A DNA stretch of 48,821 nt from Pseudomonadota bacterium. Lineage in GTDB: Bacteria > Pseudomonadota > Gammaproteobacteria > Steroidobacterales > Steroidobacteraceae. The position numbers and the translations under genes were made by a program. The DNA is taken from the NCBI GenBank assembly GCA_021809525.1, contig JAKAYU010000004.1, forward strand, positions 1 to 48,821, given 5' to 3'. Below, in pieces: positions 1 to 48,821 of the stretch. The notes under the pieces are model-generated. The model searched no databases. It was not told the origin of the DNA and was given only the letters and a program-made list of their open reading frames with translations. The stretch's first letter is position 1. The number at the start of each line of letters is the position of its first letter.

Positions 1-1
1 C

Positions 2-274
2 AGCAAGCTCCAGGCGATCGAGGAGGCCGCGGAGGTGCGGCTGCGGCCGATCCTGATGACCACTGCAGCCATGGTCATGGGCGTGCTGCCGCTCGTGTTC
101 GCCACCGGCGCTGGAGCGGCCGGGCGGCGCGCCATGGGCATTGTGATCGCCACGGGGCTGTCGATCGGGACGCTGTTCACGCTGTTCATCGTGCCGGCGG
201 TGTATCTGCTGCTCGCGGCCGATCATCAGCACGAGCGCGCGCGGGCGGCCGCGCTGCAGGCGGCTGCCGAGTAG
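2..274 (+). CDS. RND efflux transporter, C-terminal end (partial)
   Basis: The frame is open from the left edge of the window and ends at a stop at 272-274, so only the last 90 residues are seen. They match the end of the inner-membrane pump of RND multidrug exporters (AcrB/MexF/HAE1 family). The conserved stretch around RLRPILMTT leads into the last two membrane helices (VMGVLPLVFATGAG and GIVIATGLSIGTLFTLFIVP), followed by a short charged cytoplasmic tail. Such pumps use the proton gradient and work with a periplasmic adaptor and an outer-membrane channel, which should lie to the left of this window. The substrate cannot be told from this piece. Confidence 0.9.
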   Translation, partial: SKLQAIEEAAEVRLRPILMTTAAMVMGVLPLVFATGAGAAGRRAMGIVIATGLSIGTLFTLFIVPAVYLLLAADHQHERARAAALQAAAE

Positions 275-306
275 GGGCGCCGCGCTCGGCCCGGGCCGCG
301 CGGAAT

Positions 307-320
307 TTGATCCGCATCAA
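307..320 (+). promoter_or_regulatory. FNR box upstream of ubiD
   Basis: TTGATCCGCATCAA is a perfect TTGAT-N4-ATCAA site. Its centre lies 42.5 bases before the ubiD start codon. It closely resembles the box between ubiT and fnr (4254) and the box at 7058. The natural reading is activation of ubiD-ubiU-ubiV by the FNR protein encoded at 4322 when oxygen is absent. Confidence 0.85.
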
Positions 321-330
321 GGCCCCGCGC

Positions 331-349
331 GCACGCTGCGCTAGCGTGC
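331..349 (+). repeat. Hairpin between FNR box and ubiD start
   Basis: GCACGCT and AGCGTGC form a perfect 7-bp inverted repeat around a 5-base loop (GCGCT), ending 6 bases before the ubiD ATG. It overlaps the expected -10 region. It may be an operator or simply a GC-rich palindrome; the sequence alone does not decide. Confidence 0.4.
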
Positions 350-355
350 GCGCGG

Positions 356-1828
356 ATGGCATTTCACGATCTGCGCACATTTCTCGCGCACCTGGAAGAG
401 CGCGGCGATCTGCGCCGCGTCCCCATTGCGGTCAACCCGGAGCTCGAAAGCACCTCGTTCTGCCTGCGCGCCCTGAAGCGGCAGGGTCCGGCGCTGCTGT
501 TCGAGCGGCCGACCGGCGCGCAGCACGCGCTGCTCGGCAACCTGTTCGGGCACGCGCGGCGCATCGAGGCGGCCCTCGGGCGCGAACGCACCGGCGCGCT
601 GCGCGAGCTCGGTGAGCTGCTGGCTGCGCTGAAGGAGCCGCACTGGCCTGGCAACGTGCGCGAAGCGCTCGCCAGCTGGCCGCAGTTCGCGCAGCTGGCG
701 CACGTGGCGCCCCGCCGCGTTGCGCGCGCGCCGTTCCAGGAAAACACCCTCGGGGGCGGACAGATCGACCTTGCGCGCCTGCCGATCCAGCGCTGCTGGC
801 CGGAGGATGCCGCGCGGCTGATCACGCTCGGCCTGGTGGTCACACGCGGCACGCGCAAGGCGCGCCAGAACGTCGCGGTCTACCGCCAGCAGGTGATCGG
901 GCGCGACCGCGTGATCATGCGCTGGCTGGCGCACCGGGGTGGAGCGGGCGATTTCGCCGACTGGCAGGCGGACCGGCCCGGCGAGCCCTTTCCAGTGCTC
1001 ATCGCGATCGGCACCGATCCGGCAACGCTGCTCGCGGCGGCGGCGCCCATTCCCGATACGCTCTCGGAGTACGAGTTCGCGGGGCTGCTGCGCGGGGAGC
1101 GCAGCAGCGTCGTGCGCTGCGAGCTCACCGGACTCGATGCGCCGGCGGGTGCGGAGATCGTGCTCGAGGGGTTCATCCAGCCGGGCGATACTGCGCTCGA
1201 GGGTCCGTTCGGCGATCACACCGGCTATTACAACTCCCAGGCCACCTTCCCGGTGCTTACCCTGGAGCGGATGCATCTGCGCGACGGGGCGATCTATCAG
1301 GGCAGTTACATGGGCCGCTCGCCGCACGACGAGCCCTCGGTGATGGCGGTGGCGCTGAACGAGGTGTTCGTGCCGATCCTGCGGCGCGTGTTTCCCGAGG
1401 TCGTGGACTTCTACCTGCCCCCCGAGGCGTGTTCCTACCGGGTCGCGGTCGTCAGCATCCGCAAGCAGTACCCCGGCCATGCGCGGCGCATCATGATGGC
1501 CATCTGGTCGTATCTGCGCCAGTTCACCTACACCAAGTTCGTGATCGTCACCGACGAGGATATCGATGTGCGCAACTGGCAGGAGGTCATCTGGGCGGTT
1601 GCAACGCGCGTCGATCCGGCGCGCGACTCGATGCTCATCGAGAACACGCCGATCGACTATCTGGACTTCGCCAGCCCCGTGAGCGGCATCGGCTCGAAGC
1701 TCGGCCTCGATGCCACCGGCAAGTGGCCGGGGGAGCGCACGCGCGAGTGGGGCCGGTCCATCCGGCTCGACGCGGCGGTGGAGCAGCGCGTCGATGCGCT
1801 GTGGCGGGAGTGCATGAATCATGGCTGA
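356..1828 (+). CDS. ubiD: UbiD, 3-polyprenyl-4-hydroxybenzoate decarboxylase
   Basis: This 490-residue protein decarboxylates 3-polyprenyl-4-hydroxybenzoate in ubiquinone synthesis, using the prenylated flavin made by UbiX (not seen here). The length fits the E. coli enzyme (about 497). The N-terminus ([19 protein letters not shown]) is that of the family and supports the ATG at 356. The central stretch [11 protein letters not shown] and the later [18 protein letters not shown] are typical UbiD motifs. No Shine-Dalgarno sequence precedes the ATG. The gene overlaps ubiU by 8 bases, and an FNR box lies just upstream, so it seems grouped with the oxygen-independent ubiquinone genes ubiU, ubiV and ubiT. 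Confidence 0.95.
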
Positions 1829-2834
1829 GCGCGGCGCCATCGAGCTGGTCTGTCCGGCCGGCAGCCTGCCGGCGCTGCATGCGGCGGTCGACAATGGCGC
1901 CGACGCGGTATACCTCGGCTTTCGCGACGGTCTGAATGCGCGCAATTTCCCCGGCCTGAACTTCTCCGCCGACGATGCGCGCGCGGGCATCGAGTACGCG
2001 CACCGGCGCGGCGCGCGAGTGTTCATTGCATTGAACGTCTATCCGCGCCCGAGCCGCTGGGCGGCGGCCACTGCCGCGGTCGATGCGGCCGCTGACGTCG
2101 GCGCCGACGCTCTGATCCTCGCCGACGCGGGGCTGCTTGGCTATGCCGCCGAACGTCATCCCGAGGTCGCCCTGCACCTGTCAGTGCAGGGTTCGGCGAG
2201 CAATTGGCGCGCTCTGCAGTTCTACCGCGAGCGCTTCGGGATCCGCCGCGCGGTGCTGCCGCGCGTGCTCTCGGTGACGCAGGTGCAGCGCGTGATCGAG
2301 CGCAGTGGAGTGCAGATCGAAGTGTTCGGCTTCGGGAGCCTGTGCATCATGGTCGAGGGACGCTGCGCGCTCTCCGCGCACGTGACGGGCGAGTCGCCCA
2401 ACACCCACGGGGTGTGCTCCCCGGCGCATGCCGTGCGCTGGCAGGAGCGACCGAGCGGCCGGCAGGCCCGCCTGAACGGCGTGCTCATCGACGAGTTCGC
2501 ACCTGGGGAGGCGGCCGGGTATCCGACGCTGTGCAAGGGGCGCTTCGAGGCGCTCGGCTCGGTCATGCACGCGCTGGAGGAGCCGACCAGTCTCAACGTG
2601 CTGGACATTCTGCCGCAGCTGCTCGCCGCCGGCGTCAGCGCCATCAAGGTGGAAGGGCGTCAGCGCAGCCCGGCATACGTGGCGCAGGTGACCCGTGCGC
2701 TGCGGGCCGCGCTCGATGAGTGTCTGCGCGACCCGGCGGGCTATCGCCCGCCGGCAGCGCATGCGGCCGCGCTCGAGCGGCTCACCGAGGGACGTTCCCA
2801 CACACTCGGGGCCTACAGCAGGCCTTGGCAATAG
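1821..2834 (+). CDS. ubiU: UbiU, O2-independent ubiquinone hydroxylation protein (peptidase U32 family)
   Basis: UbiU and UbiV form an iron-sulphur heterodimer that hydroxylates the ubiquinone ring without oxygen. At 337 residues this protein has the usual length. Its cysteines at 175, 182, 199 and 238 keep the exact spacing of the four [4Fe-4S] ligands of E. coli UbiU (169, 176, 193, 232). The start [23 protein letters not shown] is typical of the U32 family. The ATG at 1821 overlaps the end of ubiD by 8 bases, and ubiV follows after 13 bases, which points to one transcript. The family name comes from a peptidase, but peptidase activity is not expected here. Confidence 0.95.
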
Positions 2835-2847
2835 GAGGCGTTGAGCG

Positions 2848-3711
2848 ATGAAGCTGTCGGTCGGTCCGCTGCTGTACTACTGGGAGCGCCCGGAGGTGTT
2901 CGCGTTCTACCGCGCGCTCGCGTCGGCGCCAGTCGAGAGCGTCTACCTCGGCGAGGTGGTCTGCTCCAAGCGCAGGGCGCTGAAGCAGGCCGACTGGGCG
3001 GCGATCGCGAGCGAGCTCGCGGCGGCCGGCAAGGAAGTCATCTTTTCCACCCTGGCGCTGATGGAAGCCGAGTCGGAGCTCGCGGCGCTCGGCAGGATCG
3101 TCGCCGGCAACGTGACCATCGAGGCCAACGACATGGCGGCGGTGCAGCTCGCGGGCGGCCGGCCGTTCGTCGCAGGTCCTCACCTGAACGTCTACAACGG
3201 ACAGACCCTGCGGTTGCTCGGAGCGCTCGGCGCGCGGCGCTGGGTGGCGCCGCTCGAGCTCGACACGGCTGCGCTCGCCGAACTGCTCGCCGAGCGGCCC
3301 GACGGCATGGAGTGCGAGGTGTTCGCCTACGGGCGCATGCCGCTCGCCTTCTCCGCCCGCTGCTTCAGTGCGCGCGTGCGGCGCCGCAACAAGGACGACT
3401 GCAGCTTCGTGTGCGGCGAGGATCGTGACGGGCTCACTGTCTATACGCGCGAGCACGAGCCGCTGTTCGCGTTGAACGGGGTGCAGGCGCAGTCGGCCCA
3501 GGTGCGCAACCTCATCGATTGCGTCGCCGAGCTCGATGCGGTCGGGGTGCAGGTGTTGCGGATCTCGCCGCACTCGCACGCCGCGGTGCCCTTCGCAGAG
3601 GTGATCGCGGCGTTCGCGCAGGCGGTGCGCGGGCAGCGCACGGCGCAGTGCCCGGCGAGCGCGCTGCCGGGCGGCTACTGCAGCGGCCCGATGCTCGAGG
3701 CGCGCCGCTGA
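2848..3711 (+). CDS. ubiV: UbiV, partner of UbiU in anaerobic ubiquinone synthesis
   Basis: This 287-residue U32-family protein carries cysteines at 39, 172, 185 and 189. That is the pattern of the [4Fe-4S] ligands in E. coli UbiV (39, 180, 193, 197), with the last three keeping the same 13- and 4-residue spacing. An AGGAGG-type ribosome site precedes the ATG at 2848. It lies 13 bases after ubiU and ends 4 bases from the convergent ubiT gene. With UbiU it is expected to catalyse O2-independent ring hydroxylation, which lets the cell make ubiquinone without oxygen. Confidence 0.95.
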   Translation: MKLSVGPLLYYWERPEVFAFYRALASAPVESVYLGEVVCSKRRALKQADWAAIASELAAAGKEVIFSTLALMEAESELAALGRIVAGNVTIEANDMAAVQLAGGRPFVAGPHLNVYNGQTLRLLGALGARRWVAPLELDTAALAELLAERPDGMECEVFAYGRMPLAFSARCFSARVRRRNKDDCSFVCGEDRDGLTVYTREHEPLFALNGVQAQSAQVRNLIDCVAELDAVGVQVLRISPHSHAAVPFAEVIAAFAQAVRGQRTAQCPASALPGGYCSGPMLEARR

Positions 3712-3715
3712 GTGC

Positions 3716-4228
3716 CTAGCGCGGCGGGCGGTGGCGCTCGAACGGGCCGCTCGGCGGGCGGGGCAGCGGCCGCAGCGCTGCGCGCAGCAGCGGCATCAGC
3801 CCATCCGGCACGAGCGCGGCGAAGTGCCGCCGCCAGTCCCACTCGAACGCATCCAGCGCATTCTTGATTGCCAAGCCCGTTTCGGTCTCGCCCTCCAGGC
3901 TCAAGCGGCGCTGGAAAAACAGCGTGTCGGGGTCTTCGGCGCGGGTGGCGAGCCGCGCAAAATCCACGCCTCGCCCGCGCAGCGTCACGTGCGGTTCGGC
4001 GCGCGCCGGCGCCACCTTCAGCGCGCCGTGGCTGACGCACAGGTTCAGCTGCAGCGGGGCATCGGTGAGACGGATGCGCACCCGCTTGCCCTCGAGCGCC
4101 TCGAGCGCCGCGCCGATGTTCTGGCCGCGCGCCCAGTGATTGAACGCGTGCACAAATAGCCGGCTGATCGGGTCGAGGTCGGCCAGCGGCGGCGGGCGGG
4201 GGGGCAGGAGCGAGATCATGCCACCCAT
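3716..4228 (-). CDS. ubiT: UbiT, SCP2-domain lipid-binding factor for anaerobic ubiquinone synthesis
   Basis: The 170-residue product has an SCP2-like sterol-carrier domain: a segment around RVRIRLTDAPLQLNLCV, then VTLRGRGVDFARL and LSLEGETETGLAIKNALDAF. UbiT is the accessory factor that works with UbiU/UbiV, probably by presenting the hydrophobic quinone precursor. The frame stays open far upstream, but family-like sequence begins only at MGGMISLL, so I place the start at 4228. A second ATG at 4219 is equally possible, and neither has a clear ribosome site. The gene converges on ubiV and is divergent from fnr, sharing the FNR box at 4254. Confidence 0.88.
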   Translation of the reverse strand: MGGMISLLPPRPPPLADLDPISRLFVHAFNHWARGQNIGAALEALEGKRVRIRLTDAPLQLNLCVSHGALKVAPARAEPHVTLRGRGVDFARLATRAEDPDTLFFQRRLSLEGETETGLAIKNALDAFEWDWRRHFAALVPDGLMPLLRAALRPLPRPPSGPFERHRPPR

Positions 4229-4253
4229 GGTAGCGGCCGCGACTGCGCAAAAT

Positions 4254-4267
4254 TTGATCCGCGTCAA
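4254..4267 (+). promoter_or_regulatory. FNR box between ubiT and fnr
   Basis: TTGATCCGCGTCAA matches TTGAT-N4-ATCAA with one mismatch in the right half. It lies in the 93-base gap between the divergent ubiT and fnr genes, so it can serve both, making fnr likely autoregulated. A TATATA at 4305-4310 could be the -10 element for fnr; the box centre is 61.5 bases before the fnr start codon. Confidence 0.8.
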
Positions 4268-4321
4268 GTGCCGATAATGCGCATCGGCTACGCGGTGCGC
4301 GGCGATATATAGTTCTGCCTC

Positions 4322-5059
4322 GTGAGCACTAGGCGTCAACAGATCGGGTCCGCCCCGCCAGTATGCGTATCCTGCCGGGATTGCGCGCTGAAGCCCATTT
4401 GTCTGCCGGCTCACCTGCCGGGCGAGGAGGCCCGCGTGCTCGAGGCGGCGGTCGAGCGCGGCCGTCAGGTGCTCCCCGGGGTCACGCTGGTGCGCGCCGG
4501 GGAGCCGATGGCCGCCCTGCTCGTCGTGCGCAGCGGCTCTGCCAAGCGCTACAGCGTCACGCTCGAGGGCGCCGAGCAGATTCACGGGTTCGTTCTGCCG
4601 GGCGAGGCGGTGGGGCTCGAAGGCTTTGCAAGCGGTCGCTACACGTGCGAGGTCAGCGCGCTCGAGCCACTGAGCTACTGCCGTGTTCCGATGCGCAAGC
4701 TCGAGCAGCTGCTCGAGCGTCTGCCAGGGCTGCGGCGCGAGATGCTGCGCCAGCTCGGCCAGGCGCTCGATGAGGCCCAGCGGCTGCGCGGGGAGCTCAC
4801 TCAGAGCGATGCCCGCGGCCGCGTCGCGCATTTCCTCGCCGATCTGTCCGAGCGGCTGGCACGGCGCGGATTGTCGCCGACCGAGTTCCGCCTGAGCATG
4901 AGCCGTGCCGACATCGCCCGCCACCTCGGTCTGACGCTCGAGACCGTCAGCCGCGCGCTCAGCACCTTCAAGCGGGAGGGCTGGCTGCGGGTGCGCGCCC
5001 GGGACATCAGCGTGCTGCGGCCCGAGGCGCTCGCCGCACTCGGCGGAGGGTGCGCCTGA
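4322..5059 (+). CDS. fnr: FNR-type oxygen-sensing transcription regulator
   Basis: This 245-residue Crp/Fnr regulator shows the oxygen-sensor signature. Cysteines 18, 21 and 27 (CRDCALKPICLP) keep the C-X2-C-X5-C spacing of E. coli FNR, and Cys120 (LSYCRVP) sits where E. coli has Cys122. A cyclic-nucleotide-like beta-roll spans roughly residues 45-140, followed by a dimer helix. The C-terminal helix-turn-helix MSRADIARHLGLTLETVSRAL carries the E..SR pattern that reads TTGAT half sites, which agrees with the three boxes nearby. The start is a GTG at 4322, chosen because it places the cysteines correctly; no ribosome site is evident. The gene is divergent from ubiT. Confidence 0.93.
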   Translation: MSTRRQQIGSAPPVCVSCRDCALKPICLPAHLPGEEARVLEAAVERGRQVLPGVTLVRAGEPMAALLVVRSGSAKRYSVTLEGAEQIHGFVLPGEAVGLEGFASGRYTCEVSALEPLSYCRVPMRKLEQLLERLPGLRREMLRQLGQALDEAQRLRGELTQSDARGRVAHFLADLSERLARRGLSPTEFRLSMSRADIARHLGLTLETVSRALSTFKREGWLRVRARDISVLRPEALAALGGGCA

Positions 5060-5070
5060 GGGAGAGCGCC

Positions 5071-6948
5071 TCAGGCGCCGGGCGCGGAGGCCCGCAGGCG
5101 CAGCTGGAACGGCCAGGCTTGCGCGAGGATCGAGGCATGCAGCGATCCGGTCTCGATCGAGACCCGGTCGGCGAAGCGCCGCAGCCGGCGCAGCAGCCGC
5201 CGCATGCGCAGCAGATCCGCGCCGCTGAGATGCTCGATGCGCAGCGTGAGCTGTGCCGGAGTGTCGCGCAGCAGGGCGCCGAGGTCCGCAGCGATGCGCC
5301 GCAGGGCGCGGCCGGGCATGGCCTGCAGCCACAGATCGAGCATCAGCGCATCCTCCCGTGTCTCCCCGGGACTCACCGACACCTGACCGGCGCGCGAGCG
5401 GCGCAGCGTGCGCGCCAGGCGCGCCAGGCGCTCGCGGCCGGAGCGCGAGCTGTGCGGTAAGGGGGTGCCGAAGTGCCGGCCGGCGTAATCCTGCATGGAC
5501 AGTCCGACGATCCAGTCGCCGACCACGAAGGGAATCTGCCAGGGCTTGCGCCACGGGATGGTGCGCAGGAAGTGCCAGTGCCGGCGCGGACCGCCGGGCA
5601 GTATGCCGCGCCAGATCAGGCGCAGCAGGATGGCAAATCCCGTGGCCGCGCCATACTCCATGCCGCCCGCAGGCCGGCCGAGCGAGCGGCACTTGCTGCG
5701 GATGCGCCGCGCGATCGCCCGGTCGGCGAGCAGCCGGTGGTGCAGGTCGCGGTAGCCGTCGATGAGCTCATCGCGGCTCATGTTGAGCGGCTCGACGTTG
5801 GTGTCGAGCTTGGTGTTGTCGCCGCCGCTGTCGATCTGGCGCAGGCGGCCCGCGGCGTGCAGTCGTTCATAGAGCGGCGTGCGTGGCATGGCATGCAGCA
5901 GACCGATCATGGCCGTCTGGATCCCGGAGCGAGCGATGAACTCGTACTGGCGCTCGAAGGTGGCGACCGTGTCGTTGTCGAAGCCGACGATGAAGCCCGC
6001 GAGCACCTCGATGCCGTGGCCATGGATGCGTTGCACGGAGTTGAGCGGATCGGCGCGCATGTTCTGCACCTTGCGCATCTCGCGCAGGCTCGCCTCGTCA
6101 GGCGATTCGATGCCGATGAACGTCCAGCGGAATCCCGCCGCGCGCATCAGCTGCATCAGTTCCTCGTCCTCCGCGAGGTTCAGCGAGGTCTCGGTGCCGA
6201 AACTGAACGCGTAGTCGTGCCGGCGCTGATACTCGGCGAGAAAGCGCAGCAGCTTCTTGGCGACGGCGCGATTGCCGATCAGGTTGTCGTCGACGAAGAA
6301 CACCTTGTGCACGCCGTGGCCACGCAGCGCGTCGAGCTCGCGCTCGACCTGCTCGAGGCTTTTCTGGCGCGGCTTGCGGCCGAACATGACGATGATGTCG
6401 CAGAATTCGCACAAGTACGGGCAGCCGCGCGAGAACTGCATCGTGGCGGTGGTGTACAGGTGCAGCGGCAGCAGATCGAAGCGCGGCACCGGGGAGTCCT
6501 CCAGATCGACCACGCCGTCTTCGCGGTACAGCGGCTCTGTGGCGCCAGCCTCGAACTGCGCGCAGAAGCGCGGCCAGATGCGCTCGGCTTCCCCGCAGAT
6601 CACGGCATCGGCAAGCCCCTCGTAACGCTCCGGACACAGGGAGGCGAAGCTGCCGCCGGCGACTACGAAGTGGCCGAGCCCGCGGTAGTACTCGATGAGC
6701 TCGCGCTGGCGCGGGAACTGCACGCCCATGCCGCCGATTCCGATCAGGTCGGCCTCGGGCCGAAGCGGCAGCGGCTCGACGTTCTCATCGACGATGCGCA
6801 CCTGCCAGTGCGGCGGACACAGCGCCGCGAGGGTGGCGAGCCCGAGCGGCGGGTTGACCGCGCGCTTGCCGGCGAGCACCTCGCTCACCGCCCAGTGGAA
6901 GTTCCAGAAGCTCTCGGGAGACTTGGGATTGATCAGCAGCAGTCGCAT
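5071..6948 (-). CDS. B12-binding-domain radical SAM protein (DUF4070-like)
   Basis: The 625-residue protein begins with a Rossmann-like cobalamin-binding domain (residues about 1-150, starting LLLINPKSPESFW and including IGIGGMGVQFPRQ). A radical SAM core follows with Cys176, Cys180 and Cys183 in CPYLCEFCDI and later FGTETSLNLAEDEEL. The C-terminal third resembles the DUF4070 tail of this family. Related enzymes methylate or rearrange unactivated carbons, but the substrate here is unknown. The frame is open upstream to 7302; the start at 6948 is where family sequence begins. It converges on fnr with an 11-base gap, and an FNR box lies about 116 bases before its start, shared with the divergent PLP gene. 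Confidence 0.88.
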   Translation of the reverse strand: MRLLLINPKSPESFWNFHWAVSEVLAGKRAVNPPLGLATLAALCPPHWQVRIVDENVEPLPLRPEADLIGIGGMGVQFPRQRELIEYYRGLGHFVVAGGSFASLCPERYEGLADAVICGEAERIWPRFCAQFEAGATEPLYREDGVVDLEDSPVPRFDLLPLHLYTTATMQFSRGCPYLCEFCDIIVMFGRKPRQKSLEQVERELDALRGHGVHKVFFVDDNLIGNRAVAKKLLRFLAEYQRRHDYAFSFGTETSLNLAEDEELMQLMRAAGFRWTFIGIESPDEASLREMRKVQNMRADPLNSVQRIHGHGIEVLAGFIVGFDNDTVATFERQYEFIARSGIQTAMIGLLHAMPRTPLYERLHAAGRLRQIDSGGDNTKLDTNVEPLNMSRDELIDGYRDLHHRLLADRAIARRIRSKCRSLGRPAGGMEYGAATGFAILLRLIWRGILPGGPRRHWHFLRTIPWRKPWQIPFVVGDWIVGLSMQDYAGRHFGTPLPHSSRSGRERLARLARTLRRSRAGQVSVSPGETREDALMLDLWLQAMPGRALRRIAADLGALLRDTPAQLTLRIEHLSGADLLRMRRLLRRLRRFADRVSIETGSLHASILAQAWPFQLRLRASAPGA

Positions 6949-7057
6949 GGTGTGGTGAGCCGGTGCAGCGGATGAGGCGGGTCGGCCCGGGACGGGCCGC
7001 AACGGGGCGCGTCGCACGCGCTCAACGGCAGGGTAATCCCACTGCGGCCGGCTTTTT

Positions 7058-7071
7058 TTGACCGGCATCAA
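7058..7071 (+). promoter_or_regulatory. FNR box between radical SAM gene and PLP gene
   Basis: TTGACCGGCATCAA is TTGAT-N4-ATCAA with one mismatch in the left half. It lies in the 181-base gap between two divergent starts (6948 and 7130), 65 bases from the PLP gene. It is the third such box in 7 kb. Which of the two genes it controls, or both, cannot be told from sequence. Confidence 0.72.
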
Positions 7072-7129
7072 ATTGGGCCGGGCGGCGCAGGTTGTGCCGC
7101 GGCGGCCGGATTCTGCTAAGTTCGTTTTC

Positions 7130-8215
7130 ATGCCTAATCCCGACCGCGCCCGCCGTGCCTGGACGGACCAAGCGGTCCGCCGGATCGAAGCGGATTTCAA
7201 TCGTTCGGCCGATACGCACCTGATCCCGATCGAGCTGCCGCACCACCCGGGCATCCAGCTGTACCTGAAGGACGAGTCGAGCCACCCCACCGGCAGCCTC
7301 AAGCATCGCCTCGCCCGCTCGCTCTTCCTCTATGCGCTGTGCAGCGGCTGGATCGGCCCCGACACCCCCGTCGTGGAAGCCTCGAGCGGCTCCACGGCGG
7401 TCTCGGAGGCGTATTTCGCGCGCATGCTCGGGCTGCGCTTCATCGCGGTGGTGCCGCGGAGCACCGCGGCGGAGAAGATCGCGGCCATCGAGTTCCAGGG
7501 CGGGGAGTGCCACTTCGCCGATGAGCCCAACCAGGTCTACGCCGAGGCCGAGCGGCTCTCGCGCGAGGTGTGCGGCCACCACATGGATCAGTTCAAGTAC
7601 GCCGAGCGGGCGACCGACTGGCGCGGCAACAACAACATCGCCCAGTCCATCTTCCACCAGCTCGGCCGCGAGCGGCATCCCGTGCCGCGCTGGATCGTGT
7701 GCGGGGCCGGCACCGGCGGCACCTTGGCGACGCTCGGCCGCTTCGTGCGCTACAACCATTTCCCCACCGAGATCTGCTTGAGCGATCCGGAAGGCTCGGT
7801 CTTCCACCGGCACGTCGCCGATCGCAGCGTCACTGCGATCGGGCGTTGCGAGAGCTGCATCGAGGGCATCGGCCGCCCGCGGGTCGAGCCGTCGTTCATC
7901 CCGGATGTGATCGACCGCGCCCTCGTGGTGCGCGACGCCGACAGCATCGCCGCGGCGCGGGTGCTGAGCGAGCGGCTCGGGCGCCTGTGCGGCGGCTCGA
8001 CGGGCACGAACCTGTGGGCGTGCGCGTCTCTGATCGATGAGATGGTCGCACAGGGTCTGAGCGGCTCGGTGGTGTCGATCCTGTGCGATCAGGGCGAGCG
8101 GTACGCCTCGACCTACTTCAACGATGCCTGGGTGGCGGACAAGCGGCTCGATCTGGCGCCGGGCATGCAGGCGATGCGCGAGTTCTTCGCCGGGCGAGGG
8201 TTTCGGCCGCGTTGA
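7130..8215 (+). CDS. PLP-dependent cysteine synthase family protein
   Basis: This 361-residue fold-type II PLP enzyme resembles cysteine synthase and cystathionine beta-synthase. Lys58 in PTGSLKHR is the expected Schiff-base lysine. [19 protein letters not shown] is the substrate and phosphate loop, and [14 protein letters not shown] is the glycine-rich PLP phosphate clamp. It is longer than CysK (about 320), and GTGGT replaces the usual SGGT motif, so the substrate may not be O-acetylserine. The start at 7130 lies within a frame open to 7058; the upstream part overlaps the FNR box and does not look coding. It may be induced without oxygen. No other sulphur gene is near. Confidence 0.85.
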
Positions 8216-8255
8216 GTGGCGCAGGCGCAAGGGGGGGGCGGTGCACAGGGGCGCG

Positions 8256-9842
8256 ATGAGCGATTCGGACAGGATGCGAGCGGGCGTTGTGGCGTGCATG
8301 GTGGCGCTCGGGTGGACGGCTCTGGCGGCCCACGCGGCCGGGGCCCCGCTGACGGTGAGAACGCAGTACGGCTGGGTGCGCGGCGCGCGCACGCAGGGCG
8401 TCATCGCCTTCAAGGGCATCCCCTATGCCGCGCCCCCGCAGGGCGCGCTGCGCTGGGCGGCCCCGCAGCCGCCGCAGCGCTGGCGTGGCGTGCGCACGGC
8501 GCTGAAGTTCGGCCCCGATTGCATGCAGCGCCCCACTCCAGGGGACATGGCGCCGCTGCGCACGCGGCCGAGCGAGAACTGTCTGTACGTCAACGTCTGG
8601 CGGCCCGCGCAGGCCTCGCGCAAGCCACTGCCCGTGATGGTGTGGATCTACGGCGGGTGGTACGTCGACGGCGGCACTTCGCCCGCGATCTACGACGGCG
8701 CCTCGTTTGCGCGCCACGGCGTCGTGCTGGTGAGCTTCAACTACCGGCTCGGAAACTTCGGCTTCTTCGCCTTTCCCGCGCTGGTGCGCCGCGCTCTGCC
8801 CGCGGGCGACTTCGGCTTCATGGACCAGATCACCGCGCTCAAGTGGGTGCAGCACAACATTGCCGCCTTCGGCGGCAATCCGCGCAACGTCACGCTGTTC
8901 GGCGAATCGGCCGGGGGCGCATCGGTCAACGCGCTGCTGATCAGCCCGCGCGCCCGGGGCCTGTTTCAGAAGGCAATCATCGAGTCCGGGGGCGGCGCCG
9001 GGTGGCTCGGGCCCGATCGGCCGCTGCTCGCAGGAGCGCACTCCGCGCAGGCGATCGGGGTACGCCTCGCGCGGCAGTTCGGCATCACCGGGCAGGGGAT
9101 GAAGGGGCTTGCGGCCTTGCGTGCGCTGCCGGCGGCAAAGGTGCTCGACGGGGTGAACATGCTGACCCGCGCCAGGGTGAGGGGCTATGTCGGCGGTCCG
9201 GTGGTCGACGAGAGTCTGTATTTCGGTCCGGCGGTGCGGGCGTACGCCAAGGGCATGGGGGAGCGCGTGCCGGTCATGATCGGCACCAATAGCGCGGACC
9301 TCGGCTGGATGCGGGCGAAATCGCTGCCGGCGCTGTTTGACGAGTTCGGCCGGTATGCGGCCGAGGCGCGCGTGCTGTTCGATCCGGGCGGCAAGCTCCC
9401 CCTGCAGCAGCTCAGCGCCGAGGTCGGCGGCGCACTGTGGATGATCGAGCCGGCGCGCGCCATCGCCCGGATCCTCTCGGCGCGGGGCCAGCCGGTGTAC
9501 GCGTACCGCTACTCGTACATCCCCACGGCCATGCGCACGAAGTGGTGGGGCGCGTGGCATGCGACCGAGATTCCCTTCGTCTTCGATACCCTCAAGGCGC
9601 GCTACGGTGCCCTCACTTCGCCGGCCGACCAGGCGATGGCCCGCACCCTGCAGCGCTACTGGATCGCCTTTGCGCGCAGCGGGCGCCCGGACCCGGCCGG
9701 GGAGCCCGCCTGGCCGCGCTACCGCGCCGGTGCGGGGCGGCTGATGGACTTCACCGAGCACGGTCCAGTGGTCGGCCCCGATCCTTATCGGCAGCGGCTC
9801 GATCTGGTCCTGCGCGCCGGCCTGCAGAAGCCGGGGACATGA
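8256..9842 (+). CDS. Secreted type B carboxylesterase
   Basis: The protein is 528 residues with a hydrophobic N-terminal segment (VVACMVALGWTALAAHAAGA) that looks like a signal peptide. It has the alpha/beta-hydrolase fold of type B carboxylesterases: QGVIAFKGIPYAAPP near the N-terminus, ENCLYVNVW, the nucleophile Ser218 in GESAGG, and the likely catalytic His in WHATEIPFVF. The oxyanion region reads IYGGWY where most relatives have HGGG, so activity may differ. ATG at 8256 is chosen; ATG at 8274 would give a shorter signal n-region. The natural substrate is unknown, and no metabolic partner is evident nearby. Confidence 0.9.
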   Translation: MSDSDRMRAGVVACMVALGWTALAAHAAGAPLTVRTQYGWVRGARTQGVIAFKGIPYAAPPQGALRWAAPQPPQRWRGVRTALKFGPDCMQRPTPGDMAPLRTRPSENCLYVNVWRPAQASRKPLPVMVWIYGGWYVDGGTSPAIYDGASFARHGVVLVSFNYRLGNFGFFAFPALVRRALPAGDFGFMDQITALKWVQHNIAAFGGNPRNVTLFGESAGGASVNALLISPRARGLFQKAIIESGGGAGWLGPDRPLLAGAHSAQAIGVRLARQFGITGQGMKGLAALRALPAAKVLDGVNMLTRARVRGYVGGPVVDESLYFGPAVRAYAKGMGERVPVMIGTNSADLGWMRAKSLPALFDEFGRYAAEARVLFDPGGKLPLQQLSAEVGGALWMIEPARAIARILSARGQPVYAYRYSYIPTAMRTKWWGAWHATEIPFVFDTLKARYGALTSPADQAMARTLQRYWIAFARSGRPDPAGEPAWPRYRAGAGRLMDFTEHGPVVGPDPYRQRLDLVLRAGLQKPGT

Positions 9843-9928
9843 GGCCGTGTGTGCCGCGGGGCGAGGAAACCCGCACGCGTCGCGGCGCTCAAAGCCGGTA
9901 GTGCCATGACGAGCGGGAGGTGGGCAAG

Positions 9929-10474
9929 ATGAGGCGTTTGCGGAGCGTGCTGCTCGGGGGACTGCTGGCGGCGGTCCCGATGAGTGGGTGGGCGCATGCG
10001 GCCCGTGGTGCGCCCGCAGCCGGGCGGCCGGCGGTCTGGCGGACCTACGATCTGGTGGTGGATCTGGAGCACCTGCCGCGCACCTATACGTGCGACCAGC
10101 TGTGGTATGTGTTTCACGGCATTCTGCTGCGACTCGGCGTGCCGATCGACACGTTGAACGTCCTGCCCTACCACTGCAGCCGCTCGCCATCGGGAGACTT
10201 GCGCTCCCCGCACGTGCAGGTGAGCTTCCGCATGCCGGAGGTGGTGCAGGGAAAGGCGGTGAAATGGGCCGAACTGTCGGCCGTCAGGCGCCTCATCGCC
10301 ATCGGTCCGGGCGAACCGAAGCGGCTGAAGCCGACGGACTGCCGGCTGTTGCGCCAGATCCGCGAGACGCTGCTCGAGTCACTGCCCGTGAAGGTGGTGC
10401 ACAGTGACTTGCTCTGCGGGCGGCATGAACGGTTCGGTCTGACGGTACAGGCCTGGGTGGCACGCCACGGGTAG
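9929..10474 (+). CDS. Hypothetical secreted protein with four cysteines
   Basis: I do not recognise a family. The 181-residue product starts with a clear signal peptide (RSVLLGGLLAAVPMSGWAHA). Four cysteines remain in the mature part (TYTCDQL, YHCSRS, TDCRLL, DLLCGRH), enough for two disulphides if the protein is periplasmic. The mature part mixes charged and hydrophobic stretches with no repeats. A GGAGG ribosome site at 9916-9920 fits the ATG at 9929 better than the in-frame GTG at 9920. It follows the esterase by 86 bases and may share its transcript. A strong hairpin lies just after its stop. Confidence 0.7.
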   Translation: MRRLRSVLLGGLLAAVPMSGWAHAARGAPAAGRPAVWRTYDLVVDLEHLPRTYTCDQLWYVFHGILLRLGVPIDTLNVLPYHCSRSPSGDLRSPHVQVSFRMPEVVQGKAVKWAELSAVRRLIAIGPGEPKRLKPTDCRLLRQIRETLLESLPVKVVHSDLLCGRHERFGLTVQAWVARHG

Positions 10475-10490
10475 GGCGCCGCCGACGGGC

Positions 10491-10529
10491 GCCCCTGCAG
10501 GCGCCGCACGCGGCGGCGCCTGCAGGGGC
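10491..10529. terminator. Long hairpin between convergent genes
   Basis: A perfect 17-bp inverted repeat (GCCCCTGCAGGCGCCGC and its complement) with a 5-base loop fills the gap between the secreted-protein gene and the convergent sodB. It has no T-run on either side, so it would be a bidirectional, non-canonical terminator or an mRNA-stabilising 3' structure. Confidence 0.65.
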
Positions 10530-10541
10530 AGGATGCGGCGC

Positions 10542-11150
10542 TCAGGCCGCGGCGAGCTGCGCGGCCGCGAACTCGAAGTTGGCCAGCTTTGCCAGGAAGT
10601 TGTCGGCGAAGTCCGCGCGGCGGTTGCGGAAGTCGACGTAGTAGGCATGCTCCCACACGTCGAGCACCAGCAGCGCCTTGCCCTCGCCCGTGGCGAGCGG
10701 GGTGCCGGCATTGCCGGTCTTGGTGATTTTCAGCCGTCCGTCCTTCGCGAGTACGAGCCATGCCCAGCCGGAGCCGAACTGACCGAGCGCGGCGGCCTTG
10801 AAGGCCTCCTTGAATTTCTCGACGCTGCCGAAGTCGCTGACCAGCTTCTTCTCCAGGCTCCCCGGGATGGCTCCCCCCGCGGCAGACAGCGAGTTCCAGA
10901 ACAGACTGTGGTTCCAGTGCTGCCCGGCGTTGTTGAAGACCGGCGCGAGGTCTTCCCGGCCATGGGCGAGGCGGATGATCTCCTCGAGGCTCTTGCCCTT
11001 GAGCGCATCGTTCTTTTCCACCAGACCGTTCAGCGCGGTGACGTACCCCTGGTGGTGCTTGCCGTGGTGCAGCTCCAGGGTCTCTTGGCACATGCCGCGG
11101 GCGGCGAGCGCGCCGGGCGCGAAGGGAAGCGAGGGTAGTGTGAAGGTCAC
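10542..11150 (-). CDS. sodB: Iron superoxide dismutase SodB
   Basis: This 202-residue enzyme converts superoxide to peroxide and oxygen. Metal ligands are visible as His28 (LELHHGKHHQGY), His81 (QHWNHSLFW), Asp164 and His168 (DVWEHAYY). Gln77 in NNAGQHW is the marker of the iron-type enzyme. The start is a GTG at 11150 behind a strong GGAGGAG ribosome site; the frame is open further upstream but no family sequence lies there. Without a signal peptide it should be cytosolic. It is transcribed towards the secreted-protein gene and is divergent from the ClC channel gene. Confidence 0.95.
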   Translation of the reverse strand: MTFTLPSLPFAPGALAARGMCQETLELHHGKHHQGYVTALNGLVEKNDALKGKSLEEIIRLAHGREDLAPVFNNAGQHWNHSLFWNSLSAAGGAIPGSLEKKLVSDFGSVEKFKEAFKAAALGQFGSGWAWLVLAKDGRLKITKTGNAGTPLATGEGKALLVLDVWEHAYYVDFRNRRADFADNFLAKLANFEFAAAQLAAA

Positions 11151-11290
11151 GGTGGCTCCTCCGTCAGTGATACCGATCCCGGGTGGGGCTCCGAAGGCTA
11201 GGAGACTTTCTGGAATTTGTCTAGGCGTCTCGCGGCGGGTCTTCGGGCATAATGCAGCGCCCCAGAACGCCTCTCCCGCCCGGGACACCG

Positions 11291-13075
11291 ATGCAGCTGA
11301 AGGCGCAGGCCGAAAAATTTGCGCGTAATCCGTTCGCGTGGCTGCTGCGGTTGCGTCTGGCGCTGTTCGGGCACGAGGAGCTGTTCGGCATCGTCTTCTG
11401 GCCGACCCTGGTCGGCATCGCCGGGGCGCTCGCGAGCGTTCTGTTTCGCGTTGGCATCCGCCTGTGCATCCGCCTCTTCAGCGGCTACTGGCCGCATTCC
11501 GAACACGGCTCGGGGCTGGTCGCCGTCGCGATGCGGCTGCCGTGGTGGCATCGGGCGATCATGCCCCTCGCCGGTGGGTTGCTCGCCGGTGCGACGCTGC
11601 TGTTCCTGCGGCGGCGCTTCGTTTCCGCCCAAGCCGCCGATTACATCGAAGCGGTCAATGTGGGCAACGGGCGGATCGGTTTTCGCGCCTCGATCCTGAA
11701 GAGTCTCGGCTCGATGCTCACCATCTCCTCGGGCGGTTCGATCGGCCGCGAAGGCTCCATGGTGCAGCTCGCCGCCATGCTCGGCTCGCGCATCGGCCTG
11801 CTCGCGCGCGCGCCGGTGCCGCGGCTTCGTCTGATGGTCGCATGCGGGGTGGCCGCCGGTATCGCGGCGGCCTACAACGCACCCATCTCGGGTGCTCTGT
11901 TCGCCTCGGAGATCGTACTCGGCTCGATCGCGATGGAGAGCTTCGTCCCGCTCGTGGTCTCTTCGGTGATCTCCAACGCGACGCTGCACCGCCTCATGCA
12001 CGTCACTCCCGTATTCTTCATACCGCACGTGGCGGTGGCGAGCGACTGGGAGCTCGTGTTCTACATCCTGCTCGGGGTGCTGCTCGGACACCTCGCCCCG
12101 CCGTTCCTGGCGCTGCTGGATTTCAGCAAGTCGAAGTTCGTGAAGCTCAAACTGCCGCTGTACTTTCAGCTCGCGCTCGGCGGGGTGGGCGTGGGGATCA
12201 TTTCGGTGTTTCTGCCCCAGGTCTGGGGCAACGGCTACAGCGTCGTCAGCGGGATGCTGCTCGGGCAGGTATTCGGCTGGACGCTGCTGTGGATCCTGCT
12301 CGCCAAGGTGCTCGCGACCGCATCCACGGTCGGCTCCGGCGGCGTCGGCGGCGTGCTCACGCCCTCGCTGTTCATCGGTTCGGCGGTCGGAACGCTCGTC
12401 GGTGGCGTGCTGCAGTGGATGATGCCGCACGTCATCTCGCAGCCGGTCGCATTCGGCGTGATCGGCATGGGAGGATTTCTGGCGGCGACCACCCAGGCGC
12501 CGCTCACCTCGATCCTGATGATCTTCGAGATGACGCTGGACTACCACGTGGTGCTGCCGCTGATGCTGACCTGCGTGACGGCGTATTTCACCGCCAAGGT
12601 CTACCGGCACGGCAATTCGGTCTACACGGCCACGCTCGCGCAGGCCATCGTTGCCGAGCAGGGCGATGACTGGCGCGTGCGCACCGTGGAGGCGTTGATG
12701 AAGCCGGCCGCGGTGGTGGTGCCGCGCGAGACGCCGCTCGCCGAGGTGTTCGATCGCCTCTCCCGCCGCTCCGTACGCCGCGTGTACGTGACGGATGGTG
12801 ATCAGCTCGTCTCGTGGTTCAGGCCCAGAGACGTGCACGAGCGTCTGCGCAAGGGAGAAATCCGCTGGGATGCGCCGGTGGGGTCGATTGCCGAGCCGGT
12901 GAACGAGGCGCTCTCGCCGGAGATGTCGCTCACCGAGGCGCTCGATACGTTTCTGCGCGAGAAGGCGCGTACGCTGCCGGTGACACCGGGGCAGTGGCGC
13001 TATACGCTGCTCGGGGAAGTCTCGCGGGACGACGTGCTGCTCGCGATCCGTGATCGCCTGACTGTGATCAAGTGA
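11291..13075 (+). CDS. ClC-family chloride channel/antiporter with CBS domains
   Basis: The 594-residue membrane protein has the ClC core over about residues 20-440. The signatures include SGGSIGREGSMVQLAAMLGS (GREGS in place of the usual GREGP, with the gating Glu kept), YNAPISGALFASEI and GSGGVGGVLTPSLFIG. A cytoplasmic pair of CBS domains follows (from about VEALMKPAAVVVP to the end). It should move chloride or another anion across the inner membrane, in exchange for protons if it is an antiporter. An earlier in-frame ATG at 11252 is possible, but CATAAT there looks more like a -10 box, so I prefer 11291. It overlaps rlmKL by 4 bases. Confidence 0.9.
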   Translation: MQLKAQAEKFARNPFAWLLRLRLALFGHEELFGIVFWPTLVGIAGALASVLFRVGIRLCIRLFSGYWPHSEHGSGLVAVAMRLPWWHRAIMPLAGGLLAGATLLFLRRRFVSAQAADYIEAVNVGNGRIGFRASILKSLGSMLTISSGGSIGREGSMVQLAAMLGSRIGLLARAPVPRLRLMVACGVAAGIAAAYNAPISGALFASEIVLGSIAMESFVPLVVSSVISNATLHRLMHVTPVFFIPHVAVASDWELVFYILLGVLLGHLAPPFLALLDFSKSKFVKLKLPLYFQLALGGVGVGIISVFLPQVWGNGYSVVSGMLLGQVFGWTLLWILLAKVLATASTVGSGGVGGVLTPSLFIGSAVGTLVGGVLQWMMPHVISQPVAFGVIGMGGFLAATTQAPLTSILMIFEMTLDYHVVLPLMLTCVTAYFTAKVYRHGNSVYTATLAQAIVAEQGDDWRVRTVEALMKPAAVVVPRETPLAEVFDRLSRRSVRRVYVTDGDQLVSWFRPRDVHERLRKGEIRWDAPVGSIAEPVNEALSPEMSLTEALDTFLREKARTLPVTPGQWRYTLLGEVSRDDVLLAIRDRLTVIK

Positions 13076-15243
13076 ACGATCTGTCGCTTCTGGCAACCGT
13101 GCCGCGCGGGCTCGCCGACCTCGCCGCGGCGGAACTCGCCGCACTCGGGGCGCAGGAGGTGCGCGAGCGCGCGGGGGCGGTGTCTTTCCGCGGCAGCCTC
13201 GAGACCGCCTATCGCGCCTGCCTGCACTCGCGGCTCGTCAACCGCGTGCTGCTCGAGATCGCCCGCTACCAGGCGCCGGACACCGAGTCCTTCTACCGCG
13301 GCGCCCGGGTCGTGTCCTGGCGCGAGCACCTGGCTCCCGGTGCGAGCCTCGCCTGCGAGTTCACCGGGCACCACCCGACGATTACGCACAGCCACTTCGG
13401 CGCCCTGAAACTAAAGGACGCCATCGTCGATACCCTGCGCGAGTCGAGCGGCGAGCGGCCGGAGGTGGCGCTGGATCGGCCGGACGTGCGGGTCCATGCG
13501 CACGCGCGGGATGCCACGATCACGCTCTACATCGATCTGGCCGGAGAGAGTCTGCACCGCAGGGGCTACCGCAGCGAGGCGCTCGCCGCGCCCTTGAAGG
13601 AGAACGTCGCCGCCGGCGTCCTGGTGCGCAGCCTCTGGCCGCAGCTCGCGGCCGAGGGGGCGCAGTTTCTCGACCCGCTGTGCGGCTCGGGAACGCTGGT
13701 GATCGAGGCGGCGCTGATCGCCGCCGCACGGGCCCCAGGGCTCACGCGCAGCCATTTCGGCTTCCTTGGCTGGCGCGGCCACGATGCGCCGCTCTGGGCA
13801 CGGCTGTGCGAGCAGGCGCGCACGCAGTGCCGCCAGCGCGGTGCCGATCAGCCGCTGCTGCGCGGCCGCGATCGCGATCCGGCGGCCGTGCGCGCCGCCG
13901 TGGCGAATGCCGAGCGCGCCGGAGTGGGCGCGTGGGTGCGCTTTGAGGTCGGGCCGCTCGAGGCGGCGCGGCCGGCCGCCGCGGGCAGCGGACTGCTGTG
14001 CACCAATCCGCCGTACGGGGCGCGCCTGGAGGATCTGGCCGCCGCGCGCGTCATTCACCGCCAGCTCGGCGAGGTGCTGCGCGAGCACTTCCAGGGCTGG
14101 CGCGCGGCGGTGCTCACCGGCGCGCCGCAGCTGGGGTTCGAGCTCGGCATCCGCGCCGAGCGCACGCATACGCTCTGGAATGGCGCGATCGAATGCCGCC
14201 TGCTGCGCATGCGCATCGAGGCGGCGAGTCTGCGTCAGCCGGGTACGCTCGCCCGGCAGGACCGCTCTCTCGCCGAGATGCCCGGGGCACGGATGTTCGC
14301 CAACCGGCTGGCGAAGAACCTCAAGCGCCTGGGCGGCTGGGCCAGGCGCGAGGCGGTTTCGTGCTACCGCCTGTACGACGCCGACATGCCCGAGTATGCC
14401 TTCGCCATCGATCGGTACGAGACCGTGGACGAGCCGCTGGTCTGGCTGTACGTGCAGGAGTACGCTGCGCCGCGCACGATCGAACCGGAGGCGGTGCGCC
14501 GTCGGCGCGGTGAAGTGCTCGCGGCCCTGCCGGAGGTGACGGGCGTGGCACGCGAGCGGATCAAGCTGCGCACGCGGCGGCGCACCCGGCGGGGGGAGCA
14601 GTACGAGAAAATCAGCGGCGAGGGCGCCTTTCACGTGGTGGGCGAGGGCGGACTGAAGTTCCGCGTCAATTTCACCGACTACCTCGACACCGGTCTGTTC
14701 CTCGACCATCGCCTGACGCGCGAACGGCTGCGGCGCGCGGCCCGGGATGCGCGCTTCCTCAACCTGTTTGCCTACACGGGCACGGCCACGGTGTATGCGG
14801 CGAGCGGCGGGGCGCGCAGCACCACTTCGGTCGACCTGTCCCATACCTATCTCGAGTGGGCGCGGCGCAATCTGGCGCTGAACGGGCTCGCGGGCGCGCG
14901 GCACGAATTCGTGCAATCCGACTGCCTGCAGTGGCTCGGCGCGGCGGTGCGCGCGAGTGCGCGCTACGATCTCATCTTTCTCGATCCGCCGACATTCTCC
15001 AACTCCAAGCGGATGCAGGGCGTGCTCGATGTGCAGCGCGACCACCGCACGCTCATCGAGCAGTGCATGCAGCTGCTCGCTGCGGGCGGACTGCTCGTGT
15101 TCTCGACCAACGCGCAGCGCTTCCGGCCGGACCCCGAGCTCGAGCGGCGCTATGCCCTGCTTGAGATCTCCGCGGCGACCCTACCGGCGGACTTCGAGCG
15201 CAGTCCGCACATTCACCGCTGCTTCGAGCTGCGCGAGCGCTGA
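13072..15243 (+). CDS. rlmL: RlmKL, bifunctional 23S rRNA methyltransferase
   Basis: At 723 residues this matches the fused RlmL-RlmK enzyme of gammaproteobacteria (702 in E. coli), which makes m2G2445 and m7G2069 in 23S rRNA. The N-terminal THUMP region (about 1-160) is followed by the RlmL methyltransferase with FLDPLCGSGTLVIEAALIA and TNPPYGARLE. The C-terminal RlmK half has FLNLFAYTGTATVYAA and LIFLDPPTFSNSKRM. The start is a GTG at 13072 inside the GTGA overlap with the ClC gene stop, which suggests translational coupling. Its last 31 bases overlap the convergent ribbon-helix-helix gene. Confidence 0.95.
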   Translation: MNDLSLLATVPRGLADLAAAELAALGAQEVRERAGAVSFRGSLETAYRACLHSRLVNRVLLEIARYQAPDTESFYRGARVVSWREHLAPGASLACEFTGHHPTITHSHFGALKLKDAIVDTLRESSGERPEVALDRPDVRVHAHARDATITLYIDLAGESLHRRGYRSEALAAPLKENVAAGVLVRSLWPQLAAEGAQFLDPLCGSGTLVIEAALIAAARAPGLTRSHFGFLGWRGHDAPLWARLCEQARTQCRQRGADQPLLRGRDRDPAAVRAAVANAERAGVGAWVRFEVGPLEAARPAAAGSGLLCTNPPYGARLEDLAAARVIHRQLGEVLREHFQGWRAAVLTGAPQLGFELGIRAERTHTLWNGAIECRLLRMRIEAASLRQPGTLARQDRSLAEMPGARMFANRLAKNLKRLGGWARREAVSCYRLYDADMPEYAFAIDRYETVDEPLVWLYVQEYAAPRTIEPEAVRRRRGEVLAALPEVTGVARERIKLRTRRRTRRGEQYEKISGEGAFHVVGEGGLKFRVNFTDYLDTGLFLDHRLTRERLRRAARDARFLNLFAYTGTATVYAASGGARSTTSVDLSHTYLEWARRNLALNGLAGARHEFVQSDCLQWLGAAVRASARYDLIFLDPPTFSNSKRMQGVLDVQRDHRTLIEQCMQLLAAGGLLVFSTNAQRFRPDPELERRYALLEISAATLPADFERSPHIHRCFELRER

Positions 15244-15428
15244 GGCGGCAGCGGCTGCTCCTCCGGCCGCCACGGCCGGCCCTGCTTCTGCTCGATATAG
15301 CCCCGGATCAGTCGCCGCACGACCTGCGAGGGGGTGGCGTCTTCCTCGGCGCACAGGCGCTCGAAGATCGCCTTCTTGCGCGGATCGATCAGGATGGTCA
15401 GGCGGGCAGTGCGCGTTTCGAGGGACAC
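15213..15428 (-). CDS. Ribbon-helix-helix transcription regulator
   Basis: This 71-residue protein has a CopG/MetJ-type DNA-binding fold: a short strand (ARLTILIDP), helix A (RKKAIFERLCAEE), a turn (ATPSQ) and helix B (VVRRLIRGYIEQ), then a basic Pro/Gln-rich tail. The GTG start at 15428 follows AGAGG on its strand. The gene overlaps the end of rlmKL on the other strand by 31 bases and is divergent from the Hyf-like operon. An inverted repeat lies just after the operon's -10 box, so it is a good candidate for the operon's repressor, though this is inference. No toxin partner is visible. Confidence 0.75.
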   Translation of the reverse strand: MSLETRTARLTILIDPRKKAIFERLCAEEDATPSQVVRRLIRGYIEQKQGRPWRPEEQPLPPQRSRSSKQR

Positions 15429-15442
15429 GGCAGTGGAACCTC

Positions 15443-15471
15443 TTCACATTTTATCTGCACCCAATGATAAT
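15443..15471 (+). promoter_or_regulatory. Sigma70 promoter of the Hyf-like operon
   Basis: TTCACA (15443-15448) and GATAAT (15466-15471) are separated by exactly 17 bases and differ from the consensus at one position each. Transcription would start near 15478, inside the inverted repeat that follows. This is among the best-matching promoters in the window. Confidence 0.7.
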
Positions 15472-15495
15472 AGGATGCATCGTTCGGTGCATCCT
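15472..15495. promoter_or_regulatory. Inverted repeat, candidate operator
   Basis: AGGATGCA and TGCATCCT form a perfect 8-bp inverted repeat with an 8-base spacer, directly after the -10 box. This position suits a repressor that blocks transcription of the Hyf-like operon. The divergent ribbon-helix-helix protein, whose family binds such paired sites, is the obvious candidate. As RNA it could also fold near the start of the leader. Confidence 0.55.
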
Positions 15496-15513
15496 GTGAA
15501 CCCCCCATCCCCC

Positions 15514-17511
15514 ATGCTGCTCGTCGGCTGCATCGCGCTCCTGCTGGGCTGGGCGGGGATTGGGCTTGCCGGGCTGCTACGCCCGCGCAGCGTGTTTTTC
15601 ACCGGCCGGATCCTCTTCCCCCTCGGCGCGCTGCTCGGGTTGGCGCTCGCGGCGCTCGGGGCGGTGAGCCTGGTGGGCGGCGGCATCGAGCGACTGGTGC
15701 TGCCGATCGGTCTGCCGGGACTGCCGATGCATCTGCGGCTCGATCCGCTCTCGAGCGTGTTCCTGGTGCTCCTCGGGGCGAGCTCGGGAGGCATCTCGCT
15801 GTTCGCCGGCGGGTATTTCCGCGCCGGGGAGGGAACCGCCCCGGGTCTGCTGTGCCTGCAGTACCACCTGTTCCTCGCGAGCATGGGGTGGGTGCTCATC
15901 GCCGACGATGCCTACAGCTTCCTCGTGGCCTGGGAGCTGATGGCGCTCTCCTCCTATTTTCTGGTGGTGACGCAGCACCGCATCCCGGAGATCCGCCGCG
16001 CGGGCTTTCTCTATCTGCTGATGGCGCACGTGGGGGCGATCTGCCTGCTGCTGTGCTTCGGGGTGCTGCAGGGCGGCAGCTGGCTGTTTACCTTCCACGC
16101 CATGCGCGCCGCGCACCTCTCGCCGGGCTGGGCGAGCGCAGCGTTCCTACTGGCGCTCGTGGGCTTCGGGGCCAAGGCAGGGCTCGTGCCGCTGCATGTG
16201 TGGCTGCCGGAGGCGCACCCGGCGGCGCCCTCGCCGGTCTCGGCGCTCATGAGCGGCGTGATGCTCAAGACCGCCGTGTACGGCATGCTGCGGGTAGGGC
16301 TCGACCTGCTGGGCCGCCCGCTGTGGTGGTGGGGGCTCGTGCCGCTGATCCTCGGGCTGTTCACGATCTTCTACGGCGTGCTGTTCGCGGCCGTGCAGAC
16401 GGACATGAAGCGTCTGCTCGCATATTCCTCCGTCGAGAACATCGGCATCGTGTTCACCGGCATCGGGCTCACGATCGTCTTCGCCGGCTCGGGCATGAGG
16501 GTGGTAGCGGCGCTCGCGCTGCTCGCCACGCTCTATCACTGCCTCAATCACGCGTTCATGAAGAGCCTGCTGTTTCTCGGTACGGGCTCGGTGCTGCACG
16601 CCACCGGTGAGCGTAATCTCGGGCGGCTCGGGGGACTGATCCACCGGATGCCGTGGGTGGCCTGGCTGACGCTCATCGGCACGCTGGCGATCGCCGGACT
16701 GCCGCCGCTGAACGGCTTCGTGTCCGAGTGGCTGCTGCTGCAGTCATTCCTGTTCGCCGATCATCTGCCGCACGCGTTCGTGAACCTGCTGATCCCGATG
16801 GGCATGGCGCTCGTGGCCCTCGGCGCGGCGCTCGCCGGCTATGTCATGGTGAAGTTCTACGGGGTCATCTTCCTCGGCCAGCCGCGCGAAGCCTCCCTGG
16901 TCCATGCGCACGACTGCGGCTGGCTTGAGCGGATCGGACTGGCCTGGCTTGCCCTCGGCTGTCTCGCACTCGGCCTCGCACCGGTGCAGGTGATCGGCGC
17001 GCTCAGTGCCGTGACCGCGCAGCTGATCGGGGCAGTCGTGCCCCAGGCCTCGGCACACTGGTGGCTGCTCGCGCCTGTGCCCGGCCGGCCGGTCTCCTAC
17101 GGACCGGTGGTGTTCCTCACCGCCACGCTCGCGGTGGTGCTCCTGACGGCGCTCCTGGTGCGTCTGACCTACCGCCAGCGCGTGCGGCGCGCGCCCGCCT
17201 GGGACTGCGGCTTCGGCGCGCTCACGCCGCGCATGCAGGACACGGCCGAGGGCTTCGGTCAGCCGATCCGGCATCTGTTCCAGTCGTTCTTCGACATCGA
17301 GCGCGAGCTGCCTGCGCCGGCCGACCGCGCGCCGCGCTACCGTATCGCCATCCGGGAGCGGATCTGGAAGCTGCTCTATGAGCCGCTCTCGGGAGCCGTC
17401 GAGCGGCTGGCCAACACGGCCGCCCGCCTGCAGCAGGGCCGGATCTCGGTCTACCTGCTCTACAGCTTCGCGACGCTGCTCGTGCTGCTGACCGTGGCGT
17501 TGCTCTCATGA
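15514..17511 (+). CDS. hyfB: HyfB-like proton-pumping membrane subunit (NuoL/MrpA family)
   Basis: The 665-residue polytopic protein is close to HyfB of hydrogenase 4 (672). It has the antiporter-like core of complex I subunits: WELMALSSYFLVV, FLLALVGFGAKAGLVPLHVWLPEAHPAAPSPVSALMSGVM, TDMKRLLAYSSVENIG, HCLNHAFMKSLLF and TLAIAGLPPLNGFVSEW. The conserved lysine in GAKAGLVPLH and the Glu in AWELMA are proton-channel residues in the family. In-frame starts at 15475 and 15496 are possible; I chose 15514, where the first membrane helix begins. It overlaps hyfC by 4 bases. It should sit in the inner membrane as one pump module of the complex. Confidence 0.88.
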   Translation: MLLVGCIALLLGWAGIGLAGLLRPRSVFFTGRILFPLGALLGLALAALGAVSLVGGGIERLVLPIGLPGLPMHLRLDPLSSVFLVLLGASSGGISLFAGGYFRAGEGTAPGLLCLQYHLFLASMGWVLIADDAYSFLVAWELMALSSYFLVVTQHRIPEIRRAGFLYLLMAHVGAICLLLCFGVLQGGSWLFTFHAMRAAHLSPGWASAAFLLALVGFGAKAGLVPLHVWLPEAHPAAPSPVSALMSGVMLKTAVYGMLRVGLDLLGRPLWWWGLVPLILGLFTIFYGVLFAAVQTDMKRLLAYSSVENIGIVFTGIGLTIVFAGSGMRVVAALALLATLYHCLNHAFMKSLLFLGTGSVLHATGERNLGRLGGLIHRMPWVAWLTLIGTLAIAGLPPLNGFVSEWLLLQSFLFADHLPHAFVNLLIPMGMALVALGAALAGYVMVKFYGVIFLGQPREASLVHAHDCGWLERIGLAWLALGCLALGLAPVQVIGALSAVTAQLIGAVVPQASAHWWLLAPVPGRPVSYGPVVFLTATLAVVLLTALLVRLTYRQRVRRAPAWDCGFGALTPRMQDTAEGFGQPIRHLFQSFFDIERELPAPADRAPRYRIAIRERIWKLLYEPLSGAVERLANTAARLQQGRISVYLLYSFATLLVLLTVALLS

Positions 17512-18458
17512 GCGCGATCGACTGGATCACCCAGGTGCTCGAGGTGGTGGTGGCGCTCGCGGCGGCGCCCGCCTTGCTCGGCTGGCTGAACCAGTGCCGC
17601 GCCTGGCTGCAGAACCGCCGCGCGCCGAGCTTGTGGCTGCCGTACCGCAACCTGCGCAAGCTCCTGCACAAGGAAGCGGTGATTGCCGAGAACGCCTCGC
17701 CGCTGTTCCGCATCGCACCGTATGTGGTATTCGGCTCGATGGTGCTCGCTGCGGGCATCATTCCCTCCATGGGCACGCGGCTGCCGCTGGTCGTCTCGGC
17801 CGACGCCATCGCCCTCGTCGGGCTGTTCGCAGCCGCGCGGGTGTTCATGACGCTGGCGGCCATGGATGTCGGCACGGCATTCGGGACGCTCGGTGCGCGC
17901 CGAGAGATGATGGTCGGGTTCCTCGCTGAGCCCGCCCTGCTGATGGTGATCTTCGTCGCCTCGCTTATCTCCTCGAGCACGGCGCTGCCAGTGATCACCG
18001 AGCACCTCGCCTCGGGCCACCTCGGCCTGTCCCCCGGCCTTGCCTTCAGCGCGGTGGCCTTCGTTCTGGTGCTGCTGGCAGAGAATGCGCGCATTCCCGT
18101 CGACAACCCCGCGACGCATCTGGAGCTCACCATGATCCACGAGGCCATGGTGCTCGAGTACTCGGCGCGGCACCTCGCCCTGATGGAATGGGCCGCGCAG
18201 CTGAAGCTGTTCAACTACGTCTGCATCGGCTTCGCGCTGTTTCTGCCCTGGGGGGTCGCCACCGGACACATCGGTCCGGTGGGGCTGCTCGTGGCCATCC
18301 CGGCGCTCGCGGTGAAGCTCGCCGCCGCGGGCGCGGGACTGGCGCTGATCGAGACCGTGTCGGCCAAGATGCGGGTGATGCGAATCCCGGAGTTCCTCGG
18401 CACCGCCTTCCTGTTCGCGGTGCTGGGCCTGCTGGTGCACGTGCTGCTCGGAGCGTGA
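17508..18458 (+). CDS. hyfC: HyfC-like membrane anchor subunit (NuoH family)
   Basis: This 316-residue protein corresponds to HyfC/HycD and to NuoH of complex I, the membrane subunit that contacts the peripheral arm. Visible family features are LWLPYRNLRKLLHKE, REMMVGFLAEPALLM, LAENARIPVDNPATHLELTM and IHEAMVLEYS. The acidic residues in these loops line the quinone/proton channel in relatives. Its ATG overlaps the hyfB stop (ATGA), and hyfE begins 5 bases after its end, so the operon is tightly coupled. Confidence 0.92.
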   Translation: MSAIDWITQVLEVVVALAAAPALLGWLNQCRAWLQNRRAPSLWLPYRNLRKLLHKEAVIAENASPLFRIAPYVVFGSMVLAAGIIPSMGTRLPLVVSADAIALVGLFAAARVFMTLAAMDVGTAFGTLGARREMMVGFLAEPALLMVIFVASLISSSTALPVITEHLASGHLGLSPGLAFSAVAFVLVLLAENARIPVDNPATHLELTMIHEAMVLEYSARHLALMEWAAQLKLFNYVCIGFALFLPWGVATGHIGPVGLLVAIPALAVKLAAAGAGLALIETVSAKMRVMRIPEFLGTAFLFAVLGLLVHVLLGA

Positions 18459-18463
18459 GCGCG

Positions 18464-19132
18464 ATGACACACCTTCCCTTGTATCAACAGCTGCTCGATA
18501 CCTGCGCGGCGCTGCTGCTGCTGCTGTCGTTCGCCATGTTGTCCCAGCGGCGCGTGGTGACGCTCGTGAATCTCTATGCCGTGCAGGGCGCGGTGCTCGC
18601 CGCCGCCACGCTGCTGCTCGCCTGGCGGACCGGCGAGGGACACCTGTATCTCTCGGCAGCGCTCACGCTCGCACTCAAGGTGGCGTTCCTGCCGTGGCTG
18701 CTGCACAGGCTGATCCGCCGCCTCGAGGTGTACTGGGACACCGAGCCGCTGCTGAACGTCTCCGGGACGATGCTCGTGGGTCTGGTGATCGTGGTGTTTG
18801 CGTTCGCGCTTGCCCAGCCCATCACGCTGCTCGCGAGCACCGCCACCCGCAGCGCCGTCGGGATCGCCGTGAGCGTCGTGCTGCTCGCTTTCCTGATGAT
18901 GATTACACGGCGCAAGGCCATGTCGCAGGTGATCGGTTTCCTATCCATGGAAAACGGCGTGTTCTTCGGCGCAATGAGCGCGAGCTACGGCATGCCGATG
19001 GTGGTCGAGCTCGGTGTCGCCCTCGATGTGCTGGTGGCCGTGCTGGTGCTGGGGGTGTTCTTCTTTCAGATCCGCGAGCGGTTCGAGAGCCTCGACCTGC
19101 ATCACCTCGAAGCGTTGAAGGAGCACGAGTAG
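18464..19132 (+). CDS. hyfE: HyfE-like membrane subunit (NuoK-related N-terminal part)
   Basis: The 222-residue membrane protein is the length of HyfE (about 216). It is mostly hydrophobic helices and carries LVNLYAVQGAVLAAATLLLAW and the conserved GFLSMENGVFFG, a short sequence with a membrane Glu related to NuoK. The ATG at 18464 has GGAG 9 bases upstream; an in-frame GTG at 18455, overlapping the hyfC stop, would add three residues. It sits between hyfC and hyfF as in hyf operons. Confidence 0.88.
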   Translation: MTHLPLYQQLLDTCAALLLLLSFAMLSQRRVVTLVNLYAVQGAVLAAATLLLAWRTGEGHLYLSAALTLALKVAFLPWLLHRLIRRLEVYWDTEPLLNVSGTMLVGLVIVVFAFALAQPITLLASTATRSAVGIAVSVVLLAFLMMITRRKAMSQVIGFLSMENGVFFGAMSASYGMPMVVELGVALDVLVAVLVLGVFFFQIRERFESLDLHHLEALKEHE

Positions 19133-19133
19133 G

Positions 19134-20591
19134 ATGGAGCTGCTGTTGCTGCTGACGCTGCCGGTCGCCGGCGCCGCCCTGCTCGGGTTCATCGGGGCTG
19201 GACGCAGAGCGCCCGAGGTCAACGCGCTGCTGAGCCTCGGGACGTTCCTCGCCGCCTGCGCGCTCACCGTGCGGGTGATACGCCACGGCGATCTGCTGCT
19301 CGGGGACGAGCAGTTCTTCATCGATCCGTTCAACGTCTTCCTGGTGGCGCTCACGGCGTTCGTCGGGCTCACCACCGCGCTATTCTCACGCCCGTACATG
19401 CGCGTGGAGCTCGAGCACGGCCGGCTCACCCCGGGCAGGCTGCGGCTCTACCACAGCATGTATCAGCTGTTCATGTTCACCATGCTGCTCGCACTGACGA
19501 CCAACAACATGGGGTTGATGTGGGTGGCGATGGAGGGCGCGACACTCTCGACGGTCCTGCTGGTGACGCTGTACCGCACGCCGGGCAGCCTCGAGGCCGG
19601 CTGGAAGTACTTCATCCTGTGCGGCGTCGGCATCGCCCAGGCCCTCTTCGGCACCATCCTGCTGTACGTCGCGGCCGGGAAGGTCCTCGGCGCGCAGGGC
19701 ATGACGGCGCTGCTGTGGACGCATCTCGATGCGGTGAAAACCCAGCTCGAGCCGACGGTGCTGGCGCTGGCGTTCGTGTTCCTGCTGATCGGCTACGGCA
19801 CCAAGGTGGGCCTCGTGCCGCTGCACAGCTGGTTGCCGGATGCGCACGCCGAGGGACCGACGCCGATCTCGGCCGTGCTCTCGGGCCTGCTGCTGAACGT
19901 CGCGCTCTACGCGGTGGTGCGCAGCAAGGTGCTGGTGGAGGGATCGCTGCACTCGCAGCTGCCCGCGATGATGCTCATGGGCTTCGGGCTCCTCTCGGTG
20001 GTGTTGGCCTCGCTCCTGCTGTGGCGCCAGCGCGATATCAAGCGCTTGTTCGCCTATTCCTCCATCGAGCACATGGGGATCGCGACCTTCGCCTTCGGCA
20101 TGGGCGGACCGATCGCCAACTTCGCGGCGCTTTTGCACATGACGGTGCATTCGCTGACGAAATCCTCCATCTTCTTCACCGCCGGTCATGCTGCGCAGAA
20201 GACGGGCACGCAGACGATGGAGCGCATCCGCGGTCTGATCACGCTCTCGCCGACGGTCGGCTGGGGGTTGATGCTCGGCTCGCTCGCCATCCTCGGGATG
20301 CCGCCCTTCGGAGTGTTCACCAGCGAGTTCCTCATTCTCACGACCGCCATGCGCGCACAGCCTTGGGCCGCGCCCATTCTGCTCGCGGCGCTCGCCGTGG
20401 CGTTCGCCGCCATCTTCTCCAAGGTGCAGCCCATGGTGTTCGGCGAGACCACGGGGCGCCGCCTGCCGCATCCGCCGGCTCTGCTGCCCGTGTTTGCGCA
20501 CCTCGCCATCGTGCTGCTGTTGGGGCTGTACATCCCGCCGTACCTCGCCGAGTGGTATCGCGCGGCGGCGCACTTGATCGGGGGGCCGTAG
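19134..20591 (+). CDS. hyfF: HyfF-like proton-pumping membrane subunit (NuoM/N family)
   Basis: This 485-residue protein is a second antiporter-like subunit, similar to HyfF (about 526). It shows MGLMWVAMEGATLSTVLLV, LLIGYGTKVGLVPLHSWLPDAHAEGPTPISAVLSGLLL, RDIKRLFAYSSIEHMGI, HSLTKSSIFFTAGH and ILGMPPFGVFTSEF. The membrane Glu and Lys residues of the proton path are present. Two such pump-like subunits (with HyfB) mean the complex probably couples its redox reaction to ion translocation. The start lies directly after the hyfE stop. Confidence 0.9.
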   Translation: MELLLLLTLPVAGAALLGFIGAGRRAPEVNALLSLGTFLAACALTVRVIRHGDLLLGDEQFFIDPFNVFLVALTAFVGLTTALFSRPYMRVELEHGRLTPGRLRLYHSMYQLFMFTMLLALTTNNMGLMWVAMEGATLSTVLLVTLYRTPGSLEAGWKYFILCGVGIAQALFGTILLYVAAGKVLGAQGMTALLWTHLDAVKTQLEPTVLALAFVFLLIGYGTKVGLVPLHSWLPDAHAEGPTPISAVLSGLLLNVALYAVVRSKVLVEGSLHSQLPAMMLMGFGLLSVVLASLLLWRQRDIKRLFAYSSIEHMGIATFAFGMGGPIANFAALLHMTVHSLTKSSIFFTAGHAAQKTGTQTMERIRGLITLSPTVGWGLMLGSLAILGMPPFGVFTSEFLILTTAMRAQPWAAPILLAALAVAFAAIFSKVQPMVFGETTGRRLPHPPALLPVFAHLAIVLLLGLYIPPYLAEWYRAAAHLIGGP

Positions 20592-20628
20592 CCATGGCGC
20601 AGCGGGGCCGCGCGGCAAGGGGCGAACG

Positions 20629-22104
20629 ATGCCCGTGAGGCGCTGGTGGGAGCGCGGGCGGAGGATCCCGGGCGCCTTGAGCGCCCGGGGACTCGGTGTC
20701 GATGCGGAGCAATGGCCGCAGGTGGCGCGCGATGTCGCCGCCGCGGGCGGTGTGCTGCAGTCGCTGTGGGTGAGCCGTGAGCCCGGGAGCGATGCGGCCG
20801 TGTACGGCGCGTATCTCACCGATCCCGGGGTGCTGGTCACCGAGCTCACGCTGCCGGCAGGCGGCGAGCCGCCCCATTATCGGGGGCTCGAGGACATCTT
20901 TCCGGCCGCATCGCGGCTGCAGCGCGCCGCTTTCGATCTTTCGGGTGTGCGCTCGAGCGATCCGGACTGCAGGCCATGGCTGGATCACACGAGCCCCTAT
21001 GAATTCGTCCGGGTGGACGGTGAGGGCGTACATGAAATCGCCGTGGGTCCGGTGCATGCCGGCACCATCGAGCCGGGGCACTTCCGCTTCTCGGTGGTGG
21101 GCGAGAAGGTGCTCAGGCTGGAGGAGCGCCTCGGCTACGTGCACAAGGGACTCGAGCAGCGCTTCAGCGGGCTGCCCATTCTGCAGGGCCATCGGCTGGC
21201 CGCGCGTGTCTCGGGCGACTCGGCGGTGGCGTTCTCCTGGGCCTATTGCCAAGCCCTGGAGGGTATGAGCGACTGTGCGCTGCCGCCGCGGGCGGTCTGG
21301 CTGCGTGCCGTGTGCCTGGAGCTCGAGCGCCTCGCCAATCATCTCGGCGACCTGGGCGCGCTCGGCAACGACGCCGGATTCGCGTTCGGCCTCGCGCAGT
21401 TCTCCCGCCTGAAGGAGGATCTGCTGCGGGCGGTGTCGGCAGCGTTCGGCCGACGGTATCTGTTCGATACCGTCTTGCCCGGTGGCATCGCAGTCGATGT
21501 GTCGACCGATGCGGCACGCGCGTTGGCTGAGGTGGTCTGTGCAGTCTGCGCCGAGACTCTCGAGTTGCGTGCCATATACGAGGAGCACGAGGGGGTGCGC
21601 GATCGCTTCACGGGAGCAGGCCGTCTGGAGCCGCAGCTCGCCGCCAAACTCGGGGTCATCGGACTTGTGGGGCGCGCCAGCGGACAGGCGCGGGATGTGC
21701 GCGTGGATCTGCCGCATCCGCCGTACACAGAGCTGCCCGTTGCGAAGATCGTGCAACAGGGCGGGGACGTCGCGGCCCGGGCGGCAGTGCGCTTCGCGGA
21801 GGTGCAGGAGTCGGGGCGGCTCCTCGAGCGGCTGCTGTCGGGGCTGCCGGATGGCGAGCGTGCGGTAGCGGTGAACGCTCCGGCTGACGGCGCGTTCGGC
21901 ATAGGCCTCATCGAGGGGTGGCGCGGGCCGGTGCTCGTTGCATTGCAGGCAGGGCCGGAGGGCTCGATCCGCCGCTGCCACCCGCACGATCCGTCATGGC
22001 AGAACTGGCCTGCGCTGGAGTACGCCATCCTGGACAACATCGTGCCGGACTTCCCGCTCATCAACAAGTCGTTCAACCTCTCCTACAGTGGCGTGGATCT
22101 GTAG
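20629..22104 (+). CDS. hyfG: HyfG-like large subunit without Ni-Fe cysteines (NuoCD-type fusion)
   Basis: The 491-residue protein joins a NuoC-like N-terminal domain (about 1-125, with FPAASRLQRAAFDLSGV) to a NuoD/hydrogenase large-subunit domain. In [NiFe] hydrogenases a CxxC pair lies near LGYVHKGLEQRF; here the place reads RVSGDSAVAF (193-202) with no cysteine. The C-terminal CxxC is likewise replaced by DPSWQNW. No Ni-Fe centre can therefore be bound in the usual way. The protein matches the class called energy-converting hydrogenase-related (Ehr) complexes, whose reaction is unknown. It starts 37 bases after hyfF and is followed at 2 bases by hyfI. Confidence 0.85.
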   Translation: MPVRRWWERGRRIPGALSARGLGVDAEQWPQVARDVAAAGGVLQSLWVSREPGSDAAVYGAYLTDPGVLVTELTLPAGGEPPHYRGLEDIFPAASRLQRAAFDLSGVRSSDPDCRPWLDHTSPYEFVRVDGEGVHEIAVGPVHAGTIEPGHFRFSVVGEKVLRLEERLGYVHKGLEQRFSGLPILQGHRLAARVSGDSAVAFSWAYCQALEGMSDCALPPRAVWLRAVCLELERLANHLGDLGALGNDAGFAFGLAQFSRLKEDLLRAVSAAFGRRYLFDTVLPGGIAVDVSTDAARALAEVVCAVCAETLELRAIYEEHEGVRDRFTGAGRLEPQLAAKLGVIGLVGRASGQARDVRVDLPHPPYTELPVAKIVQQGGDVAARAAVRFAEVQESGRLLERLLSGLPDGERAVAVNAPADGAFGIGLIEGWRGPVLVALQAGPEGSIRRCHPHDPSWQNWPALEYAILDNIVPDFPLINKSFNLSYSGVDL

Positions 22105-22106
22105 TC

Positions 22107-22616
22107 ATGCTCAAGACGCTGCGCAAGATCGCCTCCATCGGACTGGTATCCGAGACGCCGCCCGTGCCCGATGAGCTGCTGCGCGTGGGGCGCGCATTGG
22201 ACGACAGGATCGCCGCGGTGCTCGGCAGGGCGCTGTGCATCCGGCACGTCGATGCCGGTTCGTGCAACGGTTGCGAGCTCGAGATCCAGGCGCTCGGTAA
22301 TCCGTACTACAACCTGGAGGGCTGTAACATCCGCTTCGTCGCGAGCCCCCGCCACGCGGACCTGCTGCTGGTTACCGGGCCGGTGGTGAAGAACATGGAA
22401 GCGGCGTTGCAGCGCGTCTACGCAGCCACACCCGCGCCGAAGCTGGTCGTGGCGGTGGGCGAGTGCGGTTGCACGGGCGGCGCGCTCGGGGAGTGCCCCG
22501 CCGCATTGGGCCGGGTCTCGAACGTCATCCCGGTGGACGTAGCGGTGCCGGGCTGTCCGCCGCACCCCGTGCGCATCCTGCAGGGCATCTTGACGGCCCT
22601 ATCGCCGGCGGCCTGA
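22107..22616 (+). CDS. hyfI: HyfI-like iron-sulphur subunit (NuoB family)
   Basis: This 169-residue protein carries the N2-type [4Fe-4S] ligands: Cys53 and Cys56 (GSCNGCELE), Cys120 (VGECGC) and Cys150 (PGCPPHP). The CxxC pair, rather than the CC of NuoB, puts it with HycG/HyfI. In relatives it docks on the large subunit and passes electrons to the active site. The ATG at 22107 lies 2 bases after the hyfG stop. No ferredoxin-like subunit (HyfA/HyfH) or maturation gene is adjacent, so the electron donor or acceptor is not obvious. Confidence 0.9.
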   Translation: MLKTLRKIASIGLVSETPPVPDELLRVGRALDDRIAAVLGRALCIRHVDAGSCNGCELEIQALGNPYYNLEGCNIRFVASPRHADLLLVTGPVVKNMEAALQRVYAATPAPKLVVAVGECGCTGGALGECPAALGRVSNVIPVDVAVPGCPPHPVRILQGILTALSPAA

Positions 22617-22821
22617 ATCTGCGGCGCTCGCCTGCGCAAGGACGGGCTCCCGGTGCGCCTATGGGTGCGTGCGCAGCCTTTCCCCATCTGAATCCGGGCA
22701 GCACTGCGCCTGACCCGCCGGCATGGGGCAGCATCTGCACGCGTAGGCTGGATGAGTTCAGCGGGGCGAGTCGCGGTGTCGGCGCCCGCTCCCTCACGGG
22801 GCTCGCCAGCGCGGAACGCCC
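22617..22821. other. Gap after the Hyf-like operon
   Basis: No gene, terminator with a T-run or clear repeat was seen in these 205 bases. Together with the ATPase remnant and the riboswitch that follow, they form an 831-base stretch (22617-23447) without an intact gene. Confidence 0.5.
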
Positions 22822-23005
22822 CTATTTGGCGGCGCGCCGTCGGATGGGTGCACGGTTGCGCTGTGCGTCGGCCACCCTGCGCAGGATTCGGGCGAGCATG
22901 ATGTCCGAGCCGGGCGCTTGGCGCGCATGATCAGCGCGCCGGTCCCGTTGATCGGGCCGCCGATGAGCTGCGCGCCCGCAGCCTGGGCGAGCGCAATGGA
23001 GTGCG
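22822..23005 (-). pseudogene. Remnant of a heavy-metal (copper-type) P-type ATPase
   Basis: In one minus-strand frame the segment reads AQLIGGPINGTGALIMRA, and in a neighbouring frame GSDIMLARILRRVADAQRN followed by RAPI. These two adjoin in CopA-type ATPases (actuator domain: GG..N..GAL..RA, then MLARI...V..AQ.SRAPIQ). A frameshift separates them, a stop follows at 22822-22824 just after the conserved stretch, and nothing of the rest of the ATPase is present. About 60 codons survive, so it is a dead fragment. The cobalamin riboswitch begins about 45 bases beyond it, suggesting a rearrangement junction near 23010. Confidence 0.75.
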
Positions 23006-23050
23006 CCGGAGGCCTTGACGCGCACTAGGGTCGCAAGCGAGACTGACCCT

Positions 23051-23231
23051 GCGTGCTGGTTCCCCGGTGAAAGCTGGGGAGGCAAGAGGGAACGCGGTGA
23101 CGCTCCATGAGCCGAAGCCGTGGCTACCCCCGTAACTGTAGGCGGAGAGTCCGCGTCCATCACGGCCACTGGGAAACTGGGAAGGCCGGACGCATGATCA
23201 AGACCCGCGAGCCAGGAGACCTGCCAGTACG
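23051..23231 (+). promoter_or_regulatory. Cobalamin riboswitch upstream of btuB
   Basis: The stretch shows the conserved B12-box landmarks in order: GGTGAAAGCTGGGGAGGCAA, GGCTACCCCCGTAACTGTAG, GCCACTGGG, CTGGGAAGGC and GAGCCAGGAGACCTGCC. The ends CGTGCTGG and CCAGTACG pair as the closing stem. It precedes the TonB-dependent receptor gene by about 217 bases. In this RNA class, adenosylcobalamin binding lowers expression, so the receptor should be made when B12 is scarce. I saw no T-run terminator after it, so control may be at translation. Confidence 0.92.
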
Positions 23232-23447
23232 GTCACCCAACCGGTGGGCGGGGCGTACCACACGGAGCGGTCATTCGCAGCGGTGACATTGAGACCGATG
23301 CGCAGGCCGTGGGACAGCATTCCACGATCAGTGAATTCAGGTGCGTGCGCGGAACGTGGGTTTCGCGTGCGCTGCCTGTGCCGGACCGTGCCACTCGCAT
23401 CGGCTGTCGTTACCACGCCCCTCGGGGCACATGTACGGAGCACTGCG

Positions 23448-25448
23448 ATGCGTTCGACCGCGAGACTGACTTCTTGCCTTCCAGGTAAACTCTGCGCACA
23501 CGCGGCAAAGGCCGAGCGCCGGCGATGTGCCGCGCCGCCGTCGTGTCGCCCGTCGGATGACACACGAAGAGCGGTCGGTGCATTCCATGTGTCGCTGGTT
23601 GTGCTGTCTCTGGCGGCGCTTGCGACACCGGCGATTGCCGCGGATTCGCCGAGCGGCTTATCGACGGTAGTCATCTCGGCCGCGACGTTTCCCCAGCCGC
23701 TGACCCAGGCGCTCCCGAGCGTAAGCGTGCTCACCCGCGTGCAGATCGAACGCAGCGGCGAGAAGAATCTCTCGACCCTGCTACAACGAATAGCAGGAAT
23801 CCAGATCACCTCCAATGGTGGCCCTGGGCACTCCGCGACGCCTTATCTTGAGGGATTCGGCGGCACGGATGCCGGCGTTCTCATTCTGCTCGACGGCGTG
23901 CCGCTCACTGCCGAAGATGCCTCGGGCGGGGGTGACTATCTTGAGAACCTCACCACCGATCAGATCGAGCGCATTGAAGTCATTCACGGTAACGTATCGG
24001 CGATCTACGGCTCCGGCGCGATCGGCGGCGTCATCCTGATCACTACCCGCGAGGGTGGCCGCAAACCGCAGGCCGAACTGTCCCTGACGGCGGGCAGCCG
24101 TAACACCGTGACGGCCTCGGCCAACGCCAGCGGCGAGATTGACCACACCCGCCTGCAGATCGGAGTCAGCCGCTACACCACGGCCGGCATCCCGTCAATC
24201 AATCCCGCTGAAAGCCCCTTCGTAACCTCGAACAGCACCGACGGGTATCACAACATAACGGCGAACGGCTCGCTTGTGCAGGAACTGGGTCATCATCAGC
24301 AGCTTGGCGCGCGCGCGTTTCTCAGTGACGGGCGCTACAGCTACGACAACGAGAGCGCCGGTGGCCGTACCAAGCAGAGCCTGCTGCAGATCTTCAGCGA
24401 CAACCGGATTGATGCGATCTGGACTTCGCACCTCAGTCTGTCTCGTCAGCGCACCGATAACGTCAATCTCGGCAGCTACCCCGCAACGTATCGTTCGACG
24501 CACCTCGATGTGCTGTGGCGGAACGTCATCCGGATTTCCAAAGCCTGGACGCTGACCGGTGGCGCAACCCATCAGCACCAGTCTGTCACGAGCGCCGGGC
24601 AGGGCGGCATTCCGAGCGTCTCGCGCAACGTGACCGCCATTTTCGCGGGGGTAAACGGCTCATTTGCCGGCAATGAGATCCAGCTGAACCTGCGCCACGA
24701 CCAGTTCGACGGATATGCGAGCACCAAAAACACTTACTACGCCGGCTATGGCCGACAGTTGGGCCACGGCTTCGAGGCCATTGTCAGCTACTCGAGCGCC
24801 TTCAACGTGCCGCCGCTTGGTTATCTCTATTACAGCAATCCGTACTGGGCCGCCAACCCCCTGCTGAAGCCCGAGTCGGCACATACGGTGCAGACGGCGC
24901 TGCAGTGGTCGGGCCGGACGAACCTTGTTCGCGCCACATTGTTCCAGACCATGGGCGGGGACATGTGGGGCTTCGGCTCGACGCCGAATGGATTGACGGA
25001 GTTTGCGAATATCGCTCGCACGCGCACCCGCGGGCTTGAGCTTACGGCGCGGGGCACTTGGCGGCGGTGGAGCTATGATGCGAATGTAACCTTGCAGCAG
25101 CCGTTGGCGGTCAGCGAGCCCGGCGATCCGACGCTGCAGCGCTTGGCGCGAAGCATCGCGAACGTGAATGTCGAGTACGAGTTCCGGCGCTTTGCGGCCG
25201 GCGTACTCGTCCACTACACCGGGCCGCGGCCTGACGTCGCGTATTCGGCGTCTTTCGCGGCGATTCCGGTGACTCTCGGCAGCTATACCACGGTCGGTCT
25301 GACCGCAGACGGACCGATAGGTCACACACTGCGCTGGAATGTGAGTCTCGAGAATCTGCTCGATAAGCGGTACGAGACGGCCTATAGCTACAACTCCGTG
25401 CCGTTCGGGGCCTTCGTGGGGCTGACCTGGAGTCCTTTCGGGCGGTGA
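23448..25448 (+). CDS. btuB: TonB-dependent vitamin B12 receptor (BtuB-like)
   Basis: This 666-residue outer-membrane receptor should import cobalamin with TonB energy. After a signal region ending near ATPAIA it shows a TonB-box-like STVVIS, then the plug domain (LLQRIAGIQITSNGG, GVLILLDGVPL, IERIEVIHGNVSAIYGSGAIGGVILITT) and a barrel ending SPFGR instead of the usual terminal Phe. The ATG at 23448 has GGAG upstream, but it gives an unusually long N-terminus (about 45 residues before the hydrophobic core). The cobalamin riboswitch upstream supports B12 as ligand. It converges on the large cob operon. Confidence 0.88.
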   Translation: MRSTARLTSCLPGKLCAHAAKAERRRCAAPPSCRPSDDTRRAVGAFHVSLVVLSLAALATPAIAADSPSGLSTVVISAATFPQPLTQALPSVSVLTRVQIERSGEKNLSTLLQRIAGIQITSNGGPGHSATPYLEGFGGTDAGVLILLDGVPLTAEDASGGGDYLENLTTDQIERIEVIHGNVSAIYGSGAIGGVILITTREGGRKPQAELSLTAGSRNTVTASANASGEIDHTRLQIGVSRYTTAGIPSINPAESPFVTSNSTDGYHNITANGSLVQELGHHQQLGARAFLSDGRYSYDNESAGGRTKQSLLQIFSDNRIDAIWTSHLSLSRQRTDNVNLGSYPATYRSTHLDVLWRNVIRISKAWTLTGGATHQHQSVTSAGQGGIPSVSRNVTAIFAGVNGSFAGNEIQLNLRHDQFDGYASTKNTYYAGYGRQLGHGFEAIVSYSSAFNVPPLGYLYYSNPYWAANPLLKPESAHTVQTALQWSGRTNLVRATLFQTMGGDMWGFGSTPNGLTEFANIARTRTRGLELTARGTWRRWSYDANVTLQQPLAVSEPGDPTLQRLARSIANVNVEYEFRRFAAGVLVHYTGPRPDVAYSASFAAIPVTLGSYTTVGLTADGPIGHTLRWNVSLENLLDKRYETAYSYNSVPFGAFVGLTWSPFGR

Positions 25449-25621
25449 CCTGTCCGACGCTCCGTGCCGACCACCGGCGGCCGCCGCGGCCGGCGGCGGA
25501 TGCACGATCGGCAAAGGAGCGCCGGGGATCGATTCGATTGGCAGGGCGCAGATAGTTGGGACGGCAAGCACTCCTGGCATGCGGGCCGCGCGCTGACCTT
25601 CCCGGCGCGCGGCCGACTCCA

Positions 25622-26572
25622 TCATGTGCTGTCGCAGGAGGTACCGCGGCCGGTTCGGAACATTCCCATCGGTGCCATATGGAGCTCCTGCGCCTGGCAG
25701 ATCAGCGGCGTGAGGTCCGCCGGGTCGGTCTCTGGGTGGAACAGCATGCCCGCGATCGTTCCGGAGTGGGAGATCTGCAGACCGAGCGCGTCGCGCGCGG
25801 CGGCGAGTGCGCACAGCGAGTTGAATCCCCGCATGGGCGCAGTGATCTGATGCAGTTCGGCGCTGTGCGTTGCCACCGTGGCGATTTCGCCGGCATCGCG
25901 CGAGCGGAACGCGGCACGTGCTCGTTCGACGAGCTCGGTATAACGAGCCCGCATATCATCACCTGGCACGGGCAGGGTCAATGTATCGCGGCCACCGGAC
26001 CGCGGGTCGGTGTCTATGCTCAGTACGAGGAACTCCGGCATCCAGTGCCCCCAGTGCTCGAGGACGCGGCCTTCGCGCTGTGCGAATAGCACGACGCTGT
26101 CGAACATGAGTGGATCGGAGGCGACCTCGGCCCTCACCGCAAGCTCGGCGAGCAGGGCGGAATCGGCTCGCGCGCCGCATGCGGCATATACCGCGCGGAG
26201 CGTCGCGAGCACGTCGCTGGTCGAGGAGCCCATCCCGAGACCGGTGGGTATCGGGCTGTGTAGCCGCAGCACACCGCCGGTGGCGGTGGCACCGAGCGCA
26301 TCGAGCGCCAATCGGGCTGCGCGCGCGGATTTCACCTTGCCGGCGGGGTGGACCTCGATCTGCCGTCCTGGCGCTAACCTGAAATGCGCCTCGCTGCCGG
26401 CGTCTGCGACCGGCAGAGTCACCAGACAGGGGACAGGATGTGTAGCAGCCTGCGATTGCGGCCACCATAGACCCTGGAGAATCTCGCCGTGATGGCGGCC
26501 GGCACGACCGATGGCGAGACCTGTTCCCGAGGCCGGCTTGCACGCCGGTGCGTCCGTCAGTCCGGGTGCCAT
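25622..26572 (-). CDS. pduX: GHMP-family kinase, probable L-threonine kinase (PduX-like)
   Basis: The 316-residue protein carries the GHMP kinase ATP loop SPIPTGLGMGSSTSDVLATL, an N-terminal GRAGRHHGEILQG and a C-terminal glycine-rich loop near ISHSGTIAGMLF. PduX phosphorylates L-threonine, supplying the substrate that CobD decarboxylates to aminopropanol phosphate for the nucleotide loop. It is the last gene of the cob operon and overlaps cobC by 16 bases, which supports this role over other GHMP kinases. The start at 26572 is chosen over a longer open frame because sequence before it looks non-family. Confidence 0.78.
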   Translation of the reverse strand: MAPGLTDAPACKPASGTGLAIGRAGRHHGEILQGLWWPQSQAATHPVPCLVTLPVADAGSEAHFRLAPGRQIEVHPAGKVKSARAARLALDALGATATGGVLRLHSPIPTGLGMGSSTSDVLATLRAVYAACGARADSALLAELAVRAEVASDPLMFDSVVLFAQREGRVLEHWGHWMPEFLVLSIDTDPRSGGRDTLTLPVPGDDMRARYTELVERARAAFRSRDAGEIATVATHSAELHQITAPMRGFNSLCALAAARDALGLQISHSGTIAGMLFHPETDPADLTPLICQAQELHMAPMGMFRTGRGTSCDST

Positions 26573-27156
26573 GTCTCGCGGACCACCAACGGGTTGTCGG
26601 CGCCTACCGCTCGTGCGCAGAACAGGGCAGTTGCGTAACGGGATGACAGTTGCCATGCCGCCCTAGCGTCAACCCCGCAATAAGCCTGCAACAGGAACTG
26701 CAGTACGCCCCGGTGTGTCACGATTGCGAGGGTCGCACACGAGGCGTCCTGCAGCCATTCATCGGCTGCCCTGCTGATGCGTGCGGTGAACTGCTCATAC
26801 GGCTCCGCGTGGGGTGGTGTAAAGGTCGCAAATCCGTTCAGCCAGCGCTGTGCCTGGTCCGGGAAACGAGTTGCGATCTCGTCCCATCGCAACGCTTCCC
26901 AATCGCCGAAGTGCAACTCGCGCAATGCCGGGGTGAGCGTGGCCATGATCCCATGCTGCGCGGCCAGCGCCTCGGCGCAGCGGCGGGTGCGCAGCAGATC
27001 GCTGCTGAGGAGTCGATCAAGCGGCGTTTGGTCGAGTTTTCGCTGCAGCGCGTGCAGCTGTGCCAGGCCGCTTGCACTCAAGTCTGGGTCGCTGTGTCCG
27101 CAAAAAGTTCCGGCAAGATCGGTGGCCGGGTGGCGGATCAGAATCAGCTGTCTCAT
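26557..27156 (-). CDS. cobC: Alpha-ribazole phosphatase CobC
   Basis: This 199-residue histidine phosphatase has the phosphohistidine motif as LILIRHPATD (RHP instead of the common RHG), Glu in ALRELHFGDWE, and the second His in THRGVLQFL. In cobalamin synthesis it removes phosphate from alpha-ribazole phosphate or from adenosylcobalamin phosphate. The ATG at 27156 overlaps the cobS stop as ATGA; a GTG at 27162 is a possible alternative. Position between cobS and the threonine kinase fits the nucleotide-loop pathway. Confidence 0.88.
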   Translation of the reverse strand: MRQLILIRHPATDLAGTFCGHSDPDLSASGLAQLHALQRKLDQTPLDRLLSSDLLRTRRCAEALAAQHGIMATLTPALRELHFGDWEALRWDEIATRFPDQAQRWLNGFATFTPPHAEPYEQFTARISRAADEWLQDASCATLAIVTHRGVLQFLLQAYCGVDARAAWQLSSRYATALFCARAVGADNPLVVRETWHPD

Positions 27157-27905
27157 CGCCACGCGCCGCAGAGATAAACGGCAATGGCGGTAATCTGGAT
27201 GGCAGCGCCGAAGCAGTCGCCCGTCACGCCGCGTATCCGCCGCCGGAAATATAATCCGCTCGCAGCGGTGGCCAGCAGACAGGCCATCCAGGGGCGCCAG
27301 CTGGCCGCGTGCAGACTCGCCAAGGTAACCGCGGCGGCAATCAAAGTTCCGATCGCCATCGCCGGTGGTGAGATGGAGCCGGCGAGCCGCGCGCCCTGCC
27401 CCGCAGACGGTCCGCCTTGACGGGCCGATGGCAGAAAATACGCAAGTGGGAGCACGCTCCAGCGCGAGAGCATTTCCGCCGTGACGAGATAGGCGAGCGC
27501 ATCGGGTGCCGGGAGTGCTGCTATGAGTACAATCCGCAGCAGGAGCGATAGTGCGACGGCAATCGCACCGTAACTGCCGATGCGGCTGTCGCGCATGATG
27601 GCGAGCGCCCGATCGGCCGTCGCTCCGCCCCCGAAGCCGTCGGCGCTGTCGGCGAGTCCGTCCTCGTGAAGGGCGCCGGTGATCAGCACCAGAAAAACCA
27701 CGGTTGCGGCAGCCGCAGCGGTCGGTGCGAGGTGCGGACGGACAGCCGCGTCGATACCCGCCGCTGCCAATCCGAGCAGCGCCCCGACCAAGGGAAAATA
27801 GGGGGCTGCCCGCGCGAGCGAGACCTCACCGAGCCAGCGCTGCGGCAGCGGAATGCGCGTGAGAAATTGAACCGCGCCGAGGAATTCGCGGATCAGACGC
27901 CTCAT
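27153..27905 (-). CDS. cobS: Adenosylcobinamide-GDP ribazoletransferase CobS
   Basis: The 250-residue integral membrane protein starts with FLGAVQFLTRIPLP and has the metal-binding motif HEDGLADSADGFGGG, both typical of cobalamin synthase. It joins adenosylcobinamide-GDP to alpha-ribazole (phosphate) at the inner membrane. The start at 27905 overlaps the cobT stop by 4 bases, and cobC follows with another 4-base overlap. Confidence 0.94.
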   Translation of the reverse strand: MRRLIREFLGAVQFLTRIPLPQRWLGEVSLARAAPYFPLVGALLGLAAAGIDAAVRPHLAPTAAAAATVVFLVLITGALHEDGLADSADGFGGGATADRALAIMRDSRIGSYGAIAVALSLLLRIVLIAALPAPDALAYLVTAEMLSRWSVLPLAYFLPSARQGGPSAGQGARLAGSISPPAMAIGTLIAAAVTLASLHAASWRPWMACLLATAASGLYFRRRIRGVTGDCFGAAIQITAIAVYLCGAWR

Positions 27906-28987
27906 GCGTTCGCGGTACTCACTCCTGCCGAGGTGAACGTCGCCATTTCCGTCAGAATGTGCATGGCCGAGGTGATGATCGGCATCGCCAGCACAGCACC
28001 CGTGCCCTCCCCCAGGCGCATGCGCAGGTCCAGAATGGGTTTGATGCCGATGTGGTGCAGCAGGTGCGCGTGCCCGGGTTCCTCGGAGCGGTGGCCGGCG
28101 AGCAGGTAATCGCGCACGGGCGGGGCGAGCGCGACGGCGAGCGCTGCGGCCGCTGTGGCAATGAAGCCGTCGACGACGATGATTTTGCGGTGGCGCGCGG
28201 CGCCGAGAAAGAAGCCCGTCATCGCCGCGATCTCGAGACCGCCCACGCGACGCAGGAGCTCGAGCGGCGCGATCGTCTCGGTGCGCCATAGGGGCACGTG
28301 CTTACCCAGTGCCTCATCGATCACCTGTCGCTTGCTTTGACGCGCAGCCGAACTGATGCCGGTGCCTGCCCCCGTGACCGCTTCGACCGGCTGACGGGTG
28401 AGGGCGGCGGCGAGGGCGCTGGCCGCCGTCGTATTGCCGATGCCCATCTCCCCGGCAGCCACCAGGTGCACTTGCCGGCCGTGGGCGTCATCGGCGGCCT
28501 CAAGGCCGACGTTCAGCGCATCGGCCAGCTCGCATTGCGACATCGCCGGCTCGACGCGCAGGTTGCGGCTACCGCGGCGGACCTTCCGTTGCCATAATGC
28601 GCCGTGAGCGGAGAAATCGGCATCCACTCCAACGTCGATGATCGTCAGCTGCACCTCATGAAGCCGCGCGAGCACGCTGATGGCCGCGCCGCCGTGCAGA
28701 AAATTCTCGACCATCTGCGCAGTCACGGCGCTCGGGTAGGCGCTGACCCCCTCCTGAGTCACGCCATGGTCGGCGGCGAACACGTATGCGGCCTTACGCA
28801 GCGGCAGCGACCAGCTTCCTTCGGCGATGGCATAGCACTGCGCGGCGATCGCTTCCAGCTGTCCGAGGCTGCCGGGCGGCTTGGTCAGCTGATCCAGCCG
28901 TTGATCGGCCTCGATCCGCAAGCGCTCTGTCACGGGCCGGATGTGCGCCAGCGTCTGCTGCAACGAGTCGGGAATGGTATCGCTCAT
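27902..28987 (-). CDS. cobT: Nicotinate-nucleotide-dimethylbenzimidazole phosphoribosyltransferase CobT
   Basis: This 361-residue enzyme activates the lower ligand base to alpha-ribazole phosphate. Family motifs are LTKPPGSLGQLE near the N-terminus, VFAADHGVTQEGVSAYP, GEMGIGNTTAASAL and the catalytic Glu in RLGEGTGAVLA. The ATG at 28987 is chosen because family sequence begins there. A 142-base gap separates it from cobU upstream, the only sizeable break inside the operon, so an internal promoter is possible though none is clear. bluB in the same operon would supply its substrate. Confidence 0.95.
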   Translation of the reverse strand: MSDTIPDSLQQTLAHIRPVTERLRIEADQRLDQLTKPPGSLGQLEAIAAQCYAIAEGSWSLPLRKAAYVFAADHGVTQEGVSAYPSAVTAQMVENFLHGGAAISVLARLHEVQLTIIDVGVDADFSAHGALWQRKVRRGSRNLRVEPAMSQCELADALNVGLEAADDAHGRQVHLVAAGEMGIGNTTAASALAAALTRQPVEAVTGAGTGISSAARQSKRQVIDEALGKHVPLWRTETIAPLELLRRVGGLEIAAMTGFFLGAARHRKIIVVDGFIATAAAALAVALAPPVRDYLLAGHRSEEPGHAHLLHHIGIKPILDLRMRLGEGTGAVLAMPIITSAMHILTEMATFTSAGVSTANA

Positions 28988-29129
28988 GTCCAACGGACCT
29001 CTCTGATGAATTGTATGGTTCCGGCGAGGCGGGCATCGCGCGAGCCCGGCCGCGGCATGCCGTTGATACTCATCGGGATCGCCGCGCTGGCCCGCGCGGT
29101 CCGAAGTCGACCGCGTGCAGTGATCGAGC

Positions 29130-29651
29130 TCATTGCGGCTGTCCCTTGAGTTCCAAAGGCAACCCCGCGATCGTGAATGTGACGCGATCGCAGAGCATCG
29201 CCAGTGTCTGATGCAGTTCGCCGCTGGCGTCGAGGAACTGCCGCGACAGCTCACCGAGCGGCACGACACCAAGGCCCGTTTCGTTACTGACGAGAATGAG
29301 CGTACCGCTGAGTTCCGCCACGGCTTCGCAGAGACTGTGGCGCTCGTCGTCGAACCGCTCGGGTCTTAAGCACAGCAGGTTGGTGAGCCAGAGCGTCAGG
29401 CACTCGACCAGCAGGCACCGGTCGGGCGAGGCGTTGGCGAGCAGTACGCGACCGAGTGCGAAGGGCTCCTCGACCGTGACCCATTCCGGGGGGCGCCGCG
29501 CGCGGTGTTGCCTGATCCGCGCATGCATCTCGGCATCGTCGGCGGGGATCGCGGTGGCGACATACAGTACTTGACGGCCGCTCGCGCGGGCACGCTGCTC
29601 CGCCAGCCGGCTCTTGCCCGAGCGCACTCCGCCGAGAATCAGCTGCTTCAT
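29130..29651 (-). CDS. cobU: Adenosylcobinamide kinase/guanylyltransferase CobU
   Basis: The 173-residue enzyme phosphorylates adenosylcobinamide and then attaches GMP. It shows the P-loop [14 protein letters not shown] at the N-terminus, the guanylylated-His region [11 protein letters not shown], and [13 protein letters not shown] and [11 protein letters not shown]. The ATG at 29651 overlaps the cobQ stop by 4 bases. It prepares the corrinoid for CobS. Confidence 0.95.
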
Positions 29652-31132
29652 CGGGGAGTTGTCCTTTGCGGCGGGCTCCCTACTTCGCCGGGCTCGATTG
29701 AGCCGAGCAGCAGATGCAGGCGCACGGAACTCTCCACGGCATCCGCCAGGTCCTCCAGCGCCCGCTCGCGTCGCAGACGATGATCGAGCGCAATGGGCGC
29801 GGTGAGCCCGGCCCAGGCGAGCAGTGCGCTGCACGCGGCCGGCTCTTCGAACAACCCGTGCACATACGTGCCGAGCACTTGTCCGTCCGGCGATATCGCC
29901 CCATCCGCTCGTCCATCCTCGAACTCGATCAGGGGGCGCTCGAGCGCTGCACCGCTGCTGCGGCCCGTGTGGATTTCGTAGCCGCGGACTGAGGCGGACG
30001 TGAGCGTCAGACGGCCGCTGACGTTGCGCAGCTGCTTTTCTCTTTCCAGCGTGGTGTGCAGAGCGAGCCAGCCGAAGCCTGGACGGGTCCCCGCGTATCC
30101 CTCGACTCCATGCGGATCGGCGATCGTCTCGCCAAGCATCTGCAAGCCGCCGCAGATGCCGACCAGCCGGCCTCCGTAGCGCAGGTGTCGTGCCAGTTGC
30201 TCGCCCCAGCCGCGCTCGCGCAGCCAGGCGAGATCGGCGCACACGGACTTCGAGCCGGGCAGGATGACAAGATCGGCGCCCGGCACATCGAGCGGGTCCA
30301 CGGTGTAGCGGAAGTCGATCTGCGGATGCTGGCGCAGCGGGTCGAAATCGGTATGGTTGGAGATCCGCGGCAGGACGGGCACGACCACGCGCAGCCGCGG
30401 CGCCTGCGCGGCGTGTGTATCCGGCTCGCGGCGGATGCCGTCCTCGGCGTCGAGATGCAGGTTCTCGAGGTACGGCAGCACCCCGAATACCGGCTTGCCG
30501 CTGTGCCTCTCGAGCCACTCGAGCCCGGGATCGAGTAGGGCCCGATCGCCACGGAAGCGATTGATCACGAAGCCGGTGACGCGCGCTCGCTCCGACTCGC
30601 TGAGCAGCGCCAACGTGCCGACCAGCTGCGCGAATACCCCTCCGCGGTCGATGTCCGCGATCAGCGCCACGGGACAGTCGATGGCCTCGGCGAATCCCAT
30701 GTTGGCGATATCGTCGGTGCGCAGGTTGATTTCCGCCGGGGAGCCCGCACCTTCGACCAGGACGAGCTCGTATGCGCAGGCCAAGCGGTGGTAGGAATCG
30801 AGCACCGCCTGGCGCGCGATCCGCTTGTACTCTTGGTACCCGGCTGCATCGAGCGTGCCGATCGGACGGCCCTGAATGATCACCTGTGCCCCGCGGTCGC
30901 TTTCCGGTTTGAGCAGGACCGGATTCATGTCCGTCGTCGGGGCAATGCCCGCCGCCTGCGCCTGCAGTGCCTGAGCGCGTCCGATCTCACCGCCATCGCT
31001 CGCCACCGCGCTGTTCAGTGACATGTTTTGCGGCTTGAAAGGGGCGACGCGTACGCCATGGCGCCGCAGCACTCGGCACAGGCCCGCAACGAGCGTGCTT
31101 TTGCCCGCATCAGAGCTTGTGCCCTGGATCAT
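29648..31132 (-). CDS. cobQ: Cobyric acid synthase CobQ
   Basis: This 494-residue glutamine-dependent amidotransferase adds four amide groups to adenosylcobyrinic acid a,c-diamide. It has the P-loop [36 protein letters not shown], and a class I glutaminase domain with the nucleophile Cys in [12 protein letters not shown] and the His in GTYVHGLFE. The ATG at 31132 sits in an ATGA overlap with cobD. Its presence with cobB shows that the cell handles intermediates earlier than cobinamide. Confidence 0.95.
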
Positions 31133-32139
31133 GAGTGCGCGCGCGGCCACGACCGAGTCTCCTGATAGGCCCCGAGCGCGCGCTCGAGGCGCGCCCACTC
31201 GGCATCGTCAGCGGGAAGGCCGAAGCGCAAGCCGCTCGGGGCCTCGAACAGGCGCGTGAGGATGCCCTGGCGCGCCAGTGCCTCGTGAATTGCCGCGGCG
31301 GCCGGTGTGGGTACCCATTGAAACAGGCTGCAGCCGCCTGCGGAGGGTAGCCCACAGCGCTGTAGCAGCGCGGTGAGGCGCGCGCACTGCGCATGAAGTC
31401 TCGCGCGCATGGCACTTTGCCAGGGCCGGTCCGCGAGCGCATGCTGCGCGATGAAGCGGGCGGGACCGGCGATGGTCCAGGGTCCCATCCGTTCCTTGAG
31501 GAGCTCGAGGAACCCCTTATCTGCCAGCACGAATCCGACGCGCGCGCCGGCGAGCCCGAAGAACTTGCCGAGTGAACGCAATACTATAAGTCCCTCGCGC
31601 TGGCTGCAGGAGACGATGCTGTTCTCCGGGTTCGCATCGGCGAAGGCTTCGTCAACGATGAGCCATCCGCCACGGGCGGCCAGGCGCGCATGCCACTCGA
31701 TGAGCTGAGCGTGCGCAATGCGTTCCCCGGTCGGGTTGTTCGGATTGACGAGCACCAAGACATCGAGCAAGTCCGCGGCAGATGGGCAGTCGGCGAGCGC
31801 GAGCGGCGCGACCTCGTGTCCCGCCTCGCGCCAGCGCAATGCATGCTCGGCATAGCTCGGGGCGAGTACTCCGACCGTCCCGGGCGCACGCAGCTGCGGT
31901 AGATGCATGATCGCGGCCTGAGAGCCTGCGACCGGCAGGACATGCGGCACGCCGAAATAGCGTTGTGCCGCTGCGATGAGCCCGTCATCGTCCTCCGGCA
32001 GGCGGGCCCAGGCCGAGCGGGGCACATCGATACCGCACCAGGACGTCGGATTGACCCCGGTCGACAAGTCGAGCCACTGCTCGAGCGCGATGCCATAGCG
32101 CTGCGCTGCGCGTCGCAGCCTTCCGCCATGTTCAAGCAC
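31129..32139 (-). CDS. cobD: L-threonine-O-3-phosphate decarboxylase CobD
   Basis: The 336-residue fold-type I PLP enzyme begins [14 protein letters not shown] and LDLSTGVNP, as CobD does. It has [20 protein letters not shown] and the PLP lysine in [15 protein letters not shown]. It makes (R)-1-amino-2-propanol phosphate from threonine phosphate, which the PduX-like kinase at the operon end would provide. It overlaps cbiB by 8 bases and cobQ by 4. Confidence 0.93.
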
Positions 32140-33076
32140 GGAACGACCGCCCGACCAGCACGATCAGCGCCGCTGCACCGATCCACACGAGCATTGCGCG
32201 CACAACGAGTCGCCGAGCGCGGGAGATATCTCCGAGATCGGCCGGCCGTCCCTCGCCCAGCGTGGAGCGTTCGTGCCAGCGCCCGTGGTAGAAGGCCCCG
32301 CCGCCCAGGCGAATGTGCAGTGCGCCGGCACCGGAGGCCATCACCGGACCGGCGTTGGGACTGTCCCATGCCGGGGCCTGGAGCCTCCAGCAGCGCAGTG
32401 CGATCCCAGCGTGACCGACTACCGCATAGCTGAATGCGGTCAGGCGGGCGGGCAGGAAATTCATCAGGTCATCGAGCCGGGCCGCCGCCCACCCGAATCG
32501 GCGATAGTGCTCGGTACGATAGCCCCACATCGCATCCAGCGTATTGATGAGCCGGTAGGCCAGTGCCCCCGGGACTCCGGTCAGGAGGAACCAGAACAGC
32601 GCACCGAATAGCGCGTCGTTGCCGTTTTCGAGCAACGACTCCACGGTCGCGCCAGCGATCCGCTGGGCATCCATGTCCGAGGTGTCGCGGCTCACGATGG
32701 CGCCGACGCGGCGACGGGCCTCGGTCAGATCGCCGCGGCGCAGCGCGCGTTCTACTGCAATAGCATGCTCATGCAGGCTCCGGTGGCCGATGACGAGATA
32801 GAGAAACCCGATGGCGAGCAGTGGAGCGATGTAGGTGTATCGATCGAGCGCCCAAAGCGCGAGCACGGGGGGCGCCACGGCCGTCAGCACCGCAAGCACA
32901 CCGCCGAAATAACCACGCGCTGCCGCGCTTGTGCCGGGGCCGCTGCTGGCGCCGGGGTTCAACCATTTCTCCAGACGTTGCGCGAGCACGCCAAAACCAA
33001 CCAGCGGATGCCAGCGGCGGGGCTCACCAAGCAGTCCATCGAGCAGCGCCGCGGCGATGATCTCGAAGATCGTCAT
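32132..33076 (-). CDS. cbiB: Adenosylcobinamide-phosphate synthase CbiB
   Basis: This 314-residue membrane protein attaches the aminopropanol arm to cobyric acid. Family features are GEPRRWHPLVGFG, IGHRSLHEHAIAVERAL, SRDTSDMDAQRIAGATVES, ENGNDALFGALFWF and GYRTEHYRRFGWAAARLDD. The ATG at 33076 overlaps the stop of the btuF-like gene as ATGA; an ATG two codons upstream (33082) is also possible. CobD follows with an 8-base overlap. Confidence 0.93.
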   Translation of the reverse strand: MTIFEIIAAALLDGLLGEPRRWHPLVGFGVLAQRLEKWLNPGASSGPGTSAAARGYFGGVLAVLTAVAPPVLALWALDRYTYIAPLLAIGFLYLVIGHRSLHEHAIAVERALRRGDLTEARRRVGAIVSRDTSDMDAQRIAGATVESLLENGNDALFGALFWFLLTGVPGALAYRLINTLDAMWGYRTEHYRRFGWAAARLDDLMNFLPARLTAFSYAVVGHAGIALRCWRLQAPAWDSPNAGPVMASGAGALHIRLGGGAFYHGRWHERSTLGEGRPADLGDISRARRLVVRAMLVWIGAAALIVLVGRSFRA

Positions 33077-33945
33077 GGCCATTCGGGGCGCCCAGAGGAG
33101 GCGGCCGAATCGGCGTAATTCGCCCCGCTCGCCGCCGCGCCCGGGTTGGCCATCTCCTGGGCGCACTGCGTGATGATCGCGCGTAACTGGCGTAGCCCGT
33201 CGCTCAGGGCAGCGGGACCCGGCTGCAAGATGTCGCAGGATTTGATCTCGAACAGCCGTCCGTGGCGTACTGCCGGGACGTCCTGCCACCCGGAGCGCTC
33301 AAGCACTCGGCGGCGATCGAACTTCTTGCCGCACCATGAGGCGATCAGCACCTCAGGGGCGCGTCGGACCACCTCGAGCGGGTCGGCGATGATGCGATCC
33401 TTGGCGCCGGTTCGTGCGGAGAGGTCCGGGAAACAGTCCTCGCCGCCGGCAATCCCGATGAGTTCCGCCGTCCAACGTATACCGCTGATCAGCGGGTCAT
33501 CCCATTCCTCGAAATACACGCGCGGTCGGTACGGCAGCGCGAGCGCGGCGCGGCGCGCCGCCTCAAGTCCACCGCGCAACCTGTCGATCAATGCCCGCGC
33601 GCGGTCTGTCGCCCCGACCATCCGGCCGAGCATGCCGATAAAATCGAGAATCTGCTCGACGCTGCGCTGATTGAAAATATGAACCTCGAGCCCCTTGCGG
33701 GCGAGCTCGGCGGCGATATCGGCCTGCAGATTGGAGAATCCGAGTACGAGGTCCGGTTCGAGTTCGACGATCCGCTCGATCTTTGCGCTGGTGAACCCGG
33801 AGATCTTGAGTTTTTCATGGCGCGCTCGCGGCGGTCGCACGGTGAATCCGGAGATGCCGACGATGCGATCCTCCTCGCCCAGAAGGTAGAGTGTTTCCGT
33901 CGTCTCCGCGCTGAGGCAGACGATGCGGCGCGGCCCCGCGCTCAT
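33073..33945 (-). CDS. BtuF-like cobalamin-binding protein lacking a signal peptide
   Basis: The 290-residue protein has the fold of periplasmic B12-binding proteins: IVCLSAETTETLYLLGEEDRIVG, ELEPDLVLGFSNLQADIAAEL and RPRVYFEEWDDPLISG. But it starts MSAGPRRIVCLS directly at the binding domain, and the ATGA overlap with bluB fixes that start, so there is no signal peptide. No btuC or btuD gene is in the window. It may bind corrinoid in the cytoplasm, or get out by another route. Lying within the operon, a cobalamin role is near certain, but import is not. Confidence 0.82.
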   Translation of the reverse strand: MSAGPRRIVCLSAETTETLYLLGEEDRIVGISGFTVRPPRARHEKLKISGFTSAKIERIVELEPDLVLGFSNLQADIAAELARKGLEVHIFNQRSVEQILDFIGMLGRMVGATDRARALIDRLRGGLEAARRAALALPYRPRVYFEEWDDPLISGIRWTAELIGIAGGEDCFPDLSARTGAKDRIIADPLEVVRRAPEVLIASWCGKKFDRRRVLERSGWQDVPAVRHGRLFEIKSCDILQPGPAALSDGLRQLRAIITQCAQEMANPGAAASGANYADSAASSGRPEWP

Positions 33946-34601
33946 TCGGGGTCCTCCGGCCAGCGATTCTCGTACAACATGTCGGCCAGCGGCCGGGGCT
34001 GCCGCCAGCGATCGAGCGCGAGGCGCGGCGCTGGATCAAATGCGTGCACGTGGCCGAGGCATAGCACTGCGATCGGCCGCGCGTTGGGCGGAAAGTGCAG
34101 CAGGGCGGCGAGCGCGTGCGGTTCGAACATCGAGACCCAGCCCAGACCTAGTCCTTCCGCGCGGGCGGCGAGCCAGAGGTTTTCAATGGCGCAGGCCACG
34201 GACGCCAAGTCCATCTCCGGGAGCGTCCTTCGTCCGAAGATCTCGTTTGTACCACCGTCCAGCAGGGCGGCAACGAGCAGCTCACCGCAATCGAGAATCC
34301 CCTCGACCTTCAGCCGCAGGAATTCATCACGGCGCTCGCCGAGTGCATCGGCCGTGCGCGCTCGCTCCTGTTGCACGAGAGCGTGGATCGCGACGCGCAT
34401 GTCAGGGGCGGTGATGCGCAGTAACCGCCATGGCTGGGACAGGCCGACGCTGGGGGCGGCATGTGCGCTCTCCAGGATGCGCCGGAGCGTCTCGGGCTCG
34501 ATGGGTGAACGCACGAAGCTGCGGACATCGCGCCGCTCGCGAATCACACGGTAAATCGCCGCGCGGTCCGTCTCGTCGTAGCGGTGGATGGAGTGGCTCA
34601 A
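33942..34601 (-). CDS. bluB: 5,6-dimethylbenzimidazole synthase BluB
   Basis: This 219-residue flavoenzyme of the nitroreductase fold cleaves FMNH2 with oxygen to give dimethylbenzimidazole, the lower ligand of B12. Motifs are IRERRDVRSFVRSPI, AHAAPSVGLSQPWRLLRI and GWVSMFEPHALAALLHFP. It overlaps cobB and the btuF-like gene by 4 bases on each side. Because the reaction needs oxygen, the cell makes this ligand only when air is present, which contrasts with the anaerobic genes at the left of the window. Confidence 0.94.
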   Translation of the reverse strand: MSHSIHRYDETDRAAIYRVIRERRDVRSFVRSPIEPETLRRILESAHAAPSVGLSQPWRLLRITAPDMRVAIHALVQQERARTADALGERRDEFLRLKVEGILDCGELLVAALLDGGTNEIFGRRTLPEMDLASVACAIENLWLAARAEGLGLGWVSMFEPHALAALLHFPPNARPIAVLCLGHVHAFDPAPRLALDRWRQPRPLADMLYENRWPEDPE

Positions 34602-35890
34602 GGCTTAAAGAGGGCCGCTGCGGCCCGCGGATTGGAGGGAAAGTAGAAATGGATGTAGCTTGCGGTCAACGCGCCTTGGCGGAACACGGCTTCGCCGCAG
34701 CCTCCCCTCTGCGTGCTCGCATGCAGCAGCGGCTCGAGCGAGGTCTGCAGGCGTGAGTGATGGAAGCTGTGGCCGCGCAGCTCCCCCTGCGGCAGCTCCA
34801 CACCCTGCAGCGCAAGCGCCTGCAGCTTCGGCTGCATGGTCGTCTCGCCGGGAAGGAGTCCGCTCATCGCATGCCGCCGACCCTGGAGATCGATCAAGTG
34901 CTCGAAGAGCAGCATCATGCCGCCACACTCGGCGAGCAGCGGCTTGCCGGCCTCGACATGGCGGCGTAGTGCCTCGTGCAGAGGGTGGTTGGCAGAGAGC
35001 CGTTCGGCATGGAGTTCCGGATAGCCGCCCGGCAGGTAGATCGCATCAGCCGGAGGCGGCACGTCCTGTAATGGGGAGAAAAAGCGGGTCGTGGCGCCCA
35101 TCGCCCGCAGCAGATCGAGATTGGCGGGATATACGAAAGAGAGCGCTGCATCGTGGGCCACTGCGATCGAGACGCCGCGAAGAAGCGCAGGTGGATGAAG
35201 ATCGACGTCTGCGTGGAAGGTCACCCGCGGAATGTGCTCGATCCGCACTGAGGCGAGTGCCTGCGCGGCGCGATCAATTCTCGCGTCGAGGTCGGGGATC
35301 TCCTCTGCCTGGAGCAGCCCCAGGTGACGATCGGGGAGCTCAATGGCGTGATCGGCGCACAGGGCGCCGAGAAAGGAAATCCCAGCGGCACGGCCCGCAA
35401 GGCTCCCGGCGAGCAAGGCGGCGTGCCCGGGGCCCGCCGTGCGGTTCGCTACCACGCCGTGAATCGCGAGGTCCGCACCATAGACCTTCAGTCCCAGCGC
35501 AAGCGCACCGAAAGTCTGTGCCATCGAGCTGCCGTCGATGACGAGGAGCACAGGCAGGTTGAATTGGCGGGCGAGCTCGGCACTCGAGGGGGTGCCATCA
35601 TAGAGTCCCATCACGCCTTCGACGAGGAGGAGGTCGCAGTCTCTTGCGGCCTGGTAGAGGAGGTTGCGGCAGTGCGCGAGCCCGCCCATCCACAGGTCGA
35701 GTTGGTAGACGGGATGACCGGCGGCTCGAGCGAGAATCATCGGGTCGATGAAGTCGGGACCGGTCTTGAATACACGCACGCGTTTGCCCTGGCGCACAGC
35801 CTGTCGGGCGAGCGCCGCTGTCACGGTGGTCTTCCCCTGTCCCGACGCCGGGGCGGAGATCAGGACGGCGGATGCTTCAGTGCTCGTCAT
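34598..35890 (-). CDS. cobB: Cobyrinic acid a,c-diamide synthase CobB/CbiA
   Basis: The 430-residue amidotransferase has the ATP loop ISAPASGQGKTTVTAAL at its N-terminus, VRVFKTGPDFIDPM, LLVEGVMGLYDG and a C-terminal glutaminase domain with the nucleophile Cys in LAECGGMMLLFEHL. It amidates the a and c side chains of cobyrinic acid. The start at 35890 lies 15 bases after cobO and the end overlaps bluB by 4 bases. No ring-building genes are in the window, so the substrate is made elsewhere or salvaged. Confidence 0.94.
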   Translation of the reverse strand: MTSTEASAVLISAPASGQGKTTVTAALARQAVRQGKRVRVFKTGPDFIDPMILARAAGHPVYQLDLWMGGLAHCRNLLYQAARDCDLLLVEGVMGLYDGTPSSAELARQFNLPVLLVIDGSSMAQTFGALALGLKVYGADLAIHGVVANRTAGPGHAALLAGSLAGRAAGISFLGALCADHAIELPDRHLGLLQAEEIPDLDARIDRAAQALASVRIEHIPRVTFHADVDLHPPALLRGVSIAVAHDAALSFVYPANLDLLRAMGATTRFFSPLQDVPPPADAIYLPGGYPELHAERLSANHPLHEALRRHVEAGKPLLAECGGMMLLFEHLIDLQGRRHAMSGLLPGETTMQPKLQALALQGVELPQGELRGHSFHHSRLQTSLEPLLHASTQRGGCGEAVFRQGALTASYIHFYFPSNPRAAAALFKP

Positions 35891-35905
35891 GACTTACCGC
35901 CCTGC

Positions 35906-36535
35906 CTAGAGCTCGATCCCCCGCTGTGCGCCGATGCCTGCGTCAAAGGCGTGTTTCACGATGCACATGTCCGTCACGGTGTCGGCCAGTTCGACCAGCT
36001 CGGCGGGCGCTCCGCGCCCCGTGATGACGGCGTGCTGCATGTGAGGTCGGCTGCGCAAGGCATCGAGGACGGTGTCGATGTCGACATAGCGGTAGCGCAA
36101 CGCAATGTTGAGCTCATCGAGCACCACGAGGGCCAGGGCGGGATCGCGCAGCATCGCGGCCGCAACCTCCCAGGCTGCCTGCGCTGCCCGCACATCGCGT
36201 TCGCGGTCCTGGGTCTCCCAGGTAAAGCCCTCGCCCATGGCGTGAAAGCGCACCTGCGGGAAACGGCGGAAGAAGCTCGCTTCCCCGGTCAGATACTTGC
36301 CCTTGATGAACTGCACCACGCCGACTTGCATGCCGTGCCCGAGCGAGCGGGCGACCATGCCGAAGGCGGAGGAACTCTTTCCCTTGCCCTTGCCTGTGAG
36401 CACCAGCAATACGCCCCGCCGTTCTGATGCGGCGGCGATGCGTTCGTCCACGATCGCCTTCCTGCGCCGCATCCGTTCGCGGTGGCGTTGGGCCTCGGTG
36501 TCGCCGGAGGCGGGCGTACCTTCGCTGGTGGGCAT
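35906..36535 (-). CDS. cobO: Cob(I)alamin/corrinoid adenosyltransferase CobO (BtuR)
   Basis: This 209-residue enzyme adds the 5'-deoxyadenosyl group to the cobalt. It has the CobO-type P-loop LVLTGKGKGKSSSAFG, then VGVVQFIKGKYLTGE, FTWETQDRERD and LVVLDELNIALRY, ending with the family tail DAGIGAQRGIEL. A 33-base gap separates it from btuM. It can act both in new synthesis and on imported corrinoids. Confidence 0.95.
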   Translation of the reverse strand: MPTSEGTPASGDTEAQRHRERMRRRKAIVDERIAAASERRGVLLVLTGKGKGKSSSAFGMVARSLGHGMQVGVVQFIKGKYLTGEASFFRRFPQVRFHAMGEGFTWETQDRERDVRAAQAAWEVAAAMLRDPALALVVLDELNIALRYRYVDIDTVLDALRSRPHMQHAVITGRGAPAELVELADTVTDMCIVKHAFDAGIGAQRGIEL

Positions 36536-36568
36536 GACTGTGGTCTCAAACCCTGCTGCAGGCCACCG

Positions 36569-37147
36569 TCATGGCGTTTGCAGATGGGCGCGTGCCGGCA
36601 TGCGGCGGGTCACCGCGACGTGACCCAGCGCCGCGAGTCCGACGTAGGCGCCCGTGACGAGCATGAAGTAGCCGTACCAGCTGAGGAAATTGGACCACCA
36701 GCCGGCGATGCTCACATGCTCGATGCGGGCGCCGAGCCAGTAGAAGCTCCCCTCGGTGAGCAGGAAACAGGCGCTCACCGAGAGCGCGAGGGTGAGGGCG
36801 AGTCGCCTCAGATCGCCCGGCGCTCTCTGGTAGCGACGGCTGAGCCACGCGCCTCCGAGCCATAGGAGCGAATATGCCGGTACGATGAACCAATACGCCG
36901 CCGTGACACAATAGTCGCTGAAGCCGTAGTAACGGATCGCGGCAAAATCGACCGCAACGGCCCCAACGAGCAGCGCAGGAAGCGCCCAGCGCCACTCGGA
37001 GGCCAGGTAGAATCCAGCGACAAAGAACACCGCCCACGAGGCATCAGGTGGCGCCCACGCGCTGCCGCAGTGACCGAAGCGGGTGGCCGCCATGGTCGCG
37101 GCGAGCGCCAGAAAGCCGAGGCGCCGGGATGATTTCTGGGTAAGCAT
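36569..37147 (-). CDS. btuM: BtuM-type cobalamin transporter
   Basis: The 192-residue protein has about six hydrophobic segments and the N-terminal motif RFGHCGSAW-PPDASWAVFF. Cys80 falls in GFSDYCVTAAYWF. BtuM of Thiobacillus denitrificans, an S-component-like B12 transporter that works without the usual ECF module, binds the cobalt through a cysteine at the same number, Cys80. Length, topology, that residue and the cobalamin riboswitch upstream all agree. GGAG precedes the ATG at 37147. It would take B12 across the inner membrane after BtuB brings it across the outer one. Confidence 0.88.
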   Translation of the reverse strand: MLTQKSSRRLGFLALAATMAATRFGHCGSAWAPPDASWAVFFVAGFYLASEWRWALPALLVGAVAVDFAAIRYYGFSDYCVTAAYWFIVPAYSLLWLGGAWLSRRYQRAPGDLRRLALTLALSVSACFLLTEGSFYWLGARIEHVSIAGWWSNFLSWYGYFMLVTGAYVGLAALGHVAVTRRMPARAHLQTP

Positions 37148-37381
37148 AGAGCGGCTCCTGCAAGGGGTCAGGACTGTTGTGCGGTCGCGTGTTCGATTTG
37201 CAAAATCGTCAGCTCTCGAGGTTCGTTGCGATCGGGCGCCGTCAGGTGGTCAATGCTCACAGTAGTGCGAGGTGACGCATTCGTCTCCCCGGACGTGCTC
37301 AAAAGCCGATCCTCGCGAAGCAAGCTGGGAGAGTTCATCGGTACCGAAGTGCTTGAGGTACTGATGCGGCTGCAATCGGGC

Positions 37382-37561
37382 TCACAGCCCGGGCGTATCG
37401 GGTAGGGCGCCGAGCGAATTCGCAGCCAATGGCCGCGGGCGTCGTGCGGTGGCAACGTTGATCCGGCCGAGCATGCCGAGAATAAAGTCGTGTTCCTGGA
37501 GGGCGGCAATCGAGCTCGTGCCTGTCTCGAGCGCAAGCCCCGCAGCAATCAAGATATTCAT
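37382..37561 (-). CDS. Small ORF between riboswitch and btuM, unknown
   Basis: An ATG at 37561 with a good site (TAGGAGTGGACAG before it) opens 59 codons beginning MNILIAAGLALETGTSS. I recognise no family. After its TGA stop the same frame runs on without another stop for 43 codons and ends with a Cys/His-rich tail (DECVTSHYCEH). It could be a short leader gene coupled to B12 control, a decayed gene, or a gene with readthrough. It is the first possible gene after the riboswitch; a 234-base gap to btuM holds no other clear gene. Confidence 0.4.
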   Translation of the reverse strand: MNILIAAGLALETGTSSIAALQEHDFILGMLGRINVATARRPRPLAANSLGALPDTPGL

Positions 37562-37696
37562 CTGTCCACTCCTACACACGCCACGTGCGTCGAGATCGGC
37601 TCGGAGAGCGCGCGCGGAGACGACAGAAGGCTGCGATACGCAGATATCGTAACCGGTCTGACATCGCCCAACGCGAGTCGCCGAGTGCGTGTCTCC

Positions 37697-37905
37697 GGCC
37701 GGTCTCCGGACTTGCGAGTGGACCTGAAATCCTCAGACCGGCACCTTCCCGTGCCTGTGGCACAGTGGTTCTGCGCGGTCTGTGGCTCGCTTACCGTTGC
37801 GTGGGCAGCGCCGGATTTGCATCCACTGAGCGGACGCGCACCGGCTTCCCGTTTCAGTCCAGGGAAACTGATTTCCTGGACCACCTGAGACGGCAGGCAG
37901 CCTAC
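37697..37905 (-). promoter_or_regulatory. Cobalamin riboswitch upstream of btuM and the cob operon
   Basis: On the minus strand the landmarks are GAAACGGGAAGCCGGTG, AAATCCGGCGCTGCCC, ACGCAACGGTAAGCGAGCC, CCACTGTG, GGGAAGGTGCC and CAAGTCCGGAGACCGGCC. These match the classic B12-box core closely. It heads the btuM-to-pduX operon, about 136 bases before the small ORF. No T-run follows, so translational control or Rho is more likely than an intrinsic terminator. The 215 bases on its far side, up to the end of the radical SAM gene at 38121, hold no gene I can see. Confidence 0.93.
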
Positions 37906-38120
37906 GCCGATGAATCGGGCCGCGCAAGATGATGTGGTGCGGCTCGCTTCGGTTTCACGTAGGCACCTGAGCGGGTCCGTCGCAGCATAGGCCCTCTTCG
38001 GGTCGATCTGCCCTGCCGTCGCAGGTAATGTGCTTGTACGGGCCGGGTCTGGCGCTGACGCGTTCGCGGTGGATTGAAGCGGCAGCGGAATCAATTCGAA
38101 CGGCACCGCCCGCAGTCGCC

Positions 38121-39500
38121 TCAGTGCGCGAGGTCGAAGAGGGTCTCGGTGCCATCGTCCCAGCCGTCCCAGAGGTAATCGTCAGCTTTTCCATCGGCAA
38201 TCAAGCGCAGGGCGTAATTGACCTGGTCCTTGTAGAACGCGCAAAAAGCGCCGGTGCCGCCCATCGCGCCGTTCATTTCGTGCGCCTCGGCCGGACAGGG
38301 TGAGCCGCAGAAATGGCGGATCGCGCACTCACTGCACGGTTTGAAGGCCTCCACGTTCCGTCCGGTCACGGCTCTGAAGGCATCGGAGGCCAGCGCCGCT
38401 TCGATGCCCTCATCAGCCAACAGATGGCCCCCATTGAATCGGGGCAGACCGATGAATTCGCTGCAGGGATAAAGGCTGCCGTCCGCGGCCAGAGCGAAGA
38501 AGGCGCGGCCGGCGCCGCAGGGCGAGATGTCGCACATCAACCGCCGTGCCGTCGGCGCCACGATGGCGATGAGGATGTTGGCGAAATTGGCCACGACGAG
38601 CTTCCTGCCGCTGTCGCGATAGAGTTCGTACGTGCGATCGAGCGCGGCAAAGAACGCCCGCGACAGCGCTGCGTCGTCCGGCCTGACGGTCCGTGCGCCG
38701 GGGAGGGTGCAGCGGACCGTGTTGAGCATGCAGGTGGGCACCTCACGTGCGTGGAACAGCTCGATCATGGCGGTGAGATGAGGCAAGTTTTCGGTGGTGC
38801 ACGTGGCAATGACGCTCCACGACTCGTAGCCTCTTAGGCGATCCATCGCCGCGAGCACCCGGTTGTGCACACTCCTGCTGCTCCAGGTGCGCCGGGTGGC
38901 ATCGGTGATTTCGGCGGATGGCCCATCCAGCGACACACCGATGCTGACATTTCTCGCAGTGAGAAAACTCACCGCCCCGTCGTCGAGCAGCGTGCCGTTG
39001 GTCTGCAGCCCGAAGATGAAATCATCGGCGAATGCGTCGATGGCGGCGAACACGGCCTCCCGGTTCATCAGCGGCTCGGCGCCGTGAAAAATTGCACGAG
39101 GTTTGCTGCCTTCCGGCATGGTCGAGCGGAAATAATCACGCAACCGGCTGAGCGAGGCGAGCAGCCGATCGAGGCTCATGTGCCCACCGCTGCGGCGCTG
39201 CGCTGCGGGCAGATAGCAGTACCGGCAGTTGAGATTGCAGCGCTCGGTGGGATTGAGATAAACCCCCGAGGGCTTCAGCTCGAAGCGCAGCGCATGCAGC
39301 TCGCGCCTGCAGGCCTCGGCGTGCTGGCGGTAGACGTCACGAAGCGGACCGCCAGCCAGGGTGTCGGCCACTCGTGTCTTGTCGAGCAGGGCCCAGAAGG
39401 CGCTATCGGGATCGAGGAGGGCGGCATAGACCGGATGGCCGATGTCCAAGGGCGTGAACGTCGGTTCGGGATGTGTCCCGGCTGGCGAGCGGGCGCTCAC
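38121..39500 (-). CDS. cbpB: Peptide-modifying radical SAM/SPASM enzyme
   Basis: This 459-residue protein has the radical SAM cluster motif CNLNCRYC (Cys88, 92, 95) after a family-like N-terminus, then GAEPLMN and GVSLDGPSA. A C-terminal SPASM domain follows with many cysteines (CDISPCGAGR, LYPCSEF, CSECAIRHFCGSPCPAEAHEMNG, CAFYKDQ) for auxiliary Fe-S clusters, the layout of enzymes that modify ribosomal peptides. The GTG start at 39500 overlaps the stop of the small peptide gene as GTGA, so the two are coupled. I recall NCBI family names CbpA/CbpB for such a pair but could not check. The modification is unknown. Confidence 0.85.
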   Translation of the reverse strand: MSARSPAGTHPEPTFTPLDIGHPVYAALLDPDSAFWALLDKTRVADTLAGGPLRDVYRQHAEACRRELHALRFELKPSGVYLNPTERCNLNCRYCYLPAAQRRSGGHMSLDRLLASLSRLRDYFRSTMPEGSKPRAIFHGAEPLMNREAVFAAIDAFADDFIFGLQTNGTLLDDGAVSFLTARNVSIGVSLDGPSAEITDATRRTWSSRSVHNRVLAAMDRLRGYESWSVIATCTTENLPHLTAMIELFHAREVPTCMLNTVRCTLPGARTVRPDDAALSRAFFAALDRTYELYRDSGRKLVVANFANILIAIVAPTARRLMCDISPCGAGRAFFALAADGSLYPCSEFIGLPRFNGGHLLADEGIEAALASDAFRAVTGRNVEAFKPCSECAIRHFCGSPCPAEAHEMNGAMGGTGAFCAFYKDQVNYALRLIADGKADDYLWDGWDDGTETLFDLAH

Positions 39501-39649
39501 CGAGCGCCCTTCTTGTCCATCAGCACATAGTGCGAGAGGCCGACGCCGTCCGGATTGCAGGTCTTGCGCACGGCAATAGCCGGAGCGATTGCCGGAGAAG
39601 GGATGGAAACTCGCTGGGCTTGCGCCTGGGTGAGAACGGTCTGGGTCAT
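39497..39649 (-). CDS. cbpA: Small precursor peptide for the radical SAM enzyme
   Basis: The 50-residue peptide starts MTQTVLTQAQAQRVSIPSP, continues with an Ala/Ile/Pro stretch (AIAPAIAV) and ends in a charged part with one cysteine (RKTCNPDGVGLSHYVL, then MDKKGAR). A GAGGAG site precedes the ATG at 39649. It overlaps the radical SAM gene by 4 bases and is the first gene after the riboswitch terminator. A leader followed by a distinct core next to a SPASM enzyme is the usual form of a radical-SAM-modified peptide. The conserved-looking C-terminal half is the likely core; no protease or exporter gene is adjacent. Confidence 0.75.
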   Translation of the reverse strand: MTQTVLTQAQAQRVSIPSPAIAPAIAVRKTCNPDGVGLSHYVLMDKKGAR

Positions 39650-39675
39650 GATCCACTCCTCGGGATGTGCGCCAA

Positions 39676-39729
39676 CAAAAAGGGCTCCGGCTAGGCGCAC
39701 GCAATCGCATGCGCCCAGCCGGAGCCCTT
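39676..39729 (-). terminator. Intrinsic terminator of the riboswitch
   Basis: On the minus strand AGGGCTCCGGCT-GGCGCA pairs with TGCGCC-AGCCGGAGCCCT, a long stem with few mismatches, followed at once by TTTTGTT. It lies between the B12 aptamer and the peptide gene start 27 bases on. This is the expression platform of a transcriptional OFF switch. Confidence 0.85.
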
Positions 39730-39749
39730 GCCAAGACTCCGAATCAGTT

Positions 39750-39912
39750 CGAGACGTCTTCTGGCTACCGGATCAGCCGGATCGCTGCACCTTCCCGCCG
39801 GGGTGATCCCCGTCAGTGGTGGGTCTTCCAACCCTGCAGCGGCCGTCCCCGGATACAGCGGCGGGCCCGCCACGGATTTGCACCGTGTTCCGTTTCATCG
39901 AACCGAAGCGTG
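39750..39912 (-). promoter_or_regulatory. Cobalamin riboswitch upstream of the peptide/radical SAM pair
   Basis: Minus-strand landmarks are GGTTCGATGAAACGGAACAC, GGTGCAAATCCGTGGCGGG, CCCGCCGCTGTA, CCACTGACGG, GGCGGGAAGG and CCGGTAGCCAGAAGAC. This is the variant with the GCGGGCCCGCCGCTGTA block, different from the two other B12 riboswitches here. With the terminator that follows, high B12 should stop transcription before the peptide gene. Confidence 0.9.
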
Positions 39913-40114
39913 CCGCGATTCTCGTTCCGGCACGGCCGCTCGTCAAGCTCGGCCGCCAAGCCGGCGAATCCGGTTTCATCGGCTGAACGACCCACCCATT
40001 CGGTGAACTCGACGGCCACCGGTGGACGGGTGCCGGTTGCCATGCAAGATCACCTGACACGCTGTCTCGATGGGTGACCCAACGCCCTAGATCGCAACTG
40101 TCGGCGCGGTCGCT

Positions 40115-40151
40115 GCAAGCCCCTGACCAGTGAATCCAGCCAGGGGCTTGC
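40115..40151 (-). terminator. Hairpin after the DUF4382 lipoprotein gene
   Basis: GCAAGCCCCTG and CAGGGGCTTGC form a perfect 11-bp stem around a 15-base loop, 15 bases beyond the lipoprotein stop. There is no T-run, so it may act as a weak terminator or protect the 3' end. Confidence 0.5.
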
Positions 40152-40166
40152 GGGCTGACCACCGGC

Positions 40167-41114
40167 TCAGAAATTAACCGTGGTCGTCTGATTGGCCGTC
40201 ACGGTCGCTGCGGTGCCTGCGGCCGGTATGAACGTCACCGTACTCGTGCCGGTGCTCGAGGTGCTTGTGCACGCCACTGCGACGGTATAAGGACCTGCGA
40301 GCAGGAATGGCTGATCATAGGTATAGCTGCCCGAGGCCGAGAGCGCTATCTCCGGCTCGACCACCGGGGTCGCGCTGCTCGAGGGCGTGACGGTTCCGGA
40401 GAAGATGTCCACTTGGGCATTCGGCAACGGGCCGCTACCCGAATAGCCCGCAAGGCAGGCCGAAACGCTTTGCAGCGTCGAGAGCGCCACAGTGCCGCTG
40501 ATCGTTCCAGCCTGGACATTATTAATCAGACGCAGCGCCGGCTTCAGGATGTAGTCCTGGATACCGCCGCCGGAGGTCTGGCCGGGCGGAGCCGTGATCG
40601 ACTGCTGCAGCATGAAGTCGATCGTGAAGTTGGCCACTTGATTGGCTGTCATGGTGAAGCCCTGGACGAGCTTCAGCCCCGTCTGGGCTCCGCTCGGGAT
40701 GACGAGCGGGTATTGGGCCCCATTGATCTCGATGTACGAGTTCGCCACCGTGCCGTTTGATGACACATTGAGCAGCAGGCGGATCCAATTGTAGTTGCCT
40801 GCCGGGACGGAAGCACCGCTGAGGAGTGAGGCTTCGTTTCCATTCTGCTCGTTCAGCAGGTTGATCGTCTGCGGGCTGCTGAAATTGAAGGTCACGGGGC
40901 TGCCTCCGTTGCTTGGCTGCAGTTCAACGCCCGTGAAGGAGACGACCACTGCGCTTGCTGAGGCGACTGGACCGTCGGTGACGCCGAGATTCATGGTGGC
41001 GGGGGCAGACGAGGAACTGCTCCCACCGCAGGCCGTCAGTGGGAGTGTGAGCAACGCGAGAGCGATGCCGCGCAGACGGCGACGTGACACAATGGTGTGC
41101 ATAACGTATTTCAT
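40167..41114 (-). CDS. DUF4382-type lipoprotein
   Basis: The 315-residue product begins with a lipoprotein signal (RLRGIALALLTLPLTAC, lipobox LTAC, then GGSSSSS). The mature part starts MNLGVTDGPVASASAVVVSF, which is the DUF4382 pattern, and is followed by a Ser/Thr/Gly-rich beta-strand region ending TVTANQTTTVNF. It should be anchored in the outer or inner membrane facing the periplasm. Its role is unknown. GGAG lies before the ATG at 41114; the longer frame to 41219 looks non-coding. It is not obviously linked to the cobalamin genes beside it, from which a hairpin separates it. Confidence 0.8.
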   Translation of the reverse strand: MKYVMHTIVSRRRLRGIALALLTLPLTACGGSSSSSAPATMNLGVTDGPVASASAVVVSFTGVELQPSNGGSPVTFNFSSPQTINLLNEQNGNEASLLSGASVPAGNYNWIRLLLNVSSNGTVANSYIEINGAQYPLVIPSGAQTGLKLVQGFTMTANQVANFTIDFMLQQSITAPPGQTSGGGIQDYILKPALRLINNVQAGTISGTVALSTLQSVSACLAGYSGSGPLPNAQVDIFSGTVTPSSSATPVVEPEIALSASGSYTYDQPFLLAGPYTVAVACTSTSSTGTSTVTFIPAAGTAATVTANQTTTVNF

Positions 41115-41874
41115 GACAATCAATTCTCCGGCGATGGGGGCGTCGTGCCCGTTTGGCTCCACATTCTGCACGACACAGACCGACAGTCGTCCAATGGGGC
41201 TCGCGACATTCTTCAGCAAATCCTCGCGCGCCGCGGCTGGTCCCGACCGACGGTCATCCGTGGCCGACCGGCGGCAAGCGGCGTGAATTTGACGTAATCA
41301 CGTGCTGTGAACTTGCGTTTGGCGGCGAGCTGCACGACAGACCACCGGGCGGCTCAAGCGTGCAACGGACAGGGCATTGTGTAACGCTCCGACAGTGAGG
41401 TGATGAATTGTGTTGGCGGTTCAGTCTTTGAACGCGCAAGCGCCCCTTGGGTTGACCCGATTCCGTACACGGGTAGGACTTTGCGCATCACCTTGACCTG
41501 CGCACCTGCTCCTCTTGATCGGAATTCCTCGCTTCCATGGCGTCATCGCAAAGCAGTCTCCCGCGGAACCGGGAGACGCCTGTCAGGAGCCCGCAGGCCG
41601 TTCGAGTACCGCGAGGCCGGCGACTGGCCGCTATGCATGGTGGCCGAACGCGCTCGATCGCCGGAGAGACGGCTCATACGGGCCTCTGAAGCGTTCGGCC
41701 GCGCCCCTGGCTGCCGTTCAATGCCCGGTAGTGCGGGAATTTCTCCAGTTCCAGGCAGACACCCCATTTCCGGGGCGTCACCGTCCAGTCGCAGCCCGCC
41801 GCAGTATGCGGCATCGACCCGAGGATTGCGCCGCGCGCAAGCCGGAATGTGCGAGCGGCACGGGATGCGTTCCC
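41115..41874. other. 760-base stretch without a recognisable gene
   Basis: Open frames exist on both strands but none has a family signature and a convincing start together. The best small candidate is minus-strand 41674-41814 (46 codons, with KWGVCLELEKFPHYRALNGS), which reads protein-like but has no clear ribosome site. The region is less GC-rich by eye than the genes to its left. It may be decayed sequence. Confidence 0.5.
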
Positions 41875-42357
41875 TCAGAGCACGTAGCTTGCGATGAAGA
41901 CGGCGAACATCGTGAATACGATGATCAGGCGAAAGACCAATGAGAAGGCGAGACCGATCCAGGTGCCAGCGCCCGCGCGAACCGACCGCCTCAATTGGCG
42001 TCTGCTCAGCAGCTCTCCGGCAGTTGCGCCAAGGAATGGCCCGAGCAATGCTCCTGCAAGCCCAAAGAAGATTCCCGCAAGGGCGCCGATCGCCGCCCCT
42101 AGCAGAGCGGCTCTGCTCGCGCCGACCCGTTTGGCGCCGATGATGGCGCCGAGCATATCGCCGAGAAGAGCGAGGATCGTGAGCAGTCCCAGGATCGTGA
42201 GCGTCGCCCACCCGATCCGCCTGAAGCCGTCGATCCACGCACCGAGCAGCATGCCGCCAAAGACGAGGATCACGCCAGGGACGGCGGGGAGAAAACTGCC
42301 GATGGCTCCGATGAGCATCAGCAGTGCGGCGATCGTCCACCAGGCGGCTGGACTCAT
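41875..42357 (-). CDS. DUF456 membrane protein
   Basis: This 160-residue protein has several hydrophobic segments and glycine-rich helices. SFLPAVPGVILVFGGMLLGAW, LLGDMLGAIIGAKRVGASRAALLGA and GALLGPFLGATAGEL are typical of DUF456. It is an inner-membrane protein of unknown role. It is divergent from the SYLF-domain gene with a 276-base gap and has no operon partner. Confidence 0.85.
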   Translation of the reverse strand: MSPAAWWTIAALLMLIGAIGSFLPAVPGVILVFGGMLLGAWIDGFRRIGWATLTILGLLTILALLGDMLGAIIGAKRVGASRAALLGAAIGALAGIFFGLAGALLGPFLGATAGELLSRRQLRRSVRAGAGTWIGLAFSLVFRLIIVFTMFAVFIASYVL

Positions 42358-42633
42358 CGGCAGGCAGCCGCTCGGGCGCTGCAGATCGGCAAGGCGCCCG
42401 CAATCTTCGGTGAGAGCTGGAGCGAGCGAAAGTCTTCTGGAACGCCCATGGCGCGGAGATTGGAAGGCCGCGGCGCCAGTTGCGTCAAGTCGGTTGCCCG
42501 GCTCACGGCCTGCGCCAGTTCCCGCTTCGCCCGGTGCCTGGACGGTCGCTGCACGGAGGACCGGGGCTCGCGCCGGCAGCGGCCAGGCCCCGGATGCGGG
42601 ATAATGGCTCCCCTTTCACCGGAGGGCCGTTGC

Positions 42634-43203
42634 ATGAAAACAGTCAGCTGGAGATCTCTTGCGTGCATCGCGCTGGTGTTGGTGGCCCCGGCGGCGCTCG
42701 CCGACCGCTACACCGACACGATCGCCTTGTTCAGACATGCGGGCCAGACTGCGGACTTTTTCAAGTCCAGCTACGGCTATGCCGTCTTCCCGACGATCGG
42801 CAAAGGCGGCTTCTTCATCGGCGCCGCGCATGGCGACGGTCGCGTCTACCGGCAGGGCCGCTACATCGGCAACACCTCGATGACCCAGGTGAGCATCGGC
42901 TTTCAGTTTGGCGGCCAGGCCTACAGCGAGATGGTGTTTTTCCGGGACCCGGCTGCGCTCAAGCGCTTCGAGTCCGGAAAATTCGCGTTGAGCGCAGACG
43001 TCAGCGCCGTGGCACTGACGGCCTCTGCCTCCGCCAGCGCCGGCACCGCAGGTACGGAGGCGGGGGCGAGTGGCACCGCGACGCATGCGACCGCGACCGG
43101 GCACTACCAGAACGGGGTGGCCGTGTTCACGATCGCCAAGGGCGGTCTGATGTACCAGGCCGCAGTGGCCGGGCAGAAGTTCTCGTTCACGCGCGCGCAC
43201 TGA
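42634..43203 (+). CDS. SYLF-domain (Ysc84-like) exported protein
   Basis: The 189-residue protein has a signal peptide ending near PAALA. SYGYAVFPTIGKGGFFIGAAHGDGRVY, QFGGQAYSEMVFF and FALSADVSAVALTASASA mark the SYLF domain, known from Ysc84 as a lipid-binding fold. A Gly/Ala/Thr-rich loop (AGTAGTEAGASGTATHATA) interrupts its second half. GGAGG lies 8 bases before the ATG at 42634, and GATAAT at 42599-42604 may be the -10 box. Its bacterial function is not established. Confidence 0.87.
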   Translation: MKTVSWRSLACIALVLVAPAALADRYTDTIALFRHAGQTADFFKSSYGYAVFPTIGKGGFFIGAAHGDGRVYRQGRYIGNTSMTQVSIGFQFGGQAYSEMVFFRDPAALKRFESGKFALSADVSAVALTASASASAGTAGTEAGASGTATHATATGHYQNGVAVFTIAKGGLMYQAAVAGQKFSFTRAH

Positions 43204-43506
43204 CGCCGGGGCACCGCGGAGAGTCTGCGCGCCTCTCCGGGGATTGCCGGCCGGTGCGCATGCCGTGCATGCCATTGCTGGAGCGCGCATCGCCCGCGGC
43301 TCACCGGCAACGCGCAGCTGTACGAGCCGAGCCGGCGTGTGCCTGATCGGCTGGCCGGCGCCGCGATGGCTTTGCCGTCACCCGGGCGTCCGCCATGGCG
43401 CCGGTCAGACGCTGCGCAGGCGGCGTGCGGGTGGCCGCTATCGGTTCGCGACTGATGCCGGTAATGTCGCACCGGGTTCCTTCCCGGCCTGGCCGCGCAG
43501 CGGCAC
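43204..43506. other. Gene-free region before the asd leader
   Basis: Apart from a small hairpin at 43217-43239 just after the SYLF gene (CGGAGAG / CTCTCCG, a weak terminator candidate), I see no gene, riboswitch or repeat in these bases. In particular there is no recognisable lysine riboswitch. Confidence 0.5.
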
Positions 43507-43535
43507 TTTACAGGCAGCAGTGCTTCCGGTAGCTT
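43507..43535 (+). promoter_or_regulatory. Possible promoter of the asd leader
   Basis: TTTACA (43507-43512) is followed after 17 bases by TAGCTT (43530-43535). The -35 is good and the -10 poor. It would start transcription close to the leader peptide ATG at 43545. Confidence 0.35.
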
Positions 43536-43544
43536 CGGCTCATC

Positions 43545-43616
43545 ATGTTCCCGAAAAAGCGCACGATTACCCCGAAGAAGTCCCACGGCGGGGCTCTGGG
43601 GGGATGCGTGCGCTAA
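43545..43616 (+). CDS. Leader peptide of asd, lysine/threonine-rich
   Basis: A 23-codon frame reads MFPKKRTITPKKSHGG, then ALGGCVR and a stop. Four of its first twelve codons are lysine, in two pairs, with two threonine and one isoleucine codons between them. These are end products of the pathway that Asd feeds. It ends 30 bases before a strong terminator stem, and its codons 14-17 contain a segment complementary to that stem's left arm. This is the arrangement of attenuator leader peptides such as thrL. No strong ribosome site is visible before the ATG, which is the main weakness. Confidence 0.65.
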   Translation: MFPKKRTITPKKSHGGALGGCVR

Positions 43617-43683
43617 AGGCGCCGGGACGTCCCGAAGACACCAGAGGCCCCGCCGGCGCAACCGGCGGGGCCTTCGTTTTTTT
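43587..43683 (+). terminator. Attenuator: terminator with competing antiterminator before asd
   Basis: The terminator stem is GGCCCCGCCGG (43646-43656) with its perfect complement at 43662-43672, then TTCGTTTTTTT. The segment CGGCGGGGC at 43586-43594, inside the leader peptide frame, pairs perfectly with GCCCCGCCG at 43647-43655 and so would prevent the terminator. A ribosome finishing the leader would cover the upstream segment and favour termination; one stalled at the first lysine pair would leave it free. Confidence 0.75.
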
Positions 43684-43709
43684 ACAGAGCTGAAAATCGG
43701 AGTTTCGAC

Positions 43710-44735
43710 ATGTCATCTGGTCGTTCGGCCGGCGCTTTGCCGGTGGTCGCAATCGTGGGGGCCACCGGGGCCGTCGGGGTCGAGTTGATTCGCTGCCTGG
43801 AGCGGCGCAATTTCCCGCTGGCTCGGCTGCGCCTGTTCGCCTCGGCGCGCTCGGCGGGCAAGACGCTGCCGTTTCGCGGCGAGGAACTGCCCGTGCAGGA
43901 GCTGCGGGAAGAGAGCTTCAGCGGCATCGACATCGCGCTGTTCTCCGCCGGCAGCGGCATCTCCAAGCGCTTCGCGCCGCTCGCCGCCGCCCAGGGCGCG
44001 GTGGTCGTGGACAACTCCTCGGCCTTCCGGCGCGATCCGGCCGTGCCGCTCGTCGTGCCGGAGATCAATCCGCAGGCAATCAAGGCTCATAAGGGCATCA
44101 TCGCCAACCCGAACTGCTCGACGATCATCGCGATCACTCCGCTGTGGCCGCTGCACCGGCGCAACCCCATCCGGCGCATGATTCTCGCGACGTATCAGGC
44201 GGCCTCCGGCGGCGGAGCCGCCGCCATGGAAGAGCTGCGCGAGTCGACCCGGGCCTACCTCGAGGGCCGGCCGTACGAGCCGCAGGTCCTGCCGCACCCC
44301 TACGCGTTCAACCTGTTCAGCCACAACTCGGCGATCGATGCGGACAGCGGCTACAACGAAGAAGAACTGAAGGCGCTGCACGAAACCCGCAAGATCTACG
44401 GCGATGCATCGATCCGCGTCAGCGCGACCTGTGTGCGCGTACCAGTCTTGCGCGCACACTCCATCGCCGTCAACGTCGAGTGCGAGCGTCCCGTCACACC
44501 GCAAGAGGTGCGCGAGCTCATGGCCGATGCGCCGGGCGTTAAGGTGGTCGATGATCGCGCGCGCAACTACTTTCCCATGCCGAAGGACGCCTCGGACACC
44601 GATCCGATCCTCGTTGGGCGCATCCGCGCGGACCTGTCCGATCCGACCGGCCGGTCGATTGCGCTGTTCGTGGTCGGCGATCAGCTGCTGAAAGGGGCCG
44701 CGCTGAACGCCGTGCAGATCGCCGAGTTGCTGTGA
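43710..44735 (+). CDS. asd: Aspartate-semialdehyde dehydrogenase Asd
   Basis: This 341-residue enzyme reduces aspartyl phosphate to aspartate semialdehyde, the branch point to lysine/diaminopimelate, threonine, methionine and isoleucine. It has the NADP loop VAIVGATGAVGVELI, the catalytic Cys136 in ANPNCSTI, YQAASGGGAAAM and His250 in VPVLRAHS. GGAG precedes the ATG at 43710, which lies 27 bases after the leader terminator. The gene stands alone; the attenuator before it suggests control by lysine and perhaps threonine supply. Confidence 0.96.
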   Translation: MSSGRSAGALPVVAIVGATGAVGVELIRCLERRNFPLARLRLFASARSAGKTLPFRGEELPVQELREESFSGIDIALFSAGSGISKRFAPLAAAQGAVVVDNSSAFRRDPAVPLVVPEINPQAIKAHKGIIANPNCSTIIAITPLWPLHRRNPIRRMILATYQAASGGGAAAMEELRESTRAYLEGRPYEPQVLPHPYAFNLFSHNSAIDADSGYNEEELKALHETRKIYGDASIRVSATCVRVPVLRAHSIAVNVECERPVTPQEVRELMADAPGVKVVDDRARNYFPMPKDASDTDPILVGRIRADLSDPTGRSIALFVVGDQLLKGAALNAVQIAELL

Positions 44736-44777
44736 GGCGAATGCCCGCAACGCCGCATGCGCGGCGCTGTGGGCCTC
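44734..44777. terminator. Hairpin between asd and puuB
   Basis: GAGGC...GCCC-GCA-CGCCGC pairs with GCGGCG-TG-GGGC...GCCTC around a 4-base loop, between two convergent stops. It lacks a T-run; a bidirectional terminator is likely. Confidence 0.5.
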
Positions 44778-46044
44778 ACAGCAGGTCGCGCAGCCGGTAG
44801 TACAGCATCGCGAGCGCCAGCAGCGGCCGGCGCGCAAGCGCTCCGCCCGGGAAGCTGCGGTGGGGAATGCGCGCGAACACATCGAATCGCTCGGCCTGTC
44901 CGGCGAGCGCCTCGGCGACGAGTTTGCCCGCGATCCCGGCAAGGGCGATGCCGTGGCCGGAAAAGCCCTGCAGGAAATACACCTCCGGGGCGAGACGGCC
45001 GAAGTGCGGTGCGCGGTTGGCGGTAAGGTCGAGAAGTCCCCCCCAGGTGTACTCGATGCGCGCCGCGGCGAGCTGCGGGAACACCCGCAGCATGCGCGCG
45101 CGGTTTGCGGCTCGGGCGGCGAGCTGCCCGGGCCCCCCGTAGCTGATCGCGCCGCCGAACAGCAGCCGGTGATCGGCGGTGCGGCGGAAGTAATCGAGCG
45201 CCCAGTTCATGTCGCTGACGGCGGCGTTGTTGGCGATCAGCGCGCGGGCGCGCTCCTGACCGAGAGGCTCGGTCGCGATGAGGTGCGTCGCGACCGGAAC
45301 GATCTTCTCTTCGAGCGCCGGCGCGAGCGCGCCGAGATATGCGTTGCCGCACAGCACGATGCGGCGCGCGTGAACCTCGCCGCACTCCGTGCGCACGCAT
45401 CCGGGCGCGATCTGCACCGCACGCGTGCCCTCGAACAGGCGGGCGCCTGCGCGCTCGGCCGCCGTCGCGAGTCCGCGCGTGTAGGCGAGCGGGTGCAGGT
45501 GCCCGCCATTCGCGTCGAACATCGCGCTCAGGTAACGCGTGCCGGCCAATACCGCGCGCACCTCTTCACGCGGCATGTAACGGACGCTGTGGTAGTCGTA
45601 GCGGCGATGCAGCTCGTCGATCTCGGCGCGCAATTGCCGGTCGTGGCGCGGCTTCAGCCCGGTGAGCATGTAGCCGTCCACCCAGTCGCATTCGATCCGG
45701 TACCGCGCGATCAGCGCGCGCGTGAGGCCGACCGCTTCGGTTGCGAGGTCCCACGCGGCCCGCGCTGCGGTGGCGCCGACCAGCCGCTCGAGCGTACCCT
45801 GTCCGCAGGCAACGCCGTGAATCACCTGCCCGCCGCTGCGCCCCGATGCCCCCCACCCTACGCGGTGCTGTTCGAGCAGCACCGTGGAATACCCCCGTTC
45901 CGCCAGATGCAACGCCGCCGAACACCCGGCAATGCCCCCGCCCACCACGCAGACCTCCGCGCTCACCAAGCCGCGCAGCGGCGGCCGGAGGGCGGCCGGT
46001 GCGGCCGAGTCGGCATAATATGAAGCGGCGTGGGCGGCGGACAT
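44776..46044 (-). CDS. puuB: FAD-dependent gamma-glutamylputrescine oxidase (PuuB-like)
   Basis: The 422-residue flavoprotein has the dinucleotide-binding motif VCVVGGGIAGCSAALHLAERGYSTVLLE, then HRVGWGASGRSGGQVI, and C-terminal FLQGFSGHGIALAGIAGKLVAEAL, all typical of the DadA/PuuB amine oxidases. Next to puuD and puuA it should oxidise gamma-glutamylputrescine to the aldehyde. The start at 46044 is only 30 bases from the divergent puuD start. The aldehyde dehydrogenase (PuuC) is not in the window. Confidence 0.85.
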   Translation of the reverse strand: MSAAHAASYYADSAAPAALRPPLRGLVSAEVCVVGGGIAGCSAALHLAERGYSTVLLEQHRVGWGASGRSGGQVIHGVACGQGTLERLVGATAARAAWDLATEAVGLTRALIARYRIECDWVDGYMLTGLKPRHDRQLRAEIDELHRRYDYHSVRYMPREEVRAVLAGTRYLSAMFDANGGHLHPLAYTRGLATAAERAGARLFEGTRAVQIAPGCVRTECGEVHARRIVLCGNAYLGALAPALEEKIVPVATHLIATEPLGQERARALIANNAAVSDMNWALDYFRRTADHRLLFGGAISYGGPGQLAARAANRARMLRVFPQLAAARIEYTWGGLLDLTANRAPHFGRLAPEVYFLQGFSGHGIALAGIAGKLVAEALAGQAERFDVFARIPHRSFPGGALARRPLLALAMLYYRLRDLL

Positions 46045-46074
46045 GGCGATTCTTTTATAATAAAGGCCATTCGC

Positions 46075-46830
46075 ATGCCATTCTCGCGCCCCCTCATTGG
46101 CCTTCCCGCTGACCGCCGCTTGCTCGGTGAGCATGCGTTTCACGTGGCGGCAGAGAAATACGCGCGGGCGCTGATCGATGCGGCCGATGCGCTGCCGCTC
46201 ATCATCCCCTCGCTCGCCGACGAGCTCGGTTTCGACGAGCTGCTCGAGCGGCTAGACGGACTGCTCTTTACCGGCAGTCCCTCGAACGTCGAGCCGCACC
46301 ATTACGCCGGCCCGCCGAGCGCGCCGGGCACACTGCACGATCCGGCCCGCGACGCGACTACGCTGCCGTTGATCCGCAAGGCCGTCGAGCGTGGTGTGCC
46401 GGTGCTCGGCATCTGCCGGGGCTTCCAGGAGGTCAACGTCGCCTTCGGGGGGAGCCTGCATCAGCGCGTGCACGAGGTATCGGGCTATCTGGATCATCGC
46501 GACGACGAGACGCAGCCGCTCGAGGTGCAGTACGGGCCTGCGCACGAAGTCGCGCTCGAGCCCGGCGGGCTGCTGCGCCGACTCGCCGGCGCCGACCGCG
46601 TGCAGGTGAATTCCCTGCACTGGCAGGGGATCGACCGGCTGGGCCGCGGCCTCATCGTGGAGGCCCGGGCGCCCGACGGTCTGATCGAGGCGTTCCACGT
46701 GGCGGACGCTGCGCAGTTCGCGCTGGCCGTGCAGTGGCACCCGGAATGGAAGGTCATGGGCAATCCGTTCTCTCGTGCGCTGTTCGCGGCGTTCGGCGCA
46801 GCGTGCCGCGAGCGCACGCGTAACCGTTGA
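46075..46830 (+). CDS. puuD: Gamma-glutamyl-GABA hydrolase (PuuD-like)
   Basis: This 251-residue class I glutamine-amidotransferase-like hydrolase shows GLLFTGSPSNVEPHHY, the nucleophile Cys in VLGICRGFQEVNVAFGGSLHQ, and the His in AVQWHPEW. PuuD frees GABA from its glutamyl carrier at the end of the putrescine route. The ATG at 46075 is divergent from puuB over a 30-base gap containing TTTTATAATAAA, a likely shared -10 region. PuuA follows after 11 bases. Confidence 0.9.
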   Translation: MPFSRPLIGLPADRRLLGEHAFHVAAEKYARALIDAADALPLIIPSLADELGFDELLERLDGLLFTGSPSNVEPHHYAGPPSAPGTLHDPARDATTLPLIRKAVERGVPVLGICRGFQEVNVAFGGSLHQRVHEVSGYLDHRDDETQPLEVQYGPAHEVALEPGGLLRRLAGADRVQVNSLHWQGIDRLGRGLIVEARAPDGLIEAFHVADAAQFALAVQWHPEWKVMGNPFSRALFAAFGAACRERTRNR

Positions 46831-46841
46831 AGGGCACGATC

Positions 46842-48182
46842 ATGGTCAGCGAAGTCGGTCAGTTCTTTCGTGATCACAGCATCTCCGAAGTCGAGGCCAT
46901 CATCCCCGACATGGCGGGCATCGCGCGCGGCAAGATCATGCCGGCGGAGAAGTTTGCCGAGGACGGCGGCATGCGCCTGCCCGAGAGCGTTTTTCTGCAG
47001 ACGGTCACCGGCGACTATCCGCCCGACACCGGACAGGCGATGAGTCCGGCGGAAATCGACATCATTCTCAAGGCCGATCCGAAGACGGTGCGGCGCGTGC
47101 CCTGGGCGGCCGAGCCGACCGCACAGGTCATACACGACTGCTTCTACGCCGACGGCCGGCGCGTGACCATGGCGCCGCGGCACGTGCTGCGCAACATCCT
47201 CGAGCTGTATGCCCAGCGCGGCTGGGAGCCGGTGGTTGCTCCCGAGCTCGAGTTCTACCTGGTGGAGCAGAACAAGGACGCCGACTATCCGCTGCGCCCG
47301 CCGGTCGGGCGTTCGGGGCGCGCCGAGCCGGGCCGCCAGTCCTACAGCATCGCTGCGGTCAACGAGTTCGACCCCCTGTTCGATGACATCTACCAGTTCT
47401 GCGAGGATCAGGACATCGAGATCGACACCTTGATCCACGAGGATGGCCCGGCGCAGATGGAGATCAATCTGATCCACGGACACCCGATGGATCTGGCCGA
47501 CCAGGCGTTTCTGTTCAAGCGCACCGCGCGCGAGGCGGCGCTGCGGCACAAAATGTACGCCACATTCATGGCCAAGCCCCATGCCAAGGAGCCCGGCAGC
47601 GCCATGCATATTCACCAGAGCGTCATCGACATCAAGACGCGGCGCAACGTGTTCAGCAACCCCGACGGCAGCCCCTCGGCGCTGTTTTTCGCGCACATCG
47701 GCGGCCTGCAGAAGTACCTGCCGGCAGCCATGGCGCTGTTCTGCGCCAACGTCAACTCGTACCGGCGCCTCACGCGTTACCTGTCGGCTCCCATCAACGC
47801 GCACTGGGGCTACGACAACCGCACGGCGGGGCTGCGCGTGCCGATGTCGGATCCCGAGGACCGAAGGGTCGAGAATCGCATTAGCGGCGCGGACGCCAAT
47901 CCGTACATCGCGCTCGCCGCGTCGCTTGCCTGCGGTTATCTCGGCATGATCGAGGGCCTGCAGCCGTCCGAGCCGATCTCCGGCAGCGCCCATGAGCTGC
48001 CGTTCGGTCTGCCACGCTCGCTCGATGAGGCGCTGCGCGAGCTGCGCCGCAGCGCGGCGCTGGTCAAGATCCTCGGTGAGCCGTTCGTCTCTGCGTTCAC
48101 CATCGTCAAGGAGGCCGAGTACGAGGTGTTCCTGCAGGTCATCAGCTCCTGGGAGCGCGAGCATCTGCTGCTGAACGTGTGA
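46842..48182 (+). CDS. puuA: Glutamate-putrescine ligase (PuuA-like, glutamine synthetase family)
   Basis: The 446-residue protein belongs to the glutamine synthetase family. PELEFYLVEQ, HEDGPAQMEINL, FMAKPHAKEPGSAMHIHQS, NAHWGYDNRTAGLRVP and ENRISGADANPYIALAASLA are the metal, ATP and glutamate sites. PuuA joins glutamate to putrescine in the first step of its breakdown. The ATG at 46842 is chosen; a TTG at 46827 is possible. The setting with puuD and puuB makes this role more likely than ammonia assimilation, though a related polyamine could be the substrate. Confidence 0.9.
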   Translation: MVSEVGQFFRDHSISEVEAIIPDMAGIARGKIMPAEKFAEDGGMRLPESVFLQTVTGDYPPDTGQAMSPAEIDIILKADPKTVRRVPWAAEPTAQVIHDCFYADGRRVTMAPRHVLRNILELYAQRGWEPVVAPELEFYLVEQNKDADYPLRPPVGRSGRAEPGRQSYSIAAVNEFDPLFDDIYQFCEDQDIEIDTLIHEDGPAQMEINLIHGHPMDLADQAFLFKRTAREAALRHKMYATFMAKPHAKEPGSAMHIHQSVIDIKTRRNVFSNPDGSPSALFFAHIGGLQKYLPAAMALFCANVNSYRRLTRYLSAPINAHWGYDNRTAGLRVPMSDPEDRRVENRISGADANPYIALAASLACGYLGMIEGLQPSEPISGSAHELPFGLPRSLDEALRELRRSAALVKILGEPFVSAFTIVKEAEYEVFLQVISSWEREHLLLNV

Positions 48183-48278
48183 GGCAACGGCCGGTGCGGG
48201 CGGAGCGACCGGCCGCGCCGGGATAGTGATACAGTTGGCTGCGGCGGGCGGGCGCCGATCTTCACAAGACTTGTGAGC

Positions 48279-48821
48279 ATGAGCATGACGGGCAACGTGT
48301 TGGGTATCGATGTCGGCGGATCCTCGATCAAGGCGGGAGTGGTGGATATCGAGGCAGGAAAGCTCCTTGGAGAGCTGATTTCGGCGCCGACGCCGCGCCC
48401 GGCGACACCGGAGGCGATGATGCCGGTGATCGCGGCGCTCGCCGCGCGATTGCCGCAGGCTAGCGGTCCGATCGGGCTTGCATTCCCTGCGGTGGTCAAG
48501 CATGGACGGGCGCGTACGGCGGCGAACGTCGATCACGCCTGGATCGGGGCCGATGGCGCGGCGCTTGTGCGCCGTACGCTGAACCGGCCGGCGCTGTTCC
48601 TGAACGATGCCGATGCGGCGGGGCTCGCGGAAGTGCGCTTCGGAGCCGGCCGGGGCGAGTCCGGCACGGTCATCATGCTCACCTTCGGCACGGGCATCGG
48701 CACGGCGCTGTTCACCGGCGGGCATCTGTTCCCGAACACCGAGCTCGGCCACATGGAGCTCAATGGCATGGACGCGGAAAAGTGGGCGTCGGCGCACGTG
48801 AAGACGGTGCAGAACCTCGAC
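48279..48821 (+). CDS. ppgK: Polyphosphate glucokinase, N-terminal part (ROK family, cut by window end)
   Basis: The open frame begins at an ATG at 48279 and runs off the window after 181 codons. It has the ROK phosphate loop GIDVGGSSIKAGVVD, HGRARTAANVDHAWIG, the catalytic Asp in LNDADAAGLAEVRFGAG, LTFGTGIGTALF and PNTELGHMEL. These closely follow polyphosphate glucokinases, which phosphorylate glucose with polyphosphate or ATP. A GTG-rich region precedes it, and no link with the puu genes is evident beyond the same direction. Confidence 0.85.
   Translation, partial: MSMTGNVLGIDVGGSSIKAGVVDIEAGKLLGELISAPTPRPATPEAMMPVIAALAARLPQASGPIGLAFPAVVKHGRARTAANVDHAWIGADGAALVRRTLNRPALFLNDADAAGLAEVRFGAGRGESGTVIMLTFGTGIGTALFTGGHLFPNTELGHMELNGMDAEKWASAHVKTVQNLD

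Follow-up and report, generated by a model that had tools for sequence, protein, structure and literature searches.

What does a 50-residue peptide do, together with the radical SAM enzyme encoded directly behind it, when both genes lie downstream of a cobalamin riboswitch? The question is raised by a stretch of DNA of 48,821 nucleotides (hereafter the window), for which a preliminary description, based on the letters alone, had connected such a pair with vitamin B12.

Organization of the locus and identity of the pair

On the minus strand, direct reading of the sequence and an Rfam scan gave the 5'->3' order cobalamin riboswitch, terminator, GAGGAG, cbpA and cbpB (Table 1), with the GTG start of cbpB overlapping the TGA stop of cbpA by 4 bp (GTGA). 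CbpA exceeded the cut-off of NCBIfam TIGR04164 (52.2 bits, cut-off 35), which matched residues 25-47, and no other NCBIfam family was hit. CbpB exceeded that of TIGR04163 (703 bits, cut-off 375). Since both proteins pass these curated cut-offs, the names CbpA/CbpB, given in the preliminary description, are correct, and the identity of the pair is near certain. The 50-codon peptide gene and its GTGA overlap with a SPASM radical SAM gene were likewise confirmed, and the aptamer, which had been placed at 39750-39912, falls within the RF00174 match. Upstream of the riboswitch, the window encodes a DUF4382 protein (40167-41219); related frames, of which Pfam confirmed one, were observed upstream of cbpAB in three other loci (L041-L043).

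Table 1. Features of the cbpAB locus and of the cobalamin-related regions in the window
Feature	Position	Strand	Basis
Cobalamin riboswitch aptamer, leader of cbpAB	39735..39940	-	RF00174, 72.0 bits (gathering score 31.5)
Candidate antiterminator 5' strand CGGAGUC, overlapping the aptamer 3' end	39733..39739	-	Complementary to GGCUCCG (39720-39726)
Intrinsic terminator, long G+C-rich hairpin and T run	about 39676..39728	-	Folding of 39673-39732
Shine-Dalgarno-like GAGGAG 5' of cbpA	39656..39661	-	Direct reading of the sequence
cbpA, 50-aa precursor peptide, conserved core residues 25-47	39497..39649	-	TIGR04164
cbpB, radical SAM/SPASM maturase, 459 aa	38121..39500	-	TIGR04163
Second cobalamin riboswitch, preceding the late-step cobalamin operon	37680..37903	-	107.6 bits
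Late-step cobalamin genes	25622..36535	-	NCBIfam/Pfam matches
Third cobalamin riboswitch, preceding a TonB receptor	23040..23242	+	Rfam

The CbpA core and the CbpB enzyme

Comparison of 81 CbpA sequences, from 80 related loci and the window, revealed a leader that varies in both length and letters and a core with the pattern R-K/R/Q-x-C-x3-G-x-G-L-S-H. Seven core positions (R, C, G, G, L, S, H) are invariant in all 81 cores, and the Tyr after the core His and the Leu two positions further on show one variant each. The core is thus near-invariant across nine named phyla, which answers in the affirmative whether the peptide is conserved, a point raised in the preliminary description. Compared with L041, which is among the nearest relatives, the core of the window shows five differences, every one at a third codon position; together with the core conservation, these changes rule out a gene-calling artefact. 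In L083, the CbpA region (between 2116 and 2539) carries two cores in tandem, the sole case among the 81. Furthermore, a decayed cbpAB was observed in a sister genome (G560; L132, 6245-6550), in which one invariant residue of the core is changed and just a fragment of cbpB, from its SPASM region, persists.

CbpB possesses the CxxxCxxC motif and the SPASM cysteines. TIGR04085 was matched at 50.4 bits (cut-off 27), and the Pfam SPASM model fell slightly below its cut-off (20.8 vs 21.5). In a 56-row alignment, C88/C92/C95 and C323, C328, C346, C389, C392, C398, C402 and C420 are invariant. The second-best NCBIfam match is the PapB ranthipeptide maturase (NF047865), at 117.4 bits and below the cut-off of 340. 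Among the PDB matches listed by VIA-align, the best for the structure model of CbpB (pLDDT 88) are 5why and 5wgg (CteB, a SCIFF maturase); the predicted structure is, among these matches, closest to a thioether-forming maturase. The SCIFF maturase model itself (TIGR03974) gave 85.4 bits against a cut-off of 425. The SCIFF peptide contains six Cys, whereas CbpA has one in its core, and cbpAB differs from that system in its predicted B12 control. In the model, residues 16-73 form three strands and two helices and the alignment with 5wgg begins at residue 8, and this N-terminal domain is probably RRE-like and leader-recognising.

Riboswitch, terminator and candidate antiterminator

The RF00174 match of the aptamer (E 6.5e-16) spans the whole model. 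The 60-nt segment that follows it (39673-39732, minus strand) folds at -52 kcal/mol with a z score of -10.3, none of 200 shuffles folding as well, and ends in a T run, which substantiates the strong intrinsic terminator placed earlier at 39676-39729. The attenuation layout is shared by relatives: in 60 of the 67 loci with a riboswitch, a hairpin of -8 kcal/mol or lower with a T run lies between riboswitch and core, compared with a mean of 6.8 loci in composition shuffles.

The candidate antiterminator strand pairs with the 5' arm of the terminator. In a swap test over 56 loci, own pairing averaged -13.1 vs -10.5 kcal/mol for swapped arms, and in the 26 of them with a different arm sequence -10.6 vs -8.6 kcal/mol; none of 2000 permutations was as low in either set, both values being inflated by relatedness among the loci. 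Against composition shuffles, the pairing was significant in 7 of 59 loci. The swap test, so inflated, supports a putative competing antiterminator. Off-with-B12 logic is likely, as the layout and the precedent of established cobalamin riboswitches suggest. With plentiful adenosylcobalamin, the aptamer would bind it and its closing helix would take the antiterminator strand; the terminator would then form and leave cbpAB untranscribed. Under B12 shortage, the antiterminator would prevail and both genes would be expressed.

Distribution of the pair and its linkage to cobalamin riboswitches

One scan of genome contigs found 209 relatives of CbpB, and the counts given here cover the best 80 of the 209, which span nine named phyla. 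A CbpA core lies upstream of cbpB in all 80; enzyme homologues lacking the peptide, which the preliminary description had considered, were therefore not encountered among them. RF00174 was matched at or above its gathering score at 67 of the 80 loci, in eight named phyla, at a distance of 73-233 nt upstream of the core. These comprise 45/50 loci in Pseudomonadota, 6/8 in Planctomycetota, 5/5 in Myxococcota, 3/4 each in Chloroflexota and Thermodesulfobacteriota, 1/2 each in Nitrospirota, Verrucomicrobiota and Actinomycetota, 0/1 in Bacillota and 2/2 without phylum assignment. A local oddity or a chance riboswitch is ruled out by this frequency.

The remaining 13 loci include three with less than 300 nt of upstream sequence (L044, L092, L100), five situated within cobalamin operons (L062, L064, L076, L089, L099) and five in which no B12 link was seen (L047, L091, L096, L108, L114). 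The B12 link of the pair proposed earlier is therefore upheld at 67 loci by the same riboswitch and at five more by operon context, although these five represent about three separate cases, because L062 and L076 group closely with L064 in the tree. In L064 and L089, from different phyla, cbpAB is flanked by cobalt uptake genes on one side and by the chelatase CbiX on the other. The eight loci without a B12 link, three of them with the short upstream sequence, count against the explanation preferred below. So does a Methylovirgula plasmid copy (L040, 9804-11383), annotated as cbpA and cbpB and located near pqqA, pqqD and pqqE, in which no riboswitch was detected. A low-threshold RNA scan of L040, L047, L091, L096 and L108 yielded no riboswitch, nor did a scan of L114 with the gathering score as threshold.

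In the lineage of the window, CbpB above its cut-off is rare. In a class sample, CbpB scored above its cut-off in 1 of 369 genomes, the window's own, and in an order sample it was found in 4 of 396 genomes (E 1e-60), all from a single genus. In a separate phylum sample, CbpA was present in 11 of 398 genomes, and CbpB adjoins it in 9/9 loci, the window's own aside. Phage or viral copies were also considered and rejected: four phage matches had 21.7-26.2% identity, none was CbpB-like and none was confirmed in viral contigs. One genome of the genus (G685; the same contigs are present in G760) carries two riboswitch-cbpA-cbpB modules (L041 and L042), and behind each of them lies another cobalamin riboswitch.

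Apart from one mixed single-linkage cluster, no third gene is common to more than 10 of the 80 loci. That cluster (29 loci, 39 members) consists mostly of leader frames, with 25 frames over the leader and 14 other proteins, and a third conserved gene was accordingly rejected. No binding, export or cleavage partner thus stands out.

Cobalamin genes in the genome of the window and in other CbpB genomes

Behind the second riboswitch, the late-step set comprises CobA/CobO, CobB/CbiA, BluB, a BtuF-like protein, CbiB, an aminotransferase, CobQ, CobU, CobT (DBI_PRT), CobS, a phosphatase and a GHMP kinase. Additionally, a fourth cobalamin riboswitch was observed elsewhere in the genome, on contig C250, before a frame resembling a putative TonB receptor plug. 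In the genome of the window (94% complete), searches gave no CbiC match, no CbiM and just two tetrapyrrole methylases. Given the lack of CbiC and the two methylases, corrin ring synthesis is probably absent. A cobyrinic acid diamide synthase is nevertheless encoded in the window (34598-35890), and its presence without ring genes could possibly mean that an early corrinoid is taken up, or that contigs are missing.

Of 50 CbpB genomes, which by title are mostly bins, 39 contained CbiC and 36 CbiD; at least a fifth may therefore rely on salvage or be incompletely recovered. CbiM, the one cobalt transporter searched, was present in 12 of 24 CbpB genomes, 6/12 with CbiC and 6/12 without it, and thus tracks neither the pair nor corrin synthesis. 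The CbiM family also includes nickel importers. Within the genus, 58 genomes contained CbpA in six cases (one a decayed copy) and CbiC in eight, with two shared, and the proposal that cbpAB tracks corrin synthesis inside the genus was discarded.

Proposed role and alternative explanations

As to the function of the pair, we give about an even chance to the explanation that CbpA/CbpB is a riboswitch-gated module which, when B12 is scarce, produces a modified peptide for the supply of corrinoids or cobalt. CbpB would recognise the variable CbpA leader, probably through its RRE-like domain, and modify the near-invariant core, probably by installing a thioether at the invariant Cys. The resulting conserved, cofactor-like peptide would act intracellularly in cobamide metabolism, on its supply side, where it may handle or bind cobalt or an incomplete corrinoid, or donate electrons to a corrinoid step. 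The genomic location argues for the supply side. The scavenging of cobalamin or cobalt suggested in the preliminary description gains from the five riboswitch-less loci within cobalamin operons; its cobalt side gains from the two loci next to CbiX and loses from the genome of the window, without detected CbiC or CbiM.

A narrower form of the supply explanation makes the product a cobalt-binding chaperone or metallophore that feeds the chelatase in corrin synthesis. The placement of cbpAB between cobalt uptake genes and CbiX in two phyla, the invariant Cys and His of the core and the 39/50 CbpB genomes with CbiC agree with it, but the gene content of the window's own genome weakens cobalt insertion as a common role, and CbiM occurs in the same share of genomes with and without CbiC. 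We regard this form as doubtful; the best fit is a role that concerns corrinoids generally. Alternatively, under B12 limitation the product could replace or spare a B12-dependent function, for example by acting as a small redox cofactor of the PQQ or mycofactocin type. A variable leader with a near-invariant core that includes Tyr is also found in mycofactocin, as described in PMC3023750, and isozymes of B12 enzymes are a known cobalamin regulon class (PMC3766115). However, no isozyme of a B12-dependent enzyme was present among the 58 neighbour frames scanned with Pfam (a minority of the neighbours at the 80 loci), cbpAB instead joins biosynthesis and uptake operons, and no extra modifying enzyme or dehydrogenase stands out nearby. 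Replacement, which the preliminary description had offered beside scavenging, thus found no positive support and appears unlikely.

Antimicrobial or signalling functions are common among radical SAM/SPASM peptide systems, and a bacteriocin or signal that cells secrete when B12 is scarce would be in keeping with them. The near-invariance of the core in nine named phyla counts against such a product, and neither a transporter nor an immunity gene stands out, so we consider it highly improbable. Returning to the supply explanation, a bolder version is that CbpA gives rise to a new, ribosomally synthesized cofactor or metal/corrinoid ligand, made in B12 shortage only, and represents a fifth class of cobalamin-riboswitch target; we propose this tentatively, at somewhat less than an even chance. 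If true, the peptide would help the cell to obtain, load or keep cobalt or corrinoids. Methanobactin plays a comparable role for copper.

Comparison with known systems

The CbpA/CbpB families are already known in NCBIfam, from which the proteins of the window show no difference, and the pair is annotated on the Methylovirgula plasmid, the copy with no detectable riboswitch. Literature searches with limited coverage of subscription journals found no published work on CbpA/CbpB. The NCBIfam curators may already have noted the B12 link in their entry text, which lies outside the literature searched; within that literature, it seems to be new in print that the pair is tied to cobalamin riboswitches in many phyla and that its core is near-invariant.

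A variable leader with a near-invariant core resembles, by analogy, cofactor precursors. Like those of mycofactocin and PQQ (PMC3023750), CbpA is a short peptide with a variable front, a near-invariant end, a radical SAM partner and an occurrence in scattered phyla; unlike them, cbpAB has no further biosynthesis genes or client dehydrogenases standing out beside it. With cobalamin riboswitch regulons it shares the aptamer family and the terminator between aptamer and gene. Four regulon classes have been described, namely B12 synthesis, transport of B12 or its precursors, cobalt transport and isozymes; these classes name no modified peptide, and radical SAM is not mentioned in the main text of that paper (PMC3766115). 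A modified peptide kept behind a cobalamin riboswitch across phyla would point to a missing piece of the B12 economy. Because the module comprises just two genes and occurs in named strains of Dechloromonas, Aromatoleum and Propionivibrio, the proposal is directly testable.

Two further frames were observed in the window. A 192-aa frame without a Pfam match at E 0.1 lies between the second riboswitch and CobO (36569-37147), and the protein encoded at 5071-7302 combines a B12-binding domain with radical SAM and DUF4070 domains.
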